Source: Gammaproteobacteria bacterium (GTDB lineage Bacteria > Pseudomonadota > Gammaproteobacteria > Coxiellales > Coxiellaceae). Taken from it: a stretch of 63,102 bases of DNA. The translations under genes were made by a program, and so were the position numbers. Location: NCBI GenBank assembly GCA_030425685.1, contig JAUIAD010000022.1:1-63102 (forward strand). Direction: 5' to 3'. The stretch's first letter is position 1; each line of letters starts with the position of its first letter. Positions 1-63,102 of this stretch are shown one piece after another. The notes under the pieces were generated by a model, which was not told the origin of the DNA, did no database searches, and saw only the letters and a list, made by a program, of their open reading frames with translations.

Positions 1-146
1 TGATTAATATGGGCAACAGAGTGAGAAAGCTCAGGCAATGTCTACTCCCTATTACTTATAGCCACTATGAAACAAGGGTAAAACCAGTATGGTAAAATTA
101 TTAACGGAAAATCATCCCCTGCAGAGATGAAAATGTTAAACTGGTT
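1..146. other. left-edge sequence, possible tail of an outside gene
   Basis: One plus-strand frame is open from base 3 to a TAA at 93-95 and could be the last about 30 codons of a gene starting outside the window. It is basic and ends in RVKPVW. I cannot assign it to a family. No promoter or structured element is evident in the remaining bases. Confidence 0.2.
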
Positions 147-332
147 ATGTTCGGGCACGTTCATAATGATTACAATATATTATACAAACACATACTGCTC
201 TCCTCAGCACCTGCGACATGTCATCAAATAAAAGATCAGGAAGAAACTATAATAAAAGAAAAAAGATATGGTTACAAGACATACTGGCTAAAAGACTCTC
301 ACATTGAATCACACTGTAACTGGATTGAATAA
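147..332 (+). CDS. hypothetical small protein (61 aa)
   Basis: A short ORF of 61 codons that I do not recognise. Its only support is context: its TAA stop directly abuts the ATG of the next gene, which would fit translational coupling. The protein has no signal peptide or membrane segment and carries several His, Cys and Lys residues. No good ribosome binding site precedes the ATG. It could be a random frame, so confidence is low. Confidence 0.3.
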   Translation: MFGHVHNDYNILYKHILLSSAPATCHQIKDQEETIIKEKRYGYKTYWLKDSHIESHCNWIE

Positions 333-851
333 ATGACTACTTTCTTAAAAAAATTATTGAATAGGGGTAATAGAAAATACACCTACAAACTCAACCGCAG
401 CGAACCCATCTATATTAAAAATAATGAACTTTATTGCATTATTACAGAGCTTGGTTATATGGAGCCCATGCATCTTCCCGTTCGAAAAGTGCTTTCTGAC
501 CCATCCTATCACCAAGAAATTAACCCACAGGAACTTATGCTGCTCCAAAAGCAGCATTACCAATTTGAAAATAAGAAAAATAAAGTAAGAGTGATCTCAG
601 AATATAGGAATAATGAGTACAGCATCTCCTCGAATAATGTTGAAATACGCAAGATATCAGGTGATAACTTATGCGAAGACCTAGGGCTTCTGGAAAGCAT
701 GTCAATTAAAGATGCTTTTTCCATCATCTATAAAACCGCCTACCGCAACGGCATGACCGATGCAAAAAAAATAAATAAAATCAGCTGCTTGCCTACTCAA
801 CAGCTTCAATCTAAATTTCTCTACCTTGTCGAAAAAGAAGAGAACAGCTAA
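333..851 (+). CDS. hypothetical protein (172 aa)
   Basis: A 172-residue soluble protein with a basic N-terminus (LLNRGNRKYTYK) and an acidic C-terminus. I recognise no catalytic motif, signal peptide or transmembrane segment. It follows the 61-codon ORF without a gap. About 155 bases downstream is a good intrinsic terminator (1008-1033) that may end this transcription unit. Codon use resembles the neighbouring plasmid genes. I do not propose a function. Confidence 0.5.
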   Translation: MTTFLKKLLNRGNRKYTYKLNRSEPIYIKNNELYCIITELGYMEPMHLPVRKVLSDPSYHQEINPQELMLLQKQHYQFENKKNKVRVISEYRNNEYSISSNNVEIRKISGDNLCEDLGLLESMSIKDAFSIIYKTAYRNGMTDAKKINKISCLPTQQLQSKFLYLVEKEENS

Positions 852-1007
852 CATGGCAAATTGCATAGACCATCTACCTTTTTATTCTCTTGTTAACCCA
901 TAAAAGCGCAGGATGTTTATTGATTAAACTAAAATCTGCTAGACTCACGTTATCAATAAATCGTCCAGGTTTTACACCTATTTCATTTACAACAGCCCGA
1001 ATAAATC
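852..1007 (+). ncRNA. possible small RNA or long 3' leader
   Basis: The 156 bases before the terminator contain no convincing ORF. A promoter-like pair (TTTATT near 915, TAGACT near 940, about 18 bases apart) lies 65-70 bases upstream of the hairpin, so a transcript of roughly 80-90 nt ending at 1033 is possible. It may equally be the 3' untranslated region of the preceding gene. Promoter and RNA are inference. Confidence 0.25.
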
Positions 1008-1033
1008 CACCTTCTGATGGAAGGTGTTTTTTT
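1008..1033 (+). terminator. intrinsic terminator
   Basis: CACCTTC (1008-1014), a five-base loop, GAAGGTG (1020-1026), then seven T residues. This is a textbook Rho-independent terminator for plus-strand transcription. Confidence 0.7.
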
Positions 1034-1140
1034 AAAATACTTCGAAGCACATGATATGTTGATTCCCTGGCAACTTAATACTAATAATATTAGTATCTAC
1101 TAGCATTAAGAACAGCAAGTGTATTAAATTCATACTCATT
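1034..1140. other. AT-rich spacer
   Basis: This stretch is rich in TAATA/TTAGTA motifs and has no ORF. Apart from its AT content I see nothing in it. Confidence 0.3.
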
Positions 1141-1258
1141 AGTGGTGATTAATTATTCTGCTACACCTCTAAACACTTTCTGCTTATCTTGCTACAAATC
1201 TGAGAATTTAACTTGTGCCCTTTCATGTCACCTGCTTCCCTGTAGGTCTCACGTTAAT
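1141..1258 (+). repeat. degenerate copy of the ori-proximal sequence
   Basis: This stretch aligns over about 100 bases with 3235-3345, the start of the iteron region. Both have two TGCTAC boxes 31 bases apart (1159 and 1190 here; 3250 and 3281 there), the shared core TCTTGCTACAAATC and, further on, a decayed iteron (CCTGTAGGTCTCACGT near 1239). The two copies are direct repeats and lie on either side of the abiE pair. It probably arose by duplication of the origin edge. It is unlikely to be functional because only one poor iteron remains. Confidence 0.65.
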
Positions 1259-1320
1259 TAATGTTCCATGTCCGCTAGGATGTCTATTCCTTTGATCAAC
1301 CCTTTTACAGTATTACCATG

Positions 1321-2307
1321 TTAATCAGATTTCTCCTGTAATCGCTTTTGCTTAGACTTTTCAATACGCCACAACAACCCTGGATGCTGTCTCACCGAAC
1401 GACAAAATTCACTGTCGGTAGACAATATTTCTGGACGGATCTCACCCTCCTCTTCCAGAGAAGATAAAAACAATTGCTCATCCTGAGAGAATGGTAATAT
1501 TCTACCAAAAGCATCTACACATTGATCCATTAAAGATTTTGCCCACTCTTTTATCAAATTTGTTTTTGTGCTTGGAATCAAACTTTGCTTCAATACGGGT
1601 ATTAATTTATTTCTAATATCGTTGATTTCAAATTTGATCAGATTAGTGCTCATATTTTTCCAGCCTAACGCTCTCATCCCTGCATATACCGTGAATGCCA
1701 ATCGTAATTTTTTGTCATCAAGCTTCCAGTGTGTTAATAAATCATGACTGTCGAACAAATCACGCGACGCTTCTCGATCCATGAGGGCATGCAGCTTTCC
1801 TGCCGCCAACTCGTGAATATCAAGCACAGGGGCCTCTACCCGCTTTATCCAGTCAGTTGAATACCTAAACTGCACCGGCCAAAGGGGTGCACGATAAATG
1901 TAATTTAAGTCCAATTCCAATCGCCCATTGCTTCCAAGTAAGCTTGGGTAGGTCAAAACCATTTTTCCACCGGCATGCGCCCGTGGATTTCTGTATAACC
2001 CGTACCCTGACCTTTGACAAAGATCAAGCACAAGGCGATCTATCTCTACTTTGTCCTTAAGCATGACTTCCCTATCTGTAGAACCAATGTAATTAAAATC
2101 AGCATCTAAAGACAAACGGGGCAATTTATCTGTGCAAAATAAATTTATAGCTGTTCCACCTTTAAGCGCAAGATTTTTCCTCAAGAATGGAACTGCCATG
2201 AATATTTCAATTAATTCCAACAAACGATATACCTTTTCAAGTATTTCTGGTCGATATCCATGTTCACGAGCTATACCCCTTAAATCACGCTCAGACGTCG
2301 GCACCAT
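1321..2307 (-). CDS. abiEii: AbiEii/AbiGii-type nucleotidyltransferase toxin
   Basis: This is the toxin of a type IV toxin-antitoxin or abortive-infection pair. Family members carry a DNA polymerase beta-like nucleotidyltransferase fold and act on tRNA or nucleotides. The protein shows the LKGGTAIN segment followed by LSLDADFNYIG, matching the family's GG[ST] and DxD motifs, and a later region around DIHELAAGKLHALMDR typical of the family. The ATG at 2307 (328 aa) is preceded by GGGAGGAG seven bases away, so it is chosen over an upstream in-frame ATG at 2355 that lies deeper inside the antitoxin gene. It overlaps the antitoxin end by 17 bases, implying coupled translation. Expected to block phage propagation and stabilise the plasmid. 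Confidence 0.85.
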   Translation of the reverse strand: MVPTSERDLRGIAREHGYRPEILEKVYRLLELIEIFMAVPFLRKNLALKGGTAINLFCTDKLPRLSLDADFNYIGSTDREVMLKDKVEIDRLVLDLCQRSGYGLYRNPRAHAGGKMVLTYPSLLGSNGRLELDLNYIYRAPLWPVQFRYSTDWIKRVEAPVLDIHELAAGKLHALMDREASRDLFDSHDLLTHWKLDDKKLRLAFTVYAGMRALGWKNMSTNLIKFEINDIRNKLIPVLKQSLIPSTKTNLIKEWAKSLMDQCVDAFGRILPFSQDEQLFLSSLEEEGEIRPEILSTDSEFCRSVRQHPGLLWRIEKSKQKRLQEKSD

Positions 2308-3142
2308 GTTCTGGCTCCTCCCATTCTCGATTATGTAGATAACTTGGGATAACAAGCGACCATTTTTTTATAAAAACACGCTGCTCCTTCAACAAATTTC
2401 GATCAATATAGTAAGGCTGCTTAGGAATATGAGGAAGCAACTTTTCTACTACAGCCGCATCAATAGATAAATGCTTAGGGCGCTGATCAAAAAAGTACCC
2501 AAGTTTTGCAACAATACTCGCCTTACCCAAGGCCAATGCATAATTCACTGCAGCGCTAGCATCAAACGAAATAACGCTATCCAATGAGCGCCATATTTCT
2601 TCCCAGCCACCACTTAAACTACTTCGATCTAAAACGTCTACAACAGTTCGTGCCAAACTTGTTCTCCGTATTGTGACACCATCCACCTTCGTAGATTCAA
2701 TCGTTTCTGCACTCAGCACATTATCCTCTACCAATGGATTGCCCACGGCACGGTACTGCTGCCCTTGAAAATCAAATGAAAAAGTACTCCGTGCTGTTAA
2801 AAACACATGGCTATTAAAACTCGTATAGGCAACACCATGAGATTCCAAAGCGGTATGATACGCTATGACCGCATCCTCTGTTGCTTTAGAAGCAATAACA
2901 AAAGGAGAAACCTCTCTCGGGTTATACTCATCATTAACTACATAAAGACCTTTCCGTACTTGTATCAGTGTATTATTCTTACAGTGGTAATAAAGCACCA
3001 TATGACAATTTTTATCTGATCCCTTAGGATCAAGGCGTGTATAGTGCGCCTTAAACTCGCTAAAACGAAAGACTTGATGTTCTTTAAAAAATGCCATGTA
3101 GGTGATCATAATTGCATAAATATCCCTTAACTCTATAATCAT
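2291..3142 (-). CDS. abiEi: AbiEi-type antitoxin / transcriptional regulator
   Basis: The first gene of the pair encodes a protein of up to 283 aa. In this family an N-terminal winged helix binds the operon promoter for negative autoregulation and a C-terminal domain neutralises the toxin. The N-terminal part (HQVFRFSEFKAHYTRLD, then a basic RKGLYVVN wing-like segment) and the central RRTSLARTVVDVLDR motif fit AbiEi. ATG codons lie at 3142, 3109 and 3097; an AAGGGA lies upstream of 3109 at a long spacing, so the true start is uncertain and may be one of the internal ones. It is followed by the overlapping toxin gene. The pair lies beside the candidate replication origin. Confidence 0.8.
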   Translation of the reverse strand: MIIELRDIYAIMITYMAFFKEHQVFRFSEFKAHYTRLDPKGSDKNCHMVLYYHCKNNTLIQVRKGLYVVNDEYNPREVSPFVIASKATEDAVIAYHTALESHGVAYTSFNSHVFLTARSTFSFDFQGQQYRAVGNPLVEDNVLSAETIESTKVDGVTIRRTSLARTVVDVLDRSSLSGGWEEIWRSLDSVISFDASAAVNYALALGKASIVAKLGYFFDQRPKHLSIDAAVVEKLLPHIPKQPYYIDRNLLKEQRVFIKKWSLVIPSYLHNREWEEPEHGADV

Positions 3143-3200
3143 TATATAGTTTTGTGATAATTTTGCAATATAATCCGGCGTTACAACTAACGCGGGTCTT

Positions 3201-3286
3201 TGCTACTTCTACAACATTTGCTACTTCATTGAATATTAATGAATTTTTCTGCTACATCTCTAAATACTTTCTGGTTATCTTGCTAC
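3201..3286 (+). repeat. TGCTAC boxes upstream of iterons
   Basis: TGCTAC occurs at 3201, 3219, 3250 and 3281 (spacings 18, 31, 31). The last two are conserved in the degenerate copy at 1159 and 1190. The same hexamer in the other orientation (GTAGCA) recurs at 8274, 8282, 8290, 9855 and 9865, around the second parB and the DUF3987 gene. The boxes may bind a plasmid regulator; this is inference. Confidence 0.4.
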
Positions 3287-3309
3287 AAATCCGAATACTT
3301 GACCCATGC

Positions 3310-3442
3310 CCTGCTGATGTCACATGCTCCCCTGTAGACGTCACATAAAGTCCTATTATTCCCCTGTAGATGTCACATTTGGCGCCTGTAGATGTCACAC
3401 TTCCCCCTGTAGATGTCACATGTTTCCCTGTAGGTGTCACAT
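3310..3442 (+). repeat. oriV: iteron array, candidate origin of replication (oriV)
   Basis: Six copies of a 16-bp iteron with consensus CCTGTAGATGTCACAT start at 3310, 3331, 3363, 3385, 3406 and 3427. The spacings of 21, 32, 22, 21 and 21 are close to two or three helical turns, so the Rep monomers would lie on one DNA face. Copies differ from consensus at zero to about two positions. An AT-rich region follows immediately, as expected for a melting region. A seventh copy in inverse orientation sits at the rep start (6093-6108), tying the array to the Rep protein encoded 2.7 kb away. Confidence 0.85.
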
Positions 3443-3643
3443 TAACCAATCATAACACATTAAAAATCAACAAGTTACATAACTGCAAACTAACATATTA
3501 AACATTATTAAACATAAACAAACAGTTTGTTAGGAGATTAACCTTGTAAATATAATAAACAACCTGGTTAAGTTTTTTAGGTCCCCACCCATTAATTTAA
3601 TAATTAATCTTAAATAAATCATTATTAATCAATATGTTATAAC
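3443..3643. other. AT-rich stretch next to iterons
   Basis: About 200 bases of very AT-rich sequence with several short ATTAAACAT- and TTAATAATTAA-like repeats and no ORF. It is a good candidate for the DNA unwinding element of the origin. I could not find a convincing consensus DnaA box. Confidence 0.45.
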
Positions 3644-3664
3644 CAACTCAAGTGACTTGAGTTG
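3644..3664. promoter_or_regulatory. parS: candidate parS (palindrome copy 1)
   Basis: A perfect 21-bp palindrome with core ACTCAAGTGACTTGAGT (3646-3662), just past the end of the par operon. The identical 17-mer occurs again at 5171-5187 inside parA; two 14/17 versions lie at 4024-4040 and 4442-4458 in and after parB. Clustering in one partition operon suggests a ParB-binding site. Function is inferred. Confidence 0.5.
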
Positions 3665-3665
3665 C

Positions 3666-4004
3666 TCAAGTTCTTAGAATTCTTTGTAATACAGCTGTTC
3701 TCATTATCCTGCTTTTAACCCCCTCCAGTGTTGGAAATTCTTTCCTAACTTGAATAATTGCTTTGTCTATTTGAAGCTTGAGAGGGTATTCAATGACTGC
3801 TGTCTCCATTTCATCAAAGCCGTGCATTTCATCGCTATAACTAATAAGCTCCAAAAAATCCTTTAATGAGAATAATTGTTCTATAGCTTCTGATATCCAT
3901 TTACTTTTTCCTCGTAGACCATACCCATCTTTGATAACTCTTTCGCGTAGTTCAGTCTTCAAAGAATTAGGTACAGCAAATGCGATTTTTGATTTTGTTG
4001 GCAT
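3666..4004 (-). CDS. small protein of the par operon (112 aa)
   Basis: The third gene of the parA-parB operon starts 11 bases after parB behind GAGGATTTTTC. The 112-residue product begins MPTKSKIAFAVPNSL and has a basic first third (ELRERVIKDGYGLRGKSKW), then an acidic middle and a basic C-terminus. The N-terminal layout, a short beta-strand then two helices, resembles ribbon-helix-helix or related small DNA-binding proteins, but I cannot name a family. Its place suggests a regulator or third partition component. A perfect palindrome lies immediately beyond its stop codon. Confidence 0.6.
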   Translation of the reverse strand: MPTKSKIAFAVPNSLKTELRERVIKDGYGLRGKSKWISEAIEQLFSLKDFLELISYSDEMHGFDEMETAVIEYPLKLQIDKAIIQVRKEFPTLEGVKSRIMRTAVLQRILRT

Positions 4005-4015
4005 GAAAAATCCTC

Positions 4016-5002
4016 TTAAACTTTCTCAAGTAACTTGACTAGTTGTTTAAATGCATTAGACACAGACTTGTGTTCATTCCACTGGATTTGAGAAAACTGA
4101 GGCCGTAAATGCTTGAAGTTTTCATGATCAAGAATAGAATGAACAATCGTTTTTGCAATATCAATGTTCCACGTAGAGCCAAAGTTAATTTTCGTAGCTG
4201 GCCTACCCTTTTTAGTGTGGGTTTGATTGGTTTTTGTTTCTCGGACTAATTTTTTGAGTTCAGAAAGAGTTGAGCCGTGTAAGCATGCTTCCAAGAGCAT
4301 AGGCTGTAGTTTTTCTTTTGATTTTGCAATAAACGCTACTTTTTCAATATTCTTAATTTCGCCGCTCTGAATGTGTTTTCTAATGGAGTCAGAGGCATTA
4401 AGTACGTGACGATAATTTACAGCTTGTTGTAATGAACATCCAATCAAGTGACTTAACTCAGTTGGAGTGATTTCCTGCTGCTGCTTATTTTTGCTTTGGG
4501 CAAAAGCTGAAAGAATTTTTTCTAAATTTCTCATCCTTTCCCAAAGGGATAGATCTTCACGCTCAATATTTTCAATCCACTGTATTAAGCTCAGTTTCAG
4601 CTCATCAGGTCTAGAGGTAAGTACTTTAGCTGGAATGTCCTGCTTATTTGCAATGATTGAAGCAAGAGTTCTTCTTTCCCCGGCTATAAGTTTATACTCC
4701 TCTCTTTGTTTATAAACGACGATAGGATTAATGACACCCTGCTCCACAATGGACTTTGCTAAACTTTGCAATGACTCTTTCTCAGCTGACTTTCGGCTGA
4801 ATTCATCATCTGTTTTAGTCATGCCTTCATAAAGATCACTGAAACTGAGCAGCATATCTCTTGGGTTCGCTGGATCGAGGGAGATTTTTCTAAGAGGGAT
4901 AATTTCTATATGCAGCTCCCCAGCATTATTTTTTGCAGACGATACGGTATCGTCTAATGCTTCAGCTAGATTCCCTCTAATTTTGAATGATTTTTTAGCC
5001 AT
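4016..5002 (-). CDS. parB: ParB/RepB-family partition protein
   Basis: This is the centromere-binding partner of the ParA encoded just upstream. The 328-residue protein has the ParB N-terminal nuclease-like domain at about residues 33-125, with SLDPANPRDM (41-50) and the AGERR box (107-111; here GERRTLA). A helix-turn-helix region (LSHLIGCSLQQAVNYRHVL) follows. The C-terminus is basic and should carry dimerisation. Its start (AAGGATATATAACC before ATG) overlaps the end of parA by 8 bases, so the two are translationally coupled. It is of plasmid type and quite different from the second ParB at 7408-8277. A degenerate copy of the candidate parS palindrome lies inside the gene at 4442. Confidence 0.85.
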   Translation of the reverse strand: MAKKSFKIRGNLAEALDDTVSSAKNNAGELHIEIIPLRKISLDPANPRDMLLSFSDLYEGMTKTDDEFSRKSAEKESLQSLAKSIVEQGVINPIVVYKQREEYKLIAGERRTLASIIANKQDIPAKVLTSRPDELKLSLIQWIENIEREDLSLWERMRNLEKILSAFAQSKNKQQQEITPTELSHLIGCSLQQAVNYRHVLNASDSIRKHIQSGEIKNIEKVAFIAKSKEKLQPMLLEACLHGSTLSELKKLVRETKTNQTHTKKGRPATKINFGSTWNIDIAKTIVHSILDHENFKHLRPQFSQIQWNEHKSVSNAFKQLVKLLEKV

Positions 5003-5867
5003 GGTTATATATCCTTTTCATGATGGTTTTACAGACTGCTTCACATTCTTTGCGAGCAATATGATCCCTGGGAAGATCAAACACACTTTTTGGCCTGTCC
5101 TCTTTCACGCGAAGTTCCCCGTAGATCACTCGTTCTTTAATCTTTCGATCAATCACAAAATCTTTGGTTGACTCAAGTGACTTGAGTTGTTCGAAAAAAT
5201 TCTTATGTAGTGAGACTTCGCGAACACGATTAGCCATTATCCCAGCCAGATTAATAGGGTTTTCAGCAGGGCGTGCATATGTTTCTTGCTTCCATAGTTG
5301 CATCATGCCGTAAATACCGTCGATAGAATCTTCTTCCATTTGGGAAGGTATCACCATATCGGTGCAGGCCTTGATGCCAGCAATCGTAAGAGGGCCTTTG
5401 GAAGGAGGCGTGTCTATGACGATTACGTCATACTCATTTTGAACTTCTGGAAGATGAACAAAACGTTTAAGCTGAAGGTGAACTTTTTCTAAAACTTCAT
5501 TTTTTGTTACAGCCTCAGCCTCCTGCAATTTATTTGAATGTGCTGGCAACACTTCGATATGCTTAAAGTTTGTAGGGTAGGGGATTACTTCTTCCCCATA
5601 AAATATATTCGCAATACTACTCCTGCCATCCCAGCCTACATCTTCTTCGGCGTTATAATCAGGATGTAAGGGTGGTACTTTCCCGCCCTTGTATACAGGA
5701 TCATATTCAAGGTTTAGGTAGTATTTAGAGAAGTTAGCTTGAGGATCAAGATCTACAGCAAGAACACGTTTACCCATAACGATAGCAGCATACTCGGCAA
5801 GCATGATGCTCATGGTGGTTTTACCTTCCCCGCCCTTGTTCGTTGCGTTTGCAATTACTTTTGTCAT
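4995..5867 (-). CDS. parA: ParA-family partition ATPase
   Basis: This ATPase would drive plasmid segregation together with ParB. The 290-residue protein has a deviant Walker A motif KGGEGKTT at residues 11-18, with the signature lysine at 11, the A' motif VDLDPQANFSK at 38-48 and a Walker B-like VIVIDTPP at 148-155. There is no N-terminal DNA-binding extension, so it is of the short type Ib or MinD-like class. An AAAGGAGCACTT ribosome binding site precedes the ATG. The gene opens a three-gene operon and is divergent from rep across a 260-bp regulatory region. An exact copy of the candidate parS palindrome lies inside it at 5171-5187. Confidence 0.92.
   Translation of the reverse strand: MTKVIANATNKGGEGKTTMSIMLAEYAAIVMGKRVLAVDLDPQANFSKYYLNLEYDPVYKGGKVPPLHPDYNAEEDVGWDGRSSIANIFYGEEVIPYPTNFKHIEVLPAHSNKLQEAEAVTKNEVLEKVHLQLKRFVHLPEVQNEYDVIVIDTPPSKGPLTIAGIKACTDMVIPSQMEEDSIDGIYGMMQLWKQETYARPAENPINLAGIMANRVREVSLHKNFFEQLKSLESTKDFVIDRKIKERVIYGELRVKEDRPKSVFDLPRDHIARKECEAVCKTIMKRIYNHG
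5171..5187. promoter_or_regulatory. parS: candidate parS (palindrome copy 2, within parA)
   Basis: The 17-mer ACTCAAGTGACTTGAGT is identical to the copy at 3646-3662. Its presence inside a coding sequence, in addition to the copy after the operon and two degenerate ones, makes chance unlikely. Confidence 0.45.
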
Positions 5868-6127
5868 AAGTGCTCCTTTTGCAGAATTATGTCATAAGTT
5901 ATTCTCAAGCATAACACGCGCTTGTGAAAAAGTTAAATATAAGATAGCATTATAAGCGTCATAGCTGCGCATGTGACATGATTTTTGTAATATGATTTTA
6001 CAAGGAAGCTTTATAGTGTGTGCAATAAGAACCAAAAATGTAGTTTTGGTCAAAAAAGTTTCGAATCGAAGCGTCAAGAGGCTCAATTCGAAATGTGACA
6101 TTTACAGGGTCTAAAAGGGAATTAAAA
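5868..6127. promoter_or_regulatory. parA/rep divergent control region
   Basis: This region separates the par operon from rep. It contains a half-iteron ATGTGACATG (5971-5980), the hairpin ACCAAAA/TTTTGGT (6031-6050), the inverted pair TTTCGAAT (6059-6066) and ATTCGAAA (6086-6093), and a full iteron in reverse orientation at 6093-6108. These are plausible operators for Rep autorepression and for ParA/ParB control. I could not assign exact promoters. Confidence 0.6.
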
Positions 6128-7408
6128 ATGCAGTTAGCAACACTGGCACAAAAAAATACACTTGAGCTTAAAAAACATGTGGGTCTAATTCACTCAACAA
6201 ATAAGTTAACGCTGCTAGAGCGAAAGATAGCTAATGCATTACTGTATCATGCCTATGACAATCTGCTGACTCAGAACGAGCATGAGATCCATATCCCGTC
6301 GTTGTGTACATTGATAGGGTACAACAGTAAAGATTTTAAAACGATACGTCAGTCTTTAGTTTCTTTGATCTCAACTGTGCTTGAATGGAATTTAGTTGAT
6401 AAAAACGAAGATGAGGAGCAGGGAGTTTGGATGGCAAGTAGCATGTTAGCAGATGCAAAAATAGAAGGCCCTGTATGCACATATTCTTACAGCAACCGCA
6501 TGCGAGAATTGTGTTATTACCCAGAGTTTTATGGTCGTCTTAATATGCGGGTGTTATCTTGCTTCAAATCTACTTATGGGCTCGCGCTTTATGAAAACTG
6601 TATTAGGTATCAAAGCATCACACAAACCCCGTGGTTTGATTTACCCACATATCGCAAGCTGATGGGTATTGAACGTGGTAAATATGAAGTTTTTAGAGAT
6701 TTGAACCGACGCGTCATCAAGCCATCCGTTGCTGAAGTGAACCTAAATGCCCCTATAGTGGTATCGCCTGAATTTAAAAAGCAGGGAAGGTCAGTTGTTG
6801 CTGTTCGCTTTCTCATCGGTAAACAAACGGAAAAGTCAGCAATTAGTCAAACAAATAAAAATGAAAGAGAATATACTATTTTAGAGCGTCTAACCGATGA
6901 TTTTGGCGTTAATGCGAAAAAAGCAAAAGATTTAATTGATCAATATAGCGAACAATATTTACTAGAAAAGATGAAGCTAGTTGAAACGTCTAACTCATAC
7001 TTGAATGGTAAAATAGAGCATCTTGCTAAATATTTGGAAAAAGCACTACAAGAGGATTACCAAGCTCCTAAATCAAGTAAAGAAAATCTAGAGAAGCTTC
7101 GCGTGAGACGCGACAAAGAGACTAAGCTTCATAAATTGCGAGAAGCAAACCTTGAAAAATATCGTTGTTACCAAAATCAAAACCTTCCCAAAATTATGAG
7201 AGATTTACCCAGTAAAAAGCAGCAGCAAATAGAAAAAGAATTTGACCAATATATGGGTTCCACAATCTATAATACTTTGTACATCAAAGATGGCTTGAAA
7301 AACCCACTAGTGCGAGACCGGTTTGGTGATTTTATAAGAAAAAATCACACGGAATTGTTAGCATCTTTATTGCCATTTGATACGTTTTGTAAGGAGCGTC
7401 CAGTCTAA
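6128..7408 (+). CDS. repA: plasmid replication initiator, Rep_3 (RepB) family
   Basis: This protein would bind the iterons and start replication. The N-terminal part (HSTNKLTLLERKIANALLYHAYDNL, written here only as its recognisable start HSTNKLTLLERKI) and the second winged-helix region around PTYRKLMGIERGKYEVFRDL fit the two-winged-helix Rep_3 initiators. A long charged C-terminal extension follows, giving 426 aa, longer than the usual about 300. I chose ATG 6128 because AAGGGA stands 8 bases upstream; a GTG at 6095 would start inside the inverted iteron. The stop overlaps the start of the second parB by one base (TAATG). An inverted iteron just before the gene suggests autoregulation. Confidence 0.85.
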   Translation: MQLATLAQKNTLELKKHVGLIHSTNKLTLLERKIANALLYHAYDNLLTQNEHEIHIPSLCTLIGYNSKDFKTIRQSLVSLISTVLEWNLVDKNEDEEQGVWMASSMLADAKIEGPVCTYSYSNRMRELCYYPEFYGRLNMRVLSCFKSTYGLALYENCIRYQSITQTPWFDLPTYRKLMGIERGKYEVFRDLNRRVIKPSVAEVNLNAPIVVSPEFKKQGRSVVAVRFLIGKQTEKSAISQTNKNEREYTILERLTDDFGVNAKKAKDLIDQYSEQYLLEKMKLVETSNSYLNGKIEHLAKYLEKALQEDYQAPKSSKENLEKLRVRRDKETKLHKLREANLEKYRCYQNQNLPKIMRDLPSKKQQQIEKEFDQYMGSTIYNTLYIKDGLKNPLVRDRFGDFIRKNHTELLASLLPFDTFCKERPV

Positions 7409-8277
7409 TGGGAGTAGATACTAAACGATCATTTGGTGGTGGGTTAGAAGCGGTTCTCGGTGCGGCTAGCATACGTGTTGAAGATGCTGAATCAAATGCA
7501 AATTCACAAGAATTAAAGCAATTGATGGTTCATCAAATTGTCCCCGGCAGGTTTCAGCCACGCCGTCATTTTGATAAATCTGCGTTGCAAGAGTTGTCAG
7601 ACTCAATTGCTGCGCAAGGTATTTTACAGCCTATCGTTGTTCGGCAAATCGCACAAAATGAATATGAGATTATCGCGGGTGAGCGCCGTTGGCGAGCAGC
7701 ACAGATGGCTGCATTGCAGCAGGTTCCTTGTATTATTTGTAATATAAGTGATGAGTCAGCATTAGCCTTTGGCTTGATTGAAAACATTCAAAGACAGGAT
7801 CTTAATCCTATTGAGGAAGCGAGCGCGCTGAAACGTTTGCTAGAAGAGTTTAATATGACTCATGAGGAAGTAGCAAAGTCTGTGGGACGTTCTAGGGCTT
7901 TGGTTACTAATATGCTGAGATTGCTCAATTTAACTCAGAGCGTTCAAGACATGCTGATTGCTAAAGAAATTGATATTGGTCATGCCAGGGTGCTTTTAGT
8001 ATTTTCTCCAGAAGAACAACTATCGATGGCCAACACCATTGTTGCAAAAAAAATGTCTGTACGAGCAGCAGAAAAATTTGCTCAAGCAAAGCGACAGGGA
8101 AAATCTTATAACGATAAACCAGCGGCACAACACCCTAATTGTGGGAGTTGGTCTACAGAGCTGAGCAAAAAACTATCATCTAAAGTGAGGGTATCTCTGC
8201 CTGAAGCAGGATCAGGAAAAATTGTGATTCATGTTGACTCAGCCGATGAGGTGGAGTGGTTGATTGAGAGCTTGTAG
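7408..8277 (+). CDS. second ParB (chromosomal Spo0J/Noc-like type)
   Basis: A 289-residue ParB of the chromosomal type. It has a short N-terminal arm with KRSFGGGLEAVLG, like the ParA-interacting arm of chromosomal ParB proteins, then the ParB core with RFQPRRHF (48-55) and the AGERRWRA box (90-97), the CTP-binding region of the family. A helix-turn-helix (MTHEEVAKSVGRSRALVTNM) and a C-terminal domain follow. It is co-translated with rep by a one-base overlap and has no parA next to it. It may use the ParA at 4995, load on its own site, or act as a Rep-linked regulator. The window therefore has two different ParB proteins. Confidence 0.88.
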   Translation: MGVDTKRSFGGGLEAVLGAASIRVEDAESNANSQELKQLMVHQIVPGRFQPRRHFDKSALQELSDSIAAQGILQPIVVRQIAQNEYEIIAGERRWRAAQMAALQQVPCIICNISDESALAFGLIENIQRQDLNPIEEASALKRLLEEFNMTHEEVAKSVGRSRALVTNMLRLLNLTQSVQDMLIAKEIDIGHARVLLVFSPEEQLSMANTIVAKKMSVRAAEKFAQAKRQGKSYNDKPAAQHPNCGSWSTELSKKLSSKVRVSLPEAGSGKIVIHVDSADEVEWLIESL

Positions 8278-8295
8278 CAAAGTAGCAGCGTAGCA
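8274..8295 (+). repeat. three GTAGCA boxes 8 bp apart
   Basis: GTAGCA at 8274, 8282 and 8290 fills the short gap between the convergent parB2 and DUF3987 genes. Two more lie at 9855 and 9865, upstream of the DUF3987 start. In reverse orientation the same hexamer flanks the iterons. Confidence 0.35.
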
Positions 8296-8300
8296 ACCTC

Positions 8301-9809
8301 TTAGGATTTTGGGTTGACGAGTAGAACCGTTTTACCGTCGCGTTTTATTTCTTTCAAGTAATAGTATTCGGATAATATTTGTACAGCGTGATCACGGCGT
8401 TTCTTTTCTCGAAAAGGGCTGTATTGCTGTAGGTATCTTGGTGAGGTTTCCGTTAGTTCTTTTTCTTTGATCCAATTTAATAGTTTTATAGCATCTTGTT
8501 GCTGAATGGTTTGAGGGTTATCACCAAGAATGATTTTAGTTTCTAGTAAATGCCAGTGAATAACTTCAGCCGCATGGTCAAGTGATTCGGCGCTAATGTC
8601 ACCTTCTTTGCCACCAAATAGGTGGAAGAGGGCAGCAAGACGGGCGACATTTTCTGCAGACTTGCTGGCAAAATCCTTTATAGAAAGCCACTGATTGGCG
8701 TTTCTTAAGCCGGTTTCAACCCTGTTAAAAAACGATACCCAATTTGCCTTTGCTTGAGCAGATAAAGTTAGCGTTGGTAAATTATGACAACCTTTTTTAT
8801 CTAAGGCCAAGGATTGATTGAGACAATCAAGTAGTCGGTCATGAAACTCGGGAAGAGAGGCTAATGCTTCTGGCGGTTCTTGATAATAACGTGCCCCCAT
8901 AGAGCTTTTTGGATAGGCTACTAAACTACGCGCTAAAAAACCGCTCTGACGGCTGATACCACCATTTTTAGCAAGCATTTGCTCTAAAATCAGCGGTTGC
9001 ATCATGAGACTGACCGTTAAGCGTCGATTAGCAACGGTAAAGCTTTTGCTTGTCTTTCGATGTGCGATGAAAGCTTTTCCATCCCAAAGGCGATTAAGCA
9101 AGGCAATGAATTTGGTTGCATTTTGTTGCATGCCGTGACCACCCATCACAATGCCACCTTCATCACTCCAAAGTGATGCACTTGGCCAGCCATGTGCGAT
9201 ATGAGAGGCAAGTGCCTCTTGTGTAGCGTCTTCAAAAAACAATACTGGCAGCAAGGGAACATCGGGTTCGTTTTCAACCATTTGGACTAACATTTGGCGT
9301 AGTATTTCAGTGTTGTCGCCTATCAGTGCGCTTCTGCGAATTTGTGACAAGAGCCCTTCTTTTTCGACCTTCCAAGCGTAATGTATGGTTTGAGCTGCTT
9401 TAACTTCGGGCTCTAATTGTTTTCTCATGTTTAACTGCCATTCACGAATCGCGTGACTAAAAGCATAATCAGCAGCGCTTTTGCGTTCGCCGGAATTTGC
9501 AACGACTAGAAAGTATAATGAAACTGGACTCACAAGCATGCGGTCACGTGCAACGTTTGCTAAAGTTTGACATGCCAATGAAACATTGGCTAGCGCACTG
9601 CAAGCGATCAAAGGTAATGGTTGTTGACCGTACTGCTGATAGGCAGAAATCGCGTTTTGGATAATAGGCGGCAAGGCGTGTAAAGGGTAGGGGGCACTGT
9701 TTTCAGTCTCTGGAATAATTGAAACTGGGTCTGGCCAATCTTCTTGCAATCTATTTGTGTTGGATGATTCAATTTCAACGATGGGAGCTTCCATAAAAGT
9801 CGTGGTCAT
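8301..9809 (-). CDS. DUF3987 (YfjI-like) protein
   Basis: A 502-residue protein of the DUF3987/YfjI type, common on phages, plasmids and genomic islands and often described as primase- or helicase-associated. The N-terminal part with YPLHALPPIIQNAISAY is diagnostic. A P-loop-like VANSGERKS (residues 103-111) takes the place of the usual GxSGxGKS and lacks the standard glycine before Lys. FFEDATQEAL and SDEGGIVMGG further on are shared with the family. It is convergent with parB2, 24 bases away, and has no partner genes on its strand. A role in plasmid DNA processing is likely, but the biochemical activity is not established for the family. Confidence 0.75.
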   Translation of the reverse strand: MTTTFMEAPIVEIESSNTNRLQEDWPDPVSIIPETENSAPYPLHALPPIIQNAISAYQQYGQQPLPLIACSALANVSLACQTLANVARDRMLVSPVSLYFLVVANSGERKSAADYAFSHAIREWQLNMRKQLEPEVKAAQTIHYAWKVEKEGLLSQIRRSALIGDNTEILRQMLVQMVENEPDVPLLPVLFFEDATQEALASHIAHGWPSASLWSDEGGIVMGGHGMQQNATKFIALLNRLWDGKAFIAHRKTSKSFTVANRRLTVSLMMQPLILEQMLAKNGGISRQSGFLARSLVAYPKSSMGARYYQEPPEALASLPEFHDRLLDCLNQSLALDKKGCHNLPTLTLSAQAKANWVSFFNRVETGLRNANQWLSIKDFASKSAENVARLAALFHLFGGKEGDISAESLDHAAEVIHWHLLETKIILGDNPQTIQQQDAIKLLNWIKEKELTETSPRYLQQYSPFREKKRRDHAVQILSEYYYLKEIKRDGKTVLLVNPKS

Positions 9810-9957
9810 TGCCTGAAATCCTAAAAATTAACAATTGACTCTACCTTACTCGATGTAGCAGAATGTAGCAACAACATTTTTGCTGGACGAGACTGTTTAA
9901 ATTTGAGCAGGCTGTGTTCAAAGCAGGAATGTGTTCTCTAATGAAATAGAGTTAATT
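9810..9957. promoter_or_regulatory. divergent upstream region of DUF3987 gene and cargo 1
   Basis: This 148-base gap separates two divergent genes. It contains two GTAGCA boxes (9855, 9865) and must hold promoters for both directions. I could not place exact -10/-35 elements. Confidence 0.35.
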
Positions 9958-10638
9958 ATGTTTAAAGAAATGCTGGATTTAACACAGACGATTGATAAAG
10001 GAATTCCTGATTGGGATGGCAGTTGTGGATTTCAAATGAGGCAGGTGATGGGCTACCTAGATGGGGCATGTGTGCAAGAACTTAAGATGCCCAATGGTAT
10101 TGGAACACACATGGATGCCCCAAGTCATTTCATAGAGGCTGGTCAGGATATAGCCAGCATGGAGGTTGGCCAATTAATCTGTCCGGGTGTCGTCATTGAT
10201 GTTTCTATGAAAGCCGATCAAAATTATACGCTAAATATTAACGATATTATTGCGATTGAAGCGCAGCATGGTGCCGTACCAGAGAAATCCATTGTGATTA
10301 TTCATACTGGTTGGGGCAGGAAGTGGGATGATGCTATTCAATATCGTAATGAAGATGCCCAAGGCCTGATGTGTTTTCCAAAAGTATCCCTTGAAGCAGC
10401 AGAATTGCTTTTGGAGCGAAAGGTTAATGGTATTGCAATTGATACGTTGTCCCCTGATTGGCCAGATTCTGATTATCCCGTTCATCATGCTTTGCTGGGT
10501 GCGGGGAAGTTTATTATTGAAAATATCAGGGTAGTTGATGCATTACCTACAGTTGGTTTTACTGTTGTAGCGTTGCCCATTAAAATCAAGTTCGCTACAG
10601 AGGCTCCATGTCGTGTTGTGGCAATTGTAGAAAAATGA
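9958..10638 (+). CDS. cyclase / kynurenine formamidase-like metal hydrolase
   Basis: A 226-residue member of the cyclase family (PF04199), which includes kynurenine formamidases, isatin hydrolases and polyketide cyclase-like enzymes. The metal-binding signature HxDxPxH is intact: His51, Asp53, Pro55, His57 in THMDAPSHF. The second conserved region IDTLSPDWPDSDYPVHHALL is also present. The ATG at 9958 is chosen; an upstream GTG at 9931 is in frame but poorly supported. It heads a set of closely packed genes on the plus strand and overlaps the next gene in an ATGA. The substrate is unknown; hydrolysis of an amide or lactam ring is the family reaction. Confidence 0.85.
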   Translation: MFKEMLDLTQTIDKGIPDWDGSCGFQMRQVMGYLDGACVQELKMPNGIGTHMDAPSHFIEAGQDIASMEVGQLICPGVVIDVSMKADQNYTLNINDIIAIEAQHGAVPEKSIVIIHTGWGRKWDDAIQYRNEDAQGLMCFPKVSLEAAELLLERKVNGIAIDTLSPDWPDSDYPVHHALLGAGKFIIENIRVVDALPTVGFTVVALPIKIKFATEAPCRVVAIVEK

Positions 10639-11480
10639 AAAGAGAATTCTTGATGAATGCACTTTATTCAAAATATGGCTACCGAGCTCAGCTGATTTCA
10701 ACAAATCCTGGTGTGCCGTTACATTGGTTGTTTCTTCCTGGTGGACCAGGTTTAGGTTCAGAGAGTTTTTCGAACTTGGGGGAAAGGTTAAAATTGCCAG
10801 GCAATACTTGGTATATTGATTACCCGAACGATGGTAGCAATCAAGTCTCTCAGGTAAATCATTTTGAAGATTGGCGTCAGGGGTTACTTGACTTAGTGTG
10901 TTCATTTAGAAACGTTGTTATTGTAGCGCATTCATTTAGTGGAATGTTTGTCCTGTCAGAAGCTTCGATCGAAAAACATATTAAGGGATTAGTACTCCTC
11001 AATACATCACCTAACGCAAACTGGATGCAAGAGATCTCAAAGCAAGCCGAAAAATTTCATTTGCCTGATGTATCTGAGGCGCAAGCTCAGTATCAAAGCA
11101 ATCCTAGTGATGAAATGTTTAAAAAATTAACCATAAATTGTGCGCCTTATTTCTTTTCAGAATCAGCATTGAGTGAAGGTAAAAGTCTCCTTCAAGAGTT
11201 GCCGTATTCGCATAAATCTTACAGCTGGGCTGGAGAAGCTTTTCATCCTGGGTATCAAGCTACATTTATCCCATTTATTCCCACCTTAATTATCGGAGGT
11301 GAGTATGACCATGTGACGCCAAGCACCTTGTTCAGTAACAATAGAAGTTGGCATAGAAAGCATATAAAGATTGAATGCTTAAGTGGAGCGGGCCATTTTT
11401 CATGGCTCGATGCAGTTGAAGATATTCATAGATTGCTTATCGTCTTCAGTAAAAAGGTATTGGTAGATGCTGGCTCTTGA
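10635..11480 (+). CDS. alpha/beta hydrolase (proline iminopeptidase-like)
   Basis: A 281-residue alpha/beta hydrolase. The oxyanion-hole segment GGPG is at residues 36-39, as in proline iminopeptidases. The nucleophile elbow is AHSFSG with Ser100, the acid is Asp226 in GEYDHVTP and the base is His255 in GAGHFSW. The triad is complete. The ATG overlaps the stop of the cyclase gene (ATGA), so the two are coupled; a further ATG at 10653 is possible. It overlaps the next gene by 14 bases. It may act in series with the cyclase on the same small molecule. No signal peptide, so cytoplasmic. Confidence 0.82.
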   Translation: MKREFLMNALYSKYGYRAQLISTNPGVPLHWLFLPGGPGLGSESFSNLGERLKLPGNTWYIDYPNDGSNQVSQVNHFEDWRQGLLDLVCSFRNVVIVAHSFSGMFVLSEASIEKHIKGLVLLNTSPNANWMQEISKQAEKFHLPDVSEAQAQYQSNPSDEMFKKLTINCAPYFFSESALSEGKSLLQELPYSHKSYSWAGEAFHPGYQATFIPFIPTLIIGGEYDHVTPSTLFSNNRSWHRKHIKIECLSGAGHFSWLDAVEDIHRLLIVFSKKVLVDAGS

Positions 11481-11994
11481 AGAATTAGGTAATAAAATTT
11501 GTATTATCGGATTTTCTTCCAGTGGCAAATCGACTTTGGGTGATATGTTGTCGAAGAAGTTAAGCATTCCTGTGACACATTTAGACTTAATTGCCCATGA
11601 CCACAATACAAATTGGCAAAGAAAGTCAGATTCGGAATTAGTTAAGTTGCATAATCAGGTGTTAGAAGAAGAGTGCTGGATTATTGAAGGAAACTACTCT
11701 GTTTGTATGAAAGAGCGTTTTTCGATGGCAACAGCAATTATTTGGCTTGATTTTAACGTAGTGACATCCGCTGTTCGTTACATTAAACGATGTGTTTCGG
11801 GTGGTAAAAATAGGGTGGGAAAGTTGCCCGGTAGTCGGAAAGAGTTTTCATTTTGGTTGCTTAAGCATATTTTGTTCGTTTATCCAAAAAGACGTATAAG
11901 ATATCACTCATTGATAGGGTTAATGCATGCACCTATTGTTAAAATTACTTCAATGAGCGAATTAGAAAATATCAAAAGCTTCTGGAGGATTTAG
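11467..11994 (+). CDS. P-loop nucleoside/adenylate kinase-like protein
   Basis: A 175-residue P-loop NTPase with Walker A GFSSSGKST at residues 15-23 and an N-terminal beta strand KICII. It resembles the FlaR/topology-modulation and shikimate/adenylate kinase-like group: THLDLIAHD matches the substrate-binding aspartate region and WIIEGNYS the segment before the lid. RYIKRCVSGGKNR could be the arginine-rich lid. It overlaps the hydrolase gene and is therefore part of the same operon. Phosphorylation of a small molecule is likely but the substrate is unknown. Confidence 0.7.
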   Translation: MLALEELGNKICIIGFSSSGKSTLGDMLSKKLSIPVTHLDLIAHDHNTNWQRKSDSELVKLHNQVLEEECWIIEGNYSVCMKERFSMATAIIWLDFNVVTSAVRYIKRCVSGGKNRVGKLPGSRKEFSFWLLKHILFVYPKRRIRYHSLIGLMHAPIVKITSMSELENIKSFWRI

Positions 11995-12024
11995 TCCATC
12001 ATTAATTTATTGAAGGCGAGATAT

Positions 12025-12405
12025 ATGAATATTGAATTACATCATATTGCGATCATTGTTTCCGATATTGAAAGAGCGAGAAAGTTTTACAGTGACATTC
12101 TTGGGTTTAGAGAAATAGAAAGGCCTAATTTTTTCATAAAAGGTATTTGGTATGACCTGGGTAAATTTCAGTTGCACCTTATGTTGCATGAAGACTCAGA
12201 ATGTCAAAAACCTCATCCTTTGTGTAAAACAGTTAAGCCTCATTTTGCACTAACACTCAGTAAACATGATATGGATGTGATGGTAAACAAACTATTGGAA
12301 GAGAAGATATCTATTATTGATGATTCATCCTCTACTGAATGTCGTGACGAGTTATTTTTCCATGACTATGATGGAAATCTAATTGAGCTTAATGCTAGGA
12401 AGTAA
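12025..12405 (+). CDS. VOC-family (glyoxalase/bleomycin resistance-like) protein
   Basis: A 126-residue vicinal-oxygen-chelate protein. It shows the first beta-alpha-beta-beta-beta unit with LHHIAIIVSDIERARKFY (first metal His in HHIAI), LGF, then FQLHLML, and a second unit ending FFHDYDGNLIEL, in which the Glu is the usual metal ligand. The family includes glyoxalase I, ring-cleavage dioxygenases and fosfomycin or bleomycin resistance proteins. ATG 12025 is preceded by GGCGAG at 5 bases. It ends the plus-strand run and faces the LysR gene. In this setting a binding or detoxifying role is plausible. Confidence 0.82.
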   Translation: MNIELHHIAIIVSDIERARKFYSDILGFREIERPNFFIKGIWYDLGKFQLHLMLHEDSECQKPHPLCKTVKPHFALTLSKHDMDVMVNKLLEEKISIIDDSSSTECRDELFFHDYDGNLIELNARK

Positions 12406-12526
12406 GGAAATGCAGATATCCTGATAAATGTAAAAAACTGAAGGCATTTAAAAATACTAAATTTGGATGCCGACACCTTGGGCAGAGGTTTGGGTATGCA
12501 GAAAAATGAGCTTAATTGTTCTTTAT

Positions 12527-13405
12527 TCAATTCAACTTAAATATTAACTCGATAAACTTTTTAATTTTTGGTTGAACAAACCGATGCTTTTGATAGTAAA
12601 CATAAAGAGGAATGGCTGGTTTAATATGTGGCTTTAGTATTTCGATCAAGCTGCCATTTTTCAATTCGTTTTCAACCATATAGTCATGTAATTGTATGAT
12701 TCCAAGATGATTAAGAGCACAGGTCTTCATAAAGTGAGCGCTGTTCAATTTAAGTCTAGGAGAAAGGTTGAGGGGTTGTTTCTGTTTTAGGTCAACAATA
12801 ACATTATCAATTCTTCTGCCCGAGTGTGGGATATAAGCATGATGCTCAAGATCTTTGATGGTTTTTGGTGTCCCACAACTTTTTAAATACTCAGGGGATG
12901 CGCAAAGGACATAACGTGTTTCACCTATTGGCCTGGCAACTATATCTTGGGGTGCTGGCCAATTGATTCCAAACACAATATCTATTTGTTCTCTGTGCAT
13001 GTCTGGCATGCGCTCCTCAGACAGTATGTCAACAGTCACTTCGGGATATTTTTCTATATATTTTTTAATTATATTTGCCAACAGTTTTTCAGAAAAATAA
13101 GGGTTACAGCTCACCCTTAAGTGACCTGACGGTGATTTATTGAATCCAGTTATAAGTTCTTGTGCTGTATCCAGTTCATTTTTAATTTTCCTGCATTGAT
13201 CAAGCAGAAGTTCTCCTTCTTCTGTTAAGCGAATGCTTCGAGTGGTTCTAATGAAGAGAGGTGTTTTTAGTGATTCTTCTAGTAGTCGTATTGTGTTGCT
13301 AATAGCCGCTTTTGATACGCCCATTTTATTGGCTGCTGCAGTAAAGCTGCCATTTTCTGCAACGCACAGGAAGGTTTCAAAATGGTGCAATGGATGGTGA
13401 GTCAT
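12527..13405 (-). CDS. LysR-type transcriptional regulator
   Basis: A 292-residue LTTR. The N-terminal winged helix-turn-helix occupies about residues 1-60 (HFETFLCVAENGSFTAAANKMGVSK, recognisable by ENGSFTAAA and the recognition helix ISNTIRLLEE). The effector-binding domain follows from about residue 90. It is divergent from an MFS exporter gene, the usual layout for an LTTR that controls an exporter. The intergenic region contains a perfect inverted repeat at 13427-13442. It is clearly related in the effector domain to the second LysR at 41623-42498. Confidence 0.9.
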   Translation of the reverse strand: MTHHPLHHFETFLCVAENGSFTAAANKMGVSKAAISNTIRLLEESLKTPLFIRTTRSIRLTEEGELLLDQCRKIKNELDTAQELITGFNKSPSGHLRVSCNPYFSEKLLANIIKKYIEKYPEVTVDILSEERMPDMHREQIDIVFGINWPAPQDIVARPIGETRYVLCASPEYLKSCGTPKTIKDLEHHAYIPHSGRRIDNVIVDLKQKQPLNLSPRLKLNSAHFMKTCALNHLGIIQLHDYMVENELKNGSLIEILKPHIKPAIPLYVYYQKHRFVQPKIKKFIELIFKLN

Positions 13406-13426
13406 AAAGTATATTGTTTAGTTTAT

Positions 13427-13442
13427 ATTAACAATAGTTAAT
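13427..13442. promoter_or_regulatory. candidate LysR operator
   Basis: ATTAAC-AATA-GTTAAT, a perfect 6+4+6 inverted repeat with the T-N11-A character of LTTR sites, lies 22 bases from the LysR start and about 78 bases from the MFS start. Confidence 0.5.
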
Positions 13443-13519
13443 TATACAGGTGATTGTAAATCAAATCAAGATAATATAAGCTTCTATCAGTTGTGTGTCT
13501 AGAGGCAGGTAATATTAAG

Positions 13520-14704
13520 ATGATAGGCCGTTTAAAAATAGTATTAATGTTGAGCTATATTTGCATTGCATCTGCTTCGGCAGCCATTATTACACCCGCA
13601 TTACCTGCAATAGAGGCTGCTTTTAAGTTAAGCCATGGCGCGCTGGAATGGGTTGTATCAATATTCCTATTAGGCTATGTCATAGGTCAGCTTCCTTATG
13701 GGATTATTGCTAATCGTTTTGGGCGTGTGCGGGCGCTTCGATCAGGACTTATTCTGAATTGCCTAGGCATCATAGTTTGTATTGCTGCAGCTAATCTTCT
13801 CAATTATCCTCTGCTGTTGGCGGGACGGATGCTGACAGCACTAGGTGCTGCGAGTGGCCTATCGTGCACTTTTATGCTGATTAATGAAACACTCTCATCT
13901 GATCAGGCTAAACGTGCAATGTCTTTTGCAATTGTCTCGTTTACATTGGGCATAGGGTTGTCAGTTGCAGTGGGTGGTATTGTCACGCAAAACTTAAGTT
14001 GGAAATACTGTTTTGCAGTGCTCCTGCTACATGGTTTCCTTATGTTTTACCTAACAAAATTTTTGGATGAAACGCTGAAGAACCCCATTAAGATCAAGGT
14101 TACAAAGACACTATGTGATTTAGTTAAGATGGCTAGAAACAAGCGGCTAATTGTTTTTTCTTTATTAGTTGGTTTCGTGTCTGCATTTGCTTATTGTTAT
14201 TCTGCAGCCGCGCCGATCTTTTCAAAGAATAGTTTGCATTTATTACCTGACCAATATGGTTATTGGAATTTAGTGAACATGATCGGTATGTTGGGGAGTG
14301 GTTTTCTAGGTGCATACTTGATGAAACGTGTTGGGCCAAGGAATCTTTTGATTATTGGCGTTGTGTGTTTGCTTCCAGTTTTCGCTTTGTTTATATTGAT
14401 AGCTGCGCTAAATATAAAAAGTGGCGTGTTGTTTTTTATGACGTCGGCAGGATTTTATCTATTTAGTGGTATGCTATTTCCAGCGGGTTCTTACTTTGCG
14501 CTCAATATGATATCTGATAAAGCAAATGCTTCAAGTGCTATGTCTTTTATTAATATGGGGTCAGCAATGATTGGCGTGATTATTTTAGGGTACATGCCTT
14601 TTTCATCAATAACATCGTTTATTGTCGTATTAATGGCTTTCTTTGTTATTTCTGTTTTATTGGTAACGCCTTATTTGTTGAAAGAAAATGTCTCGACACA
14701 GTAA
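13520..14704 (+). CDS. MFS exporter, Bcr/CflA-like (DHA1)
   Basis: A 394-residue major facilitator with twelve predicted membrane helices. The N-terminal half has TPALPAIEAAF and, in the loop between helices 2 and 3, GIIANRFGRVRALRSG, the MFS motif A. Motif C-like glycine-rich segments follow in helix 5 (FTLGIGLSVAVGG). The type is a proton-driven drug exporter of the inner membrane. ATG 13520 has AGGCAGG ten bases upstream; an in-frame GTG at 13493 lies further out. It is divergent from LysR and converges with the phosphotransferase gene with only two bases between stop codons. Confidence 0.88.
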   Translation: MIGRLKIVLMLSYICIASASAAIITPALPAIEAAFKLSHGALEWVVSIFLLGYVIGQLPYGIIANRFGRVRALRSGLILNCLGIIVCIAAANLLNYPLLLAGRMLTALGAASGLSCTFMLINETLSSDQAKRAMSFAIVSFTLGIGLSVAVGGIVTQNLSWKYCFAVLLLHGFLMFYLTKFLDETLKNPIKIKVTKTLCDLVKMARNKRLIVFSLLVGFVSAFAYCYSAAAPIFSKNSLHLLPDQYGYWNLVNMIGMLGSGFLGAYLMKRVGPRNLLIIGVVCLLPVFALFILIAALNIKSGVLFFMTSAGFYLFSGMLFPAGSYFALNMISDKANASSAMSFINMGSAMIGVIILGYMPFSSITSFIVVLMAFFVISVLLVTPYLLKENVSTQ

Positions 14705-14706
14705 TG

Positions 14707-15711
14707 TTAGAACCGCTTCCAATGATTCATGGTGTCGTTGAATAATGTGATAATATCTTTAGTTAAGTTGGGCCTGTCTATGCTGGTTTTTGAGTCGAGA
14801 ACACTAAGTAACGAAAGGATGTCTAATAATTTAGACGACTTCTTCCAGTCGGGCGGTAGTGGTTTGCCTTCGAATAAAATACCATCAATAAATCTTCGTT
14901 CATAAATTTCTGGGAGTTTGTGGCTATAACGGAGAAACAGTCCTATATCAAAAAGAGAATTACCAGCAAAAGCAAACTCCCAATCTAAAATAGCCGATAC
15001 TTTATATTGATTATTAATTTTTTTAACAAGCAGATTCGATGGATCGAAATCCGCATGCGTTAGGTTCGCTGTATTTTGATCGGGAAGGTAACGGGCATTA
15101 TCCTGAGTGAATGAAAAAAGCTGATTTGCTAATTCTTTTCCGATAGCTGATTTCACTTTGTCGCTTTTTAAGCAGGTTTGAATGAAGAACAAATAGTCTT
15201 CCTGTTTTGAAAATGGGATCACGCTAAGGCTTTTATCGAAAAAACCAGGCTGATTAAATGTGATTTGTCTTAATCCATTTAAGCAAGTGCCCGCTGAAAA
15301 CGCGCAATCAGCAATGTCTTCTGGATTTCCCTGAAGTATGACATCCCTCATAAGAACGCCGTCAATAAATTCTATGATGGCGAATGGGTGTGGTATTTTG
15401 TCACAGGTATCATTGGCATAAAAAATGGATGGGACTGGTACTTTGTTTTTTAATAGCTTGTGCAGTGCTGCTTCACGGTAAAAAGCATCACTGTCACGTG
15501 TGTAAATTCTAAGGACATAGCTTGTCTTATTATCAAGTGCGATCTTATAGTTTGTATTGGCGCACCCATTGGATAACAGAGACAGGCTCAAAAGTTTCGC
15601 ATCAATAAAATCGGTAATCAACGCCTTTGCCGTCTTTTCATTTAAATGAAAAGGCTCAAATCGCCTTTCCCAGTTTATCTTTAACAGGTTGGTATTTTGT
15701 AAACTATCCAT
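14707..15711 (-). CDS. APH-fold phosphotransferase
   Basis: A 334-residue aminoglycoside phosphotransferase/choline kinase-type enzyme. The catalytic loop is HADFDPSN (residues 219-226) with Asp221 as base and Asn226 as metal ligand, followed by ILDWEFA (241-247) with Asp243 as the DFG-like aspartate. The N-lobe shows SNGCANTNYKI as the nucleotide loop and VLRIYTRD as the beta-3 region. It lies nine bases after the methyltransferase stop, so the two form an operon. The substrate could be an antibiotic, a nucleoside or another small alcohol. Aminoglycoside resistance cannot be claimed from sequence. Confidence 0.8.
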   Translation of the reverse strand: MDSLQNTNLLKINWERRFEPFHLNEKTAKALITDFIDAKLLSLSLLSNGCANTNYKIALDNKTSYVLRIYTRDSDAFYREAALHKLLKNKVPVPSIFYANDTCDKIPHPFAIIEFIDGVLMRDVILQGNPEDIADCAFSAGTCLNGLRQITFNQPGFFDKSLSVIPFSKQEDYLFFIQTCLKSDKVKSAIGKELANQLFSFTQDNARYLPDQNTANLTHADFDPSNLLVKKINNQYKVSAILDWEFAFAGNSLFDIGLFLRYSHKLPEIYERRFIDGILFEGKPLPPDWKKSSKLLDILSLLSVLDSKTSIDRPNLTKDIITLFNDTMNHWKRF

Positions 15712-15720
15712 AGGCTGACT

Positions 15721-16527
15721 CTATTTAATGCCACAGACCTGAACACTTTGATAAAATCCAACAATGGCAGATTCATCCTCGATCAGATAATCGAGTTGTT
15801 GCATTTTTTCCTCCCACTCTTTTTCAGAGACACCGTTTTCTAAGGCGCATTGCTTACTATCGATTAAACCTCCCCTTAACATGGCTTTCTCTGTCTTTGA
15901 GGTTAAGGCAGGTGATACGATGTTGAGTGATAAATTGTTAAATCCAGCATGATGCATGGACTGCCAAAGCTTGATGCCAAAATTTCCGTCGCGTTGTACC
16001 CCTTCAAAGTTATTATGTCGATCTGTGATGTCGAAACGTTCATTGCCGAAAGCTGTACAATAGGGATAGGTAAACGCGTGGTTAACGATACCTTCTTCAA
16101 TGACGGCGATACCACCTGGCTTTAATATGGAATAGATATTCTTGATGACTTCTCTTGGGCGGGATAGGTGGTGAAGAACGAATCGGCAATAAATTAAGTC
16201 AAATTTGGTATTGAGTTCCAAAATGTCATAGGCATCAAAACATTTAAACAGTACATTATTAATTTTATTGTATGTTGCAAAATCATGTGCCGCATTAGTT
16301 TGATTTTGATTATTATCGATAGCAATTAGTTGTCCGTTGTCGCCGATTTGCTTAGCAATGAAATCAGACATTTTTCCGCTGCCGCAACCAATCTCAAGCA
16401 CTTTCATGCCATAATCAAGACCTGATTTTAATAAAAAAGTTTGTGTGCTTTCATTAAAGCAGTAGTCCAGTATGTCGAGTGACTTTGATCCGCCTTTTGG
16501 GATATTGAAACAGTATTTGTCTTTCAT
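15721..16527 (-). CDS. class I SAM-dependent methyltransferase
   Basis: A 268-residue methyltransferase. Motif I is VLEIGCGSG at residues 43-51, followed by QLIAIDNN (acidic end of beta 2) and FDLIYCRFVLHHL (motif for beta 4). HHLSRPREVIKNIYSILKPGG is typical of the Methyltransf_11/31 group. An AAGGAG lies before ATG 16527. It is the first gene of a two-gene operon with the phosphotransferase. The substrate is unknown. A methyltransferase next to an exporter and a phosphotransferase suggests inactivation or self-protection chemistry. Confidence 0.85.
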   Translation of the reverse strand: MKDKYCFNIPKGGSKSLDILDYCFNESTQTFLLKSGLDYGMKVLEIGCGSGKMSDFIAKQIGDNGQLIAIDNNQNQTNAAHDFATYNKINNVLFKCFDAYDILELNTKFDLIYCRFVLHHLSRPREVIKNIYSILKPGGIAVIEEGIVNHAFTYPYCTAFGNERFDITDRHNNFEGVQRDGNFGIKLWQSMHHAGFNNLSLNIVSPALTSKTEKAMLRGGLIDSKQCALENGVSEKEWEEKMQQLDYLIEDESAIVGFYQSVQVCGIK

Positions 16528-16615
16528 AAATATGGCTCCTTAGTTATTTCTAAGAGCATTATACGTGCGGTTGATTACAGTTTTGTGTTTTTTTATATAT
16601 TGAATATCGTTAGAG

Positions 16616-16650
16616 TCGGCGTTTGTCAATGTAGTTGTCGTGTTTTTTAA
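16616..16650 (+). repeat. IS6-like end remnant
   Basis: TCGGCGTTTGTCAA-T-GTAGTTGTCG matches the stretch at 27648-27675 upstream of a truncated IS6-like transposase, with one or two changes. It probably is a leftover end of the same element, cut off next to the IS3 copy. Confidence 0.45.
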
Positions 16651-16655
16651 ATTTT

Positions 16656-17720
16656 TTAAGCCGCCTTTTTCATTCGATCTAATTCTCGCCCTGGGTTGAG
16701 TGTGACGGCACCAACAGGTTGCCAGTTACGAGTATTTTTAGACCACCTCCTTGGGTTAGCCGCCTTGGCCCTTGCATAAACAACCTGCCTTTTCTCAAGG
16801 ATCTGAGTATCTATACCCGCATGCCTTTGCGCAGGCGTAACAAAACGTATTTGGCTATGACGATGCTCGTTGTTGTAGGCATCCATAAATTCATTAACCC
16901 ACTTCCTGGCTTCTTCAATACTGTTAAATCCTTCACTAGGCCATTTAGGGCAGTATTTTAACGTGCGAAATAACGATTCAGAAAATGGGTTATCATTACT
17001 TACCCTTGGCCTGCTACGAGAAGGTGTCACGCCAAGCTCATATAATTTTTCCAACAAGGTTTGTGACTTCATTGGGCTGCCATTGTCGGAATGAAGCACT
17101 AATGGTTTTTTAAAGCACTTCTCTTTAATCACCGTTTTTTCCATGAGATCAGCAGCCAACTCGCCTTGTTCATGCTCGTAAACTTCATAGCCTACCCCTT
17201 TTCGGCTATAAATATCTTCAATTAAGTATAAGTAGTAATACTGTCCTTTAACTCTTCCTGGCAAGTACGTTATATCCCAGGACCAAACCTGATTTGGTCG
17301 CTCAGCAATATGTGTTGTTGGGGGATGAACTTTTTTTCTTTTCTTCATTCGACCACGATGACTTGATAGATTTCTTTCTTTTAACACACGGTAAAAACTA
17401 GATTCAGATGCAATATATTCATTTCGGTCTGCTAAAATAGGTACTATTTGACTTGGTGGCAAGTTAATAAATTCATCGCTCACACAGTATTCAATCATTT
17501 TATCTTTCTCTTCTTCGCTTAGCTTATGTTGTGGTGCCGGCTTTACTGCTGTCGTTCTTTTATCTGCAGAACACTTCCCTGCCTTTAACCAGCGCTGGTA
17601 AGTCCTCAATGTGAAACCAATTACGTCACAAGCACTTTTAGTATTTGCGCCTGAAAGTCTCGCCTCATTAATCCACTCAATATATTTTTGCCGCTCTGAG
17701 ACTGAGGTTAATTTTCCTCT
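16656..17720 (-). CDS. IS3-family transposase OrfB (frameshift part)
   Basis: This is the catalytic half of the transposase. After the frameshift near 17720 the frame runs 355 codons; the first ATG in it is at 17609. The N-terminal segment SERQKYIEWINEARLSGANT then DVIGFTLRTYQRW is the usual IS3 OrfB helical region. The rve integrase core shows the DDE triad: Asp in VWSWDITYL, Asp in HSDNGSPM, Glu in NPFSESLFRTLKY. The -1 shift would occur on A-AAA-G (17719-17723) at the end of OrfA, making an OrfAB fusion. The reading frame is intact. Confidence 0.88.
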   Translation of the reverse strand, partial: RGKLTSVSERQKYIEWINEARLSGANTKSACDVIGFTLRTYQRWLKAGKCSADKRTTAVKPAPQHKLSEEEKDKMIEYCVSDEFINLPPSQIVPILADRNEYIASESSFYRVLKERNLSSHRGRMKKRKKVHPPTTHIAERPNQVWSWDITYLPGRVKGQYYYLYLIEDIYSRKGVGYEVYEHEQGELAADLMEKTVIKEKCFKKPLVLHSDNGSPMKSQTLLEKLYELGVTPSRSRPRVSNDNPFSESLFRTLKYCPKWPSEGFNSIEEARKWVNEFMDAYNNEHRHSQIRFVTPAQRHAGIDTQILEKRQVVYARAKAANPRRWSKNTRNWQPVGAVTLNPGRELDRMKKAA

Positions 17721-17986
17721 TTTGCTCCCCAGAGGGCGTCGTACTTTTTTCCAAGGGTAAGTAACGCTGCGGCCTCAGCTAACGCTTTTTCCTTTCGATG
17801 TAGTTCCTTTTCGAGCGACTTTATTTTTTTAGCTGATTTCTTTAGCTTTTCTGACTCCTGCTTTTTATTTTTTATATCTTTTGAATAACCCATTACTTTA
17901 CAAGCCTGAGACACGTTGCCGAGCTGCTTGGCGAGCTCTAGCAAACCTAGCTTGGGTTTTATAATTTTTTGCGATAGACTGGTCAT
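17708..17986 (-). CDS. IS3-family transposase OrfA (chimeric N-terminus)
   Basis: A 92-residue protein. Residues from about 45 (KKSAKKIKSLEKELHRKEKA) to the end (DALWGAKEEN) are the coiled-coil C-terminus typical of IS3 OrfA. The N-terminal 40 residues (KPKLGLLELAKQLGNVSQACKV, here described as the LGLLELA...NVSQACKVMGYS motif) instead look like the start of IS481-type transposases. The join is in frame at about KDIKNKKQ. It ends at TAA 17708-17710, overlapping the OrfB frame. A strong AAAAGGAG ribosome binding site precedes ATG 17986. Confidence 0.7.
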   Translation of the reverse strand: MTSLSQKIIKPKLGLLELAKQLGNVSQACKVMGYSKDIKNKKQESEKLKKSAKKIKSLEKELHRKEKALAEAAALLTLGKKYDALWGAKEEN

Positions 17987-18082
17987 AATGACACTCCTTT
18001 TAGTTTAATTTTTGATTATTTTGTCAAACCAGATTTTACACTAATTTGACGGGAGTGTCAGATTAAGTCGGGGCCTTTACAT

Positions 18083-18180
18083 TTTTTTAGTAGAATATCC
18101 GTAGGAAAATCTGTTTTAAATGCTGGCATGCAAAATCTTCATTAAATTGCGTGCCTGCTGAAGGAAGGTGCGTCAGTGCT
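18083..18180 (+). repeat. left arm of about 97-bp inverted repeat
   Basis: This matches 22050-22146 in inverse orientation with only a few mismatches. Landmarks in order are GAATATCCGTAG, GCATGCAAAATCTTCATT, GCGTGCCTGCTGAAGGAAGG, GTGCGTCAGTGCT. Together the arms enclose the DUF1254 cassette. The inner end also forms a hairpin GTGCGTCA/TGACGCAC. Confidence 0.8.
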
Positions 18181-18221
18181 GACGCACACCCTTCCAAGCG
18201 CCTAGTACACCTTAGGTGGGA

Positions 18222-19769
18222 TTATTGCTCCCCGCTGCTGTCCACCGGCTCAATTTCACCGGGACGCCATTTTTTATCAAACCAGGGTTGTAATGGACCG
18301 TATAATCGCAAGCAGATAAACCACGCTTTTCCAGGAACAGTTTGTATCCAATTGGATTGTTTACCGGCAGGCGCCTGTGGCCCGAACCATAGCGTCACAG
18401 AACCGTCCGCATTTTTTTGCATATCTTTATTGCGAACACTATTCTTGCTGGGGTAGGGTTGAGACGTCTGTAGCATAGAACGTGTTTGTGGGTCATAGAC
18501 CACTACAGACCAAAAGTTCTTTGCTGGCACATTACCTGGAATGGTGAGCTTATAGTTCTTACTGCCATCCAGGATCGCATGATTGCTATCATGTACTGCT
18601 AAAGCGTACTGTGAACCAATACCAATCATTTTCTTCACCATGGCGGGTGTGTTCACTGTAGCAATATAAAAGAACCGCGCTCTTGCATCTTGGTTTCTAC
18701 CACCTCGTCCTCTGTTTATCAACCAGCGATAGCTACCATTCTCAAAGGCATCAAATGCGCTAAACCAAGCACTGTTAGATCCATATAACCACATTTTCTT
18801 CGATGGTGGGCTGACAACAAATGCTCGAGCAGTAGCGTTACCTAACTTCACCCCTTGAGTCAATAAATGCTTCATATGCGCATCGGGTGAAAAAGGTTTT
18901 CCTTTCTCAATGCCAAGCGAGGCAAGATTACCGCGCAATTCAGGATCCAAAAATGCAATTGGCTCACGCTGTATTACGGTATTAATTTCTGTGAAAAAGG
19001 ACAGCTTATTGGAGTGAATCGTGTTAAATACTTTGTGTGTGGCGTTAATAAATTGCATAGCTGGCGGAGCGCTCGCTTTTGACAGTGGATAGACTTTTAA
19101 GCCATTTTTCCACATTTGTGCTGCTGGATCGGGCGATCCATCTTTCATCAATCCACGTAAAGCCAATAAGTTAATATAGGTGCGGCTTCTAGCAACAAAA
19201 TAACCCTCTGGCACCTCACCTTTATAACCCGGGGGTAAAATTAAATACTTACCACCTTTGCCTTTATCTGGACCCGGACCTCCCATGTCAACCACAAAAC
19301 GAAAATAGGCGTCATTTACCGTTCCTGGTCCCGCACCTGGGGGGATTTCAACAACAATGGGACCGCCTTTTTGTAAGTCCAGCACAGCTAATGCATAAAC
19401 CGTATCCGTATTGCCCGTTAAAAACAAACTGTTGGAGTCCATGAGTTTTTGAAAGAGTATTATTTTATTGGCTGACGTCGCCCCAGCTGACACTAAGCCA
19501 GCGCGCATAGCCTCAGCTGACGCCATGGGAATAAAATTGATAAACGCCTCCATGGCTCGACTACGGTATAAATTGTTATACAGTATCTTAGTGCTGACGG
19601 CATCTGGAAAACCATCAAAAAACTTTAATGTGCCTATGCCATCAATCTTTACTGTGTCTGGTGTCATAATATTTTTTGGGATCTCAGTATTGTAGGCTGA
19701 TTGGGCATAAGAGTAGCTCAAAAAAATAGCTGAAGCTAACGCTACTGACGAGCGTAAAAAGGGTTTCAT
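18222..19769 (-). CDS. DUF1254/DUF1214 secreted protein
   Basis: A 515-residue protein with an N-terminal signal peptide (KPFLRSS then VALASAIFLSYSYAQ). The DUF1254 domain occupies roughly residues 45-190 (GNTDTVYALAVLDL and PGTVNDAYFRFVVDMG are characteristic) and DUF1214 the C-terminal part (KNFWSVVVYDPQTRSML, then WFGPQAPAGKQSNWIQT). ATG 19769 is chosen because AAGGAG lies nine bases upstream and a signal peptide follows; a longer frame to 19832 is less likely. Probably periplasmic. Members often sit next to outer-membrane beta-barrel genes, as here. The function of the family is not established. Confidence 0.85.
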   Translation of the reverse strand: MKPFLRSSVALASAIFLSYSYAQSAYNTEIPKNIMTPDTVKIDGIGTLKFFDGFPDAVSTKILYNNLYRSRAMEAFINFIPMASAEAMRAGLVSAGATSANKIILFQKLMDSNSLFLTGNTDTVYALAVLDLQKGGPIVVEIPPGAGPGTVNDAYFRFVVDMGGPGPDKGKGGKYLILPPGYKGEVPEGYFVARSRTYINLLALRGLMKDGSPDPAAQMWKNGLKVYPLSKASAPPAMQFINATHKVFNTIHSNKLSFFTEINTVIQREPIAFLDPELRGNLASLGIEKGKPFSPDAHMKHLLTQGVKLGNATARAFVVSPPSKKMWLYGSNSAWFSAFDAFENGSYRWLINRGRGGRNQDARARFFYIATVNTPAMVKKMIGIGSQYALAVHDSNHAILDGSKNYKLTIPGNVPAKNFWSVVVYDPQTRSMLQTSQPYPSKNSVRNKDMQKNADGSVTLWFGPQAPAGKQSNWIQTVPGKAWFICLRLYGPLQPWFDKKWRPGEIEPVDSSGEQ

Positions 19770-19889
19770 CGCATTATTCTCCTTAATAATTGCTAAACAA
19801 TCAAAGAATGCCGACACCTCTAGGAGCGGCATGCCGTTTCCTATCTTTGTACTATACCTAACTAGGGTGATACAGGCAAACGACGCTGA

Positions 19890-19940
19890 CAGGAATGCCC
19901 GGAGGTCTCATAAACCCTTTAAAATAGGGCTAAACTAAAA
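19890..19940 (+). repeat. IS30 end remnant
   Basis: About 50 bases with landmarks CCCGGAGGTCTCATAAACCC and AATAGGGCTAAACTAAAAA match 28146-28190, upstream of the IS30 transposase gene. It is a solo end without transposase. Confidence 0.6.
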
Positions 19941-20249
19941 ATGTGCTCGTAAACATTGAGCCAGCTTCAGGGGGAATTCCTTACCTGTTTTGACGCTGGC
20001 GCGCGGGCAAAGCCCGCACTGGCGCTTAAGGGGGGTAACCCCTCTTAAGAATCCCCCTACTGGTGGAATCAGCAATCCCTTGCGGGAATTGCTGCGACGC
20101 TGATCTGCATGTTGTCAACACTCTCAATCGAGCCTATCATAGAGGAAGGCCGTCACGATCAACAGCATCACGGGTGGTTGCTAATTGATCAGTACCAGGG
20201 TTGAATTTTTTGTGCTTTATGGAATGTGAGCCAGGAGGCAGTAGACAAC
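19941..20249 (+). promoter_or_regulatory. upstream region of outer-membrane protein gene
   Basis: A 300-base gene-free stretch with GC-rich inverted sequences (GCGCGGGCAAAGCCCGC, CTTAAGGGGGGTAACCCCTCTTAAG, CAATCCCTTGCGGGAATTG). These could form several hairpins in a plus-strand transcript. No ORF and no recognised riboswitch. It is more GC-rich than the surroundings. Confidence 0.35.
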
Positions 20250-21062
20250 ATGAAAAACATTCGCGTACTATTAATTTTCCTTGTTTCTATCTTTACCCTA
20301 TCAACCGCAATGGCTGCACGGCCCACCTCAAGTGACCATGATCAAAATTGGCACTTTATATTAGCGCCCTACGGCTGGCTATTTGGCCAGGTGGGTGACA
20401 TTACGATTGGCAAACGATCAGCGCACGTTGACGTATCTCCCATCGATATACTGAACAATTTCCATATCGTCGACGCAATTTTTCAGTTGTACGTTGAGGT
20501 CAAAAAAGAACGTGCCGGTGTGATGGCTAACTCAACCTACGTTAAACTCACACCAAAGGGCACAGTCACCACAAACACACGACTTGGGCCAATTATCAGC
20601 AAGGTCTCACTACCGGTGACCATCTCATTGAATGATCTCAGTGCTTACTATAGTGTGCTCTCCTCCCCTTTGCGTGGCCATGGCCGATGGATTCGCTGCC
20701 AATTGCTGGGCGGTGTGCGCTATGTGTATTTACGCAATGCGTTATTGCTCAATATCGCTAATAGAAAACAAAAAAACATTATCGCAAACGGCGATTGGAC
20801 TGACCCTCTCATCGGAGCACGGCTAATCACGGATATCACAAGCTCGCTGTCGCTATTAGTGCGCGGTGATTATGCCTTTGGACACAAGAACCACTCATGG
20901 TCTGTCTCGGCACTATTAAATTATGCCTTTAATCATTATCTGTCTTTGTCCGTAGGGTACAAAGTATTTGATTTCACAGGAAAGACTACCTCACATGGCA
21001 GGCCGTACGAACCAGACATCACTTTTTCCGGTCCCGGAATAGGTTTAGCTCTTCACTGGTAA
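20250..21062 (+). CDS. outer-membrane beta-barrel-like protein
   Basis: A 270-residue protein with a signal peptide (KNIRVLLIFLVSIF, cleavage after STAMAA). The rest has alternating hydrophobic/polar strands with aromatic residues, such as WHFILAPYGWLFGQVGDITI at the start, and ends in LALHW; a terminal aromatic residue is typical for BamA-inserted barrels. ATG 20250 has GGAGG upstream. Its neighbours are the DUF1254 gene (divergent) and another outer-membrane-type gene (convergent). No named family recognised with confidence. Confidence 0.7.
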   Translation: MKNIRVLLIFLVSIFTLSTAMAARPTSSDHDQNWHFILAPYGWLFGQVGDITIGKRSAHVDVSPIDILNNFHIVDAIFQLYVEVKKERAGVMANSTYVKLTPKGTVTTNTRLGPIISKVSLPVTISLNDLSAYYSVLSSPLRGHGRWIRCQLLGGVRYVYLRNALLLNIANRKQKNIIANGDWTDPLIGARLITDITSSLSLLVRGDYAFGHKNHSWSVSALLNYAFNHYLSLSVGYKVFDFTGKTTSHGRPYEPDITFSGPGIGLALHW

Positions 21063-21147
21063 TCACACGTCACACCAAAACAGCGCTGCGTCAATCTGCC
21101 AAAGCGCTGTTTAGGTCATGTGGTCTGGGCAGCATTTGGTCATCCGC

Positions 21148-21948
21148 CTAGCTGGCCCGGGGGAAAAGAAACTGTAGTTGAAAGCGAATGCTCCATGTGG
21201 GTCCAAACGTTGGGTGCTCAACATTATAGAACGACTGCAATGATGCATTGAGATTCTGGCGGCCAATTTTAAATACTTTACCGATACCTCCACCTATAGG
21301 CACTATCCATCGATTATCTCGATCAGCGACCCAATTTGCTGTAATGATAGGGGATGAGGTCAGGTACCAGCCTGATGGGAAGTTATAATTGAGAAAGGGC
21401 TGAATTAGCATCGCATTCACCCGCTGGTGAGTTAATGAGCTGCGATCAAAAGAGGTGATATTATTAATTAAACCACCAAATACCCAGTTTTTCTTGGTGG
21501 CAACAACAACAAAACTTGGGCCAAGGGCAAAGAGGCGAGCACCTAAACGTCTACTGCTTGCGGTAGGTAGCTGAAGCACAGGTCCAAAGCCAAAGGTGAC
21601 GCTCGACGCTTTAGAGGAGACAAAAAAAGCCGTAAACTGGATATCACCTATGCCATTTTTTCTTGCATCAGCCGGGAAAAACGCTGGTTGAGAAATGACA
21701 GGCAAGATGGTACGCGTCACGAGGTTCCAGTTCTCGTTTAGAGTGATCGGGATAACAGGCTGTATATTTAAAACATTTTGACTCTTTTTGAGCGGTCCGT
21801 AATTAAAACTGGTATTGTTTTGTAATGGTAAGCTCATCAGATCGCTAATAGGATTCTGTGCTTGTTGCGCCAAGTCTGCCGCCTGAGATTGGTTTAGAAA
21901 GGCGCATGTTGCCAATGGCAGCGCACATCTCAATAGCTTTTTCAGCAT
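21148..21948 (-). CDS. outer-membrane protein, phenol-degradation MetA-pathway/neuromedin U-like
   Basis: A 266-residue protein with a signal peptide (LLRCALPLATCAFLNQSQAA). The segment FNYGPLKKSQNVLNIQPVIP, then LNENWNLVTRTILPV, GIGDIQF and FGFGPVLQLPTA, is characteristic of the MetA-pathway/neuromedin U group of outer-membrane barrels, which are often encoded beside DUF1254 proteins. Good RBS (AAGGACTATATT before ATG 21948). The C-terminus FQLQFLF fits an outer-membrane strand. It probably forms a surface or transport partner for the DUF1254 protein. Confidence 0.75.
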   Translation of the reverse strand: MLKKLLRCALPLATCAFLNQSQAADLAQQAQNPISDLMSLPLQNNTSFNYGPLKKSQNVLNIQPVIPITLNENWNLVTRTILPVISQPAFFPADARKNGIGDIQFTAFFVSSKASSVTFGFGPVLQLPTASSRRLGARLFALGPSFVVVATKKNWVFGGLINNITSFDRSSLTHQRVNAMLIQPFLNYNFPSGWYLTSSPIITANWVADRDNRWIVPIGGGIGKVFKIGRQNLNASLQSFYNVEHPTFGPTWSIRFQLQFLFPRAS

Positions 21949-22049
21949 AATATAGTCCTTTATCTCTCTAAAAAATCATTTTAAGTGCTGGCATAACAAG
22001 CGAACCGTGCACCTACTTTTGGATAGAATATCATTCTGCGCTCGATCCC

Positions 22050-22146
22050 AGCACTGACGCACCTTCCTTCAGCAGGCACGCAATTCAATGAAGATTTTGC
22101 ATGCCCGCATTAAAACATATTTTACTACGGATATTCCACTAAAAAA
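22050..22146 (-). repeat. right arm of about 97-bp inverted repeat
   Basis: Inverse of 18083-18180. The last bases TTTTTTAG/AGTGGAATATCC (minus strand) match the left outer end. The pair gives the 4.06-kb DUF1254 cassette the form of a transposon without a transposase. Confidence 0.8.
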
Positions 22147-22251
22147 CAGCAAAGAATACCGCTTTTTTTATAGTGTTTCTGCTTTTAAATCGAGTGCGTT
22201 TCTCAGCCAGTTTTTCTGATAGAGTATCATTATTTTAAATGATTGGAAACA
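22147..22251. other. spacer before IS66-A
   Basis: No ORF or repeat seen in these 105 bases. Confidence 0.3.
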
Positions 22252-22272
22252 GCTATTCGGCGTTTGTCAACG
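22252..22272 (+). repeat. 21-bp direct repeat flanking IS66-A (left)
   Basis: Identical to 27643-27663 on the other side of IS66-A. It contains GGCGTTTGTCAACG, the likely end of the IS6-like element. IS66 elements normally duplicate 8 bp. Confidence 0.7.
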
Positions 22273-22353
22273 GTAACCTTCCGACAGCACTGCGCAACTT
22301 TACCTTTATGACATGATTTAATACTGGCTCCATCAATCTAGAGGAGTCAGAAC

Positions 22354-22746
22354 ATGAATGGAGAAATAGAACGCGTCTCAGATGCTTATCAATCTTGGCG
22401 TCAGCGAACCAGACGTGGTGCACACTTACCCCCACAATTAAAAAAGCAAATTATCGATTTAACAAACCAGTACGATATAGTTGCCTTATCCAGGCAGCTG
22501 AATATCTCACCGTATACGCTAAAACGTTGGCATTCAGGTGCCATTACCAGCAAGCTGGGCAGCGGTAACGACGATGCCGGGCACTTTGTTGATTTAAACT
22601 CAGAGAAATCACCCGCTACAATCGACACCCAAACACAAGACGCCACATTAGTCCTGTCGAATAACATCCGGCTTATTCTTCATGGACAAACCGTGGATAA
22701 TTTGATTAAATTCGTCACGATGCTGTCAAGGAGTGCGCACTCATGA
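22354..22746 (+). CDS. tnpA: IS66 TnpA (accessory)
   Basis: A 130-residue accessory protein of IS66. The helix-turn-helix part YQSWRQRTRRGAHLPPQLKK then YDIVALSRQLNISPYTLKRW is the family signature. The gene starts 80 bases inside the terminal repeat and overlaps tnpB by four bases (ATGA), as usual in IS66. Confidence 0.85.
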   Translation: MNGEIERVSDAYQSWRQRTRRGAHLPPQLKKQIIDLTNQYDIVALSRQLNISPYTLKRWHSGAITSKLGSGNDDAGHFVDLNSEKSPATIDTQTQDATLVLSNNIRLILHGQTVDNLIKFVTMLSRSAHS

Positions 22747-23078
22747 TCCACCTAACAGCAGACACTGTCATTCGCTTAGCCATTAAACCCGTTGATTTTA
22801 GGAAACAAATGGACGGTCTCATAGCGCTTTGCGAGCGAGACTTGAGCGAAAAACCACGCTCAGGTGTTTTATTTATTTTTATTAACCGTTCAAAAACCAT
22901 GATTCGTTGCTTACGTTATGAAGTCAATGGTTATTGGCTGGCGACGAAGCGCTTAAGCCGGGGTCGATACCGTTATTGGCCTCATGCAGATGCCCCGGTT
23001 TGTCCTGTGCAAGCAGAGCGACTTTCACGACTGCTGAGAAATGATCTCAGTTGCCAAGAAGATAATAAGGATCGTTGA
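22743..23078 (+). CDS. tnpB: IS66 TnpB (accessory)
   Basis: A 111-residue protein of the IS66 Orf2 family. The segment IKPVDFRKQMDGLIALCE and the following GVLFIFINRSKTMIRCLRYEVNGYWLATKRL are diagnostic. It overlaps tnpA and tnpC, giving the usual coupled operon. Intact. Confidence 0.9.
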   Translation: MIHLTADTVIRLAIKPVDFRKQMDGLIALCERDLSEKPRSGVLFIFINRSKTMIRCLRYEVNGYWLATKRLSRGRYRYWPHADAPVCPVQAERLSRLLRNDLSCQEDNKDR

Positions 23079-23080
23079 AA

Positions 23081-24115
23081 ATGACTGACAAAAAGTCGAC
23101 TCATCAAGAAATCAATATTGAGGAACTCAATGCGCTGATCGAGCGCGTTGAGCATGCTATTGAAAATGAGCTAGCGCTCAGTGTTGATGATCTCAAGTTG
23201 CTATTATCAGCAATCCATACATTATCGACGCTTCAAAGATCGCTTGAAGACAAAAACGCCACGCTCTACAAGCTACGAAAACTGCTAGGGATGATTAAGC
23301 AGTCTGAAAGACGCCCAAGTGGGAATAATAATTTATCCAATAAGAAACGTAACAAAAACTCAAAAGGTAAGAACAATAATAAAAAGCACAACAAGCCACC
23401 CAAGGTTGTTCATCACGCACTAGAAGGTATTAAAAAAGGTGATACATGTCCCGAATGCCAACGTGGCCGGCTTTATAAATTTGATCCTGGTCAGCTGCTG
23501 CGTATTAGCGGTCATGCACCTTATGAGGCGACACAGCACGTGAGTGAGTGCATACGCTGTAATGCTTGTCAGGCAGTCATTACAGCAAATTTGCCACAAG
23601 AAGTGCTTGATGATGGCGCGCCAAATCAACGCTATGGTTACTCGGCGCGCGCACTCATGGTTCTGCACAAGTTCTACAGCGGACTGCCGTACTACCATCA
23701 AGGTAATTTGTCGGCAATGATGGGCGTTGCCATTACTGCGTCGACGATCTTCGACCAATGTGAATACGTAGCCAATGCGATTATGCCAATTTTTTATGAG
23801 CTTCTTCGAATGGCAGCAAATGCAAAACTATTTTTAATGGATGACACGCCACACCGCATTTTAACGCAACAACCCGAAGAACGTCCCAACCGAAATGGTT
23901 CAGGTACTCGAGAGAGGACGGGCGTTTATACCAGCGGATTAGTCGCTTATACGGATGAAGGCCATGAAATTGTATTGTTTCAAACAAGCCTTGGCCATGC
24001 AGGTGAATTCATTGATGAATTACTTAAAAAGCGTGTCTTTGCAGCAATCCTGTGTAGGACTTATTTAACTAGAGCTGCACTACTCCTACCCTCCTATCAA
24101 TCAGAAGCTACCTAG
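23081..24115 (+). pseudogene. tnpC: IS66-A tnpC, 5' part
   Basis: The N-terminal 318 codons of the DDE transposase up to 24035 are followed by about 26 foreign codons. A zinc-finger region (CPECQRGRLY ... CIRCNACQ) and the first catalytic Asp (FLMDDTPHRI) are present. The ATG at 23081 is preceded by a TTG in frame. The gene continues at 26815 after the insertion; joining across the 62-bp duplication restores a full frame. Confidence 0.88.
23974..24035 (+). repeat. 62-bp direct repeat (left copy)
   Basis: Identical to 26815-26876. Both copies encode the tnpC stretch from LFQTSLGHAGE to LLKKR. The insertion therefore carries a 62-bp duplicated target, far longer than the 8 bp normal for IS66. 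Confidence 0.9.
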
Positions 24116-24291
24116 AAAAGATACTTCCTTTTGTAGCCAGATTCTTAAAGTCACCTTATGTTGTTGTCTCTAGGTGCGTGACTCTCGCGGTAATAACAGG
24201 CGATCCAATTCTGTTCGCCTATTTACTTGAATTCACGGCTATTTCCTATTATCCTGGGCGCACTTTTTCACAAGGTTGAGAAGGATACACC

Positions 24292-25950
24292 ATGAGCCAC
24301 GGCAAGGAGCTTCCTCAAGTCGTTGACAAAACGCCCGATGAAATCGAACAAGCGGTTCAGTTCGTTAAAGACTCAGATATCAACGATAGCACCAAGAAGT
24401 TCGTGATATCTTGTATACGCCTGGCGGTTTGGCTCCCCCATGCGTTGCTTGAAAAGAAGATCAGCCTATTCAACCTGCGTAAATTGATTTTTGGCCGAGG
24501 CCGATCAAAAAAGCGAAAGAATAAAAATGAAGGTGGTGATAAAACCAGCACTGATGCGAAAAACATTTCTGAGGCTAACGCTTCTTCTGAAGAAAACACA
24601 ACCAGCGATGACACACCAACAACCGCCACCGAAAATAACGCAGAAAAGAAGTCAGGCCATGGTCGCCTGTCACACGAAGCTTACCCCAATGCGACTCTGC
24701 ACCACCTAACAGTTGCGGGTTTCAATGCGGGAGATCCGTGCCCCTCAGCGTGTGGTGGAAAACTCTATCTGTCTGCACCGAATATTTTGGTGCGCGTTAA
24801 AGGACAACACTTAGCGTCGGTTCACAAATATTATGTGGAATCGTTGCGCTGCGCTTTGTGCGGTGAACTTGTTAAGGCAACGATTCCCAATGAGGTCGGC
24901 AAAGAGAAATACGATGCCACCTTCAAAGCGATCTTGGCCATCCAAAAGTATTACATTGCGATCCCTTTTTATCGCCAAGCGTTTTTTCAATCCCTGCTTA
25001 AGATGCCGGTACCTGCTTCAACGCAATGGAAACTGATTGAGGAAGTCGCAAACCCCGCAATCCCTATCTTTCACGCGCTAGAACAGCATGCGGCTAACGG
25101 CGAGCTTGTGCATGGGGATGACAGCCATCTTAAAATCATTGACGTCATTCGTGACAACCAAAAGAACCCTTCCAAAGAGCGCACGGGTATGTTTACCACG
25201 GCGATACTCGCTAAAGCGCAGGGTCAACAAATCTCACTTTTTTATAATGGTACGCAACATGCGGGTGAGAACATGGAACGACTTCTGGCAAATCGTGACC
25301 CCGATAAAGACAACATCATTTACATGTGTGATGCACTCAGCCGGAACGTCCCAGCAACGTTTAAAACGATTCTATGCAATTGTCTCAGCCATGGCTATCG
25401 AAAATTCGACGATTTAAAAGATTTCTATCCCACGGAATGCATCTATGTCATTGAGCGTCTTGCCAAAGTCTATGAACATGACGACCAGACAAAAGCCATG
25501 GATGATCTAGCTCGTCTGGCCTATCACCAGGACCATAGCCAACCCCTCATGGATGACATTAAACGCTATATCACTGCATTATTAGATGACAAAAAGATTG
25601 AGCCTAATGGTGCATTAGGTAAAGTTCTGAAGTACATGTGCCGACATTGGCATGAGCTAACACAGTTTTTACGTGTTCCGGGGGCGCCCCTCGATAACAA
25701 TATCGTAGAACGTGCGTTAAAGATTCCCATCCGAGGTCGCCGAACCTGGTTGTTCTACAAAACCACCTATGGCGCCATGATCGGCGGTGTGCTCACCAGC
25801 GTGATACACACCTGCGCGTTGGCGGGTGAGAACCCCGTGGATTACCTCACCGCACTACAAACACATAAAGAGCAAGTTTTTAAAGAGCCAAATCACTGGT
25901 TACCGTGGAACTACCAGCAACGGTTGTTATCGCAAAAACGGGCGGCTTAA
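24292..25950 (+). CDS. tnpC: IS66 TnpC transposase (intact)
   Basis: A 552-residue IS66 transposase. It has an N-terminal helical region, a low-complexity Lys/Glu/Thr linker (about 80-125), a zinc-finger region (CPSACGGKLY ... CALCGEL) and the catalytic domain with Asp in HGDDSHLK, Asp in MCDALSRN and Glu in NNIVERALKI. The C-terminal segment PVDYLTALQTHK is typical. An AAGG lies upstream of ATG. Length is normal for the family. Its stop overlaps the stop of tnpB on the other strand by three bases. Confidence 0.92.
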   Translation: MSHGKELPQVVDKTPDEIEQAVQFVKDSDINDSTKKFVISCIRLAVWLPHALLEKKISLFNLRKLIFGRGRSKKRKNKNEGGDKTSTDAKNISEANASSEENTTSDDTPTTATENNAEKKSGHGRLSHEAYPNATLHHLTVAGFNAGDPCPSACGGKLYLSAPNILVRVKGQHLASVHKYYVESLRCALCGELVKATIPNEVGKEKYDATFKAILAIQKYYIAIPFYRQAFFQSLLKMPVPASTQWKLIEEVANPAIPIFHALEQHAANGELVHGDDSHLKIIDVIRDNQKNPSKERTGMFTTAILAKAQGQQISLFYNGTQHAGENMERLLANRDPDKDNIIYMCDALSRNVPATFKTILCNCLSHGYRKFDDLKDFYPTECIYVIERLAKVYEHDDQTKAMDDLARLAYHQDHSQPLMDDIKRYITALLDDKKIEPNGALGKVLKYMCRHWHELTQFLRVPGAPLDNNIVERALKIPIRGRRTWLFYKTTYGAMIGGVLTSVIHTCALAGENPVDYLTALQTHKEQVFKEPNHWLPWNYQQRLLSQKRAA

Positions 25951-26303
25951 GTCTTCGGTAGAGCTCGCCATTCCATCGGGATGCCTGCCTTCACCGGTTC
26001 GCCTTGTGATAACACGATTTGCAATTCGCTGGCACGGATGCGGTAGGTTTCATTATCATCCTTGGGCCACCATTTTAATTTACCTTGAGAAAAGCGCTTC
26101 TGACAAAGCCAAAAGCCGTTGCCGTCATAAACCAGTATCTTAACACCTGTTCTCGCTCGGTTGGTAAAGACAAAGATCGTGCCCGCAAATGGGTCCAGCT
26201 GTAATTGCTGTTCGCATAGCGCCTTCAGCGACTCAATACCTTTTCTAAAGTCGGTAGGCTGAACGGCAAGCAGTAAACGTTGTTGCGGTGTAATCTGCAG
26301 CAT
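25947..26303 (-). CDS. tnpB: IS66 TnpB (convergent copy)
   Basis: A 118-residue TnpB with AVQPTDFRKGIESLKALCEQ and GTIFVFTNRARTGVKILVYD. Intact. It follows tnpA with a one-base overlap but runs towards tnpC, opposite to the standard IS66 operon. The same layout is found in the IS66 copy at 35144-37051. Confidence 0.9.
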   Translation of the reverse strand: MLQITPQQRLLLAVQPTDFRKGIESLKALCEQQLQLDPFAGTIFVFTNRARTGVKILVYDGNGFWLCQKRFSQGKLKWWPKDDNETYRIRASELQIVLSQGEPVKAGIPMEWRALPKT

Positions 26304-26728
26304 TACCAGCTCCTATAAAAATCATTGAGCAGGATCTTGAGGGACGAGACGGGAAATGCTTTAATTGTCAAAGCAGCGCCATCTTGGCGTTTAAGCTCTA
26401 AGTTAAATGTCGCTTTCGAGGCCGCTGGTGCAGACGGCTTGCTTTTCAATGCGTCGGTAGTGAGTTCGAGAAATGCTGGCACTGCATCACTGCTGTCACT
26501 ACACTCCAGTTGGCCACGCCGAGCCTGCTCTTTGCGCAGCTGAGGCTGTGAGATACCGAGAGTATTTAGGACTTTGCTTTCGCTGTAACGATCCTCAAGT
26601 GATAAAACCTGGTCCCATAGACTTTTAGGTATTCTGTCACGCTTAGTGCGCGTCTTTCGCCAATGAGTAAATGCAGCTTTAACATCGTTCAGAGTTATTG
26701 CCGGTGCTGGAATATCTAAGTCAATCAT
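26303..26728 (-). CDS. tnpA: IS66 TnpA (convergent copy)
   Basis: A 141-residue accessory protein. ITLNDVKAAFTHWRKTRTKR and IPKSLWDQVLSLEDRYSESK are matched by the damaged copy at 36523-36966. GGAGGTTATCC precedes ATG 26728, so the longer frame to 26779 is rejected. Intact. Confidence 0.85.
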   Translation of the reverse strand: MIDLDIPAPAITLNDVKAAFTHWRKTRTKRDRIPKSLWDQVLSLEDRYSESKVLNTLGISQPQLRKEQARRGQLECSDSSDAVPAFLELTTDALKSKPSAPAASKATFNLELKRQDGAALTIKAFPVSSLKILLNDFYRSW

Positions 26729-26814
26729 GGATAACCTCCAAAATAGTGATGATTTGAGGTTAAGCCGTATCGGATTCACCGGGGGTTAGTCACACATGCT
26801 TGCTGAAAGCTCAC

Positions 26815-27553
26815 ATTGTTTCAAACAAGCCTTGGCCATGCAGGTGAATTCATTGATGAATTACTTAAAAAGCGTGACAAATCGCTACCAGAGCCGATTG
26901 TTATGAGTGACGCATTGAGCTCTAACAAACCCACTGTGATGGAAGTGCAACAAGCGTATTGCAACGCACATTGCCGCCGAGAATTTTTTGATATTCAGGA
27001 TCAAAAACCAGAAGTCATCGACTGGGTTTTAGAAACCTACGGAAAAATATGGGAAAATGAGGCCTATACAAAAGAAAAAGAGCTCAACGATAAAGAACGA
27101 TTTGAATATCATAAAAAGCATTCACTGCCCGTGATGGAAGATGTAAAAGCCTGGGCTGAAAAGCAAACAAACTCGGATGAATTCGAAGAACATAGTGCTT
27201 TTGGTAAAGCCGTTAAATACTTAAATCGCCACTACGAAAAACTGACGCTATTTTGCCGGATACCTGGTGTTCCTATTGATAACAACAGGATGGAAGAAAC
27301 GCTCAAGCTGATCATCCGAAATCGAAAGACCTCACACTTCTTTAAAACGATCAATGGCGCTGATGTTGCGAACGTTCTCACGACAGCGATTGGTACCGCC
27401 ATGCGTGCTAATATTAATATTTTCGACTATTTGGTTCTTCTTCAAAGACATCATAACGATGTTAAAAAACACCCAGAGCGTTGGCTTCCCTGGAATTATG
27501 AAGACACGCTAAAATCCCTCCTGAAAGAAGCTCAAAAGATTCCAATTACCTAG
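26815..27553 (+). pseudogene. tnpC: IS66-A tnpC, 3' part
   Basis: This starts with the second copy of the 62-bp repeat and encodes the remaining 226 residues of the transposase, with Asp in VMSDALSSN and Glu in NRMEETLKLI. The C-terminal PWNYEDTLKSLL is typical. It has no start of its own; the plus-strand frame simply continues that of 23081-24035. Confidence 0.88.
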
Positions 27554-27642
27554 CTACATTCACATTCCTTAAATTACAGGCATGGTATAGCTATTGTATC
27601 AGGATATTTATTGCCTGTTGCGCAGTGCTGCCGGAAGGTTAC

Positions 27643-27903
27643 GCTATTCGGCGTTTGTCAACGTAGTTGTCGCATTTTTTAGTTGGTTTCGTCAAAGCTC
27701 AGTCACTGAAAATGACAGAATGCTAATCACGCTGTATACTTTCTGAATTTCCAAAAGGAAATCTGCCCATGGACTGCCCAAGTTGCAAGTCGACAAAAAG
27801 TAATCGGATGAAGAAACGTACACAACTTGGCTATCACCGTTATCGGTGTAGCTCTTGTCACTCGCAATTTAACACCTGGCGAATAATCGATGAAGCGTTC
27901 TGA
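27643..27903 (+). pseudogene. IS6-like element, 5' fragment
   Basis: After GGCGTTTGTCAACG (27650-27663, likely terminal repeat) an ORF begins at ATG 27769 and stops at 27901-27903 after 44 codons. It has CPSCKST ... GYHRYRCSSCHSQFN, the zinc-ribbon start of IS6-type transposases, then runs into unrelated codons. The catalytic domain is missing. Confidence 0.6.
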
Positions 27904-27948
27904 ATTTAATTGTAAATCTTCATACTTGCTCTGACACTTTCAGATTTA

Positions 27949-28141
27949 TCAGGCAGTATGTCTGTCATCTAAATCTAAACTGTTCTCGATCATCGTGCGA
28001 TTCTCGCCCTGATAGATCGAGCGTTTAATGCTTTCAGTAGAGGGCGCGATGCTCCCTAAAACCGATGAAACTTCTTCGAAGGTTTCATCACTTTTAGGCA
28101 GCTCGATTGGATTATTACAAGCCCAATGCAGCTTATCCAGG
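27949..28141 (-). pseudogene. 3' gene fragment of unknown family
   Basis: A frame of about 63 codons without a start enters from the right and ends at TGA 27949-27951. It reads LDKLHWACNNPIELP and later IAPSTESIKRSIYQGENRT. This looks like the C-terminal end of a protein cut off by the IS30 insertion. I do not recognise it. Confidence 0.35.
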
Positions 28142-29268
28142 AATTCCCGGAGGTCTCATAAACCCATTAAAATAGGGCTAAACTAAAAAGGCGCATTCAA
28201 CCAATAAGTGCAATTTGCTAAAATTTTGCCAGTTGAAATTGTGAACGGTTAGCAAGTATAGTTGGCCTTTGCATCAACTCTCAAATTAAAGCAAGGAGCA
28301 CAAATGTCCTATACCCAGCTAACCGAGGGACAAAGATACCAAATTTACAGCCTAAAAGGTATTGGTTTTACACAAAAAGATATTGCTGAGCATGTCAATG
28401 TTCACCCGAGCACCATCAGCCGAGAGTTAGGGAGAAATGCAGGCAAGCGCGGGTATCGGCCTAAGCAGGCTAACAACATGGCCATAGAGCGTCGACGCAG
28501 AGCGTTTAAAGTCTGCCGCATGACTGAAGATATGAAAAAGGTGGTCAGCAACTACCTTAGCCAGGAGTGGAGTCCTGAGCAAATATCAGGCTACCTTAGA
28601 TCCCAAGGTGGTGACTGGGTAAGCCATGAAACGATCTATCAATATGTTTTGGAGGACAAAAAAAATGGCGGGACACTCTATCAGCAGCTACGCCACTCAG
28701 GTAAGAAACGAAAGAAACGTTACGGCGGATCTGATCGTCGCGGTGAGATTACAGAGCGTGTGTCCATCGATAAGCGCCCTAAAAGTATAGAAAAACGCGA
28801 TCGTATTGGTGACTGGGAAATTGACTTAGTGATCGGGAAAAGCCATAAAGGCGCTATCGTTACGATTGTTGATCGACTGTCACTGATGACATTGATAGCG
28901 AAGGTAGACAGCAAGCATGCTGCGCTTGTGACAAAGGCAACAACACGCCTTCTCAAGCACTATAAGAGGCGAGCTGCGCACACGATCACCGCCGATAATG
29001 GGAAAGAGTTTTCTGGTCATCAGGAGATTAGCAAAGCGCTAGGGGTTGACTTTTATTTTGCGCATCCATATTCGTCCTGGGAGCGTGGCACCAATGAAAA
29101 TGCAAATGGTTTAATACGTCAGTATCTTCCAAAAGGAACAGAATTTGAGTCAGTGAATGATGAAAAATGCCGCTTCATTATGGATCGACTCAACAATAGG
29201 CCTAGAAAATGTCTTGGCTATCGGACACCTAAGCCAAGTTTTTGAAGAATTTCTTGAAGCAGCCTAAA
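28142..29268 (+). mobile_element. IS30-family element
   Basis: The left end contains the same sequence as the solo end at 19890-19940. The transposase gene fills the rest. The right terminal repeat was not resolved. It abuts the palindrome at 29272-29396. Confidence 0.7.
28304..29245 (+). CDS. IS30-family transposase (C-terminus frameshifted)
   Basis: A 313-residue transposase starting SYTQLTEGQRYQIYSLKG, with an N-terminal helix-turn-helix (HPSTISRELGRN) and DDE core: Asp in GDWEIDLVIG, Asp in TADNGKEF, Glu in GTNENANGLIR. ATG 28304 follows AAGGAG. The stop at 29245 comes after RTPKPSF; in the +1 frame the sequence continues Q-VFEEFLEAA and stops near 29265, which is a better family ending. 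One extra C near 29233 could explain this. The core is intact, so activity may be retained. Confidence 0.88.
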   Translation: MSYTQLTEGQRYQIYSLKGIGFTQKDIAEHVNVHPSTISRELGRNAGKRGYRPKQANNMAIERRRRAFKVCRMTEDMKKVVSNYLSQEWSPEQISGYLRSQGGDWVSHETIYQYVLEDKKNGGTLYQQLRHSGKKRKKRYGGSDRRGEITERVSIDKRPKSIEKRDRIGDWEIDLVIGKSHKGAIVTIVDRLSLMTLIAKVDSKHAALVTKATTRLLKHYKRRAAHTITADNGKEFSGHQEISKALGVDFYFAHPYSSWERGTNENANGLIRQYLPKGTEFESVNDEKCRFIMDRLNNRPRKCLGYRTPKPSF

Positions 29269-29271
29269 AAA

Positions 29272-29396
29272 CTGAGGGCATTTAACGTTTAATTTTTTAA
29301 ATTGGCACCTGTCAAGGACTCGCTACGCTCGCCTGCGGTGCTGGCGCATCCTTGATAGGTGCCAATTTAAAAAATAGCGGTTAATCATGCCCTCAG
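29272..29396. repeat. 125-bp palindromic element (MITE-like)
   Basis: Left arm 29272-29319 and right arm 29349-29396 are inverted repeats (ends CTGAGGGCAT / ATGCCCTCAG; inner TTAAATTGGCACCT / AGGTGCCAATTTAA). The loop has CGCTACGCTCGCCTGCGG. A diverged right arm recurs at 37052-37105. No ORF. Confidence 0.75.
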
Positions 29397-29471
29397 CCAG
29401 AAAATAAATATTGAAATTTGAATTTACTATGATAGAGTCAATCGAGAATTGCAGTTATGATTTGAACTCAA
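29350..29471 (+). repeat. about 122-bp direct repeat (copy 1)
   Basis: This aligns with 37052-37174 at roughly 80% identity; the stretch AATTTACTATGATAGAGTCA is identical. The repeats flank the whole 29.5-37.05 kb segment. Confidence 0.7.
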
Positions 29472-29633
29472 GTAATAGGAAAATTGGGCCGTACTCAGGC
29501 CTCGTGATTGACAGAATGCCGAAGCGCTTAAGTCACTGTTTTCCCAGTCGTCAATCAACCCCTTCCAATACAACCTATTCTTTTCAGTACGCGTGAGCTG
29601 CGATGAGGATATTGAATTACTTGATGTAGACAT
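29427..29633 (-). pseudogene. IS66 tnpA-like 5' fragment
   Basis: The first about 55 residues, with LYWKGLIDDWENSDLSASAF and RGLSTAQFSYY, belong to the helix-turn-helix accessory protein of IS66-type elements. The reading frame then runs into the direct repeat, so the gene is truncated. It belongs to a different IS66 group from the other tnpA genes here. Confidence 0.55.
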
Positions 29634-29677
29634 GTTAATTCTCCGTAATGATTAATAATATGGAGAATAATAATAAA

Positions 29678-30109
29678 CTAAGAGGGGTGTTTGAGAAGGG
29701 CGCCGTTTAATGGACGCTTACAATCCAAATTAATAACGTTGCCTTCATTCTGGCTATTTTTTTCGTCGCTTTTTGCTACTGAGCCCTTTGCGGTATCATC
29801 AGAATCGATATCTGAGGGTAGGCTATTATCTCCGGAATGTTCATTGGTGTTTTCAGCGCTATCCTTATTCTCATCTTTTGATTTCTTCTTACGACGCTTA
29901 CCTGTATCACCAAATAACACACGACGTAGGTTGGCTATGCTAACATCTTTTTCTTCCAGCGCCGCCGGCATCCACGTGGAAAATCGAACGCAATTAATCA
30001 ATATCTCTTGATCATTGTCGCTCATACCAGATTCTTTAAGTCTTTTTTGAAGACCTTCAATTTCTTCAGGGGACATGCTTACCAAAAGTGGTTTCTCGTT
30101 AATCTTCAA
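29678..30109 (-). pseudogene. tnpC: IS66 tnpC 5' fragment (copy C)
   Basis: About 130 residues from the N-terminus of an IS66 transposase: MSPEEIEGLQKRLKESGMSD, then VRFSTWMPAALEEKDVSIAN and RRVLFGDTGKRRKKKSKDEN, followed by an acidic linker. It starts at TTG 30109. It is cut after the linker. Its 183-base leader is nearly identical, in inverse orientation, to that of the copy at 35144-37051. Confidence 0.8.
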
Positions 30110-30292
30110 AATGATCTTATCCTTATGTTCACTCTGAAAACAGCTTTATATTTTTTCGATTACATGTCAATAGGATAGACAGAAACTAAGCTCTTCTTAA
30201 TTATTGTGCACAGCGAAAAGTCAAAAACGCTGCCCCTGGGGGATTATAAAGAATTGCTTGGGTGCATGCATGCACGCTTGCCGGAAGGACAC
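30110..30292 (-). repeat. IS66 leader and terminal end (inverse copy)
   Basis: This ends with the inverse of GTGTCCTTCCGGCAAGCGTGC at 30292 and is almost identical to 35144-35322 read the other way. The two ends face the MCE/intron cargo. Confidence 0.85.
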
Positions 30293-30337
30293 GTGAAAAT
30301 GGGTGTACAGCATCATAGAAATGCGCAATCCGTTCGC

Positions 30338-30994
30338 TTAGCGCGCAGATCCACGAATCGAAGCAGCAATAGCCTGACTCAAGCTATCAAGATTTTGATT
30401 CATTGAACGCACAAGACATTGATAACACAGCGTATTTCCTAAGTAAATCTGTTGACGAAAGGTTCGTGTCTTCGCCATAACGATATGATTACTCAATGGA
30501 TTTTTAATGTACCAACTTGCCTTTAACAGAGAAAGCCCGGATTGGCTGACATCAAACCGCTCTATCGTCACCGCTACTTGATACTGCGCAGCGGTATTGA
30601 TATTGCCGTGATAAGGAAATACGTAATTGGAATGCAGTGCTGAGCGTAGATTCTGCACTAACACCTCTTTGACGTTATCTCGCAAAGGCTGCGCCCAACG
30701 CTGGAATTCATCCACGTGAATTTGATTAGCACTTAATCGAGTGACAATTTGCGAACGTTGCAAATAAGAAGCCATTGTCAGCGGACCTACTAGCACACGC
30801 TGATGACGATATAGTTGACCATGACGTAAAACGGGATTCATCACATAGAATTGAGCTGGCCTGGATTTACAGGCGGATAGCTGCATCGCCATCATCAACA
30901 ACAGCACACAGCATCCCAGTCGCTGACAGCATACTAGAATAGTGGGCGCCCGTCTGCTGAGAACAGATACACAATACCGATAATAAACGTTCAT
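30338..30994 (-). CDS. PqiC/YmbA-like lipoprotein (ABC transport auxiliary)
   Basis: A 218-residue lipoprotein: a long basic N-terminus, hydrophobic segment and lipobox LSAC with Cys42. The mature part (QFYVMNPVL ... VLVGPLTMASYLQRSQIVTRL, then FQRWAQPLRDNVKEVLVQNL) fits the PqiC/ABC_trans_aux domain of MCE transport systems, which sits at the inner face of the outer membrane. It starts in the stop codon of the MCE gene (TAATG), so it is translationally coupled. The start may lie further inside because the leader is long. Confidence 0.8.
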   Translation of the reverse strand: MNVYYRYCVSVLSRRAPTILVCCQRLGCCVLLLMMAMQLSACKSRPAQFYVMNPVLRHGQLYRHQRVLVGPLTMASYLQRSQIVTRLSANQIHVDEFQRWAQPLRDNVKEVLVQNLRSALHSNYVFPYHGNINTAAQYQVAVTIERFDVSQSGLSLLKASWYIKNPLSNHIVMAKTRTFRQQIYLGNTLCYQCLVRSMNQNLDSLSQAIAASIRGSAR

Positions 30995-31713
30995 TAGTTT
31001 TTATGTTTCCCTGTAATGATCGACTCAGGATGGCGAGCAAGATAGTCTGTCAATACACTAAGATGATATGCCGTTTTCTCAAGCTCCGACAGCAAACTTG
31101 AAACCTGATGTGAGATCGGTGGAATTTGTCGATTAGCTAAATCAATGGTTTTCTGTGCCTTGTTCATCGTGCTCGTAATACTATTCAGTGTTTTTTTAGC
31201 AGCATCAAGGGTCTCGGTCAATTGCTGTTGTTGGCTTTTTTTGTGAATCGTTGGAATTTCATTAGGGGTGTGTAAATGGTATTTTTTAGGTGCCGTTGGT
31301 TTTATCACTAACGCAATGATTTGATTGTTGGATAATAGGTTTCTATTTTTCAATTTCGCTCTTAGACCGTTTTTAATCAGTAGGCTTACCCGCTGACGCG
31401 TGAAAGGTTGCACTTTATAGGATTTATCGACCATTAAACGATTATAAAAGCTCACCCATACCGGCATGCTGGCAACAATACGATTGCGATTTAAAACTAT
31501 GCGTATCTTTTCAACTTCACCCACTTTAATACCACGGTATTCAACAGGGGTTCCCACATGAATACCTTTTAAACTTCCATCAAACACCATGACAAACAAA
31601 TTTTGACGATCAAGCTGCTGTCGTAATGAAAATAGAAAAATCAATGAAACCAATGCCACGATACTAAGAATAAAAAATGCGCCAACCCACGTTAACCTGC
31701 TCCTATCTCTCAT
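30994..31713 (-). CDS. MlaD-family MCE protein
   Basis: A 239-residue protein with one N-terminal membrane helix (WVGAFFILSIVALVSLIFLF) and a single MCE domain from about residue 37 (LFVMVFDGSLKGIHVGTPVEY, then GIKVGEVEKIRI). The C-terminal half is predicted coiled coil (LDAAKKTLNSITSTMNKAQ). MCE proteins form hexameric rings that shuttle phospholipids or hydrophobic compounds across the periplasm. It lies 55 bases after the permease gene. Confidence 0.88.
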   Translation of the reverse strand: MRDRSRLTWVGAFFILSIVALVSLIFLFSLRQQLDRQNLFVMVFDGSLKGIHVGTPVEYRGIKVGEVEKIRIVLNRNRIVASMPVWVSFYNRLMVDKSYKVQPFTRQRVSLLIKNGLRAKLKNRNLLSNNQIIALVIKPTAPKKYHLHTPNEIPTIHKKSQQQQLTETLDAAKKTLNSITSTMNKAQKTIDLANRQIPPISHQVSSLLSELEKTAYHLSVLTDYLARHPESIITGKHKN

Positions 31714-31768
31714 AGCTATCCAATACTCCTACTATTCTCAAACCATGCCCACGTCCCGTGAATAAGGA

Positions 31769-32527
31769 TCACCACCGCAACTGAATATTTTGCAGACCAA
31801 CCTGAAAACACGCGATAATCACACCGCCATATAAAATAGCATTCACAGCAATAGTATGTTTTTTATATTGAAACGGGTAATGGTGCTGGTATTGATAAAA
31901 CAATAGAACAAATGACAGAACAACCGCACTACCGCCGGTTTTGATCAAACCCATATAGAACCCCTTAAAGATAAAATGAACATACAACGCATGTAGATAC
32001 TGATCATATCCAAACCCATATAGCATACTCAGCAGCATGCTCACCAAGATACTACTCATAAGATACCAACTATAAAATAAACACGCACACAAGATCACAG
32101 CGATACATTGAGACACGACATAATCTGAATTGTGCGGGTAGTCTTCAGGGTGAAACTCAATTTTAATAGTGCTGGCTTTTCGAAATAACAGGGTAAAATT
32201 AATAGCAAACGGAGCAATCCAAACAAACAATATCGAACTATAGAGCTTAACAAGCAAATTTTCTGCACCAATTAATGACAACTGCATAAAAATAAAAAAA
32301 GTAACACTGAAACTGATCACCACCGCTATCGTAAGCACAGACTTCATATTGCTAACACCATGCTCATAACAAGCGCTAACCAGTGCCTGTATGCTTCTTT
32401 GACGTGGATGACGTATCAATTCAACCAATGACAAAAATGCACTACCAAAAAAAACCAACACACTTTGCAGCCAGGCTCGCACACGGAAAACGTAATAACC
32501 CAAGTGACAGATACAATCCATTACCAA
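31769..32527 (-). CDS. MlaE-like permease (divergent)
   Basis: A 252-residue polytopic membrane protein with about five or six hydrophobic helices (for example VLTIAVVISFSVTFFIFM, LFVWIAPFAINFTLLF, AVVLSFVLLFYQYQ). Length, the position before an MCE gene and the HGVSNMKSVLTIAVV region support an MlaE/permease-type role, though the sequence is divergent from the classical family. An ATPase gene (MlaF type) would be expected but none is encoded nearby; it may be chromosomal. Confidence 0.65.
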   Translation of the reverse strand: MVMDCICHLGYYVFRVRAWLQSVLVFFGSAFLSLVELIRHPRQRSIQALVSACYEHGVSNMKSVLTIAVVISFSVTFFIFMQLSLIGAENLLVKLYSSILFVWIAPFAINFTLLFRKASTIKIEFHPEDYPHNSDYVVSQCIAVILCACLFYSWYLMSSILVSMLLSMLYGFGYDQYLHALYVHFIFKGFYMGLIKTGGSAVVLSFVLLFYQYQHHYPFQYKKHTIAVNAILYGGVIIACFQVGLQNIQLRW

Positions 32528-32662
32528 TACCCAATCAGCGAATGTAAAGGACTTAATCCCAGTAAATCAAAGAATAAAGAGTAATCCAAGCTCAAAAAAA
32601 TGAGTTAGCATTTAAAATGAGCATGGATTCCTGCTTTCTTCAATAGAAGGTACGACCAGAGA

Positions 32663-32866
32663 TTAGTAGCGACGTCTTGCAACGCGACGCGATGTACGTC
32701 TTGACACGCGACGATCTACACCTGCTGCCGTCACGGGCGGAACAGTGGTGTAAGTTCTAGTTGTGCTATAAGTACCGCCCGATGGGGTCGTCACCGTATG
32801 AGTTGTACAACCTGCTAACAAAGAGCAGAACGCTAAGCCGACACCAGCTGAAAAAATATACTTCAT
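32663..32866 (-). CDS. small lipoprotein with Arg-rich tail
   Basis: A 67-residue protein with signal peptide and lipobox LLAGC (Cys19), a Thr/Ser-rich middle and a C-terminus of repeated Arg-Arg/Ser/Val (DRRVSRRTSRRVARRRY). GAAAGGATC lies upstream of ATG. It follows the MCE operon region on the same strand. Such short, highly basic lipoproteins are seen in Legionella-type bacteria but I know no defined function. It could bind lipid A, DNA or peptidoglycan. Confidence 0.7.
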   Translation of the reverse strand: MKYIFSAGVGLAFCSLLAGCTTHTVTTPSGGTYSTTRTYTTVPPVTAAGVDRRVSRRTSRRVARRRY

Positions 32867-33200
32867 TTGAAAGATCCTTCTTTATATAAAATCAGTTACT
32901 TTTAAACTATCACAAAAGCAAGAGCAGTACAATTAGGAATGCGGCCAGCAATTCCCGGCCAATTTAAAAATGGGCAATCGGATGATAATTTTATCGTTTT
33001 AATGGCGAACTCAAACCTGCCCACTCAAAATCACCCACAAAAACCCACAAGAATTCGTTCACTATACAAACAGTTAGCGGAAATTGATCAAGTAAAATCC
33101 TCACGACCCTTGTCGTGATTTCAACCCATTGATTATGACCTTGGCCACATCGCTGTATCTATAATGACCCCCATATTTTAGACCAGATATCGGTTTAAAT
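32867..33200. other. gap between lipoprotein gene and group II intron
   Basis: This contains a diverged CGGCCAATTTAAAAA motif (32956) related to the palindromic element and a hairpin TCACGAC/GTCGTGA at 33101-33118. A short minus-strand frame (33118-33200) reads KYGGHYRYSDVAKV and could be a broken exon. No complete gene. Confidence 0.3.
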
Positions 33201-33253
33201 TTATGAGATAATCCGTCGAGTATGAGAGGGACAAAGTGCCCCTCCCACCTCAC

Positions 33254-33287
33254 AGAACCCGCCGTGCCGATTTCCAGCAACGGGCTC
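33254..33287 (-). ncRNA. group II intron domain V
   Basis: On the minus strand, GAGCCCGTTGCTGGAAATCG then GCACGGCGGGTTCT folds into the 34-nt catalytic hairpin with the AGC triad and GAAA tetraloop. A GC-rich stem that may be domain VI follows. Confidence 0.8.
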
Positions 33288-33300
33288 TTCAACACTAGAT

Positions 33301-34620
33301 TTACAGACAGGCACTATCTTTTAAGTCCCGATAGGGTAAGTATATCTTTGGCCTCTGGAGTGGAAAATTCTTCAGGAATCTATTAAATTTCTCCCAAGTC
33401 ACTTTCCCGTTTTGGCTGCGTGAACTCAGCATTTTACGCCAGTATCTAACCGTAAAGACGAAGACATTCTTAATGGCGTGCCAGTTGCCCGCTATTCCAT
33501 AATAGCGATAGTGGCCTGACAACATCACATTAATTATCTTTCTTTGCTCGGTCATTGGCTGATGGCGAATACGCCTCAGTGTCTCTTTCATCTTTACAAA
33601 ACTTCGCCGAAGGCGTGTTTTCTCCGTCTTTGCGCCTACCTTGAATTGGTTAAACCGATTCTTGCTACAGTAAAGCGTAAATCCGAGGAAATAAATTGTC
33701 TCCGGCTTTTTGTTTTGTTCCTTTGCATCTCTTTCTGCAAACCGCCCAAACTTTATCAGCCTGGTTTTGTTTGGTTCCAGAGTTAATGAAAATTTGCTGA
33801 GGCGCTTGCTCAACACTGCTTGAAAGCGTACGGCATCGGAGTGATACTGAAAACACAACACAAAATCATCCAAGTATCGGACGTAATAAATTTCGCCTTT
33901 CATTTTCGGCTTGACTATCTTCTCTATCCATAAATCTAGTACATAGTGAAGATATAGGTTGCTGATCAAAACGCTAATCGGCCCCCCTTGTGCTGTACCT
34001 TCTTTCGTTGGCTGCCATGTGCCTTCTTCCATAACACCCGCCTTCATCCACCTTTTAATTAAGGTTAGAATTCGCGGATCTCCAACACGGATTGATAAGA
34101 AGCGTTCTACCCAATCCTGGTTCAAACTACCAAAGAAGTTTTTAAGGTCTGCCTCAAAAACATAGCTGACTTTCTTCGTTGTGATTGCCATATGCAGTGT
34201 TGCCACTGCTTGGTGCGCACTTTTATTTGGCCTACCCCCGAAGGAACAGTCCAGAAAGTCTTGCTCGTATATTGCATTTAACACGTCCGCCGTTGACTTC
34301 TGTAACACTCTGTCAGAAACAGTGGGCACTGAAATTGGACGACGCTGTGCTTTTCCCGGCTTCGGAATGTAAACTCTGCGCGTTGGAGGTGGCTTGTAAC
34401 CCCTCGTATGCACAGATTGTAATATATCCGTCGACCAGCCAGCAAAATTCGCAGTGGCTTGCTCTGTCGTTTGTTTATCAATACCAATCGCTGTCTTTCG
34501 AGGAATCTTCATGAGATTGTCCCAAAGTGACAGTCGATCAATATGATGCGCGAGCGACGTAAAGCGTAACTTCTTATCTCCTCGTGCTTTCTCTGCTATC
34601 CTTTTAAATCCCGTTGACAT
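33301..34620 (-). CDS. ltrA: group II intron reverse transcriptase/maturase
   Basis: A 439-residue intron-encoded protein. RT motifs are clear: RRVYIPKPGKAQRRPISVPT (RT2), FEADLKNFFGSLNQ (RT3), GTAQGGPISVLISNLYLH (RT4) and the catalytic YVRYLDDFVLCF (RT5, YLDD). Maturase domain X follows (GHYRYYGIAGNWHAI). No HNH endonuclease domain is seen at the C-terminus, so it may resemble bacterial IIC or C-type introns. No stop or frameshift. Splicing and mobility are plausible. Confidence 0.92.
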   Translation of the reverse strand: MSTGFKRIAEKARGDKKLRFTSLAHHIDRLSLWDNLMKIPRKTAIGIDKQTTEQATANFAGWSTDILQSVHTRGYKPPPTRRVYIPKPGKAQRRPISVPTVSDRVLQKSTADVLNAIYEQDFLDCSFGGRPNKSAHQAVATLHMAITTKKVSYVFEADLKNFFGSLNQDWVERFLSIRVGDPRILTLIKRWMKAGVMEEGTWQPTKEGTAQGGPISVLISNLYLHYVLDLWIEKIVKPKMKGEIYYVRYLDDFVLCFQYHSDAVRFQAVLSKRLSKFSLTLEPNKTRLIKFGRFAERDAKEQNKKPETIYFLGFTLYCSKNRFNQFKVGAKTEKTRLRRSFVKMKETLRRIRHQPMTEQRKIINVMLSGHYRYYGIAGNWHAIKNVFVFTVRYWRKMLSSRSQNGKVTWEKFNRFLKNFPLQRPKIYLPYRDLKDSACL

Positions 34621-35133
34621 AATAGGTTTACTCCTCTCATTGTATAAAGGACCTAACCTCTCATTGCATAGAGGATTATGGTTCCGTTAAAAGGTTCTAA
34701 TGTTGTGAACCGCTTCCCCTTGTGCTTGGCTTTCCCAAACTCTGAGTACTATCAGTTCATCCGACTCCCAACAAAATGTCCCCTTAAACTTGCTTTGTAA
34801 GGCTTGTTCAAGGGTACGGCTTCCGTTCCGATTTTATTGGGCCTCCCGCGTTCACGCGCAATCTTTTGTTAACATGCCATCGGTTCAAATCCCGGAGACC
34901 TTCCCTTTGCTCACTAGAGCGCAAAGTTCCTGCTGCCTTCCCCGTGGACACTTATGGGTCGGCGATCTCACATGACCGATATTTCGGGACAAATCCGTTC
35001 ACTTTCGTTATGGCCTGTTAACCCCCTGTCTACGCTTCACCACATTTGTTCTACATTTCTGCATCCGCCTGCGGCGCAAGACTCAGTTCTCGACTGCTAG
35101 TTAAGCTTTGTCGAGGTGCATATTTCAATGCAC
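34621..35133 (-). ncRNA. group II intron 5' RNA domains I-IV
   Basis: This GC-rich, gene-free stretch upstream of the maturase ORF on the minus strand is the expected position of domains I-IV. Segments such as AAGCCTTACAAAGCAAGTTT and GGTCTCCGGGATTTGAACCG can form long stems. I have not folded it fully. Confidence 0.55.
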
Positions 35134-35365
35134 TAGATTGCGCGTGTCCTTCCGGCAAGCGTGCATGCATTCACCCAAGCAATTCTTTATAATCCCCCAG
35201 GGGCAGCGTTTTTAACTTTTCGCTGTGCAAAATAATTAAGACGAGCTTAGTTTCTGTCTATCCTATTGACATGTAATCGAAAAAATATAAAGCTGTTTTC
35301 AGAGTGAACATAAGGATAAGATCATTAAACACAATGTTGATAATCCAGGTAGAAAACGCACTGGC

Positions 35366-36136
35366 ATGTGCACAACAGGTATTGTTGCTAAAACAAAAGA
35401 GGGGCGCACTATTGCCCTTTATTATACTGGCACAAAACATGCGGGTGAAAACCTCGATGACATTTTGAAACACCGAGAAGAGAAAAAAGAGAAGTTGTTA
35501 CAAATGTGTGATGCGTTATCGGCAAATATACCAAAAGCACTCGAGACAATTCTTTGCAATTGTTTGGCACATCCATTCCGAAAATTTCGTGACTTACTCG
35601 ACTTTTATCCAGAAGCCTGTCTGCATGTCATAACAGAGCTAAGCAACGTCTACAAAAATGACGAAATGACACGAAGCATGAGTGATCTTGACCGTCTTCG
35701 CTACCACCGTAAGCATAGCAAAAAAATTATGCTGGATATCAACCGCTGGTTAAAACGACAATTATCTGCAAAATTGGTGGAGCCAAATAGTGCGTTAGGT
35801 AAAGCCATGCGATATATGCTGAAGCATTGGAAAAAACTTCGGCGATTCTTAACGACACCGGGCGCACTCATCGACAACAATATTGTTGAGCGCGCATTAA
35901 AAATACCGATTAAAGTTAGAAAAACGGCTATGTTTTATAAAACGGAGCATGGCGCCACGATTGCTAGCATTTTAACAAGCTTAATTGTAACGGCGGCTTT
36001 AGCAGATGAGAACCCAGTAGACTATCTGATAGCCTTACAAGAAAATAAGCATGCTGTTTTTGCTGATCCTGATGCATGGATTCCATGGCGCTATCGTGAA
36101 ACGTTAAAAAGTAAAGCATTGCCAATCGCTGCCTAG
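35366..36136 (+). pseudogene. tnpC: IS66-B tnpC, internally deleted
   Basis: The frame encodes the catalytic half (HAGENLDDILKHREEKKEKL, Asp in MCDALSANI, Glu in NNIVERALKI) but not the first about 290 residues. The element leader runs unchanged to GATCATT (about 35322) and then jumps into codons preceding RTGMCTTGIVAK; the intact relative has this at mid-gene. A deletion at a short GATCATT-like match explains it. The 3' end is intact. Confidence 0.85.
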
Positions 36137-36145
36137 TGTACGGCG

Positions 36146-36526
36146 TTATTTTGAAGACGGCGTGGGTTGCGTTGGAAGCCGACGCCATGGTTCGCCAAGT
36201 GATGAGCTGGCTGGATTACCTTGATTAATGAGAATATTCAGCGCGGTTGCATCGATATGGTAAATGGATTCTGGCGCTTGACTAGAAGGCCACCACTTTA
36301 GTTTGCCTTGGGAAAATCGTTTAAGACAAAGCCAGAAGCCATTGCCGTCGTAGGCTAATAGTTTAACCGCTGTTTTCTTTCGATTGGTAAAGCCAAATAC
36401 AGCTCCGGAGAAAGGATCGCTAATGAGCTTCTGCTGGCACAAGGCAATAAGCGAATCAATGCCTTTACGGAAGTCTGTAAAATCAACGGATAGAAAAAGC
36501 TGCATCTGCGGCGTAAACTGAATCAT
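36146..36526 (-). CDS. tnpB: IS66-B TnpB
   Basis: A 126-residue TnpB with SVDFTDFRKGIDSLIALCQQ, GAVFGFTNRKKTAVKLLAYD and CLKRFSQGKLKWWP. Intact. It is convergent with tnpC and overlaps tnpA by four bases. Confidence 0.88.
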   Translation of the reverse strand: MIQFTPQMQLFLSVDFTDFRKGIDSLIALCQQKLISDPFSGAVFGFTNRKKTAVKLLAYDGNGFWLCLKRFSQGKLKWWPSSQAPESIYHIDATALNILINQGNPASSSLGEPWRRLPTQPTPSSK

Positions 36527-36966
36527 GCTAAGCCTACCACTCCCAAGAACTGTCGTACAATGGTAAGGGCATCTTGGTGGAGAAATTGCCTTATTTGTAG
36601 AGTGCTTCCATCTGGTCGTGTCAATAACAAATCACAAGGGTGTGAGGTTTTTGGGGTGTCATACCCGGACACGATGGCTTTTACAAAAGGGGATGCTTGA
36701 TCGGTTATTGATTCCTCTGGCGTTCCAGAGCTGTGCTTTTTTTTACGAGAATCCAGTTGTTTTTGCAGCTGATCTTGACTAATTCCAAGTGCGTTCCTTA
36801 CTTTGCTTTCTGGATAGTTGGGCAATAGCGCTATTACTTGATCTCATAACGATGACGGTATGCGACCGCGGGGACCGCGGCATCGCCATTCTCGAAAGGC
36901 AATCATAACGTCTTTGAGAGACAAGCGCGCTGTTTGGTTGGGTGATTCCTGTGATGTGTTGATCAT
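36523..36966 (-). pseudogene. tnpA: IS66-B tnpA with internal stop
   Basis: Starting at ATG 36966 behind GGAGCTTGCAT, the frame encodes SLKDVMIAFREW and RIPSSL, then a TGA (36844-36846), then DQVIALLPNYPESKVRNALG. The intact relative at 26303-26728 has Trp (SLWDQ) here, so TGG became TGA. A shorter product from an internal start at 36825 is possible. Confidence 0.85.
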
Positions 36967-37051
36967 ATGCAAGCTCCTGCTAGTGGAAAATAGAGCAGAT
37001 AGGATAGCTTAATGTATTAGGGTAAGGCACGCACGCTTGCCGGAAGGACAC

Positions 37052-37174
37052 CCTTGACTGGCGTTAATTTAAAAAATACGGGTTAAGCATGCCCGCGGCC
37101 AGGAAATAAATATTGAAATTTAAATTTACTATGATAGAGTCAAAGCAATATTTCACTTATGATTTGAATTCAAG
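37052..37174 (+). repeat. about 122-bp direct repeat (copy 2)
   Basis: The counterpart of 29350-29471. Its first part is the diverged right arm of the palindromic element; the rest (AAATTTACTATGATAGAGTC, then TATGATTTGAATTCAAG) is close to copy 1. IS66-B abuts it. Confidence 0.7.
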
Positions 37175-37195
37175 AATGCAAATATTGACCATCCT

Positions 37196-38302
37196 TACCC
37201 AAAACATTTAGAAATTAGGTGTTGAAAAATATCCAATAGTGCTGTAAATTCACGCACATGAAAGGATTTCACTTAAATCAAGATGAGCTCGCAGAGCTTC
37301 ATAAAGCACATAGGCGAGAGCGCAATAAGCGCTATGCTTATCGTATTCATGCTGTTATTTTGCTTGGTACGGGATACACACTTCGCAAGGTGAAGGAAAT
37401 CCTTTTTTTAGATGACGAGACATTACGAAATGATGTGAATAATTATCGAATCGATGGGATAGCAGGTCTTTTATCGGATAATCGATCTGGTAAAGCATCA
37501 AAATTGTCAGATGATCAAATTGCTGCTTTAAAAATTGAACTTGATACAAACCTCCACCTCGACACCATCAGCGTGATAAATTTTATTAAAAACACCTTTG
37601 GTATTAGTTACTCCTCTTCTGGAGTGAGGGATCTTTTACATAGAATTGGTTATGTGTATAAAAAACAAAAGCTTGTTCCAGGAAATCCAGATAGTGATGC
37701 ACAAGAAATATTTGCTGATCAGTATGAAGATTTTATGCTATCAAAGTCAGATGATATCGAAGTTGTTTTTGTTGATGCCGTTCACCCTGAGCATAACGCA
37801 TTGGCAGGCTATGCTTGGATTAGACGAGGTGAAACTAGAGAATTAAAATCTAATAGCGGACGACAGCGATTAAATCTGCATGGCGCCATCAATGCTGAAA
37901 CTCATGAGGTTACTGTCATTGAATCAGATACGGTAGATTCATTCTCAACGATCAATCTGCTATCTGCGATTGAGTCTAAATATCCAAATGCTTCATCCAT
38001 TAAGGTGATTTTGGATAATGCTAAATATCACTATTCAAACGTGGTAAAAGAGTATGTGTCAGAATCAAGAATTGATTTAGTATTTCTACCATGCTACTCA
38101 CCAAATCTTAATCTGATTGAAAGGCTTTGGGTATTTTTTAAAAAAGAGGTTTTGTATAATACCTACTATGAAAATCTCAACACATTTCGTGATGCGTGCA
38201 TAAATTTTTTTAGAAATATTGAGAGGCATGCAGATAAAATATCAAATTTTATGCAGGCCGATTTTCATATTGTGTAGACCTAATTTCTAAACGCTTTGGG
38301 TA
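37196..38302 (+). mobile_element. IS630-family element
   Basis: Terminal inverted repeats TACCCAAAACATTTAGAAAT and its partner (TTTCTAAACGCTTTGGGTA inverse) lie at both ends, with a TA dinucleotide at 37196-37197 and 38301-38302 as the usual IS630 target duplication. One intact transposase gene. The copy looks recent. Confidence 0.9.
37258..38277 (+). CDS. IS630-family transposase
   Basis: A 339-residue transposase. The N-terminus has two helix-turn-helix regions (YAYRIHAVILLGTGYTLRKV; INFIKNTFGISYSSSGVRDL). The DDE triad is Asp in VVFVDAVHPEH, Asp in VILDNAKYH and Glu in SPNLNLIERLWVFFKK. Single continuous frame without programmed frameshift. Intact. Confidence 0.92.
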   Translation: MKGFHLNQDELAELHKAHRRERNKRYAYRIHAVILLGTGYTLRKVKEILFLDDETLRNDVNNYRIDGIAGLLSDNRSGKASKLSDDQIAALKIELDTNLHLDTISVINFIKNTFGISYSSSGVRDLLHRIGYVYKKQKLVPGNPDSDAQEIFADQYEDFMLSKSDDIEVVFVDAVHPEHNALAGYAWIRRGETRELKSNSGRQRLNLHGAINAETHEVTVIESDTVDSFSTINLLSAIESKYPNASSIKVILDNAKYHYSNVVKEYVSESRIDLVFLPCYSPNLNLIERLWVFFKKEVLYNTYYENLNTFRDACINFFRNIERHADKISNFMQADFHIV

Positions 38303-38319
38303 TAGTAGGAGAGTCTAAA

Positions 38320-39066
38320 ATGTTTGCGAGTAACAACGCTGTTAAAATTCATTACGAGCTCATGGGTGAAGGTGAACCCTTGGTGTTGCAACATGGGACA
38401 GCAGGTTCTATTGAGCTTTGGCATGAATTAGGGTATACAAAAGTGCTAGCCAAGCACTTCCAATTAATTTTGATTGATGCTCGTGGTCACGGTCAAAGTG
38501 ATAAGCCGCATGAGCCTTCCGCTTATAGTTTGGAAAAACGGGCCAAGGATGTAATTTCGGTATTAGATCACATGGGGCTAGATCACGCTATTTATTTTGG
38601 ATATTCAATGGGAGGTTGGATAGGTTATGGTCTGGCTGCAAGGTTTCAACACCGTTTTAGTGCTTTTGTTTTGGGTGGTTCACAGCCTTATGCGTCAGGC
38701 ACTTTGGTTGAGAGTTTGGGTCCTGTGCTTGATCAAGGTATGCAGGCGTTTATCGAATTGGGAGAGAAACACCAGGTTCCTATTAGCCCTGAATATCGAA
38801 GGCGTTTGTTGGCTTCAGATTCACTTGCATTAAAAGCAGCTGTGACAGAGCCTCGGCCTGACTTATCTGATATATTGCCAGGCATCAAAAAGCCAACTCT
38901 TTTGTACGCAGGTGATCAGGACCCAATTTACTCACAAGTTTGTAGCGCAGCAAATATAATTCCAAATGCAATTTTAAAAATATTGCCGGGAAGAAACCAC
39001 AATGACGTTTTTTATGAATGCCAAAGGACAGTGCTTTCATTTGTGCTTGATTTTTTAACGTCTTGA
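38320..39066 (+). CDS. alpha/beta hydrolase
   Basis: A 248-residue hydrolase. The oxyanion region is LQHGTAGS, a DARGHGQSDKP strand-4 motif follows, the nucleophile elbow is GYSMGG, the acid is Asp in LYAGDQDPIY and the base His in LPGRNHNDV. All triad residues are present. GTAGGAG stands six bases before ATG 38320. The IS630 end (38302) is only 17 bases upstream, so the gene's own promoter has been displaced and expression may depend on the IS. It may be a haloperoxidase- or esterase-like enzyme. Confidence 0.85.
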   Translation: MFASNNAVKIHYELMGEGEPLVLQHGTAGSIELWHELGYTKVLAKHFQLILIDARGHGQSDKPHEPSAYSLEKRAKDVISVLDHMGLDHAIYFGYSMGGWIGYGLAARFQHRFSAFVLGGSQPYASGTLVESLGPVLDQGMQAFIELGEKHQVPISPEYRRRLLASDSLALKAAVTEPRPDLSDILPGIKKPTLLYAGDQDPIYSQVCSAANIIPNAILKILPGRNHNDVFYECQRTVLSFVLDFLTS

Positions 39067-39228
39067 ATTCAAATCATCAGTGTAATCTGGCTCTCCTCTT
39101 TTCTCCGTGGAAGCTAACCGTAAGCTTCCGGCTAGGTTGCGCAACTTTATCGGTAACCGTTCACGGTCTTTAAGCTGCTAACTGCAATTCTGGTTTCTGT
39201 TGTTCTATCACATTTATTAATAATGAAG
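39067..39228. other. gap with hairpin and IS66-like end
   Basis: This contains hairpin GGAAGCT/AGCTTCC (39109-39129) and a sequence GTAAGCTTCCGGCTAGGTTG from 39120 that resembles the terminal repeat of IS66-A (GTAACCTTCC...TGCGCAACTTTA). It is probably a solo IS66 end. No gene. Confidence 0.4.
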
Positions 39229-39897
39229 GTAACTGTTCAGTAAAATTTACCTCAAAAAGTTCTTGACACACTTTTTCGACTTTTTTCTAAATTTAAAATG
39301 ATAGCCGATGCGCACACAGATTCGCACATATAACGCGAATTGGCACCGCACATTAATCATTATCTATAAAGTAGTGCGCAGGAACAGTTAAAATAATTTT
39401 GTCTCCCGGCGCGCCTCTAATTCGTTTAAATTCCAATTCAAAGACCCATGGTATACTACCTGTAGATTGAGTCAAGGGTAATTAGCATGAAGCTAGACAA
39501 AATAGATGTGAACGCTACACTGGAAGAAGCAAAAAAATTGCTTTCTAAAGAAAGCAATGTATCGCCTGCACTCAAGGCGATGTTCGAATTGCTTATTATG
39601 ATCGTCGCTTTGCTTTCAAATCGTCTTGGCCTCAACAGCAGAAACAGTAGCAAGCCACCGTCCTCTGACCCCAATCGAAAAAAGAAAAAGAAGCGAACCA
39701 CCACTGGCAATAAACCTCGCGGCCAAAATGGCCGCAAAGGATCGCAGCTAAAACCAGTAGACAACCCTCTTATTTGATAACCTGCAGAAAGCATGGAATC
39801 GCTGCAACAGACGCGCTAGAAACATTATTCAAAGGCAAGTTGCCAGATTTTGCTCTGAAGGATTGATATTTTTTGGGATCATTTGCTGAACAGTTAC
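39229..39897 (+). mobile_element. decayed IS66-type element
   Basis: A perfect 12-bp inverted repeat, GTAACTGTTCAG (39229-39240) and CTGAACAGTTAC (39886-39897), bounds 669 bp. Inside is only a 5' transposase fragment and a possible scrap of the 3' end. The element lost its centre by deletion. Confidence 0.7.
39487..39777 (+). pseudogene. IS66-type transposase N-terminal fragment
   Basis: A 96-residue frame. RLGLNSRNSSKPPSSDPNRK then GNKPRGQNGRKGSQLKPVDN is the well-known N-terminal motif of IS66 (DUF6444-type) transposases. It stops right after this motif. The next about 100 bases can be read as AETLFKGKLPDFALKD in another frame, perhaps from the end of the gene. Confidence 0.8.
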
Positions 39898-39940
39898 GTA
39901 CAAACATAAATTAAACCTTATACTAAATTGTCAGAGTGTG

Positions 39941-41521
39941 TTAATCAGGCCATGAATCGGAGAAAGGCCATGATTTTTCTCCATCTAGAGTTCCAACATG
40001 AATTTCAATAAACCCATTTCTGCTATCAGCAATAGATTCTGTTTCGCAAACGATTTCATACACTAGTTCATCAAGCTCTCTATCATTGTCATTATAAGGA
40101 AGAGTAATTTGGTATTCACAACTGTCTTTGCGCGGTTTTTTTACTTCATATTGAGCAAAGACATAATTTTCTATTTCTTTTAATGACTTTCCTTTACCGC
40201 GAACAAATTTATTATTATTTTCTACCATTAACCATACTCTTAAAGTAATGGTTTTTTTACTTTCTTCACGATCCTGTGGAATATGCCGTTGTATTTGTTT
40301 TTCCAGAGTATTTTCATAAGTCCGTGATTCGGGAGTTTTTTCTAATTCAATAGATAAATGCCGTGTTGCAGTATGCCGATTAGTTTGTGAAACATGACGA
40401 TAAAGCATCGTGGTACTGATATCACTGTGCCCTGCATTTTCTTGCGCGACTTTTAAAGGCGCACCAGCATCAAGAAGATAGGTGACATAGCTGTGACGAA
40501 GCCAATGCGCGGAAGCTTGTCGTAATTTTGATGCTTTGCGTGGAGCCTCTATTTCTAGAGAATCAGCGCCGAGATGAAATGCCCATTTGACGATTTGATC
40601 GATTCGTCGTACTTGTAATGCATGTTTGAGTGTAACATTAGGAATTAATGGGGTTTCTTCTTTGAATTCTGGTTCAGGGAAGGGGAGGCCAATGGTCTTT
40701 CTAAAATCGGCTAATGCTTTTAATAGTTCATCAGGCACCGGAATATCACGAGGTTTTTTTCCTTTTCCCACAATATTTAAAAACCAACATTTGTCTCGTT
40801 GGATAAAGTTACCCATGGTGTGATTGCTCGCTTCAGAAATTCGCATGCCTGAATAAAATAATAAGAGAATAATATAACGTGCTCGGGCTACGCGAAAACT
40901 ATCTCGGTCATGATTTTGAATAGGGTAGGCGCTTAGTGCATTTAGTACAGCAACTAACTCATCCATTTCGAGGTAACGTTCTATGATTCTTTGCTGGGGA
41001 TGATCTTTTTTCTTTCGACGTCGATTAAGTGCAACAGGATTTCCTTGAAGGTAGTGCATTTCTACCAGGTAACTAAAGAATGAGTCCAGTATTTTAAGTG
41101 CTTTCTTGCTGGATGATTTGCTAAGCGGCTTGAAAAAAGGTCGCCAATCAGGGTTAATTGATCCATCTTTCTTCAATCTGGCAACTTTCTTGCCACACCA
41201 AAGTCCATAAGGTTCAGGACCGGTGATAAAGGATTCATATTGAACGATATCCTCGCGAGTTAATTCAGTGAGTCCTGTATCAGAGACGTGTATACACCAT
41301 AACAAGAGCCGTTCAATCTCTTTTGCGTATGAACTTAACGTGTTTGGAGAGTCTTTATATTCGTCGAGGAAGGCAGATATGACCTCAGCATCGGACTCCG
41401 CGTTGAGGAGCTGTTTCGAGTCTGTAGCGCGATTATACCCATCGTTATCGAACTCGATTAAATGGTGTTGAAACCTGACAGCCTTACCGTCTTGAAAAAA
41501 AATTGGTGAAATTTCCAGCAT
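39941..41521 (-). CDS. tyrosine recombinase/integrase with C-terminal extension
   Basis: A 526-residue site-specific recombinase. The SAM-like N-terminal core-binding domain spans about 45-165 and the catalytic domain about 180-390: Arg227 (SGMRISEA), Lys near 252-254 (GKGKK), His339-Arg342 (HWLRHSY), His365 (GHSD) and the nucleophile Tyr374 (LYRH). An extra C-terminal domain of about 140 residues (TLRVWLMVENNNKFVRGKGK onwards) has no match I know. Many plasmids use such enzymes for dimer resolution or integration; no attachment site was recognised. It is next to the decayed IS66. Confidence 0.88.
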   Translation of the reverse strand: MLEISPIFFQDGKAVRFQHHLIEFDNDGYNRATDSKQLLNAESDAEVISAFLDEYKDSPNTLSSYAKEIERLLLWCIHVSDTGLTELTREDIVQYESFITGPEPYGLWCGKKVARLKKDGSINPDWRPFFKPLSKSSSKKALKILDSFFSYLVEMHYLQGNPVALNRRRKKKDHPQQRIIERYLEMDELVAVLNALSAYPIQNHDRDSFRVARARYIILLLFYSGMRISEASNHTMGNFIQRDKCWFLNIVGKGKKPRDIPVPDELLKALADFRKTIGLPFPEPEFKEETPLIPNVTLKHALQVRRIDQIVKWAFHLGADSLEIEAPRKASKLRQASAHWLRHSYVTYLLDAGAPLKVAQENAGHSDISTTMLYRHVSQTNRHTATRHLSIELEKTPESRTYENTLEKQIQRHIPQDREESKKTITLRVWLMVENNNKFVRGKGKSLKEIENYVFAQYEVKKPRKDSCEYQITLPYNDNDRELDELVYEIVCETESIADSRNGFIEIHVGTLDGEKSWPFSDSWPD

Positions 41522-41622
41522 AATTAAGGTGATTTCCTATGCATATAATAAGGGTACTATGTAATTTTAGCTTGGTAACTCTGTTTATGTCAATTCCACA
41601 CTCCCTGCCCCGCATAGATTTT

Positions 41623-42498
41623 CTATTGGCGTGTTATGAAAAACTCGATGAATTTTTTCACCTTTGTTTGAGTATATTGACGTTTTGGGTAATGATAAAA
41701 AACACTGGCATTGTCGGCCTGATAGCTTGATAAGCATTCTACAAGTGTCTTTTCTTTTAAAAAATTATCTACCATGTACAGAGGAAGTTGTATCAAACCA
41801 ATATGTTGTTTAGCACAAGCAATCATCGATGCCACCGTATTAACACATAAATACGGACTTATATGACAAGAATAGCCGGGTTTTAGCTTAATAAGCAAAT
41901 CCGTTACACGACTTGTGTGAGAAATATACTTATGTTCTTCCAGCTCTTTAAGTGTTCTTGGGATACCAAATTCTTTATAATATACGGGTGTTGCACACAA
42001 TATATAACGTGTAGTTGCCATCCTTTTTTGTATTACTTCATCAGGGTTGGGTACTGGTAGTGAAAAACCAACTGCCAGATCAACTTGTTCTTCAATAAAA
42101 TTGGGCACTCTCTCGGTAGTGTCGATTCGCAGATTAAGTTTTGGGTATCGCTCTATAAAATTTTTCAATCGTGGGAAGATCAATTTTTTTGCAAAGTATT
42201 CAAATACCACCACATGTAAATCCCCCTCAGGTTCTGCATGTAGTTGCTGACAAATTGATCGCGCATCCTCAAGCTCACGGCGCAACCGCAAGCACTGTTC
42301 ATACAACACCTCCCCTTCTGGGGTTAATAATAGTCGTTGTTTGTGTCTCGTAAACAGGTTAATTGAAAAGTCCTGTTCCAATCGTTTAATTTGCTTGCTA
42401 ATAGAGGCTTTAGTGCACCCCAATAACTCTGCTGCTTGGGTTAAGCTACCCTGTTGAACTACATGAGTAAACAGTTCAAAACGATCAATGTCGGCCAC
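41623..42498 (-). CDS. LysR-type transcriptional regulator (second)
   Basis: A 291-residue LTTR. The winged helix covers about residues 1-60 (FELFTHVVQQGSLTQAAELL, recognition helix ISKQIKRLEQ). The effector domain is similar to that of the LysR at 12527-13405: RYILCATPVYYKEFGIPRTL here, RYVLCASPEYLKSCGTPKTI there. It is divergent from a DHA2-type exporter gene. The pair therefore repeats the LysR-exporter layout of cargo 1. Confidence 0.9.
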   Translation of the reverse strand: MADIDRFELFTHVVQQGSLTQAAELLGCTKASISKQIKRLEQDFSINLFTRHKQRLLLTPEGEVLYEQCLRLRRELEDARSICQQLHAEPEGDLHVVVFEYFAKKLIFPRLKNFIERYPKLNLRIDTTERVPNFIEEQVDLAVGFSLPVPNPDEVIQKRMATTRYILCATPVYYKEFGIPRTLKELEEHKYISHTSRVTDLLIKLKPGYSCHISPYLCVNTVASMIACAKQHIGLIQLPLYMVDNFLKEKTLVECLSSYQADNASVFYHYPKRQYTQTKVKKFIEFFITRQ

Positions 42499-42524
42499 TC
42501 AAAAAGCTCCACATGTAAACTAAA

Positions 42525-42572
42525 TGGAAACAATAGTTGCTATTATAGCACTTTATGTCCATTATGGAAACA
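42525..42572. promoter_or_regulatory. possible LysR operator region
   Basis: The divergent gap 42499-42623 has two TGGAAACA boxes at 42525 and 42565, 40 bases apart, around the T-rich centre. Their use by the LysR is inference. Confidence 0.35.
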
Positions 42573-42623
42573 GATATACTTCCTATTTAGCCGGAAACGT
42601 GAGCAACCGAAAAGAGAATAATA

Positions 42624-43985
42624 TTGAGCAGAAAGAGACAGAACATAGCCCTTTTCACTTTATGTCTAGGGTTTTTTATGGTTATTCTTGATGCAACTAT
42701 AGTTAATGTCGCGTTACCCTCCATTGCCCATGGGTTAAATAGCAATACTTCTGACCTACAATGGATTTTTGTTGGCTATACACTAAGCTTCGCTAGCCTA
42801 TTGTTACTCGCGGGTAATCTTACGGACCGTATGGGTGCAAAGCAAACCTTGATAATTGGTCTGATTGGATTTTTGATCACTTCACTTGCTTGTGGTCTTG
42901 CACCGAATATTCTTACCCTCACGCTCTTTCGCATACTCCAGGGTGCAAGCGCCACAGCACTAATTCCCGCCTCATTGAGCATCATCAACTCTACCTTTTC
43001 AGAACCAAAAGAACGCGCTAAAGCTATTGGTATTTGGGGAAGCATCGGCGGTATTGCTGCAGCAAGTGGGCCTATTATTGGTTCACTGCTTACGGCAGCA
43101 TTTAGTTGGCGTGCTGTGTTCTTGGTTAATGTGCCAATTGCATTTTTTGCCGTCATTCTACTTCATTATGTCATAAATACTGATAAATCCACATCAGAAA
43201 AAACCTCTTTAGATTGGCTAGGGCAGTTATTAGCAATTGTATTTGTTTTTTCACTAGCACTAATACTAATCGAGTTTGGAAGATATGGTTGGAATTCGTC
43301 ATTTATCGCTATCTCTTTAATCGTAACAGTCATGAGCCTTACACTTTTTATTATTGTTGAAAAACGTGCAAAACACCCCATCATTCCCTTAGCATTTTTC
43401 AAATCAAAGCCTTTTTCAATTTCTATACTAACAGGTCTTATCATTAATTGTGGGCTGTATGGGGAACTCTTCTTGTTGCCATTATATTTTAGTAAAATAA
43501 GACATTACACTGTTACTCAAATAGGCTTTGCCGTTCTTCCGCTTCTTATCCTTGTCGCTATAGCATCTTATTTTTCAGGAAAAATTATTGGACGCTCTGG
43601 CCCACGTAAACCTATTTTAATCGGGCTCATTTTAGGAGTGCTAGGCTTTTTAAGCCTATGTGTTGTTACCAAAGGAGTTCTGCCTTATTATTGGCTAATA
43701 ACACCTCTAGCTGCCATTGGCTTTGGTGTTGCTTTTACAATGCCGGCTGCTACTTATGTTGCTATTCATAGTGTCCCAGAAAGGCGCGCTGGAATAGCTT
43801 CTAGCACATTCACTACAGGGCGCCAAATGGGAAGTTTAATCGGGGTAGCTGTTTTTGGTTCTATTGTTGCAAGCAAAACATCTTTCCTGCAAGGATTTCA
43901 AATTACCTTACTCGCAGCAGCTATTCTTTTTATTGTTGGATTTATTCTTAATTTTTTTCTAAAGAACCTTTATATACGAACTTAA
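42624..43985 (+). CDS. MFS exporter, DHA2 (EmrB/QacA) type
   Basis: A 453-residue exporter with fourteen predicted helices. The start has LFTLCLGFFMVILDATIVNV, then LPSIAHGL, the classic DHA2 beginning with the conserved LDATIVNVALP. Motif A (NLTDRMGAKQTLIIG) and motif C-like GIAAASGPIIGSLL are present. The start is TTG 42624 with AAAAGAGA upstream. It is probably a proton-drug antiporter of the inner membrane. It ends in a four-base overlap with the convergent methyltransferase gene. Confidence 0.9.
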   Translation: MSRKRQNIALFTLCLGFFMVILDATIVNVALPSIAHGLNSNTSDLQWIFVGYTLSFASLLLLAGNLTDRMGAKQTLIIGLIGFLITSLACGLAPNILTLTLFRILQGASATALIPASLSIINSTFSEPKERAKAIGIWGSIGGIAAASGPIIGSLLTAAFSWRAVFLVNVPIAFFAVILLHYVINTDKSTSEKTSLDWLGQLLAIVFVFSLALILIEFGRYGWNSSFIAISLIVTVMSLTLFIIVEKRAKHPIIPLAFFKSKPFSISILTGLIINCGLYGELFLLPLYFSKIRHYTVTQIGFAVLPLLILVAIASYFSGKIIGRSGPRKPILIGLILGVLGFLSLCVVTKGVLPYYWLITPLAAIGFGVAFTMPAATYVAIHSVPERRAGIASSTFTTGRQMGSLIGVAVFGSIVASKTSFLQGFQITLLAAAILFIVGFILNFFLKNLYIRT

Positions 43986-44758
43986 TTTTTTATTGCCACC
44001 GTTACAATACGCTCAGTTTTATACTCTGACAGTCTTGAGCCATCAACCTTGCACTGTCGAGCGACTTTAAATCCATTTTTGTGTAACATCTCTTTAAGTT
44101 GATTAGCACTGTATACCTGAAGGGTTTGCATGGCTTTTGATGTTTTTGGTGCTTCATTACCAACCTGACTGATATAAATATCATAAGAGGCAAGGACACC
44201 ATCGGTACTGATTGTGCTGTATTGAATTTCTCGTGCTAAAGTGTTGCCAGAATTCTTCTGTAAATCCATGGTAAGCTTGGTGATATTGTCGTCTTTAAGC
44301 AAATAGTTTAGGTTAAAAATATCAAAAATATACAAACCACGGTTATTCAAATTGGCATATATGTTTTGTATTGCTTTTTCAAAGTCTTGCTTGGTTAAGT
44401 GCCCGATGGCATTAAAAATAGTAATAGCTGCATCAAACTGTCCTGCTTTCAGGGTGCGCATATCACCTTTAATGAACTCAATATCACGCTTTTGTTTTTG
44501 CGCTTTTTCTTTCGCTAACGCCAACATTTTAGCATTAATATCTGAACCTACTACATGATAGCCGCGTTTGGACAACCAAAAAACCTGGGAGCCAGTGCCA
44601 CAGGTCAAATCAAGCACGGTTTTTACACGATGTTGCTTTAATATTTTCTCTATCAGTTGATTAATCTCTGCGGAATTTTTCTCATTAAAAGCATCATATG
44701 TTGATGCTTCCTTGGTATAGTGAGACGGTTTAGCACTGGTATGTGAAACGGGTTTCAT
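43982..44758 (-). CDS. class I SAM-dependent methyltransferase (second)
   Basis: A 258-residue methyltransferase. Motif I is VLDLTCGTGSQVFWL, followed by GSDINAKML and FDAAITIFNAIGHL. The type is small-molecule or tetracenomycin-like (Methyltransf_25). It converges with the MFS gene. With the LysR/MFS pair this gives a regulator, exporter and methyltransferase set similar to cargo 1. Substrate unknown. Confidence 0.85.
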   Translation of the reverse strand: MKPVSHTSAKPSHYTKEASTYDAFNEKNSAEINQLIEKILKQHRVKTVLDLTCGTGSQVFWLSKRGYHVVGSDINAKMLALAKEKAQKQKRDIEFIKGDMRTLKAGQFDAAITIFNAIGHLTKQDFEKAIQNIYANLNNRGLYIFDIFNLNYLLKDDNITKLTMDLQKNSGNTLAREIQYSTISTDGVLASYDIYISQVGNEAPKTSKAMQTLQVYSANQLKEMLHKNGFKVARQCKVDGSRLSEYKTERIVTVAIKN

Positions 44759-44773
44759 TAATCTACTCTCTTG

Positions 44774-45292
44774 TTAATTAACTGCACTGTTAGAAAACAG
44801 CTCTTTTGCTATGTCTATGGGGTAGGTGTATCCTTGCATATTAACAGGCGTATGATTAATAGAATGCATAACCTCATCCCAGTTTATGTCGTGAAAATTC
44901 AAATCGTGATGAAACACGGTCGCTTGAACACAATTTTTAAAATCATTCATATGCCCAAGTACCTTTCTATTATCAGTTTTGCAAAAAATTGGTGGCTCCG
45001 AAAATATTTTTTCCACTTGGCCTTCACCCACGTCTAAATCATTTTCCCTCAAAAACATGTCTAGCAAAACACCAACACAATCAGGTACCGATTTGGCTCC
45101 TCCCACCTCCTCATAAGGCAATAGAAAAGTAAGTAACGATTTAGCGTGAGTAGCCATAGCAACTTTCTTACGCTGAACCCGAATCACATCAATAAACCAG
45201 TCATCAAGTATACGAGTGACAGGATTTGGTTGGGCTAATTTAGTCGCCCTAATGTCGGTTGCGATTTTTTTAGTCAATCGAAATTGCGCCAT
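44774..45292 (-). CDS. DUF6933-like hypothetical protein
   Basis: A 172-residue protein starting AQFRLTKKIATDIRATKL, then LDDWFIDVIRVQRKKVAMATH and TLLTFLLPYEE-like segments. The order of conserved W, RKK and TH residues resembles the DUF6933 family of small plasmid and chromosomal proteins with unknown function. ATG 45292 is preceded by GGAAAGAAGC at a long spacing; an in-frame TTG lies at 45310. It follows the methyltransferase gene region on the same strand and precedes the GNAT/antitoxin pair. Confidence 0.5.
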   Translation of the reverse strand: MAQFRLTKKIATDIRATKLAQPNPVTRILDDWFIDVIRVQRKKVAMATHAKSLLTFLLPYEEVGGAKSVPDCVGVLLDMFLRENDLDVGEGQVEKIFSEPPIFCKTDNRKVLGHMNDFKNCVQATVFHHDLNFHDINWDEVMHSINHTPVNMQGYTYPIDIAKELFSNSAVN

Positions 45293-45383
45293 CACACTGC
45301 TTCTTTCCAATACACACCTATGAATTGCTCGAGCTTAATTCTACTCCAATTAAAACTAAACGACCAAGATCAGGACAGATTAT

Positions 45384-45884
45384 TTAAAGTTCTGCGATAA
45401 TGCTCATCGGCAAGAAGAGTCGATGACTAGAAACAGACAAGTCTAAAAACCCATATTTCTTGTAAAATTTTTCAGCACTGCTGTTGATTGCATCAACCAC
45501 AACGGCAAATGAAGCCACCTCAGCGCTGGTACGATACGCGCGCTTCATAGCGTCAATTAAAATTAATTCCCCTAAGCCACGCTTCTTATACGCCTCATCC
45601 ACTGCCAATCGCCCAATCAATGTGGCAGGTAAGCAAGGGTAAGATGGTAATTTTTTCCTAACGGTTTCTGGCAAAGCCATCAATTCAATGGCAGTAGCTG
45701 ACAAAGTGTAGTAACCAGCTACCTTGTTTTCATTTTTATCATGAAGTATATAAGTAACCGCTATTCGTTTTCGGCTATCCTGCCCTGCTTGTTTGTGGAA
45801 ATAATTGTCTAAAGAGTCGATACCACAAGAGAACGATTTTCGATCATGTGTCTTATCGAGAGGGGAAACTAAAAACCCTTTCAC
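45384..45884 (-). CDS. GNAT toxin of TacT/AtaT type
   Basis: A 166-residue acetyltransferase toxin. Family features: short N-terminus with FSCGIDSLDNYFHKQAGQDS, the acetyl-CoA loop LAVDEAYKKRGLGELIL (RGLG) and the Tyr in FYKKYGF. Relatives acetylate aminoacyl-tRNA and block translation. Start is GTG with AAGGATTT upstream. It lies 22 bases after the antitoxin gene, the normal order for the pair. It supports plasmid maintenance. Confidence 0.9.
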   Translation of the reverse strand: MKGFLVSPLDKTHDRKSFSCGIDSLDNYFHKQAGQDSRKRIAVTYILHDKNENKVAGYYTLSATAIELMALPETVRKKLPSYPCLPATLIGRLAVDEAYKKRGLGELILIDAMKRAYRTSAEVASFAVVVDAINSSAEKFYKKYGFLDLSVSSHRLFLPMSIIAEL

Positions 45885-45906
45885 TGCTAAAATCCTTGTC
45901 TTTTAA

Positions 45907-46209
45907 TTAATCGACCTGGTCAAAAAAATCACGGTGACGCTTTGCTGCTTTTTGCAAAGCCAAGTTAGGCGCAGGTGGGTTCATCAGTGCATTAACAAAA
46001 TTCTCAGATTCTTGAGCCGTCAGGGTAATTACCTCATGCTCACGAATGACTTTATTAGCTGCCTCTTGGGAGGCACTCAAAATAAAGTCCGTCAATGATC
46101 GACCAGCCAAATCAGCCGCATGTTGAATCAGCTCTTTTTGTTTTCGGCTCAAGCGTGCTTCTAAACGTTCTGCTTTTTCCGAAGTGTAATTTGGGCGCTG
46201 TGATTTCAT
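45907..46209 (-). CDS. DUF1778-type antitoxin (TacA-like)
   Basis: A 100-residue antitoxin. The RHH part (AERLEARLSRKQKELIQHAA, then LAGRSLTDFILSASQEAANK) binds DNA, and the C-terminal tail (FVNALMNPPAPNLALQKAAK) would wrap the toxin. GAGGTATTTGTT precedes ATG 46209. A palindromic operator lies 34-46 bases upstream at 46243-46255. Confidence 0.9.
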   Translation of the reverse strand: MKSQRPNYTSEKAERLEARLSRKQKELIQHAADLAGRSLTDFILSASQEAANKVIREHEVITLTAQESENFVNALMNPPAPNLALQKAAKRHRDFFDQVD

Positions 46210-46242
46210 AACAAATACCTCTTACTGTTATCTATAATTATA

Positions 46243-46255
46243 CGGCAAATTGCCG
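46243..46255. promoter_or_regulatory. candidate TA operator
   Basis: CGGCAA-A-TTGCCG, a perfect palindrome, upstream of the antitoxin gene. RHH antitoxins repress their own operon at such sites. Confidence 0.6.
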
Positions 46256-46475
46256 GATATTTCAATATCCATTTTAGGCCCTTCTTTACAAGAAGAACCC
46301 AAGAACCCCGCAACCACAATGGGTTTTAAATGAACGTTTTTAATTAATATTGCGCTTGATATAGACCCGTTCTTCTTTTCGAGTTACCACACAATACGCC
46401 GCCGTTAGCGGCAATGCTAACTTCATGAAAATATTGGGTTTTCTTAACTAAATTTCATTTTCAAAATTTCTGCTT
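46256..46475. other. spacer between TA and repeat array
   Basis: This gap of 220 bases has no ORF. AT-rich, with a small hairpin TTCTTTACAAGAA (46287-46299). Confidence 0.3.
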
Positions 46476-46652
46476 TGAATCGTATCCAATTCACCCCTTT
46501 TTTTATGAATCACATCCGATTCATAATATATTCCATATATTCAACAGGTTAATATGTGAATCGTTTCCGATTCACTTTAATGGATCGTATCCGATTCATT
46601 TTCTTGGCTTTCAATCAAGGAAAAGTTACAATAATGATTCGTATCCGATTCA
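46476..46652 (+). repeat. five 18-bp palindromic repeats (operator or oriT)
   Basis: Consensus TGAATCGTATCCGATTCA, a palindrome TGAATC-N6-GATTCA. Copies start at 46476, 46506, 46557, 46581 and 46635, with zero to two changes in the arms. Copy 5 abuts the start region of the RHH gene at 46668. This gene would be the natural binding protein. The array is 389 bases past the 3' end of traI and could also be the oriT. Confidence 0.75.
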
Positions 46653-46667
46653 TTGAGGAGAGCGCTA

Positions 46668-46976
46668 GTGGAACAAAAAAACAGCAAAATTCAAATCTAT
46701 CTCGACGAGCAAACAGCCCAAAAGATCAAAGAAATGGCCAAAGATAGATCAATGAGCATTTCGAAATATGCGGCACGGGTGTTAGAAAATCATGCCAAAT
46801 CGGGCATGGATAATGAGTTATTCCAGATAAAAATACAAGCCATATTGGCTCAAATATTAGGCAGTGTCTACGACTACGAACTTGTGAATACCAATGCTGA
46901 GGAAGTGAAGACCTTGCTACAAAAAATTGAAGATCGCGCCAAGGAAAAAGCATCGGAAGAATTTGATCAAAAATAG
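46668..46976 (+). CDS. ribbon-helix-helix DNA-binding protein (relaxosome accessory or regulator)
   Basis: A 102-residue protein. Start GTG 46668 has GGAG seven bases upstream and fits better than a TTG at 46653. The N-terminal KIQIYLDEQTAQKIKEMAKD and SMSISKYAARVLENHAK form a CopG/Arc-type RHH. The C-terminal part is helical and charged, likely an oligomerisation tail. It is divergent from traI and follows five operator-like palindromes. TraY of F and MobC-type accessory proteins of other plasmids are RHH proteins that bind oriT; an analogous role is likely but not proven. Confidence 0.8.
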   Translation: MEQKNSKIQIYLDEQTAQKIKEMAKDRSMSISKYAARVLENHAKSGMDNELFQIKIQAILAQILGSVYDYELVNTNAEEVKTLLQKIEDRAKEKASEEFDQK

Positions 46977-47040
46977 GCTCGTTTTTTTCTCTAGTTAAAA
47001 GATAGACGAACCACATTTTCAACTCCAGGCTGCCTATATA

Positions 47041-50000
47041 TTAACCAAATAGCTCACGATCCACCTGGGTGGGCTTGGTAATATTTTGTTTAGCTGGTTG
47101 GGGTGTTTGGATATTATTTATACTAGGATCGGCTTTCGACAAGTTCTTTATTTGCTCTATTGACTGGTTAATATCTTTACGAATGAGATTGACATGACCC
47201 ACTTGCGCCAAATCATTGTAGTCTGTTTTTTGATCGTTTAAGAGCTTCGGTTGTATACAAACAACCCTCTTCCCTGCCTGCTCCATCTGCGCAATTGCTG
47301 CTTTTATTGAAGCGACTTGTTTCTGATTATTTTTATCGTTGTCTAATACAAGAACAATATTATCAGCTGATTTCACATCGGCGATATTGGGAAAATTGGA
47401 AACCCCTAATGATACCAGCACCTGAATGTGATCTTTTTGTGTTGTAGGGATAGCATCTTTTATAGACAAAGCGGTTTCAACACCTTCAGCAGCAAAAGTG
47501 ATCTTTGGTGTTTGTACGTCTGGCGTGAGATTCACAGCACTTCCTTTGGGTGATGACAGTGTTCTTTTTTCTACCTTTAGCTCTTTTATCCTAGCGCCCG
47601 TTTTGGGGTCTAAATAGGTCAGTTGAATGGTTTTGAGATTGCCATCCTTACCTCTTGCTATCGCCATCAATGCAGATGAAAACGGGCGGATTTGTTTATT
47701 GCCCGTTCCCGTGCTCACTCTTTTGATAAATCGCAGCTCATCAGAGGAGGTGTGCTTTATTGAACGGTTGGCCAAATATTTTTCTGCCAATGTCCCAGCA
47801 ATAGGAACGGACCGCCTAACCAAGGAATTCACATAAGCAGTTTTGTCGTTAGACTCGATACTTTTTTTAGCAACAGACGAAAGATTTTGTTTTGGCTTTT
47901 GCTGAATATTCATATCACCACCAAGCATCCGGTGACCTTGCTCTAGTGCCGTTTTAAAATCCACCCCAAGCTCCGACATCAAAAGCTTTATCATGCCGCC
48001 TTTATCGCCCGTTTCAAAGTTACAAAATGAACCTTGATGCTGGCCGGCCACGGTAATCGACAAGCTCCCTTTTTGACCATAGCGCCAATTAGCGGCATTG
48101 GATAAAGACGCGTTGGGTTTACCGAACAGATCTTCACAGACCGTTTGCACTTGTGCACGTAACCCATCCTCGACCAACTTGGCATCAAGTCGCTCCTGCT
48201 TCTGACTGATGCCATTAATGGGCGGCGTATTTGTAAGGGTCTTGTTGCCTGATTTCATTACATCAGGCGTTGGTAGTTGCGCTTCTTTAACTGCAAGCAA
48301 CCCCATGGTTTCTAGCGCACTTCTCTTGTCACCTTTTTCATGAATGATCTGAGCACGAACTGCTTCTAAATTATCGGTAAATATTTTAACCAAATCAGTG
48401 GGTCGGGTAGCAGCAACATAGAGCAAACGCATCGTATTAGAGAGGCTATTTTTGCTATCCAGTAGCATCAGAATTGACTTCGCCGTCGCTCCCTGCAAAC
48501 CGTGAACGGTTGAAGCGTACTGATAATCAATGTGCTGGTTATTTGGTTGATTAAGATCGATGGTGAGTTTTTCGCTTTTTTCTGAGATTGCCGTTATAGA
48601 CTGTTTATCTTTGTTGACTTGGGCAACGCGCAAACTTTCATGAGCCACTAACCCTCTTTCTTTGTCACTTTTTGTCCACTTTAAAATATCACCCGATTGT
48701 ACACTAATTACCTCTTGGTGAAATAATTCAAGCGTTGTTTGGTTCGGCATGAGATCCAAATTAAGCACCTTTTCCTGTTTCTCCGGATCTTTTAAGACCA
48801 GCGTGTTCTTATTGGGGTCTGTTTTAGTGACAGTAAGATACTGATTGTTGAGTCTAACAACATCACCTGCCTTGTAATTGGGGCAATGATGCAACTCAGC
48901 ATCCGTCAGTCGAGAATCGATCAACACCTGAGTCGTCACCGAATCACCCTGCAACTCACCTTTGTCTTGTCGTATTACTCGAATGGCTTCATTGATCGCT
49001 TGTCGATTTTTATTGGTTGCAGCAGCGATCAAGGTGTCAGTGCGTTCTTGTGACGACAATGCGCAATAGTGCTCGGCTATCTTTTGCACGGAGTCTAAAG
49101 CAGGTTCGTTTTTTCCTTTTCCATTATTACCAAGTGTGGATTCATCGATAACCCAACCATTCTGCTCCAACCGAGTGAATGCACGACCCACGGATTCGGG
49201 TGTGCTTTCTATCAACGCTTGCGCCACTTTTTTTAGCTCAGGATTTTTTTGACGTAAAATCTCTGTCATCTTGGCTGTTGCGATATCGGCGTCACGAGAG
49301 ATATAGACAATCTCTGAAGGCTTACCATCCTCAACCGATAACAGTTGTGCTGTATCACCAATATAGGCACAGTGACATGTTTTGCCTTTTTCAACGATCG
49401 ACTGCAACTTCAGAAAATCACGATTACCCACCATCGATGACTCATCAAGCAAAATAAGCTTATTTTCCAAGTGTTGATAATTATTTTGGCTAAGTTGCGC
49501 CTCATCCACCAAAAAACTTTTTAGTGTTTGCGCTTCAATGCCTTTAGATTGCAACTCTTTGACTGCTTTGTGGGTAGGAGCCAATGCAATAATCGACTCT
49601 TGATTGACAACCTTTGATTGATATAAGGCATTTTGGAGCGTTTGCAGCATGGTGCTTTTACCTGTTCCTGAATACCCCTGAATCATCACAAAACGATCTT
49701 GTGTTGTCGCCAATAGTGTGACGGCTTCTTTTTGTCCTTTAGTCAGTGTTGATGCATCAGGTTTCTGCTGAATTTCATTGTGTGAAATAAACGAAGTCAC
49801 CGTTTTTTTCCCTAATTGGATTTGAGCAATGATTTGTTTCTCAAGTTGAACAGTTTCCTGGGTTGCAATCAACACCTCACCCGTAGAACCATGCCGTGCC
49901 ATCAGCTCACCGGATTTAACACGCTCTTTGAGCTCTTGGCGTACTTCTTCAAAACTGACGTCAGCAATCCCATAGCTCAATGACTTTTTAACAACGGATT

Positions 50001-52776
50001 GGTAGGTAAATGCTGCTTCGCGGGAGGCAATAATGGATATCCCATAGTTAACTGCCTTTTTAACTACAGACAGATCATGTTGATATGGTTCAGTTTTTAA
50101 TTCGCTAGCAAGCGGCTTCTGTGCTTCTATATTTAGCTTTTTCTCTGCTTTTTTTTGATTGTCGGTGTGAATAGTAATGTGACTATATTGACGTGACAAA
50201 TCATTAATCGTGTTTTTATCCAAAGCATAGGCAGGCGCATCCAGCACTACTTTTTTTGAGGATCGTTTAATGCGTCTGACTTGATGTGTCGTCTTGACAT
50301 AATCATGCGTCCAATCCATGCCATTTATTTTTTTTAATTTCGTTTTAATCGTTTTTAGTTTAGTATTTTCTGGCACCAACGTGATTTTATTATCTTGTAT
50401 AAAAGCTTGGTAGCCCGTGTTCGTCGATAGGCCAATCTGTTTTGACAGACGGTTATCCGCGTTCAGTCTGACGTGATCATGATTGGCAACGGGCAAGTGA
50501 CTCCTTTCTATCAACTTAGTATCACGACCTTTTAAGACCTGTTGTGGAGAAACAAGCTTTTCTCTACCAAAATTACCCCTAACAAGCAGGCGGTTGTTTT
50601 TCTCATCAATGCCAGTAATCGTTTTTTCTGCAAACTGACCGCGCCCAACATAGGTTTTAGCCACCCAGCCTTTTTTAAAAAACTTGGCATATTTTCTTTC
50701 TTCGGTGGTTAAATAGACTGGTTTTTCAACCAGTACATCTTTATCAGGCTGATCGAGCAACCCTTGCTTTTTAAGCGCTTCTCGTATTAGTAATGATTGG
50801 CTCAAAGCAGAATTTTTAGTCGTTGATAGAACCTCAACGTCTTTCAGGTTCGCTCCATAGTGATTGGCTATTGATTTGGCGATTATTTTCTGTCGATGCG
50901 TTTGTTTTTCCTTCCCATTCATATTGAGGTCTGACTTCACTTCATGAATGGTGATTGATAACTTGGATTTTGCCTGATTAGTTTTTTGTGATGCTGACTT
51001 AATAATGGGCACGCCTGCTTTTTTAAGAAGCGAGACAACATTTCCAGCAAGTTGGCTTTGTTTCCCCGATGAATTTGAGAGGAAAATAAGGTTTGCTTGG
51101 CGTTTTTTGGTTAGGTCAATTAATCGTTCTGCAACATGAAGGCTAAGGCGTTGCCCCTCGTCAATCAAAAAGACTTCTTTACCTTTACGTGACACCATAT
51201 TAGCAATGGGGTTGTTTGTTGATTCTTCATATCGATGCAAAAACCCATAAAGACTCTGCGCACGATCCGATTTACCAATTCGCTTTAACTGCTGCCACAG
51301 ACTTTTCTGGTGTGAGCGATCATGCTCATAGTGATCGTAAGCCAAACTCTTTGTTTGCGTTAATAGTTTGACCTTTTTGCCCTTCGATTCTAAATCATTA
51401 ATCAATGTATCAATTAGATTCAACTTGGCGTCTAGTTGTTTTGGCTCCTCAATCAAACATAATCGATGTTGTTGCATGGCATCCAAGACAGTTGCCGGTG
51501 GCTTTTTTAAACTACCTGCTGGGGTGACATGCTTTGAATGATCAATCTTCTGGATTAATCGCTTTTCAGCTTCTATGAGAGACTGCGATGTAAAATGCCC
51601 AGAGTCAGTTTTATGAAGCACACCCGATTGAATTAGTTGATACAATGAAGATTGAAGCTCAGCAACACTGGATGATCCTAAATCTAACTGCATGGCCTTC
51701 TCAATTAGCAGGTTGGCATCCAACGTGACACTAAAACGGGATAATGAACTAATAGCATCCAACAGTGCTTCATTTGACTTGAAGGAGGTGTTAATATTTT
51801 CCTTTATTTTAGGGTTAATGCATTTATGGGTAATATCATCAAAGCTTTTTCCCGCATGATGTAAATCAAGAAATTGTTGCATGCTACCCTTAGACTTTGC
51901 CATAAAATCACGGTGATTAATTTTTTCCTTCCCCGCCTTAGAGTGCTGAGCAACATGATTATACAATATTTTGTCATTTTTATCGGCGTGTTGAAGAGAG
52001 TCGACAATGCTGACTATCTGTTGACGCCGCTTTGAAAAATGGTTTTTAATGTCATCAGGAAAAGAAGAAATCGCAAACATGCCATGCTTGTTCACAGGCA
52101 TTACCTCAAAGCCTTTGGCACGAGCAGCAATTGCCATTTCATTTTGATAAATGTGCCCTAGGAACGTGCCGTTGTCTCTGATTTTTTCATAAAATCCGTG
52201 TTTTCGTTGCATATCCGTCGACAATGCACGCCACTGCCCGTCTTCTCGTTCGGTCACATTTGCCACTAAAGCATGCGTGTGTACCTGTGGGTCGCTGGCT
52301 CTAGAGCTAAAGTGTGTGCACAGACTGGCAACCATATTTTTTGTCAGCTCGTATTCCCTAATACCGTTAACCGACTTACGTGCAGAGGCCATTTTTTCAA
52401 CTTCATGCATAGCGGTTTTAACCGCATTAATATGAGCATTAAGAAAATAGTCTTTTAGTAATTTATCCTCGGTGCAACAGACAATGAGACTCAACTCTTT
52501 GTTCATGGAAAATGTAAGATCATATCCAGGCCGACCAGCCAATGTTCCGTCTTGGTTTCGTTTTCCGACAACTATATTGCCAGGTAATACACCATTATAA
52601 ACATCAGCATGATCTTTCGGATCTATGGCCCCGACTAGTCCCAGTCGTTCCGCGCCCTTCCCCATCCACTGATACAACTCTTTTTCGTTAACATCCTCAA
52701 TATAATAATTACCATCTTGTTTTAAATAGTATCCAGTCTCAATGCTGCTTTTTTTTATCGGCACAATAGATAACAT
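47041..52776 (-). CDS. traI: TraI: MobF relaxase-helicase with Toprim primase-like C-terminus
   Basis: A 1911-residue multidomain enzyme that would nick oriT and unwind the transferred strand. The relaxase domain has tyrosines at 16, 17, 24 and 25 and the metal triad His155, His166, His168 (QVHTHAL), almost at the positions of F TraI. A degenerate RecD-like domain without Walker A follows (about 430-640; LIDEGQRLSL). The active helicase has GYSGTGKST near 1035 and LLDESSMVG near 1108. The C-terminus carries a region FCNFETGDKGGMIKLLMSE and a Toprim motif AEGVETALS (about 1760) and LDND (about 1812), as in primases of mobile elements. Good RBS; 15 bases after traD. Confidence 0.95.
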   Translation of the reverse strand: MLSIVPIKKSSIETGYYLKQDGNYYIEDVNEKELYQWMGKGAERLGLVGAIDPKDHADVYNGVLPGNIVVGKRNQDGTLAGRPGYDLTFSMNKELSLIVCCTEDKLLKDYFLNAHINAVKTAMHEVEKMASARKSVNGIREYELTKNMVASLCTHFSSRASDPQVHTHALVANVTEREDGQWRALSTDMQRKHGFYEKIRDNGTFLGHIYQNEMAIAARAKGFEVMPVNKHGMFAISSFPDDIKNHFSKRRQQIVSIVDSLQHADKNDKILYNHVAQHSKAGKEKINHRDFMAKSKGSMQQFLDLHHAGKSFDDITHKCINPKIKENINTSFKSNEALLDAISSLSRFSVTLDANLLIEKAMQLDLGSSSVAELQSSLYQLIQSGVLHKTDSGHFTSQSLIEAEKRLIQKIDHSKHVTPAGSLKKPPATVLDAMQQHRLCLIEEPKQLDAKLNLIDTLINDLESKGKKVKLLTQTKSLAYDHYEHDRSHQKSLWQQLKRIGKSDRAQSLYGFLHRYEESTNNPIANMVSRKGKEVFLIDEGQRLSLHVAERLIDLTKKRQANLIFLSNSSGKQSQLAGNVVSLLKKAGVPIIKSASQKTNQAKSKLSITIHEVKSDLNMNGKEKQTHRQKIIAKSIANHYGANLKDVEVLSTTKNSALSQSLLIREALKKQGLLDQPDKDVLVEKPVYLTTEERKYAKFFKKGWVAKTYVGRGQFAEKTITGIDEKNNRLLVRGNFGREKLVSPQQVLKGRDTKLIERSHLPVANHDHVRLNADNRLSKQIGLSTNTGYQAFIQDNKITLVPENTKLKTIKTKLKKINGMDWTHDYVKTTHQVRRIKRSSKKVVLDAPAYALDKNTINDLSRQYSHITIHTDNQKKAEKKLNIEAQKPLASELKTEPYQHDLSVVKKAVNYGISIIASREAAFTYQSVVKKSLSYGIADVSFEEVRQELKERVKSGELMARHGSTGEVLIATQETVQLEKQIIAQIQLGKKTVTSFISHNEIQQKPDASTLTKGQKEAVTLLATTQDRFVMIQGYSGTGKSTMLQTLQNALYQSKVVNQESIIALAPTHKAVKELQSKGIEAQTLKSFLVDEAQLSQNNYQHLENKLILLDESSMVGNRDFLKLQSIVEKGKTCHCAYIGDTAQLLSVEDGKPSEIVYISRDADIATAKMTEILRQKNPELKKVAQALIESTPESVGRAFTRLEQNGWVIDESTLGNNGKGKNEPALDSVQKIAEHYCALSSQERTDTLIAAATNKNRQAINEAIRVIRQDKGELQGDSVTTQVLIDSRLTDAELHHCPNYKAGDVVRLNNQYLTVTKTDPNKNTLVLKDPEKQEKVLNLDLMPNQTTLELFHQEVISVQSGDILKWTKSDKERGLVAHESLRVAQVNKDKQSITAISEKSEKLTIDLNQPNNQHIDYQYASTVHGLQGATAKSILMLLDSKNSLSNTMRLLYVAATRPTDLVKIFTDNLEAVRAQIIHEKGDKRSALETMGLLAVKEAQLPTPDVMKSGNKTLTNTPPINGISQKQERLDAKLVEDGLRAQVQTVCEDLFGKPNASLSNAANWRYGQKGSLSITVAGQHQGSFCNFETGDKGGMIKLLMSELGVDFKTALEQGHRMLGGDMNIQQKPKQNLSSVAKKSIESNDKTAYVNSLVRRSVPIAGTLAEKYLANRSIKHTSSDELRFIKRVSTGTGNKQIRPFSSALMAIARGKDGNLKTIQLTYLDPKTGARIKELKVEKRTLSSPKGSAVNLTPDVQTPKITFAAEGVETALSIKDAIPTTQKDHIQVLVSLGVSNFPNIADVKSADNIVLVLDNDKNNQKQVASIKAAIAQMEQAGKRVVCIQPKLLNDQKTDYNDLAQVGHVNLIRKDINQSIEQIKNLSKADPSINNIQTPQPAKQNITKPTQVDRELFG

Positions 52777-52790
52777 AGGGATAACTTCCT

Positions 52791-54776
52791 TTAAATAAAG
52801 GTCTCGTATTCTTTTTCATCTTTTTTATCAATTAAGATGTTTTCCTCTTGTTTTTGCATATTATTGACATTATTTGATCCTGAACTATCAGTATTTCTTT
52901 CAGTAACGATAAGTTGGCTGGTATCTGCAATTTCTTCTGACTTAGGTTTATCCTTATCAGTGGTAGCCGTTGTGTTTTCCTCATCTGATTGTTGTGATCT
53001 CGGTTTTTTGGCTTTATTTTTTTCTTTTTTATCACTTTCAGTGCTATTAATAGGAATATCACGCAGAATAAAACCTCGACTTACTTTCTCGCGCTTTCTA
53101 AAGGGTATTTTGAGTGGTGTGATCGGCACCGGTGCCGGCACACGTAAATAAGCCGTGAGATCCGCCATTTCCATGATTTCTGCTGGACTAACTAATGGCC
53201 GTGTAACACGCTGTGTGCCAATCGAAATGCCATCGCGAATGGTATTAGCACCATAAGAATAGGATTCACTACTTTGCTCGATATCTTCTTGCCCCAACTC
53301 CTTAGAAACCAGTGCTGCCATATCCGCAGATGGTGATCGAAAGAAAAAACGTGTATTCAGTAAATCAAATATTTCAGCCGCAGAAGCTCGACCATAAACC
53401 TTTTGCAGTTGAGAAAAAGACTGCATGCCTAACACAAAGCAACCACCAAACTTTCTGACTTCAGCAATAGACTCACCCAATTGCGGGAGCTTATGTAACG
53501 TCGGCAGTTCATCACAAATAAACCAAATACGACGATCATAATTTTCCTCTAAGGATAGAAGAATAATGCTTGCCATCGATAGCCACATTGATATAAGTGG
53601 ACGAAGCGCTGCATGCTGTTCCGCATTGGATGAAATAAACAAAAAATGACCGTCTTTCGTATCTGCAATCTTTTTGATCCAATCTCGGATTGAAAAAGAA
53701 TCTTTGTCTTCTAAACCCTGTAAAAAGCGAAGGCTTTTAAGATAGGTTGAAATAACACTTCGAATCGATATGGCGGTTTTTTCTATTTTATCTGAAACCA
53801 AGGTGGCTGCTTGTGTGCCTTTTAAATAGTCGCCTAAGACATCTAGCTCTGCTGTTAAAATTAAAGAGAGCAAGCGATCAATGGACCTATCTTTTTCTGA
53901 TTTCATTCTAAAAGCAGCGGCTGAAAAAACCGTACGCGCCGCATCCACCCAATACGGGTCTGATTCACCGTGCATAGGGATCAGCGATTCTGCAATATTT
54001 TCAAAATCGGGCTCTGTTTTTGCCTCAGCCCACAAATCCCAGTGCGCGCACCGTTGATCAAAAGGATTTAAAATAATATCGCTTTTTTCTTTGTAAAAAA
54101 AGCCAGTGAATATGCACCCTTTATCAAAAATAATCGCACTATCGCCTCGTTTTCGAATTTGCTCAATAAACTGATTAAACGTTTGCCCCTTACCTGCCCC
54201 TATCGTTCCATGAATCAACGTATGCTTAACCTCAAAATCTTTCACCATCGGTATTGACTCAATCACGATATCAGAGGCCCCGTGTTTTTTTATCATCTTG
54301 GCAACGTTTTTTGGTGAATCAATACGTGCGCCACGCACAAACTGTTTTTCAGCTTGTTTTTTTCCGCGATTAATCAACCAAACGGTGAGCCATGCCATTA
54401 AAACAAGTCCAACACTCAACGAAATATAAAAACTCAATTTGAGATGTTGTAAAAATAAATTGACTTGATTATGAAAATAGCGCTCGCTTAATACAGCGAC
54501 GGTATTAACGTTAATCCTCTGACCATGCCATATAAAGTGAAACACATGCTTAGCGAAGCCAGTTTTTAACAGCACAATAGAGGCAACGTAATAATATGTT
54601 GCGCGTATCGTTTCAAAAGAGGTTGAAAGCCATACCCCAATGAGTGTCAGAACTATGATCAACAATATTGCCCAATGCGCTATCTTCTGATTCACCTGTA
54701 TCAGCATACGCAAATTATTGAACGTTATTTGACCGCCTCGTGTAAAAAGCTTCGATTTGCTGGGGGCTTTATCCAT
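52791..54776 (-). CDS. traD: TraD coupling protein (VirD4-type ATPase)
   Basis: A 661-residue inner-membrane ATPase that brings the relaxosome to the secretion channel. Two N-terminal helices (about 35-52, 113-134) flank a periplasmic loop. Walker A is GTIGAGKGQT at 190-199 and Walker B near 420 (WFICDELPTLHKL). TraG/VirD4 motifs such as FGGCFVLGMQSFSQLQKVYG are present. The C-terminus from about 570 is highly charged and probably contacts TraI or TraM-like proteins. RBS GAGGATATT before ATG. Followed by traI at 15 bases. Confidence 0.95.
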   Translation of the reverse strand: MDKAPSKSKLFTRGGQITFNNLRMLIQVNQKIAHWAILLIIVLTLIGVWLSTSFETIRATYYYVASIVLLKTGFAKHVFHFIWHGQRINVNTVAVLSERYFHNQVNLFLQHLKLSFYISLSVGLVLMAWLTVWLINRGKKQAEKQFVRGARIDSPKNVAKMIKKHGASDIVIESIPMVKDFEVKHTLIHGTIGAGKGQTFNQFIEQIRKRGDSAIIFDKGCIFTGFFYKEKSDIILNPFDQRCAHWDLWAEAKTEPDFENIAESLIPMHGESDPYWVDAARTVFSAAAFRMKSEKDRSIDRLLSLILTAELDVLGDYLKGTQAATLVSDKIEKTAISIRSVISTYLKSLRFLQGLEDKDSFSIRDWIKKIADTKDGHFLFISSNAEQHAALRPLISMWLSMASIILLSLEENYDRRIWFICDELPTLHKLPQLGESIAEVRKFGGCFVLGMQSFSQLQKVYGRASAAEIFDLLNTRFFFRSPSADMAALVSKELGQEDIEQSSESYSYGANTIRDGISIGTQRVTRPLVSPAEIMEMADLTAYLRVPAPVPITPLKIPFRKREKVSRGFILRDIPINSTESDKKEKNKAKKPRSQQSDEENTTATTDKDKPKSEEIADTSQLIVTERNTDSSGSNNVNNMQKQEENILIDKKDEKEYETFI

Positions 54777-54891
54777 AATATCCTCTTTGATTCTTGTAGC
54801 AGATGAACACTTGGTGGTGTATAATATAGAGACAGCAAATTGATTTACTTAATACCCATCTAATCAGAAATTTAATACAGGAAGTAAAAAG

Positions 54892-55293
54892 ATGGCTTAT
54901 AAAGCTCGAATAAAAAATACACCGCCCAAAAGCGTTACTCGGCGCATAACATCTAAAAAAGTCAACTACCGGTATTTGACTTTTATTTTTATTACTATTT
55001 TTGCATTTAGCACGGGAGCGATTGCAGCAATTACCATTGGTATTAACGCTTATCTCTTCTTGGCGTCTCCTGTAATCGGTTTTATTCTCGCTTATTTGGT
55101 CGCGCGTGAAAATTACCATAAAATGATTTCCTTAGGATTAGATGAATACAATAAACAATACAGATATAATGTGTGTTGTCATCGCCATATTCACAAATCT
55201 CCCTTCATCGAGGACAGTGGGAATCCCTTGGACCCTGCTAGCAGGAATTACTGGGCAATTGGCCCTGGTAGCTCGAATTACCATGACAGGTGA
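54892..55293 (+). CDS. small membrane protein between traD and traG (traS position)
   Basis: A 133-residue protein on the strand opposite to the tra genes. The basic N-terminus (KARIKNTPPKSVTRRITSKK) is followed by two membrane helices (YLTFIFITIFAFSTGAIAAI and YLFLASPVIGFILAYLVA) and a soluble His/Tyr/Cys-containing tail. ACAGGAAG stands seven to nine bases before ATG. In F the entry exclusion gene traS, also a small inner-membrane protein, lies between traG and traD. Sequence similarity to TraS is not seen, so the role is inferred from position and topology. An overlapping minus-strand frame exists but lacks features of a real gene. Confidence 0.6.
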   Translation: MAYKARIKNTPPKSVTRRITSKKVNYRYLTFIFITIFAFSTGAIAAITIGINAYLFLASPVIGFILAYLVARENYHKMISLGLDEYNKQYRYNVCCHRHIHKSPFIEDSGNPLDPASRNYWAIGPGSSNYHDR

Positions 55294-55295
55294 CA

Positions 55296-57968
55296 TCACA
55301 AGAGATCCTTAACTTCATCTATAACGCCAGCAGCAATATGTTTAGTCACTCCTTTTTGAGAATATGATTTACCTTTTGTAATTTTATCCTCAGCTGTTGA
55401 AGTAAACTGCTCTTGTGCTTTACCTTGCTCTTGTCGGCCTGCATCAATTTTATTTTTATTTTGTCCGATATGATTCCCAACTGAACGACTTAAATTCTGA
55501 GCTTGTTCTGCATTCACACCTAATCCATTTCCCCTTGAAATCAGATTTCCTGAATTTTGTTGGTAGTTTTGCATCAAGTATTTTTCTCGATGCTGCATAG
55601 TTGGGGTATGGAAGCCTCTCTCAATATCAGCACTTGCCGAGGTATATTGACTAGCCAATTGTCTCGCGTGCGTTTGTATATATTGGTCAGCCAGTTGATT
55701 CTGTTTAGCAATCCAATAAGGATCACCAGTTGGTGATAGAATTTTATATGCATTTTCCGGATAATTGGTTTGTATATGATTCGAAAATGATTGACTAAAA
55801 TTCGTATTAATAGCATCTGAGTGCGTTTTAATGAATTGAGCACTATTCGATAATCGCTCAGCTCTATTTAAATCGGCACCCATTTGAATGGCCAGATTTT
55901 GCGCATCAGTATTATGCGCTGAATAGGAATGTGTTTGCGAATAGTTTTGAATTGTATTTAAAGCATCACGAAAATCACGCGCATTGCTGACGCTTACGTT
56001 TTTATCAACACCTAGTGAATAAGTTCCATCGTGCGTACTCGAAGAGCTTCCTTCTACATTTGTTCCCACATGACCAGAGACTGTTAGTCCATTTCCTAAT
56101 ATGGAATACCCACCGCTTGCATTAACAGAAACGCCGGATGAACCAGATATCTGTGATAGTTTTTTAAAACAATCTAATGTATTAATATTTTCCTTATTGG
56201 ATAACGAGTTGCTCATATTAAATATTGTACTCATCGCATGATCAAGCTGAGAACTCACACCGCTCGTTTGACTATTGCCCAACGCATCATTATGCCCTCT
56301 CGACTGCATATATTGTGTGTTATGTGTGAACGCTGATGCCAATGAGCTTTCAACCTGCTTTGTCGTTGTTACTGCTGCACTTTGCGCTGCATGCGCACTG
56401 GTTGCTAGCTGACTCATTCCCTGCGATGTTGAATACACATCATGTCCCATCGGTGTTGCAGTAACAGTCGCCGCGTTACCTAATTGCTGTGTGTTGAGTC
56501 CGTGCAGGCTTGTATAATTAGTATCGTGCTTATTCGCACTTAAATTGTTAGCGGTCGCATTATCCGTTGACACATTACCCAATGAATAATTACCTGTCGC
56601 AACGGATGCCCCACTACCTTGGGCAATTGAATGAATCATCCCACCTAAATATTGAGCGGCATTATTAAACGTAAATGCCATCCCCTTTACAATACCCAGA
56701 CTTAGAAATGGAATTGCTAATACTAAATATCCTGCAATCCCTGCAATATCGCTGTGTTCTTGAGCCAATAAATTAATATTCGCTAATGTTACTGTTCCAT
56801 GGTTTCCCGCGCTCAAATAAAAATTCATCGCCATATTGAGAATGGCATACATAATGGGCCAGGTTTCTAACCATAACAAAGAATAAAGATAGTTTTTAAA
56901 AACGCTAAAACCTAACCCTGGCACTAGAGTTAAAACAGCAATCAACGGAAAAATACAAATAAGCAATAAAAGCAACACCACCTGCATAAGCGGTAAGGTT
57001 TGAATACCAATGTGTTGGCTCGCCGCCCAAGCCATCCGCGTATTATTCATGGCCATCGTATTGGCGATATTTTCCAACCCTGCAACAGACCCTGTCTCAG
57101 CGGCATAATTTTTAAGTCCTGATCGAAACGCATTGATGGCGATATTCTGTCTTAAAATATCCGTACCTGTTTGACTCGCTGACTTAAAATACTGGTAGCT
57201 GCTATCCAACATATTATTAATAGCGGCTGGCGCATAGGTGTTTCGCGTTGGAATAAAGCGCGCTAGGATTGCGGGCGCAGTTTTGGCTGAGTATTGATTA
57301 ATTTTCTGTGTTAGGAGTGGTGCTGCTTGCGCGCACGTTTGAAACTTACCATCTGTAAACAACCCTCTAATAGGCGATGGATTACTTGTCATCTTGGCCC
57401 AAATATCTTCTGAATGCAATAAATCATTAAATGAATATTTGTGATTAATCAAAATATCACCGACCACGCAGCTTCTGACATAACTGTTCATTTCATTCAT
57501 AATTACAGGATCATCCAATTGTGACGCTAACGACAAACGGAATAGGTTTGACCCAAACAACATGCCTGTCTTGTGATATTGTTCTTCACTAGGCAGTGCA
57601 AACACCGTCTCAAGATCTGATGAGAACCCATACCCAAAGGCCGTAATAAGATGGGCTGGAAACGCAATACCAAAAGGCACATTATCAACAACCTGTGCTG
57701 GAACTGTTTGATCACTCGTATTAATCACCGCTACGGTGCTCGGCACACCTAAGAGAATATTAAAAACAAAGAAATAGGTGACAAGCCATTTCAAATACAA
57801 CATAACGTCATGCTGCTTCACATAGGCTGCTGCCGTCATAATAATACCGATTGCAGACCCAATCCATGTAGCCGCTTTAAACCCTGGGCTACCACAAAAG
57901 GCAGCTACAGCATTTAAGCCTTCACGAAAAAGGTCTGAGTTGCTAATAACATAAACTTCATAGGTCAT
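55296..57968 (-). CDS. traG: TraG mating-pair stabilisation / entry exclusion recognition protein
   Basis: An 890-residue protein. The N-terminal third is membrane-bound (helices near 35-55, 58-80, 330-352, 360-385, 410-430) and has the TraG_N pattern EVYVISNSDLFREGLNAVA and FCGSPGF. The rest, from about 450, is a long Ser/Thr/Asn/Gln-rich soluble region. In F, TraG is needed for pilus assembly and aggregate stabilisation, and its C-terminus recognises TraS. AGGAATGATCGC precedes ATG 57968. Low-complexity parts may vary quickly. Confidence 0.92.
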   Translation of the reverse strand: MTYEVYVISNSDLFREGLNAVAAFCGSPGFKAATWIGSAIGIIMTAAAYVKQHDVMLYLKWLVTYFFVFNILLGVPSTVAVINTSDQTVPAQVVDNVPFGIAFPAHLITAFGYGFSSDLETVFALPSEEQYHKTGMLFGSNLFRLSLASQLDDPVIMNEMNSYVRSCVVGDILINHKYSFNDLLHSEDIWAKMTSNPSPIRGLFTDGKFQTCAQAAPLLTQKINQYSAKTAPAILARFIPTRNTYAPAAINNMLDSSYQYFKSASQTGTDILRQNIAINAFRSGLKNYAAETGSVAGLENIANTMAMNNTRMAWAASQHIGIQTLPLMQVVLLLLLICIFPLIAVLTLVPGLGFSVFKNYLYSLLWLETWPIMYAILNMAMNFYLSAGNHGTVTLANINLLAQEHSDIAGIAGYLVLAIPFLSLGIVKGMAFTFNNAAQYLGGMIHSIAQGSGASVATGNYSLGNVSTDNATANNLSANKHDTNYTSLHGLNTQQLGNAATVTATPMGHDVYSTSQGMSQLATSAHAAQSAAVTTTKQVESSLASAFTHNTQYMQSRGHNDALGNSQTSGVSSQLDHAMSTIFNMSNSLSNKENINTLDCFKKLSQISGSSGVSVNASGGYSILGNGLTVSGHVGTNVEGSSSSTHDGTYSLGVDKNVSVSNARDFRDALNTIQNYSQTHSYSAHNTDAQNLAIQMGADLNRAERLSNSAQFIKTHSDAINTNFSQSFSNHIQTNYPENAYKILSPTGDPYWIAKQNQLADQYIQTHARQLASQYTSASADIERGFHTPTMQHREKYLMQNYQQNSGNLISRGNGLGVNAEQAQNLSRSVGNHIGQNKNKIDAGRQEQGKAQEQFTSTAEDKITKGKSYSQKGVTKHIAAGVIDEVKDLL

Positions 57969-58014
57969 GCGATCATTCCTGCTTTTGTATATTTATTCCT
58001 GGCTTTATTCTGTT

Positions 58015-58398
58015 TTAATACCCTCTGCATGATTCTCTCCCATTTTTAATGCTAAACAACCGTCCTGAATCTATACACACAAATGCAACGATTAACAGTG
58101 CGTAAATCACAAAATCAACATGAATAAAGGATGCTGGAAAGGATGATTTAATAAAGGCATTCATAAATATCACGCTTGAAAACACATTCAGGACATACAA
58201 AAAACGATTCTTCAAAAACATTGATATTGCCACGGCGAATAGTATTAAGAAGCCAAATAAATTCGTTAGGAACGTGGTTAATGCATAAGGATAAAAATGA
58301 AGCGCTACCAAAGCTATCAAAGGCAGAATGATAGAGATGATGGCGTTTAAGCCATAGGCCAGCATCAATAATCGTTTTTCTATAAACATAGTTGTCAT
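58015..58398 (-). CDS. small polytopic membrane protein of the tra operon
   Basis: A 127-residue hydrophobic protein with about four helices (YGLNAIISIILPLIALVAL, LTNLFGFLILFAVAISMFL, FLYVLNVFSSVIFMNAF, FVIYALLIVAFVCI). AAGGAGAG stands six bases before ATG 58398. It lies between traH and traG, where F has no required gene; trbF or trbJ-like accessory proteins are nearby in F. No family recognised. Confidence 0.65.
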   Translation of the reverse strand: MTTMFIEKRLLMLAYGLNAIISIILPLIALVALHFYPYALTTFLTNLFGFLILFAVAISMFLKNRFLYVLNVFSSVIFMNAFIKSSFPASFIHVDFVIYALLIVAFVCIDSGRLFSIKNGRESCRGY

Positions 58399-58412
58399 TT
58401 TTTCTCTCCTTG

Positions 58413-59792
58413 TTATTGTGTTTCTTGTCCAACGGATGCTTGATTAACAAGCCTGCTTGTTAGCTGCTGCTCATCCGCTCGCATGTTATTAATCAGCACA
58501 TTAATATTGGCAAGTTTGCGATAGCTCTCTGCCATTTTCGCTGCAATTAACTGCTGTGCCAGATTAATTTGATTGGCCATTTCTGGCGTCATTGGCGTGT
58601 CTTCTTGAGAAAGTGCTTCTTGAACGATCTGTATATTTTCAGATAAATACTGATTTAAAAGACTAACCGCTATAATATCGCTAAATTCATTGGGGTTGAT
58701 GGCCTTACCAAGTGCCAAACTATTAGTAATGTATTTCAGCACAGGAATCGGCGTCATCTCTAAGAACCCACGAACAGCGGTTGTTAACGGGCCACTATCC
58801 ATTGCCACATCGGTATTTAATGTCCGAATCATTTGTGTGACTTGCGATACCAAGGCATGCCCCGGTGTCACATTAATAGTTGTGATCGTGGGATTTAAAC
58901 ATTTATTCGTTTCATCGCAGGCATAGATTTTGGCTTGTCCCCCATACAATAGCGCTTTTATAATATCTTGGCTGTGTGCCATCGACATTAAGGTAATTTT
59001 TTGTGTTTTATCGCCATTTTTCTTAATGATAATAGAGCCAGACAAGCTCATCAGCATTTCAGCCAATTCCGTGTCACTCGATGTCAACCCATTATTTAAT
59101 AAGGCATCCCAAACGAGATTCTTGTTAATGATGACTTCTTTCTTACGATTTCCACCGTTACCCATCCCTTGATCAAATTGGCCGCCAGTACCACAAGCCT
59201 CACGAGCAGATGCCCAATCAGTAAATACACCATTATGAGAACCAATATCACGACAAATTTGCTGCTGTGAGCTTTGTGTTTTAGGCCACAAACCACCCAC
59301 GAGATCCTCTGCGGTATTACACGAATTAATATTGGCATTATTAATGTCATTCACATATTTTTGAATATAATCTTTTACACTTTTAATTTGTGGCAAGGTG
59401 GTTGTTAAAGCCAGGTCAAATGCATACGCCCCACCGGCTGATAGGATGTTTTTCATCATTTGCGTTAACTGGGCTGAACTAATGGTAGAAAAGCTTCCTA
59501 AAAATGCGTCGATCCCTGAGCAACCACCCGAAAAACTAGGCAATTCGACAGATACCAATTGAAAGTTTTTTACTTGATTACGCAAAAAAAGCGAGCCACC
59601 GGTATAATATCCCGCAGCCTGATCATGAAACGCTGTCGGAGCTGTCACGTTGGATTGATAGCCTAATCCTCGGTAAAAAGAATTAAGGTCATTATCAATA
59701 TTGGCGAATACAGCACTCGTAGCAAGACTGCTCAATAAAACGGTGCATGCTAAAATACTGTTTTTAATCCATTGACTACCCATTTTTTTCAT
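58413..59792 (-). CDS. traH: TraH pilus assembly / mating aggregate protein
   Basis: A 459-residue protein with signal peptide (IKNSILACTVLLSSLATSAVFA). The mature part (YQSNVTAPTAFHDQAAGYYT, then GGCSGIDAFLGSFSTISSAQ and YAFDLALTTTLPQIKSVKDY) fits TraH of F, a periplasmic protein of pilus assembly. Cysteines (GCSGI, NINSCNTAED, QQICRDIGS, REACGTG) suggest disulfides made by the neighbouring TrbB. The end of trbB overlaps the start by 8-17 bases. Confidence 0.93.
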   Translation of the reverse strand: MKKMGSQWIKNSILACTVLLSSLATSAVFANIDNDLNSFYRGLGYQSNVTAPTAFHDQAAGYYTGGSLFLRNQVKNFQLVSVELPSFSGGCSGIDAFLGSFSTISSAQLTQMMKNILSAGGAYAFDLALTTTLPQIKSVKDYIQKYVNDINNANINSCNTAEDLVGGLWPKTQSSQQQICRDIGSHNGVFTDWASAREACGTGGQFDQGMGNGGNRKKEVIINKNLVWDALLNNGLTSSDTELAEMLMSLSGSIIIKKNGDKTQKITLMSMAHSQDIIKALLYGGQAKIYACDETNKCLNPTITTINVTPGHALVSQVTQMIRTLNTDVAMDSGPLTTAVRGFLEMTPIPVLKYITNSLALGKAINPNEFSDIIAVSLLNQYLSENIQIVQEALSQEDTPMTPEMANQINLAQQLIAAKMAESYRKLANINVLINNMRADEQQLTSRLVNQASVGQETQ

Positions 59793-60213
59793 CCAATGCG
59801 TGAATTTGTTGAAGTCGTTGATCTAGTTGGTAGGCTTTAGCCTCACCTTGTAGTACCGGCATAATCTTCTGCTGGTCTAAATTCATTAGAAAAAGTGTGG
59901 GAACAACCGGATGACCGTTAGGAAAGAAACGATTCATTTCTGCCTGGCTTGGCAAAACACTCTGAGGAAAACTAGGTAATGACCGGCCATCTAATGTATA
60001 AGCCAACACGGGAATATGGTGTTTCACGGCATAGGCTTTTAAAACAGGATCAAATCGTTGGCAGTGTGGGCAACTCGCCATGTAAAACAAGATAAGGGCT
60101 TCTTTGGGACTATTATTCTGTGAATTAACCGTGACAGTTTCATCTGCGAACGAGACTATTGACATAAAACAAGCTATGAATACTACCGATATTTTTAATA
60201 TACAATTTCTCAT
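59776..60213 (-). CDS. trbB: TrbB thioredoxin-fold disulfide isomerase
   Basis: A 145-residue periplasmic protein with a signal peptide (NCILKISVVFIACFMSIVSFA). The thioredoxin active site is FYMASCPHCQRF with Cys48 and Cys51; PVVPTLFLMNLD includes the cis-Pro. It would help fold the Cys-rich TraH, TraN and others. ATG 60213 has TAAGGAAA upstream and gives a proper signal peptide; a longer frame to 60246 overlaps traF. The order traF-trbB-traH is as in F. Confidence 0.9.
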   Translation of the reverse strand: MRNCILKISVVFIACFMSIVSFADETVTVNSQNNSPKEALILFYMASCPHCQRFDPVLKAYAVKHHIPVLAYTLDGRSLPSFPQSVLPSQAEMNRFFPNGHPVVPTLFLMNLDQQKIMPVLQGEAKAYQLDQRLQQIHALDEKNG

Positions 60214-60227
60214 CAGTTTTTTCCTAC

Positions 60228-60995
60228 TTAAAACTCTGCTTTCCACCCATCGGTTATTTTCAATAACCGGTCGGATAACTCATCTTCAGATTTAAACCCA
60301 AAGCTCACAATCTCATGTCGATTTGTGGTTGGGTTTACTAGAACCAGTGCTGGAAAATATTGAATGCCTAACCCTCGTGCTTTTTTTAGCCCTCCTGCTT
60401 GGCGGCTAGTTTTAAATGCTGGAGATAAAACACCATCAACTGATACAGGGATCACAACCAAACCATGGCGTTTTGAATAACGGCTGACGATTTTCGTAAA
60501 AAGCTGGTCTTCTTTATTCTTGCCACGATAGAAGAGCAATAAGCCATTATGTGAAGCCAAGCTCGAAATTGCTGCATCTTCTCTGGCATGCTTATTTCTC
60601 TGCATAATCGGTGCAAGTGCATTTTCATGTGAATATCTCAACCCATAATTTAGCTCAGGATGGAGTAATAGCATTTTTTCCCAGCCTACCGTAAATTGTG
60701 TGGCACGAGACACCCAAAAATCTTGTGCTTGCTTGTAGGCCGCAATATCTCGAACATCCCCCGTTAACACGGCTTTAGCTCTCAAGTTATTCGTTGCCAT
60801 TTGCAGTATTTTTAATTGTTGTAATGGTGATAGTTGGTTAAACGCTTTAATCAATGACTCATCACGTCGCTTTTTAATTTGTTTTTTAACCGGCTCGTTA
60901 TACCAGTGCCAACCGATTAATGGCTTTTCCTTGTCAGCAAAGCAACTAAAGGTGATGAGCATCATGCTAAAAACTAGGATGAAGACCTTAATCAT
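60228..60995 (-). CDS. traF: TraF pilus assembly protein
   Basis: A 255-residue periplasmic protein. Signal peptide KVFILVFSMMLITFSCFA, then PLIGWHWYNEP, the typical TraF beginning. The C-terminal thioredoxin-like domain (GLLLFYRGKNKEDQLFTKIV) lacks the CxxC pair, as TraF of F does. ATG 60995 overlaps the traN stop by eight bases; a longer frame is present but the signal peptide argues for this start. Confidence 0.93.
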   Translation of the reverse strand: MIKVFILVFSMMLITFSCFADKEKPLIGWHWYNEPVKKQIKKRRDESLIKAFNQLSPLQQLKILQMATNNLRAKAVLTGDVRDIAAYKQAQDFWVSRATQFTVGWEKMLLLHPELNYGLRYSHENALAPIMQRNKHAREDAAISSLASHNGLLLFYRGKNKEDQLFTKIVSRYSKRHGLVVIPVSVDGVLSPAFKTSRQAGGLKKARGLGIQYFPALVLVNPTTNRHEIVSFGFKSEDELSDRLLKITDGWKAEF

Positions 60996-62799
60996 GCGCT
61001 TTCCTCGCAATAGCCTCTCGTATTTGTTTTTCGATGTTACTTTCCGATTGACTGCCACTTGGCCATTTCGCTTTACCCGTCACAGAATTCACAACATTCG
61101 AAAAATCGATATGATCGAAATTAATTTTCCCTATGTCACTCGGCGATAGTCCTGAACAATCGGGGTTTTTACCATCTCCAAATCCGCGTCCCAATTGGCT
61201 TTGACGGCCGTATTTTTGGATATCATAAGCAATACGTGAGGGGAAAATGCAGTACCCTTCTTTATGCTCGGTACAAAACCTTAATACATGCGCACTACAG
61301 TAACGACCCACCGAAACAACTAGGCCGCCCTTCTCTTTTGCATGTCCCAGTGCTTTTTCTTCACCGTTACAATTCGCAAAAATTCCTCTGGCCCACCCAC
61401 GGTCTTTACAACAATTAAGCGCTCCTAGCACCACCTCTCTACAATGAGCAGCGTGGCCTGTAAATATGCGTATCGAGTTGGGATCACGTTTCGGGTTGGA
61501 GCCTTGTTTTTTAACGTCTTCTCCTGCAGATGCAACCGCGTCTAATTCCGTGACCGACTTTCCAAAGTCCTTATTCTTTTGCTTCTGAGTTGGCTGACAA
61601 GATCCATCCATACAATAAAATCGTTCTCCGCATTGAAGCCCAGTGCCAATGGTTTTTTTATCGGGACACGACCACGTTTCATCATAGCGCTCACAGATGC
61701 CAGCCTCCTTTTGGCTGCATTGACTACCCACTTGTGTACAGCCTTCATTTTCTAACGCTTTGCAGTCAGATGACATTGGTGAGCCACATTGATAACTGAC
61801 ATTCTCTTTCCAGCAATCGGCGCGCACGGAAACACCATCGATGGTTTTTGTACTACCCGGCTGTAAACATTTCGTTTTATTGGCTTGACAGCTACTCGGC
61901 ATGGATGTGCAAGATGATTTCCACGTTTTAATCGCCTCTTTTTCTTTCGCAGAATAGGAAAAGGAAAGTGAGCCTGATACATAACCACTTAATCGACCAC
62001 CGACTAAGGTTAATGTCACTGTATGATTAGAAAACGGAATTTTTAGCCCGCCTCGACTAAATTGAAGATCACCTAAATATCTGCCACAGCTTCCGTGGTA
62101 CGCACCGATATTGACGCCATTAATTTGTAAGTAATAGGTTTGAAAACAGGACCAAGGATCACTACCGTCTCTGACATGCATGGATAGTCCTGTTACAAAA
62201 CCTTTATCTGACGACATATTCACTGTGCTACTGGATGAGCCCGTCAGTCGAATGTGCCCTGGTAGGCTTAAGCTTTCATTTTTAGTTACCTCCTTCTCTT
62301 GAACCTTAACATCAAGTGCTTTAACACAATCAAACTGAAAAGGCAGTCCCGTTGAGCATGTTTTATCCTTGTATGTAATATCTGTAATGGTCTTTTTATT
62401 ACAGTCTTTATAGGTCCCATCAGAGATGGCTTTTGCGTTATTCTGCACCTTTTGTGAAAATTTCACTTCCGGTGAATTTTGATTGACTGTCATCTTGGGT
62501 CGGGTTAATGCATCGGTTCGGATCACATTGCCGACGGTATTGGATGTCGCGACATTCGTCATTGCGTCCTGATTAATGGCATCAGGATGGCCATAGTATT
62601 TTTTTTGTTCAGGATTCTGGGGTGCAGCTGGCAAAGTGGTTTTGGCATTTTGAACTGATGCATTCAGCTTATCTGAAAAATGCTGATTAGTGATATACGC
62701 TTGTGCACTTTGATAATCACTCTCGGTATTCGCTAAAACACCTGTCGCAATCGATGCAATACCCATAAAAATAAATAGTGGTTTGTATTTTAGCTTCAT
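60988..62799 (-). CDS. traN: TraN outer-membrane mating-pair stabilisation protein
   Basis: A 603-residue Cys-rich protein. Signal peptide KLKYKPLFIFMGIASIATGVLA (here the first about 23 residues). Many cysteines lie in the C-terminal two thirds (TKCLQPGSTKTIDGVSVRADC as a region, CCKDRGWARGIFANCN, YCIFPSRIAYDIQ). In F and relatives, TraN in the donor contacts outer-membrane proteins of the recipient and fixes the mating pair. The N-terminal half would decide recipient range. It starts in an ATGA overlap with trbC and has RBS AGGTGATG. Confidence 0.95.
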   Translation of the reverse strand: MKLKYKPLFIFMGIASIATGVLANTESDYQSAQAYITNQHFSDKLNASVQNAKTTLPAAPQNPEQKKYYGHPDAINQDAMTNVATSNTVGNVIRTDALTRPKMTVNQNSPEVKFSQKVQNNAKAISDGTYKDCNKKTITDITYKDKTCSTGLPFQFDCVKALDVKVQEKEVTKNESLSLPGHIRLTGSSSSTVNMSSDKGFVTGLSMHVRDGSDPWSCFQTYYLQINGVNIGAYHGSCGRYLGDLQFSRGGLKIPFSNHTVTLTLVGGRLSGYVSGSLSFSYSAKEKEAIKTWKSSCTSMPSSCQANKTKCLQPGSTKTIDGVSVRADCWKENVSYQCGSPMSSDCKALENEGCTQVGSQCSQKEAGICERYDETWSCPDKKTIGTGLQCGERFYCMDGSCQPTQKQKNKDFGKSVTELDAVASAGEDVKKQGSNPKRDPNSIRIFTGHAAHCREVVLGALNCCKDRGWARGIFANCNGEEKALGHAKEKGGLVVSVGRYCSAHVLRFCTEHKEGYCIFPSRIAYDIQKYGRQSQLGRGFGDGKNPDCSGLSPSDIGKINFDHIDFSNVVNSVTGKAKWPSGSQSESNIEKQIREAIARKAHD

Positions 62800-63102
62800 T
62801 CAGCATCACCTCTCTTGCTATATTTTTCCAAAATCAGTTTTGAAGCATCCGCTCTTTCGGGTGATGACGACTGGTCGGAAATAATAGCAAGCTGTTTATA
62901 GATTGGTATATTTCCGTAAACCACATCATAAGTGTTTTTATCGCATGGCGTACTGGGTGCGTGTGCTGTCTGTTGGATACAAGATAACCCATCATCATAA
63001 AGCACTAGCGCAGGTACGGCTTTAATATCAAAGGCACGAAACAAGAGTGGGTTAATAGAGACGCCGCCCACTTTACTTTTTTGTACTAATTGTTTAACTC
63101 GG
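62796..63102 (-). CDS. trbC: TrbC (C-terminal part, runs off the window)
   Basis: The last 101 residues of TrbC, a periplasmic F-type protein needed for pilus assembly. VGGVSINPLLFRAFDIKAVP, then PALVLYDDGLSCIQQ and DVVYGNIPIYKQLAII, are typical. The frame is open to the right edge (RVKQLVQKSK), so the N-terminus is outside. The order trbC-traN is as in F. Confidence 0.9.
   Translation of the reverse strand, partial: RVKQLVQKSKVGGVSINPLLFRAFDIKAVPALVLYDDGLSCIQQTAHAPSTPCDKNTYDVVYGNIPIYKQLAIISDQSSSPERADASKLILEKYSKRGDAE

What the first reader, a model, noticed from the sequence alone, without database searches (positions are those of the whole stretch)
24292..36966. IS66 subgroup with tnpC convergent to tnpB-tnpA
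In both 24036-26814 and 35144-37051 the genes are tnpC (plus) and tnpB-tnpA (minus), tail to tail with overlaps or 10-base gaps. Standard IS66 has tnpA-tnpB-tnpC in one direction. Two different copies, with diverged sequences and ends, share the layout, so it is a stable arrangement. Antisense overlap could regulate transposition.
Basis: partly seen in the sequence, partly recalled or inferred. Interest (0 to 1): 0.55.

Follow-up and report, generated by a model that had tools for sequence, protein, structure and literature searches.

The report
Convergent-order IS66 transposon lineage
The window holds two jumping DNA elements of the known IS66 family whose transposase gene faces its two helper genes instead of following them; relatives in other bacteria share this layout, and some of them carry one extra gene along.

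Summary
Confirmed: at 24033-26814 tnpC (+) meets tnpB-tnpA (-) with a 4-base overlap; at 35144-37051 with a 9-base gap, but that copy is broken. The layout is no local inversion: it recurs in 4 of 4 further genomes hit in a class sample, 24 of 24 places in Legionellaceae (threshold E<=1e-60), and 16 of 63 loci of a genome-contig scan. Ends are IS66-like; 12 of 33 testable relatives have an exact 8-bp target duplication, against 0 at 20 shifted offsets. TnpC phylogeny rejects one convergent clade (AU p=3.9e-5; pruned 0.0017); the short TnpB does not (p=0.53). Some relatives carry druA or one cargo gene outside the start of tnpC; the window copies carry none. Antisense regulation is untested: 22 of 32 junctions overlap, 10 do not. 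Unexpectedly, copy 1 is flanked by a 59-bp perfect repeat, and the IS66 that it interrupts by a 21-bp one. I class it as a new variant of a known kind. Ten open-access searches (several listings partial) showed no description, but ISfinder and the 2010 paper on IS66 organisation could not be read.

The parts
24033..26814 (.). copy 1: convergent-order IS66-family element, 2782 bp, all three genes open
   Evidence: ORFs and ends
24033..24058 (+). left terminal inverted repeat of copy 1 (GTGTCTTTGCAGCAATCCTGTGTAGG)
   Evidence: abuts the 59-bp repeat; resembles the right end and the relatives' ends
26789..26814 (-). right terminal inverted repeat of copy 1 (GTGAGCTTTCAGCAAGCATGTGTGAC)
   Evidence: 26 of 26 to a degenerate end consensus that I drew from the relatives and this copy
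24292..25950 (+). tnpC, DDE transposase, 552 aa
   Evidence: PF03050 139.2 bits against cut-off 23.1; NF033517 169.2 bits, under its cut-off of 180
25947..26303 (-). tnpB, 118 aa, overlaps the end of tnpC by 4 bases
   Evidence: PF05717 and NF033819 above cut-off
26303..26728 (-). tnpA, 141 aa; its stop shares one base with the tnpB start (TAATG)
   Evidence: position, and similarity to tnpA of relatives (E 1e-15 in L011, 2e-24 in L013); no Pfam hit
23974..24032 (+). left copy of the 59-bp perfect direct repeat (62 bp if GTG is counted with it)
26815..26873 (+). right copy of the 59-bp direct repeat
22273..27642 (+). standard-order IS66 interrupted by copy 1: tnpA 22354-22746, tnpB 22743-23078, tnpC split into 23075-24032 and 26816-27553
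   Evidence: ORFs, Pfam, terminal repeats
22252..22272 (+). left copy of the 21-bp perfect direct repeat flanking the interrupted IS66
27643..27663 (+). right copy of the 21-bp direct repeat
35144..37051 (.). copy 2: degenerate convergent-order IS66 element, 1908 bp
   Evidence: terminal repeats; ORFs
35321..36136 (+). tnpC remnant of copy 2 (C-terminal half)
   Evidence: residues 285-548 of copy 1, 54% identity; PF03050
36146..36526 (-). tnpB of copy 2, 126 aa
   Evidence: PF05717
36523..36966 (-). tnpA of copy 2 with one in-frame stop
29722..30292 (-). left end plus N-terminal part of tnpC of another element of the copy-2 type (180 of 188 bases like the left end of copy 2)

Best explanation
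Copy 1 is an apparently complete IS66-family insertion sequence of a convergent-order type. TnpC, the DDE transposase, is read inward from the left end; the tnpA-tnpB operon is read inward from the right end; the two units meet tail to tail. SHOWN: layout, ends and 8-bp target duplications are shared by relatives in other genomes, so this is a lasting, mobile form of IS66 and not a local inversion. SHOWN ON TnpC ONLY: convergent and codirectional orders are not separated by one branch, so the order changed more than once; the direction is unknown. INFERRED: the change came by inversion and move of the tnpA-tnpB block relative to (druA-)tnpC, or by exchange of tnpC between elements. INFERRED: TnpC cuts at GTG...CAC, with TnpA and TnpB assisting, as in ordinary IS66 (recalled). 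INFERRED: with the genes split over two facing transcripts, read-through from either side of the insertion is sense for one module and antisense for the other, which would damp transposition after insertion into an active gene. In several relatives the left arm, outside the start of tnpC, holds one extra gene.
For: Same order in 4 of 4 further genomes hit in a 369-genome class sample; in 24 of 24 places in 17 of 143 Legionellaceae genomes at E<=1e-60, three of them identical copies in one genome; in 16 of 63 genome-contig loci, against 31 codirectional and 16 without a tnpB found. Seven of those 16 lie in the same places as Legionellaceae hits, and L037 equals L012. The queries were convergent TnpCs, so these are not prevalences. 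Plasmid records: L015 and L018 convergent, L016 and L017 codirectional, of 4 opened among 9 hit. Shared ends. Exact 8-bp duplications with both ends in 12 of 33 testable loci, 0 at 20 shifted offsets; three identical 4249-bp copies in one genome each have a different 8-bp duplication. AU tests on TnpC p=3.88e-05 and 0.00165.
Against: TnpB phylogeny does not reject one clade (p=0.528; held tree 0.86 log units better). The TnpC trees have long branches, and the program warns that two of them meet even in the pruned tree. Copy 1 itself has a 59-bp repeat instead of an 8-bp one, and its TnpC falls under the NCBIfam IS66 cut-off. Twenty-one of 33 relatives showed no 8-bp duplication, among them several with clear ends on both sides (L011, L020, L040, L051, L055, L098). 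Promoter-like sites in 24000-26900: 4 found, 3.9 expected, none between an end and its first gene. No expression or transposition data.
Confidence: 0.85

Rival explanations
1. Both window copies are local inversions of ordinary IS66 elements.
For: The window is rearranged: an interrupted IS66, a degenerate copy 2 and a second left-end fragment.
Against: The same order, ends and 8-bp duplications occur in other genomes.
Confidence: 0.02
2. All convergent elements descend from one rearrangement; the extra changes on the TnpC tree come from exchange of tnpC genes or from tree error.
For: The TnpB tree does not reject one clade; holding it together scored 0.86 log units better. Long branches are present.
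Against: TnpC rejects it with the full and with the pruned rows. Convergent L012, L033, L037 and L014 group with codirectional L016 and L024 on TnpC.
Confidence: 0.3
3. The 59-bp repeat is a true long target duplication, made by widely staggered strand transfer of this element.
For: It is perfect and abuts both ends. The interrupted IS66 has 21 bp and the codirectional element L036 has 89 bp, also abutting their ends.
Against: Relatives that show a duplication show 8 bp, and the three long repeats differ in length. Exchange between two nearby insertions on sister copies, or one-ended transfer to the sister, would give such repeats and, reciprocally, the cases without a duplication.
Confidence: 0.2
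4. The tail-to-tail overlap is a dedicated antisense switch.
For: 22 of 32 junctions overlap and terminator-like sites past the stops are rare (3 of 32 past tnpC, 0 of 32 past tnpB; crude scan).
Against: 10 of 32 have gaps of 5-22 bases, overlaps run from 4 to 164, and folding z-scores scatter from -5.4 to +2.7.
Confidence: 0.2

Closest known systems
IS66 family, classic tnpA-tnpB-tnpC order
   Same: TnpC DDE transposase, TnpB, small TnpA, terminal repeats beginning GTG or GTA, 8-bp duplications in relatives
   Different: tnpC faces tnpB-tnpA instead of following it
tIS66 with passenger gene, e.g. ISPa75-fosZ (PMC12888890, passages read)
   Same: IS66 element carrying one passenger gene within its ends
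   Different: In ISPa75 the passenger lies downstream of the DDE transposase gene. In convergent relatives it lies outside the start of tnpC. The window copies have none.
IS66-type elements with a druA gene between tnpB and tnpC (14 of 31 codirectional genome-contig loci)
   Same: Related TnpC; some convergent elements also have druA, directly before tnpC
   Different: All four genes codirectional
ISBst12 group of IS66, e.g. ISDge4 (PMC12898284, passages read)
   Same: IS66-type transposase, ends beginning GTGACT/GTAACT, an 8-bp direct repeat
   Different: ISBst12-type elements have a single ORF; here tnpA and tnpB are present

Membership tests
IS66 family | IS66-type DDE transposase TnpC | tested here: met
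   PF03050 139.2 bits, cut-off 23.1; D and E positions conserved in the alignment (naming of the triad recalled). But NF033517 169.2 bits, under its cut-off of 180
IS66 family | TnpB accessory protein | tested here: met
   PF05717 98 bits and NF033819 94.7 bits, both above cut-off
IS66 family | TnpA accessory protein | tested here: inconclusive
   No Pfam or NCBIfam hit; similar to tnpA of relatives and found by a profile that I built from nine such proteins, these two included
IS66 family | usual gene order tnpA-tnpB-tnpC in one direction (typical; I do not take it as defining, since ISBst12-type members have one ORF) | tested here: not met
IS66 family | terminal inverted repeats | tested here: met
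IS66 family | 8-bp target duplication | tested here: inconclusive
   Copy 1: not met (59 bp); copy 2: none found; relatives: 12 of 33 met, 0 at 20 shifted offsets
tIS66 (IS66 with passenger gene) | a non-transposition gene within the ends | tested here: not met
   The window copies have only tnpA, tnpB, tnpC; relatives L022, L052, L129-L131, L136 and L137 have one
ISBst12 group | single ORF | tested here: not met
   three ORFs; definition from passages of PMC12898284
one monophyletic convergent subgroup | convergent members form one side of one branch | tested here: inconclusive
   TnpC: rejected, AU p=3.88e-05, 0.00165 pruned; TnpB: not rejected, p=0.528
active transposon | transposition of copy 1 | not testable with these tools
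   needs a laboratory assay

The most novel reading that the evidence does not exclude
Convergent-order IS66 elements are a distinct kind of small cargo transposon. With tnpC read inward from the left end, the left arm acts as a slot for a single exchangeable gene, read away from tnpC and taken up when an outer end replaces the old one. In Legionellaceae and neighbours the slot carries different genes, among them a member of a gene family spread in many copies through that family, so the layout would be a vehicle for spreading such genes.
Probability: 0.35. Interest if true: 0.65.

Novelty: new variant of a known kind. Interest (0 to 1): 0.45.

Why it matters
IS66 is usually pictured as one operon whose three genes are expressed together (recalled). 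A lasting form that splits them over two facing transcripts would show that this coupling is not needed, give a natural test of what TnpA and TnpB do, and mark a type that order-based IS annotation could mis-parse. The cargo-bearing relatives suggest a route by which single genes move within Legionellaceae and neighbours. The 21-, 59- and 89-bp flanking repeats raise a separate question about how IS66 insertions are made or reworked.

Tried and rejected
Local inversion: rejected by the relatives. Circular intermediate: the 2647-bp L. longbeachae 'plasmid' record L015 is just one such element, but it is linear and ends inside both terminal repeats, so I take it as a stray assembly piece and not as proof of a circle. 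Recombination between copies of the interrupted IS66 as source of the 59-bp repeat: only one copy is held in the genome; a lost copy cannot be excluded. Junction structure or terminators: nothing consistent (mononucleotide shuffles, crude terminator rule). Promoters at the ends: none found there. Old inner left end in loci with a long left arm: the homology of L019 and L022 starts exactly at an end-like sequence about 135 bases before tnpC, but the shuffle test was under 0.05 in only 4 of 12 such loci (L019, L022, L052, L112; not in L021, L110, L115, L116, L118, L121, L122, L124); suggestive only. L019's own 8-bp duplication is weak: left end 14 of 26, and its cargo frame runs 18 bases past it. 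Phage collection: no hit at E<=1e-30. Viral contigs: 3 loci, two codirectional and one without tnpB. Papers on IS66 organisation that could not be read.
Full report
OBSERVATION. Copy 1 runs from 24033 to 26814. It encodes tnpC on the plus strand (24292-25950) and tnpB (25947-26303) and tnpA (26303-26728) on the minus strand; tnpC and tnpB overlap by four bases. Copy 2 runs from 35144 to 37051 with the same order and a nine-base gap, but it is a remnant: its tnpC keeps only the C-terminal half and its tnpA has an in-frame stop. Pfam names TnpC and TnpB of both copies as IS66. TnpC of copy 1 is under the NCBIfam IS66 cut-off (169.2 against 180). The two TnpCs share 54% identity over the common part.

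SURROUNDINGS. Copy 1 lies inside tnpC of a standard-order IS66 whose ends are at 22273 and 27642. Copy 1 is flanked by a perfect 59-bp direct repeat (62 bp if the GTG of the end is counted with it). The interrupted IS66 is itself flanked by a perfect 21-bp repeat. A second left end of the copy-2 type, with the N-terminal part of tnpC, lies inverted at 29722-30292; it matches the left end of copy 2 in 180 of 188 bases. Of the ten TnpC-like places in the own genome five lie in this window; of the five others two are codirectional and three have no tnpB found nearby.

RELATIVES. In a class-wide sample 5 of 369 genomes had a match at E<=1e-60: the own genome and four others, all four convergent. 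None of the other 35 genomes of the own family had one. In Legionellaceae 17 of 143 genomes had 24 places, all 24 with tnpB facing tnpC; three are identical copies in one genome. In the genome-contig scan 63 loci came back: 16 convergent, 31 codirectional, 16 without a tnpB found. Seven of the 16 are the same places as Legionellaceae hits (L038, L041, L046, L050, L051, L052, L055), and L037 is identical in sequence to L012. The queries were convergent TnpCs, so these numbers are not prevalences. Of 9 plasmid records hit I opened 4: L015 (Legionella longbeachae) and L018 (Candidatus Megaera) are convergent, L016 and L017 codirectional. Some convergent loci come from bins labelled Myxococcales, Pyrinomonadaceae and Burkholderiaceae (L020, L048, L039); wrong binning was not tested. 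In 14 of the 31 codirectional loci a druA gene accompanies tnpC, in most of them between tnpB and tnpC; PF14236 was tested on L012 only, the others by a profile from three such proteins. Convergent L012, L033, L037 and L039 have druA directly before tnpC.

ENDS AND DUPLICATIONS. The ends follow GTGwCCTTyCGGCAAG. I tried 40 convergent entries, two of them the window copies; 4 had no right end by my rule and one (L132) had too little flank. Of the remaining 33, 12 showed an exact 8-bp duplication with an acceptable left end, against 0 at each of 20 shifted offsets. L012 and L037 are one event, and L019 is weak. Three identical 4249-bp copies in one genome have three different 8-bp duplications. 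Twenty-one of 33 showed none, among them elements with clear ends on both sides. Codirectional L016 and L017 and an IS66 of the own genome (L146) also show 8 bp; L036, codirectional, shows 89 bp. look only for repeats of at least 7 or 8 bases beside paired ends, so they give no distribution.

PHYLOGENY. On 64 TnpC rows (60 different; 41 convergent, of which 37 different; 16 codirectional; 7 without state; three places entered twice) the order needs four changes, and three are forced by starred branches. Most convergent rows form one clade of 31 (30 convergent, 1 without state; SH-aLRT 97). Holding all convergent rows together is rejected (p-AU 3.88e-05). With ten rows removed (long branches and some others) it is still rejected (p 0.00165, three changes, 54 rows; the program warns that two long branches meet). 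TnpB, 55 rows and 118 columns, does not reject it (p 0.528). The trees are unrooted, so the direction of change is not known.

JUNCTION. In 32 loci, the window copies included, the tnpC/tnpB junction ranges from an overlap of 164 bases to a gap of 22; 22 overlap and 10 have a gap. A crude script found terminator-like sites behind tnpC in 3 of 32 and behind tnpB in 0 of 32; folding z-scores scatter from -5.4 to +2.7. Facing transcripts may well run into each other, but nothing shows that this regulates transposition.

CARGO IN RELATIVES. Where both ends are known with a duplication, some convergent elements carry an extra open reading frame between the left end and tnpC, read away from tnpC: L022 281 aa, L052 507 aa with PAS, GAF and HD domains, L129-L131 299 aa, L136 487 aa, L137 about 150 aa, leucine-rich by eye (other frames overlap it). 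L021 (340 aa) has such a frame with ends but no duplication, and L019 (492 aa) with a weak left end. Others have none (for example L041, L139, L055, L040). The 299-aa cargo has matches at E<=1e-10 in 72 of 143 Legionellaceae genomes, its carrier included, mostly to its first 220 or so residues and mostly in longer open frames; other families were not searched for it. The 487-aa cargo has matches in 5 of 143, its carrier included. The PAS-HD cargo has partial matches elsewhere in 3 of 8 genomes searched. The window copies have no cargo.

LITERATURE. Ten searches of the open-access library (listings of 69, 85, 90 and 91 partial) listed no paper whose title or shown abstract start describes convergent IS66. 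I read passages of four papers only: PMC12888890 (254 IS66 members in ISfinder, passenger-bearing tIS66, passenger downstream of the DDE transposase), PMC3281130 (two IS66 elements of 2.7-2.8 kb with 8-bp repeats), PMC6778807 (its 'convergent' concerns other genes) and PMC12898284 (an ISBst12-type IS66 with an 8-bp repeat). The review of 2014, the 2010 paper on organisation of the IS66 family and the 2001 paper on IS66-family elements are not held. ISfinder was not available.

VERDICT. A real, recurrent organisation of a known family: a new variant of a known kind, unless the unread sources already list it.

Noticed in passing
window 23974-24032 / 26815-26873 and 22252-22272 / 27643-27663; L036 3837-3925 / 6403-6491: Perfect 59-, 21- and 89-bp direct repeats abut the ends of three different IS66-family elements, where 8 bp was found in the others that show a clear duplication. 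Unexplained; exchange between nearby insertions on sister copies is one idea.
   Followed up: partly
window 29722-30292 (-): A second left end and tnpC N-terminal part of the copy-2 type, breaking off at 29721 at a sequence (GTAAGCGTCC) that looks like the end of yet another IS66.
   Followed up: partly
L012 341-1303, L024 930-1847, L028 1451-2335 and other loci: A druA-like gene (PF14236 tested in L012) is part of many IS66-type elements, between tnpB and tnpC or directly before tnpC.
   Followed up: partly
L022 3730-3761; L137 6197-6228 (reverse complement); L136 from 5316: The outer left end is (L022, L137) or looks like (L136) a 32-bp near-perfect palindrome of the terminal repeat, near the end of the cargo gene; it may double as a terminator.
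   Followed up: partly
L015 (NZ_CP082851.1): A 2647-bp record filed as a Legionella longbeachae plasmid consists of one convergent IS66 element only.
   Followed up: partly
L014 1980-3299: A group II intron reverse transcriptase (RVT_1, GIIM) lies where the front of a convergent tnpC should be.
   Followed up: no
window 47041-62799: F-type conjugation genes: TrwC/TraI relaxase, coupling protein, TraG-like, TraN, on the same stretch of DNA as the IS cluster.
   Followed up: no
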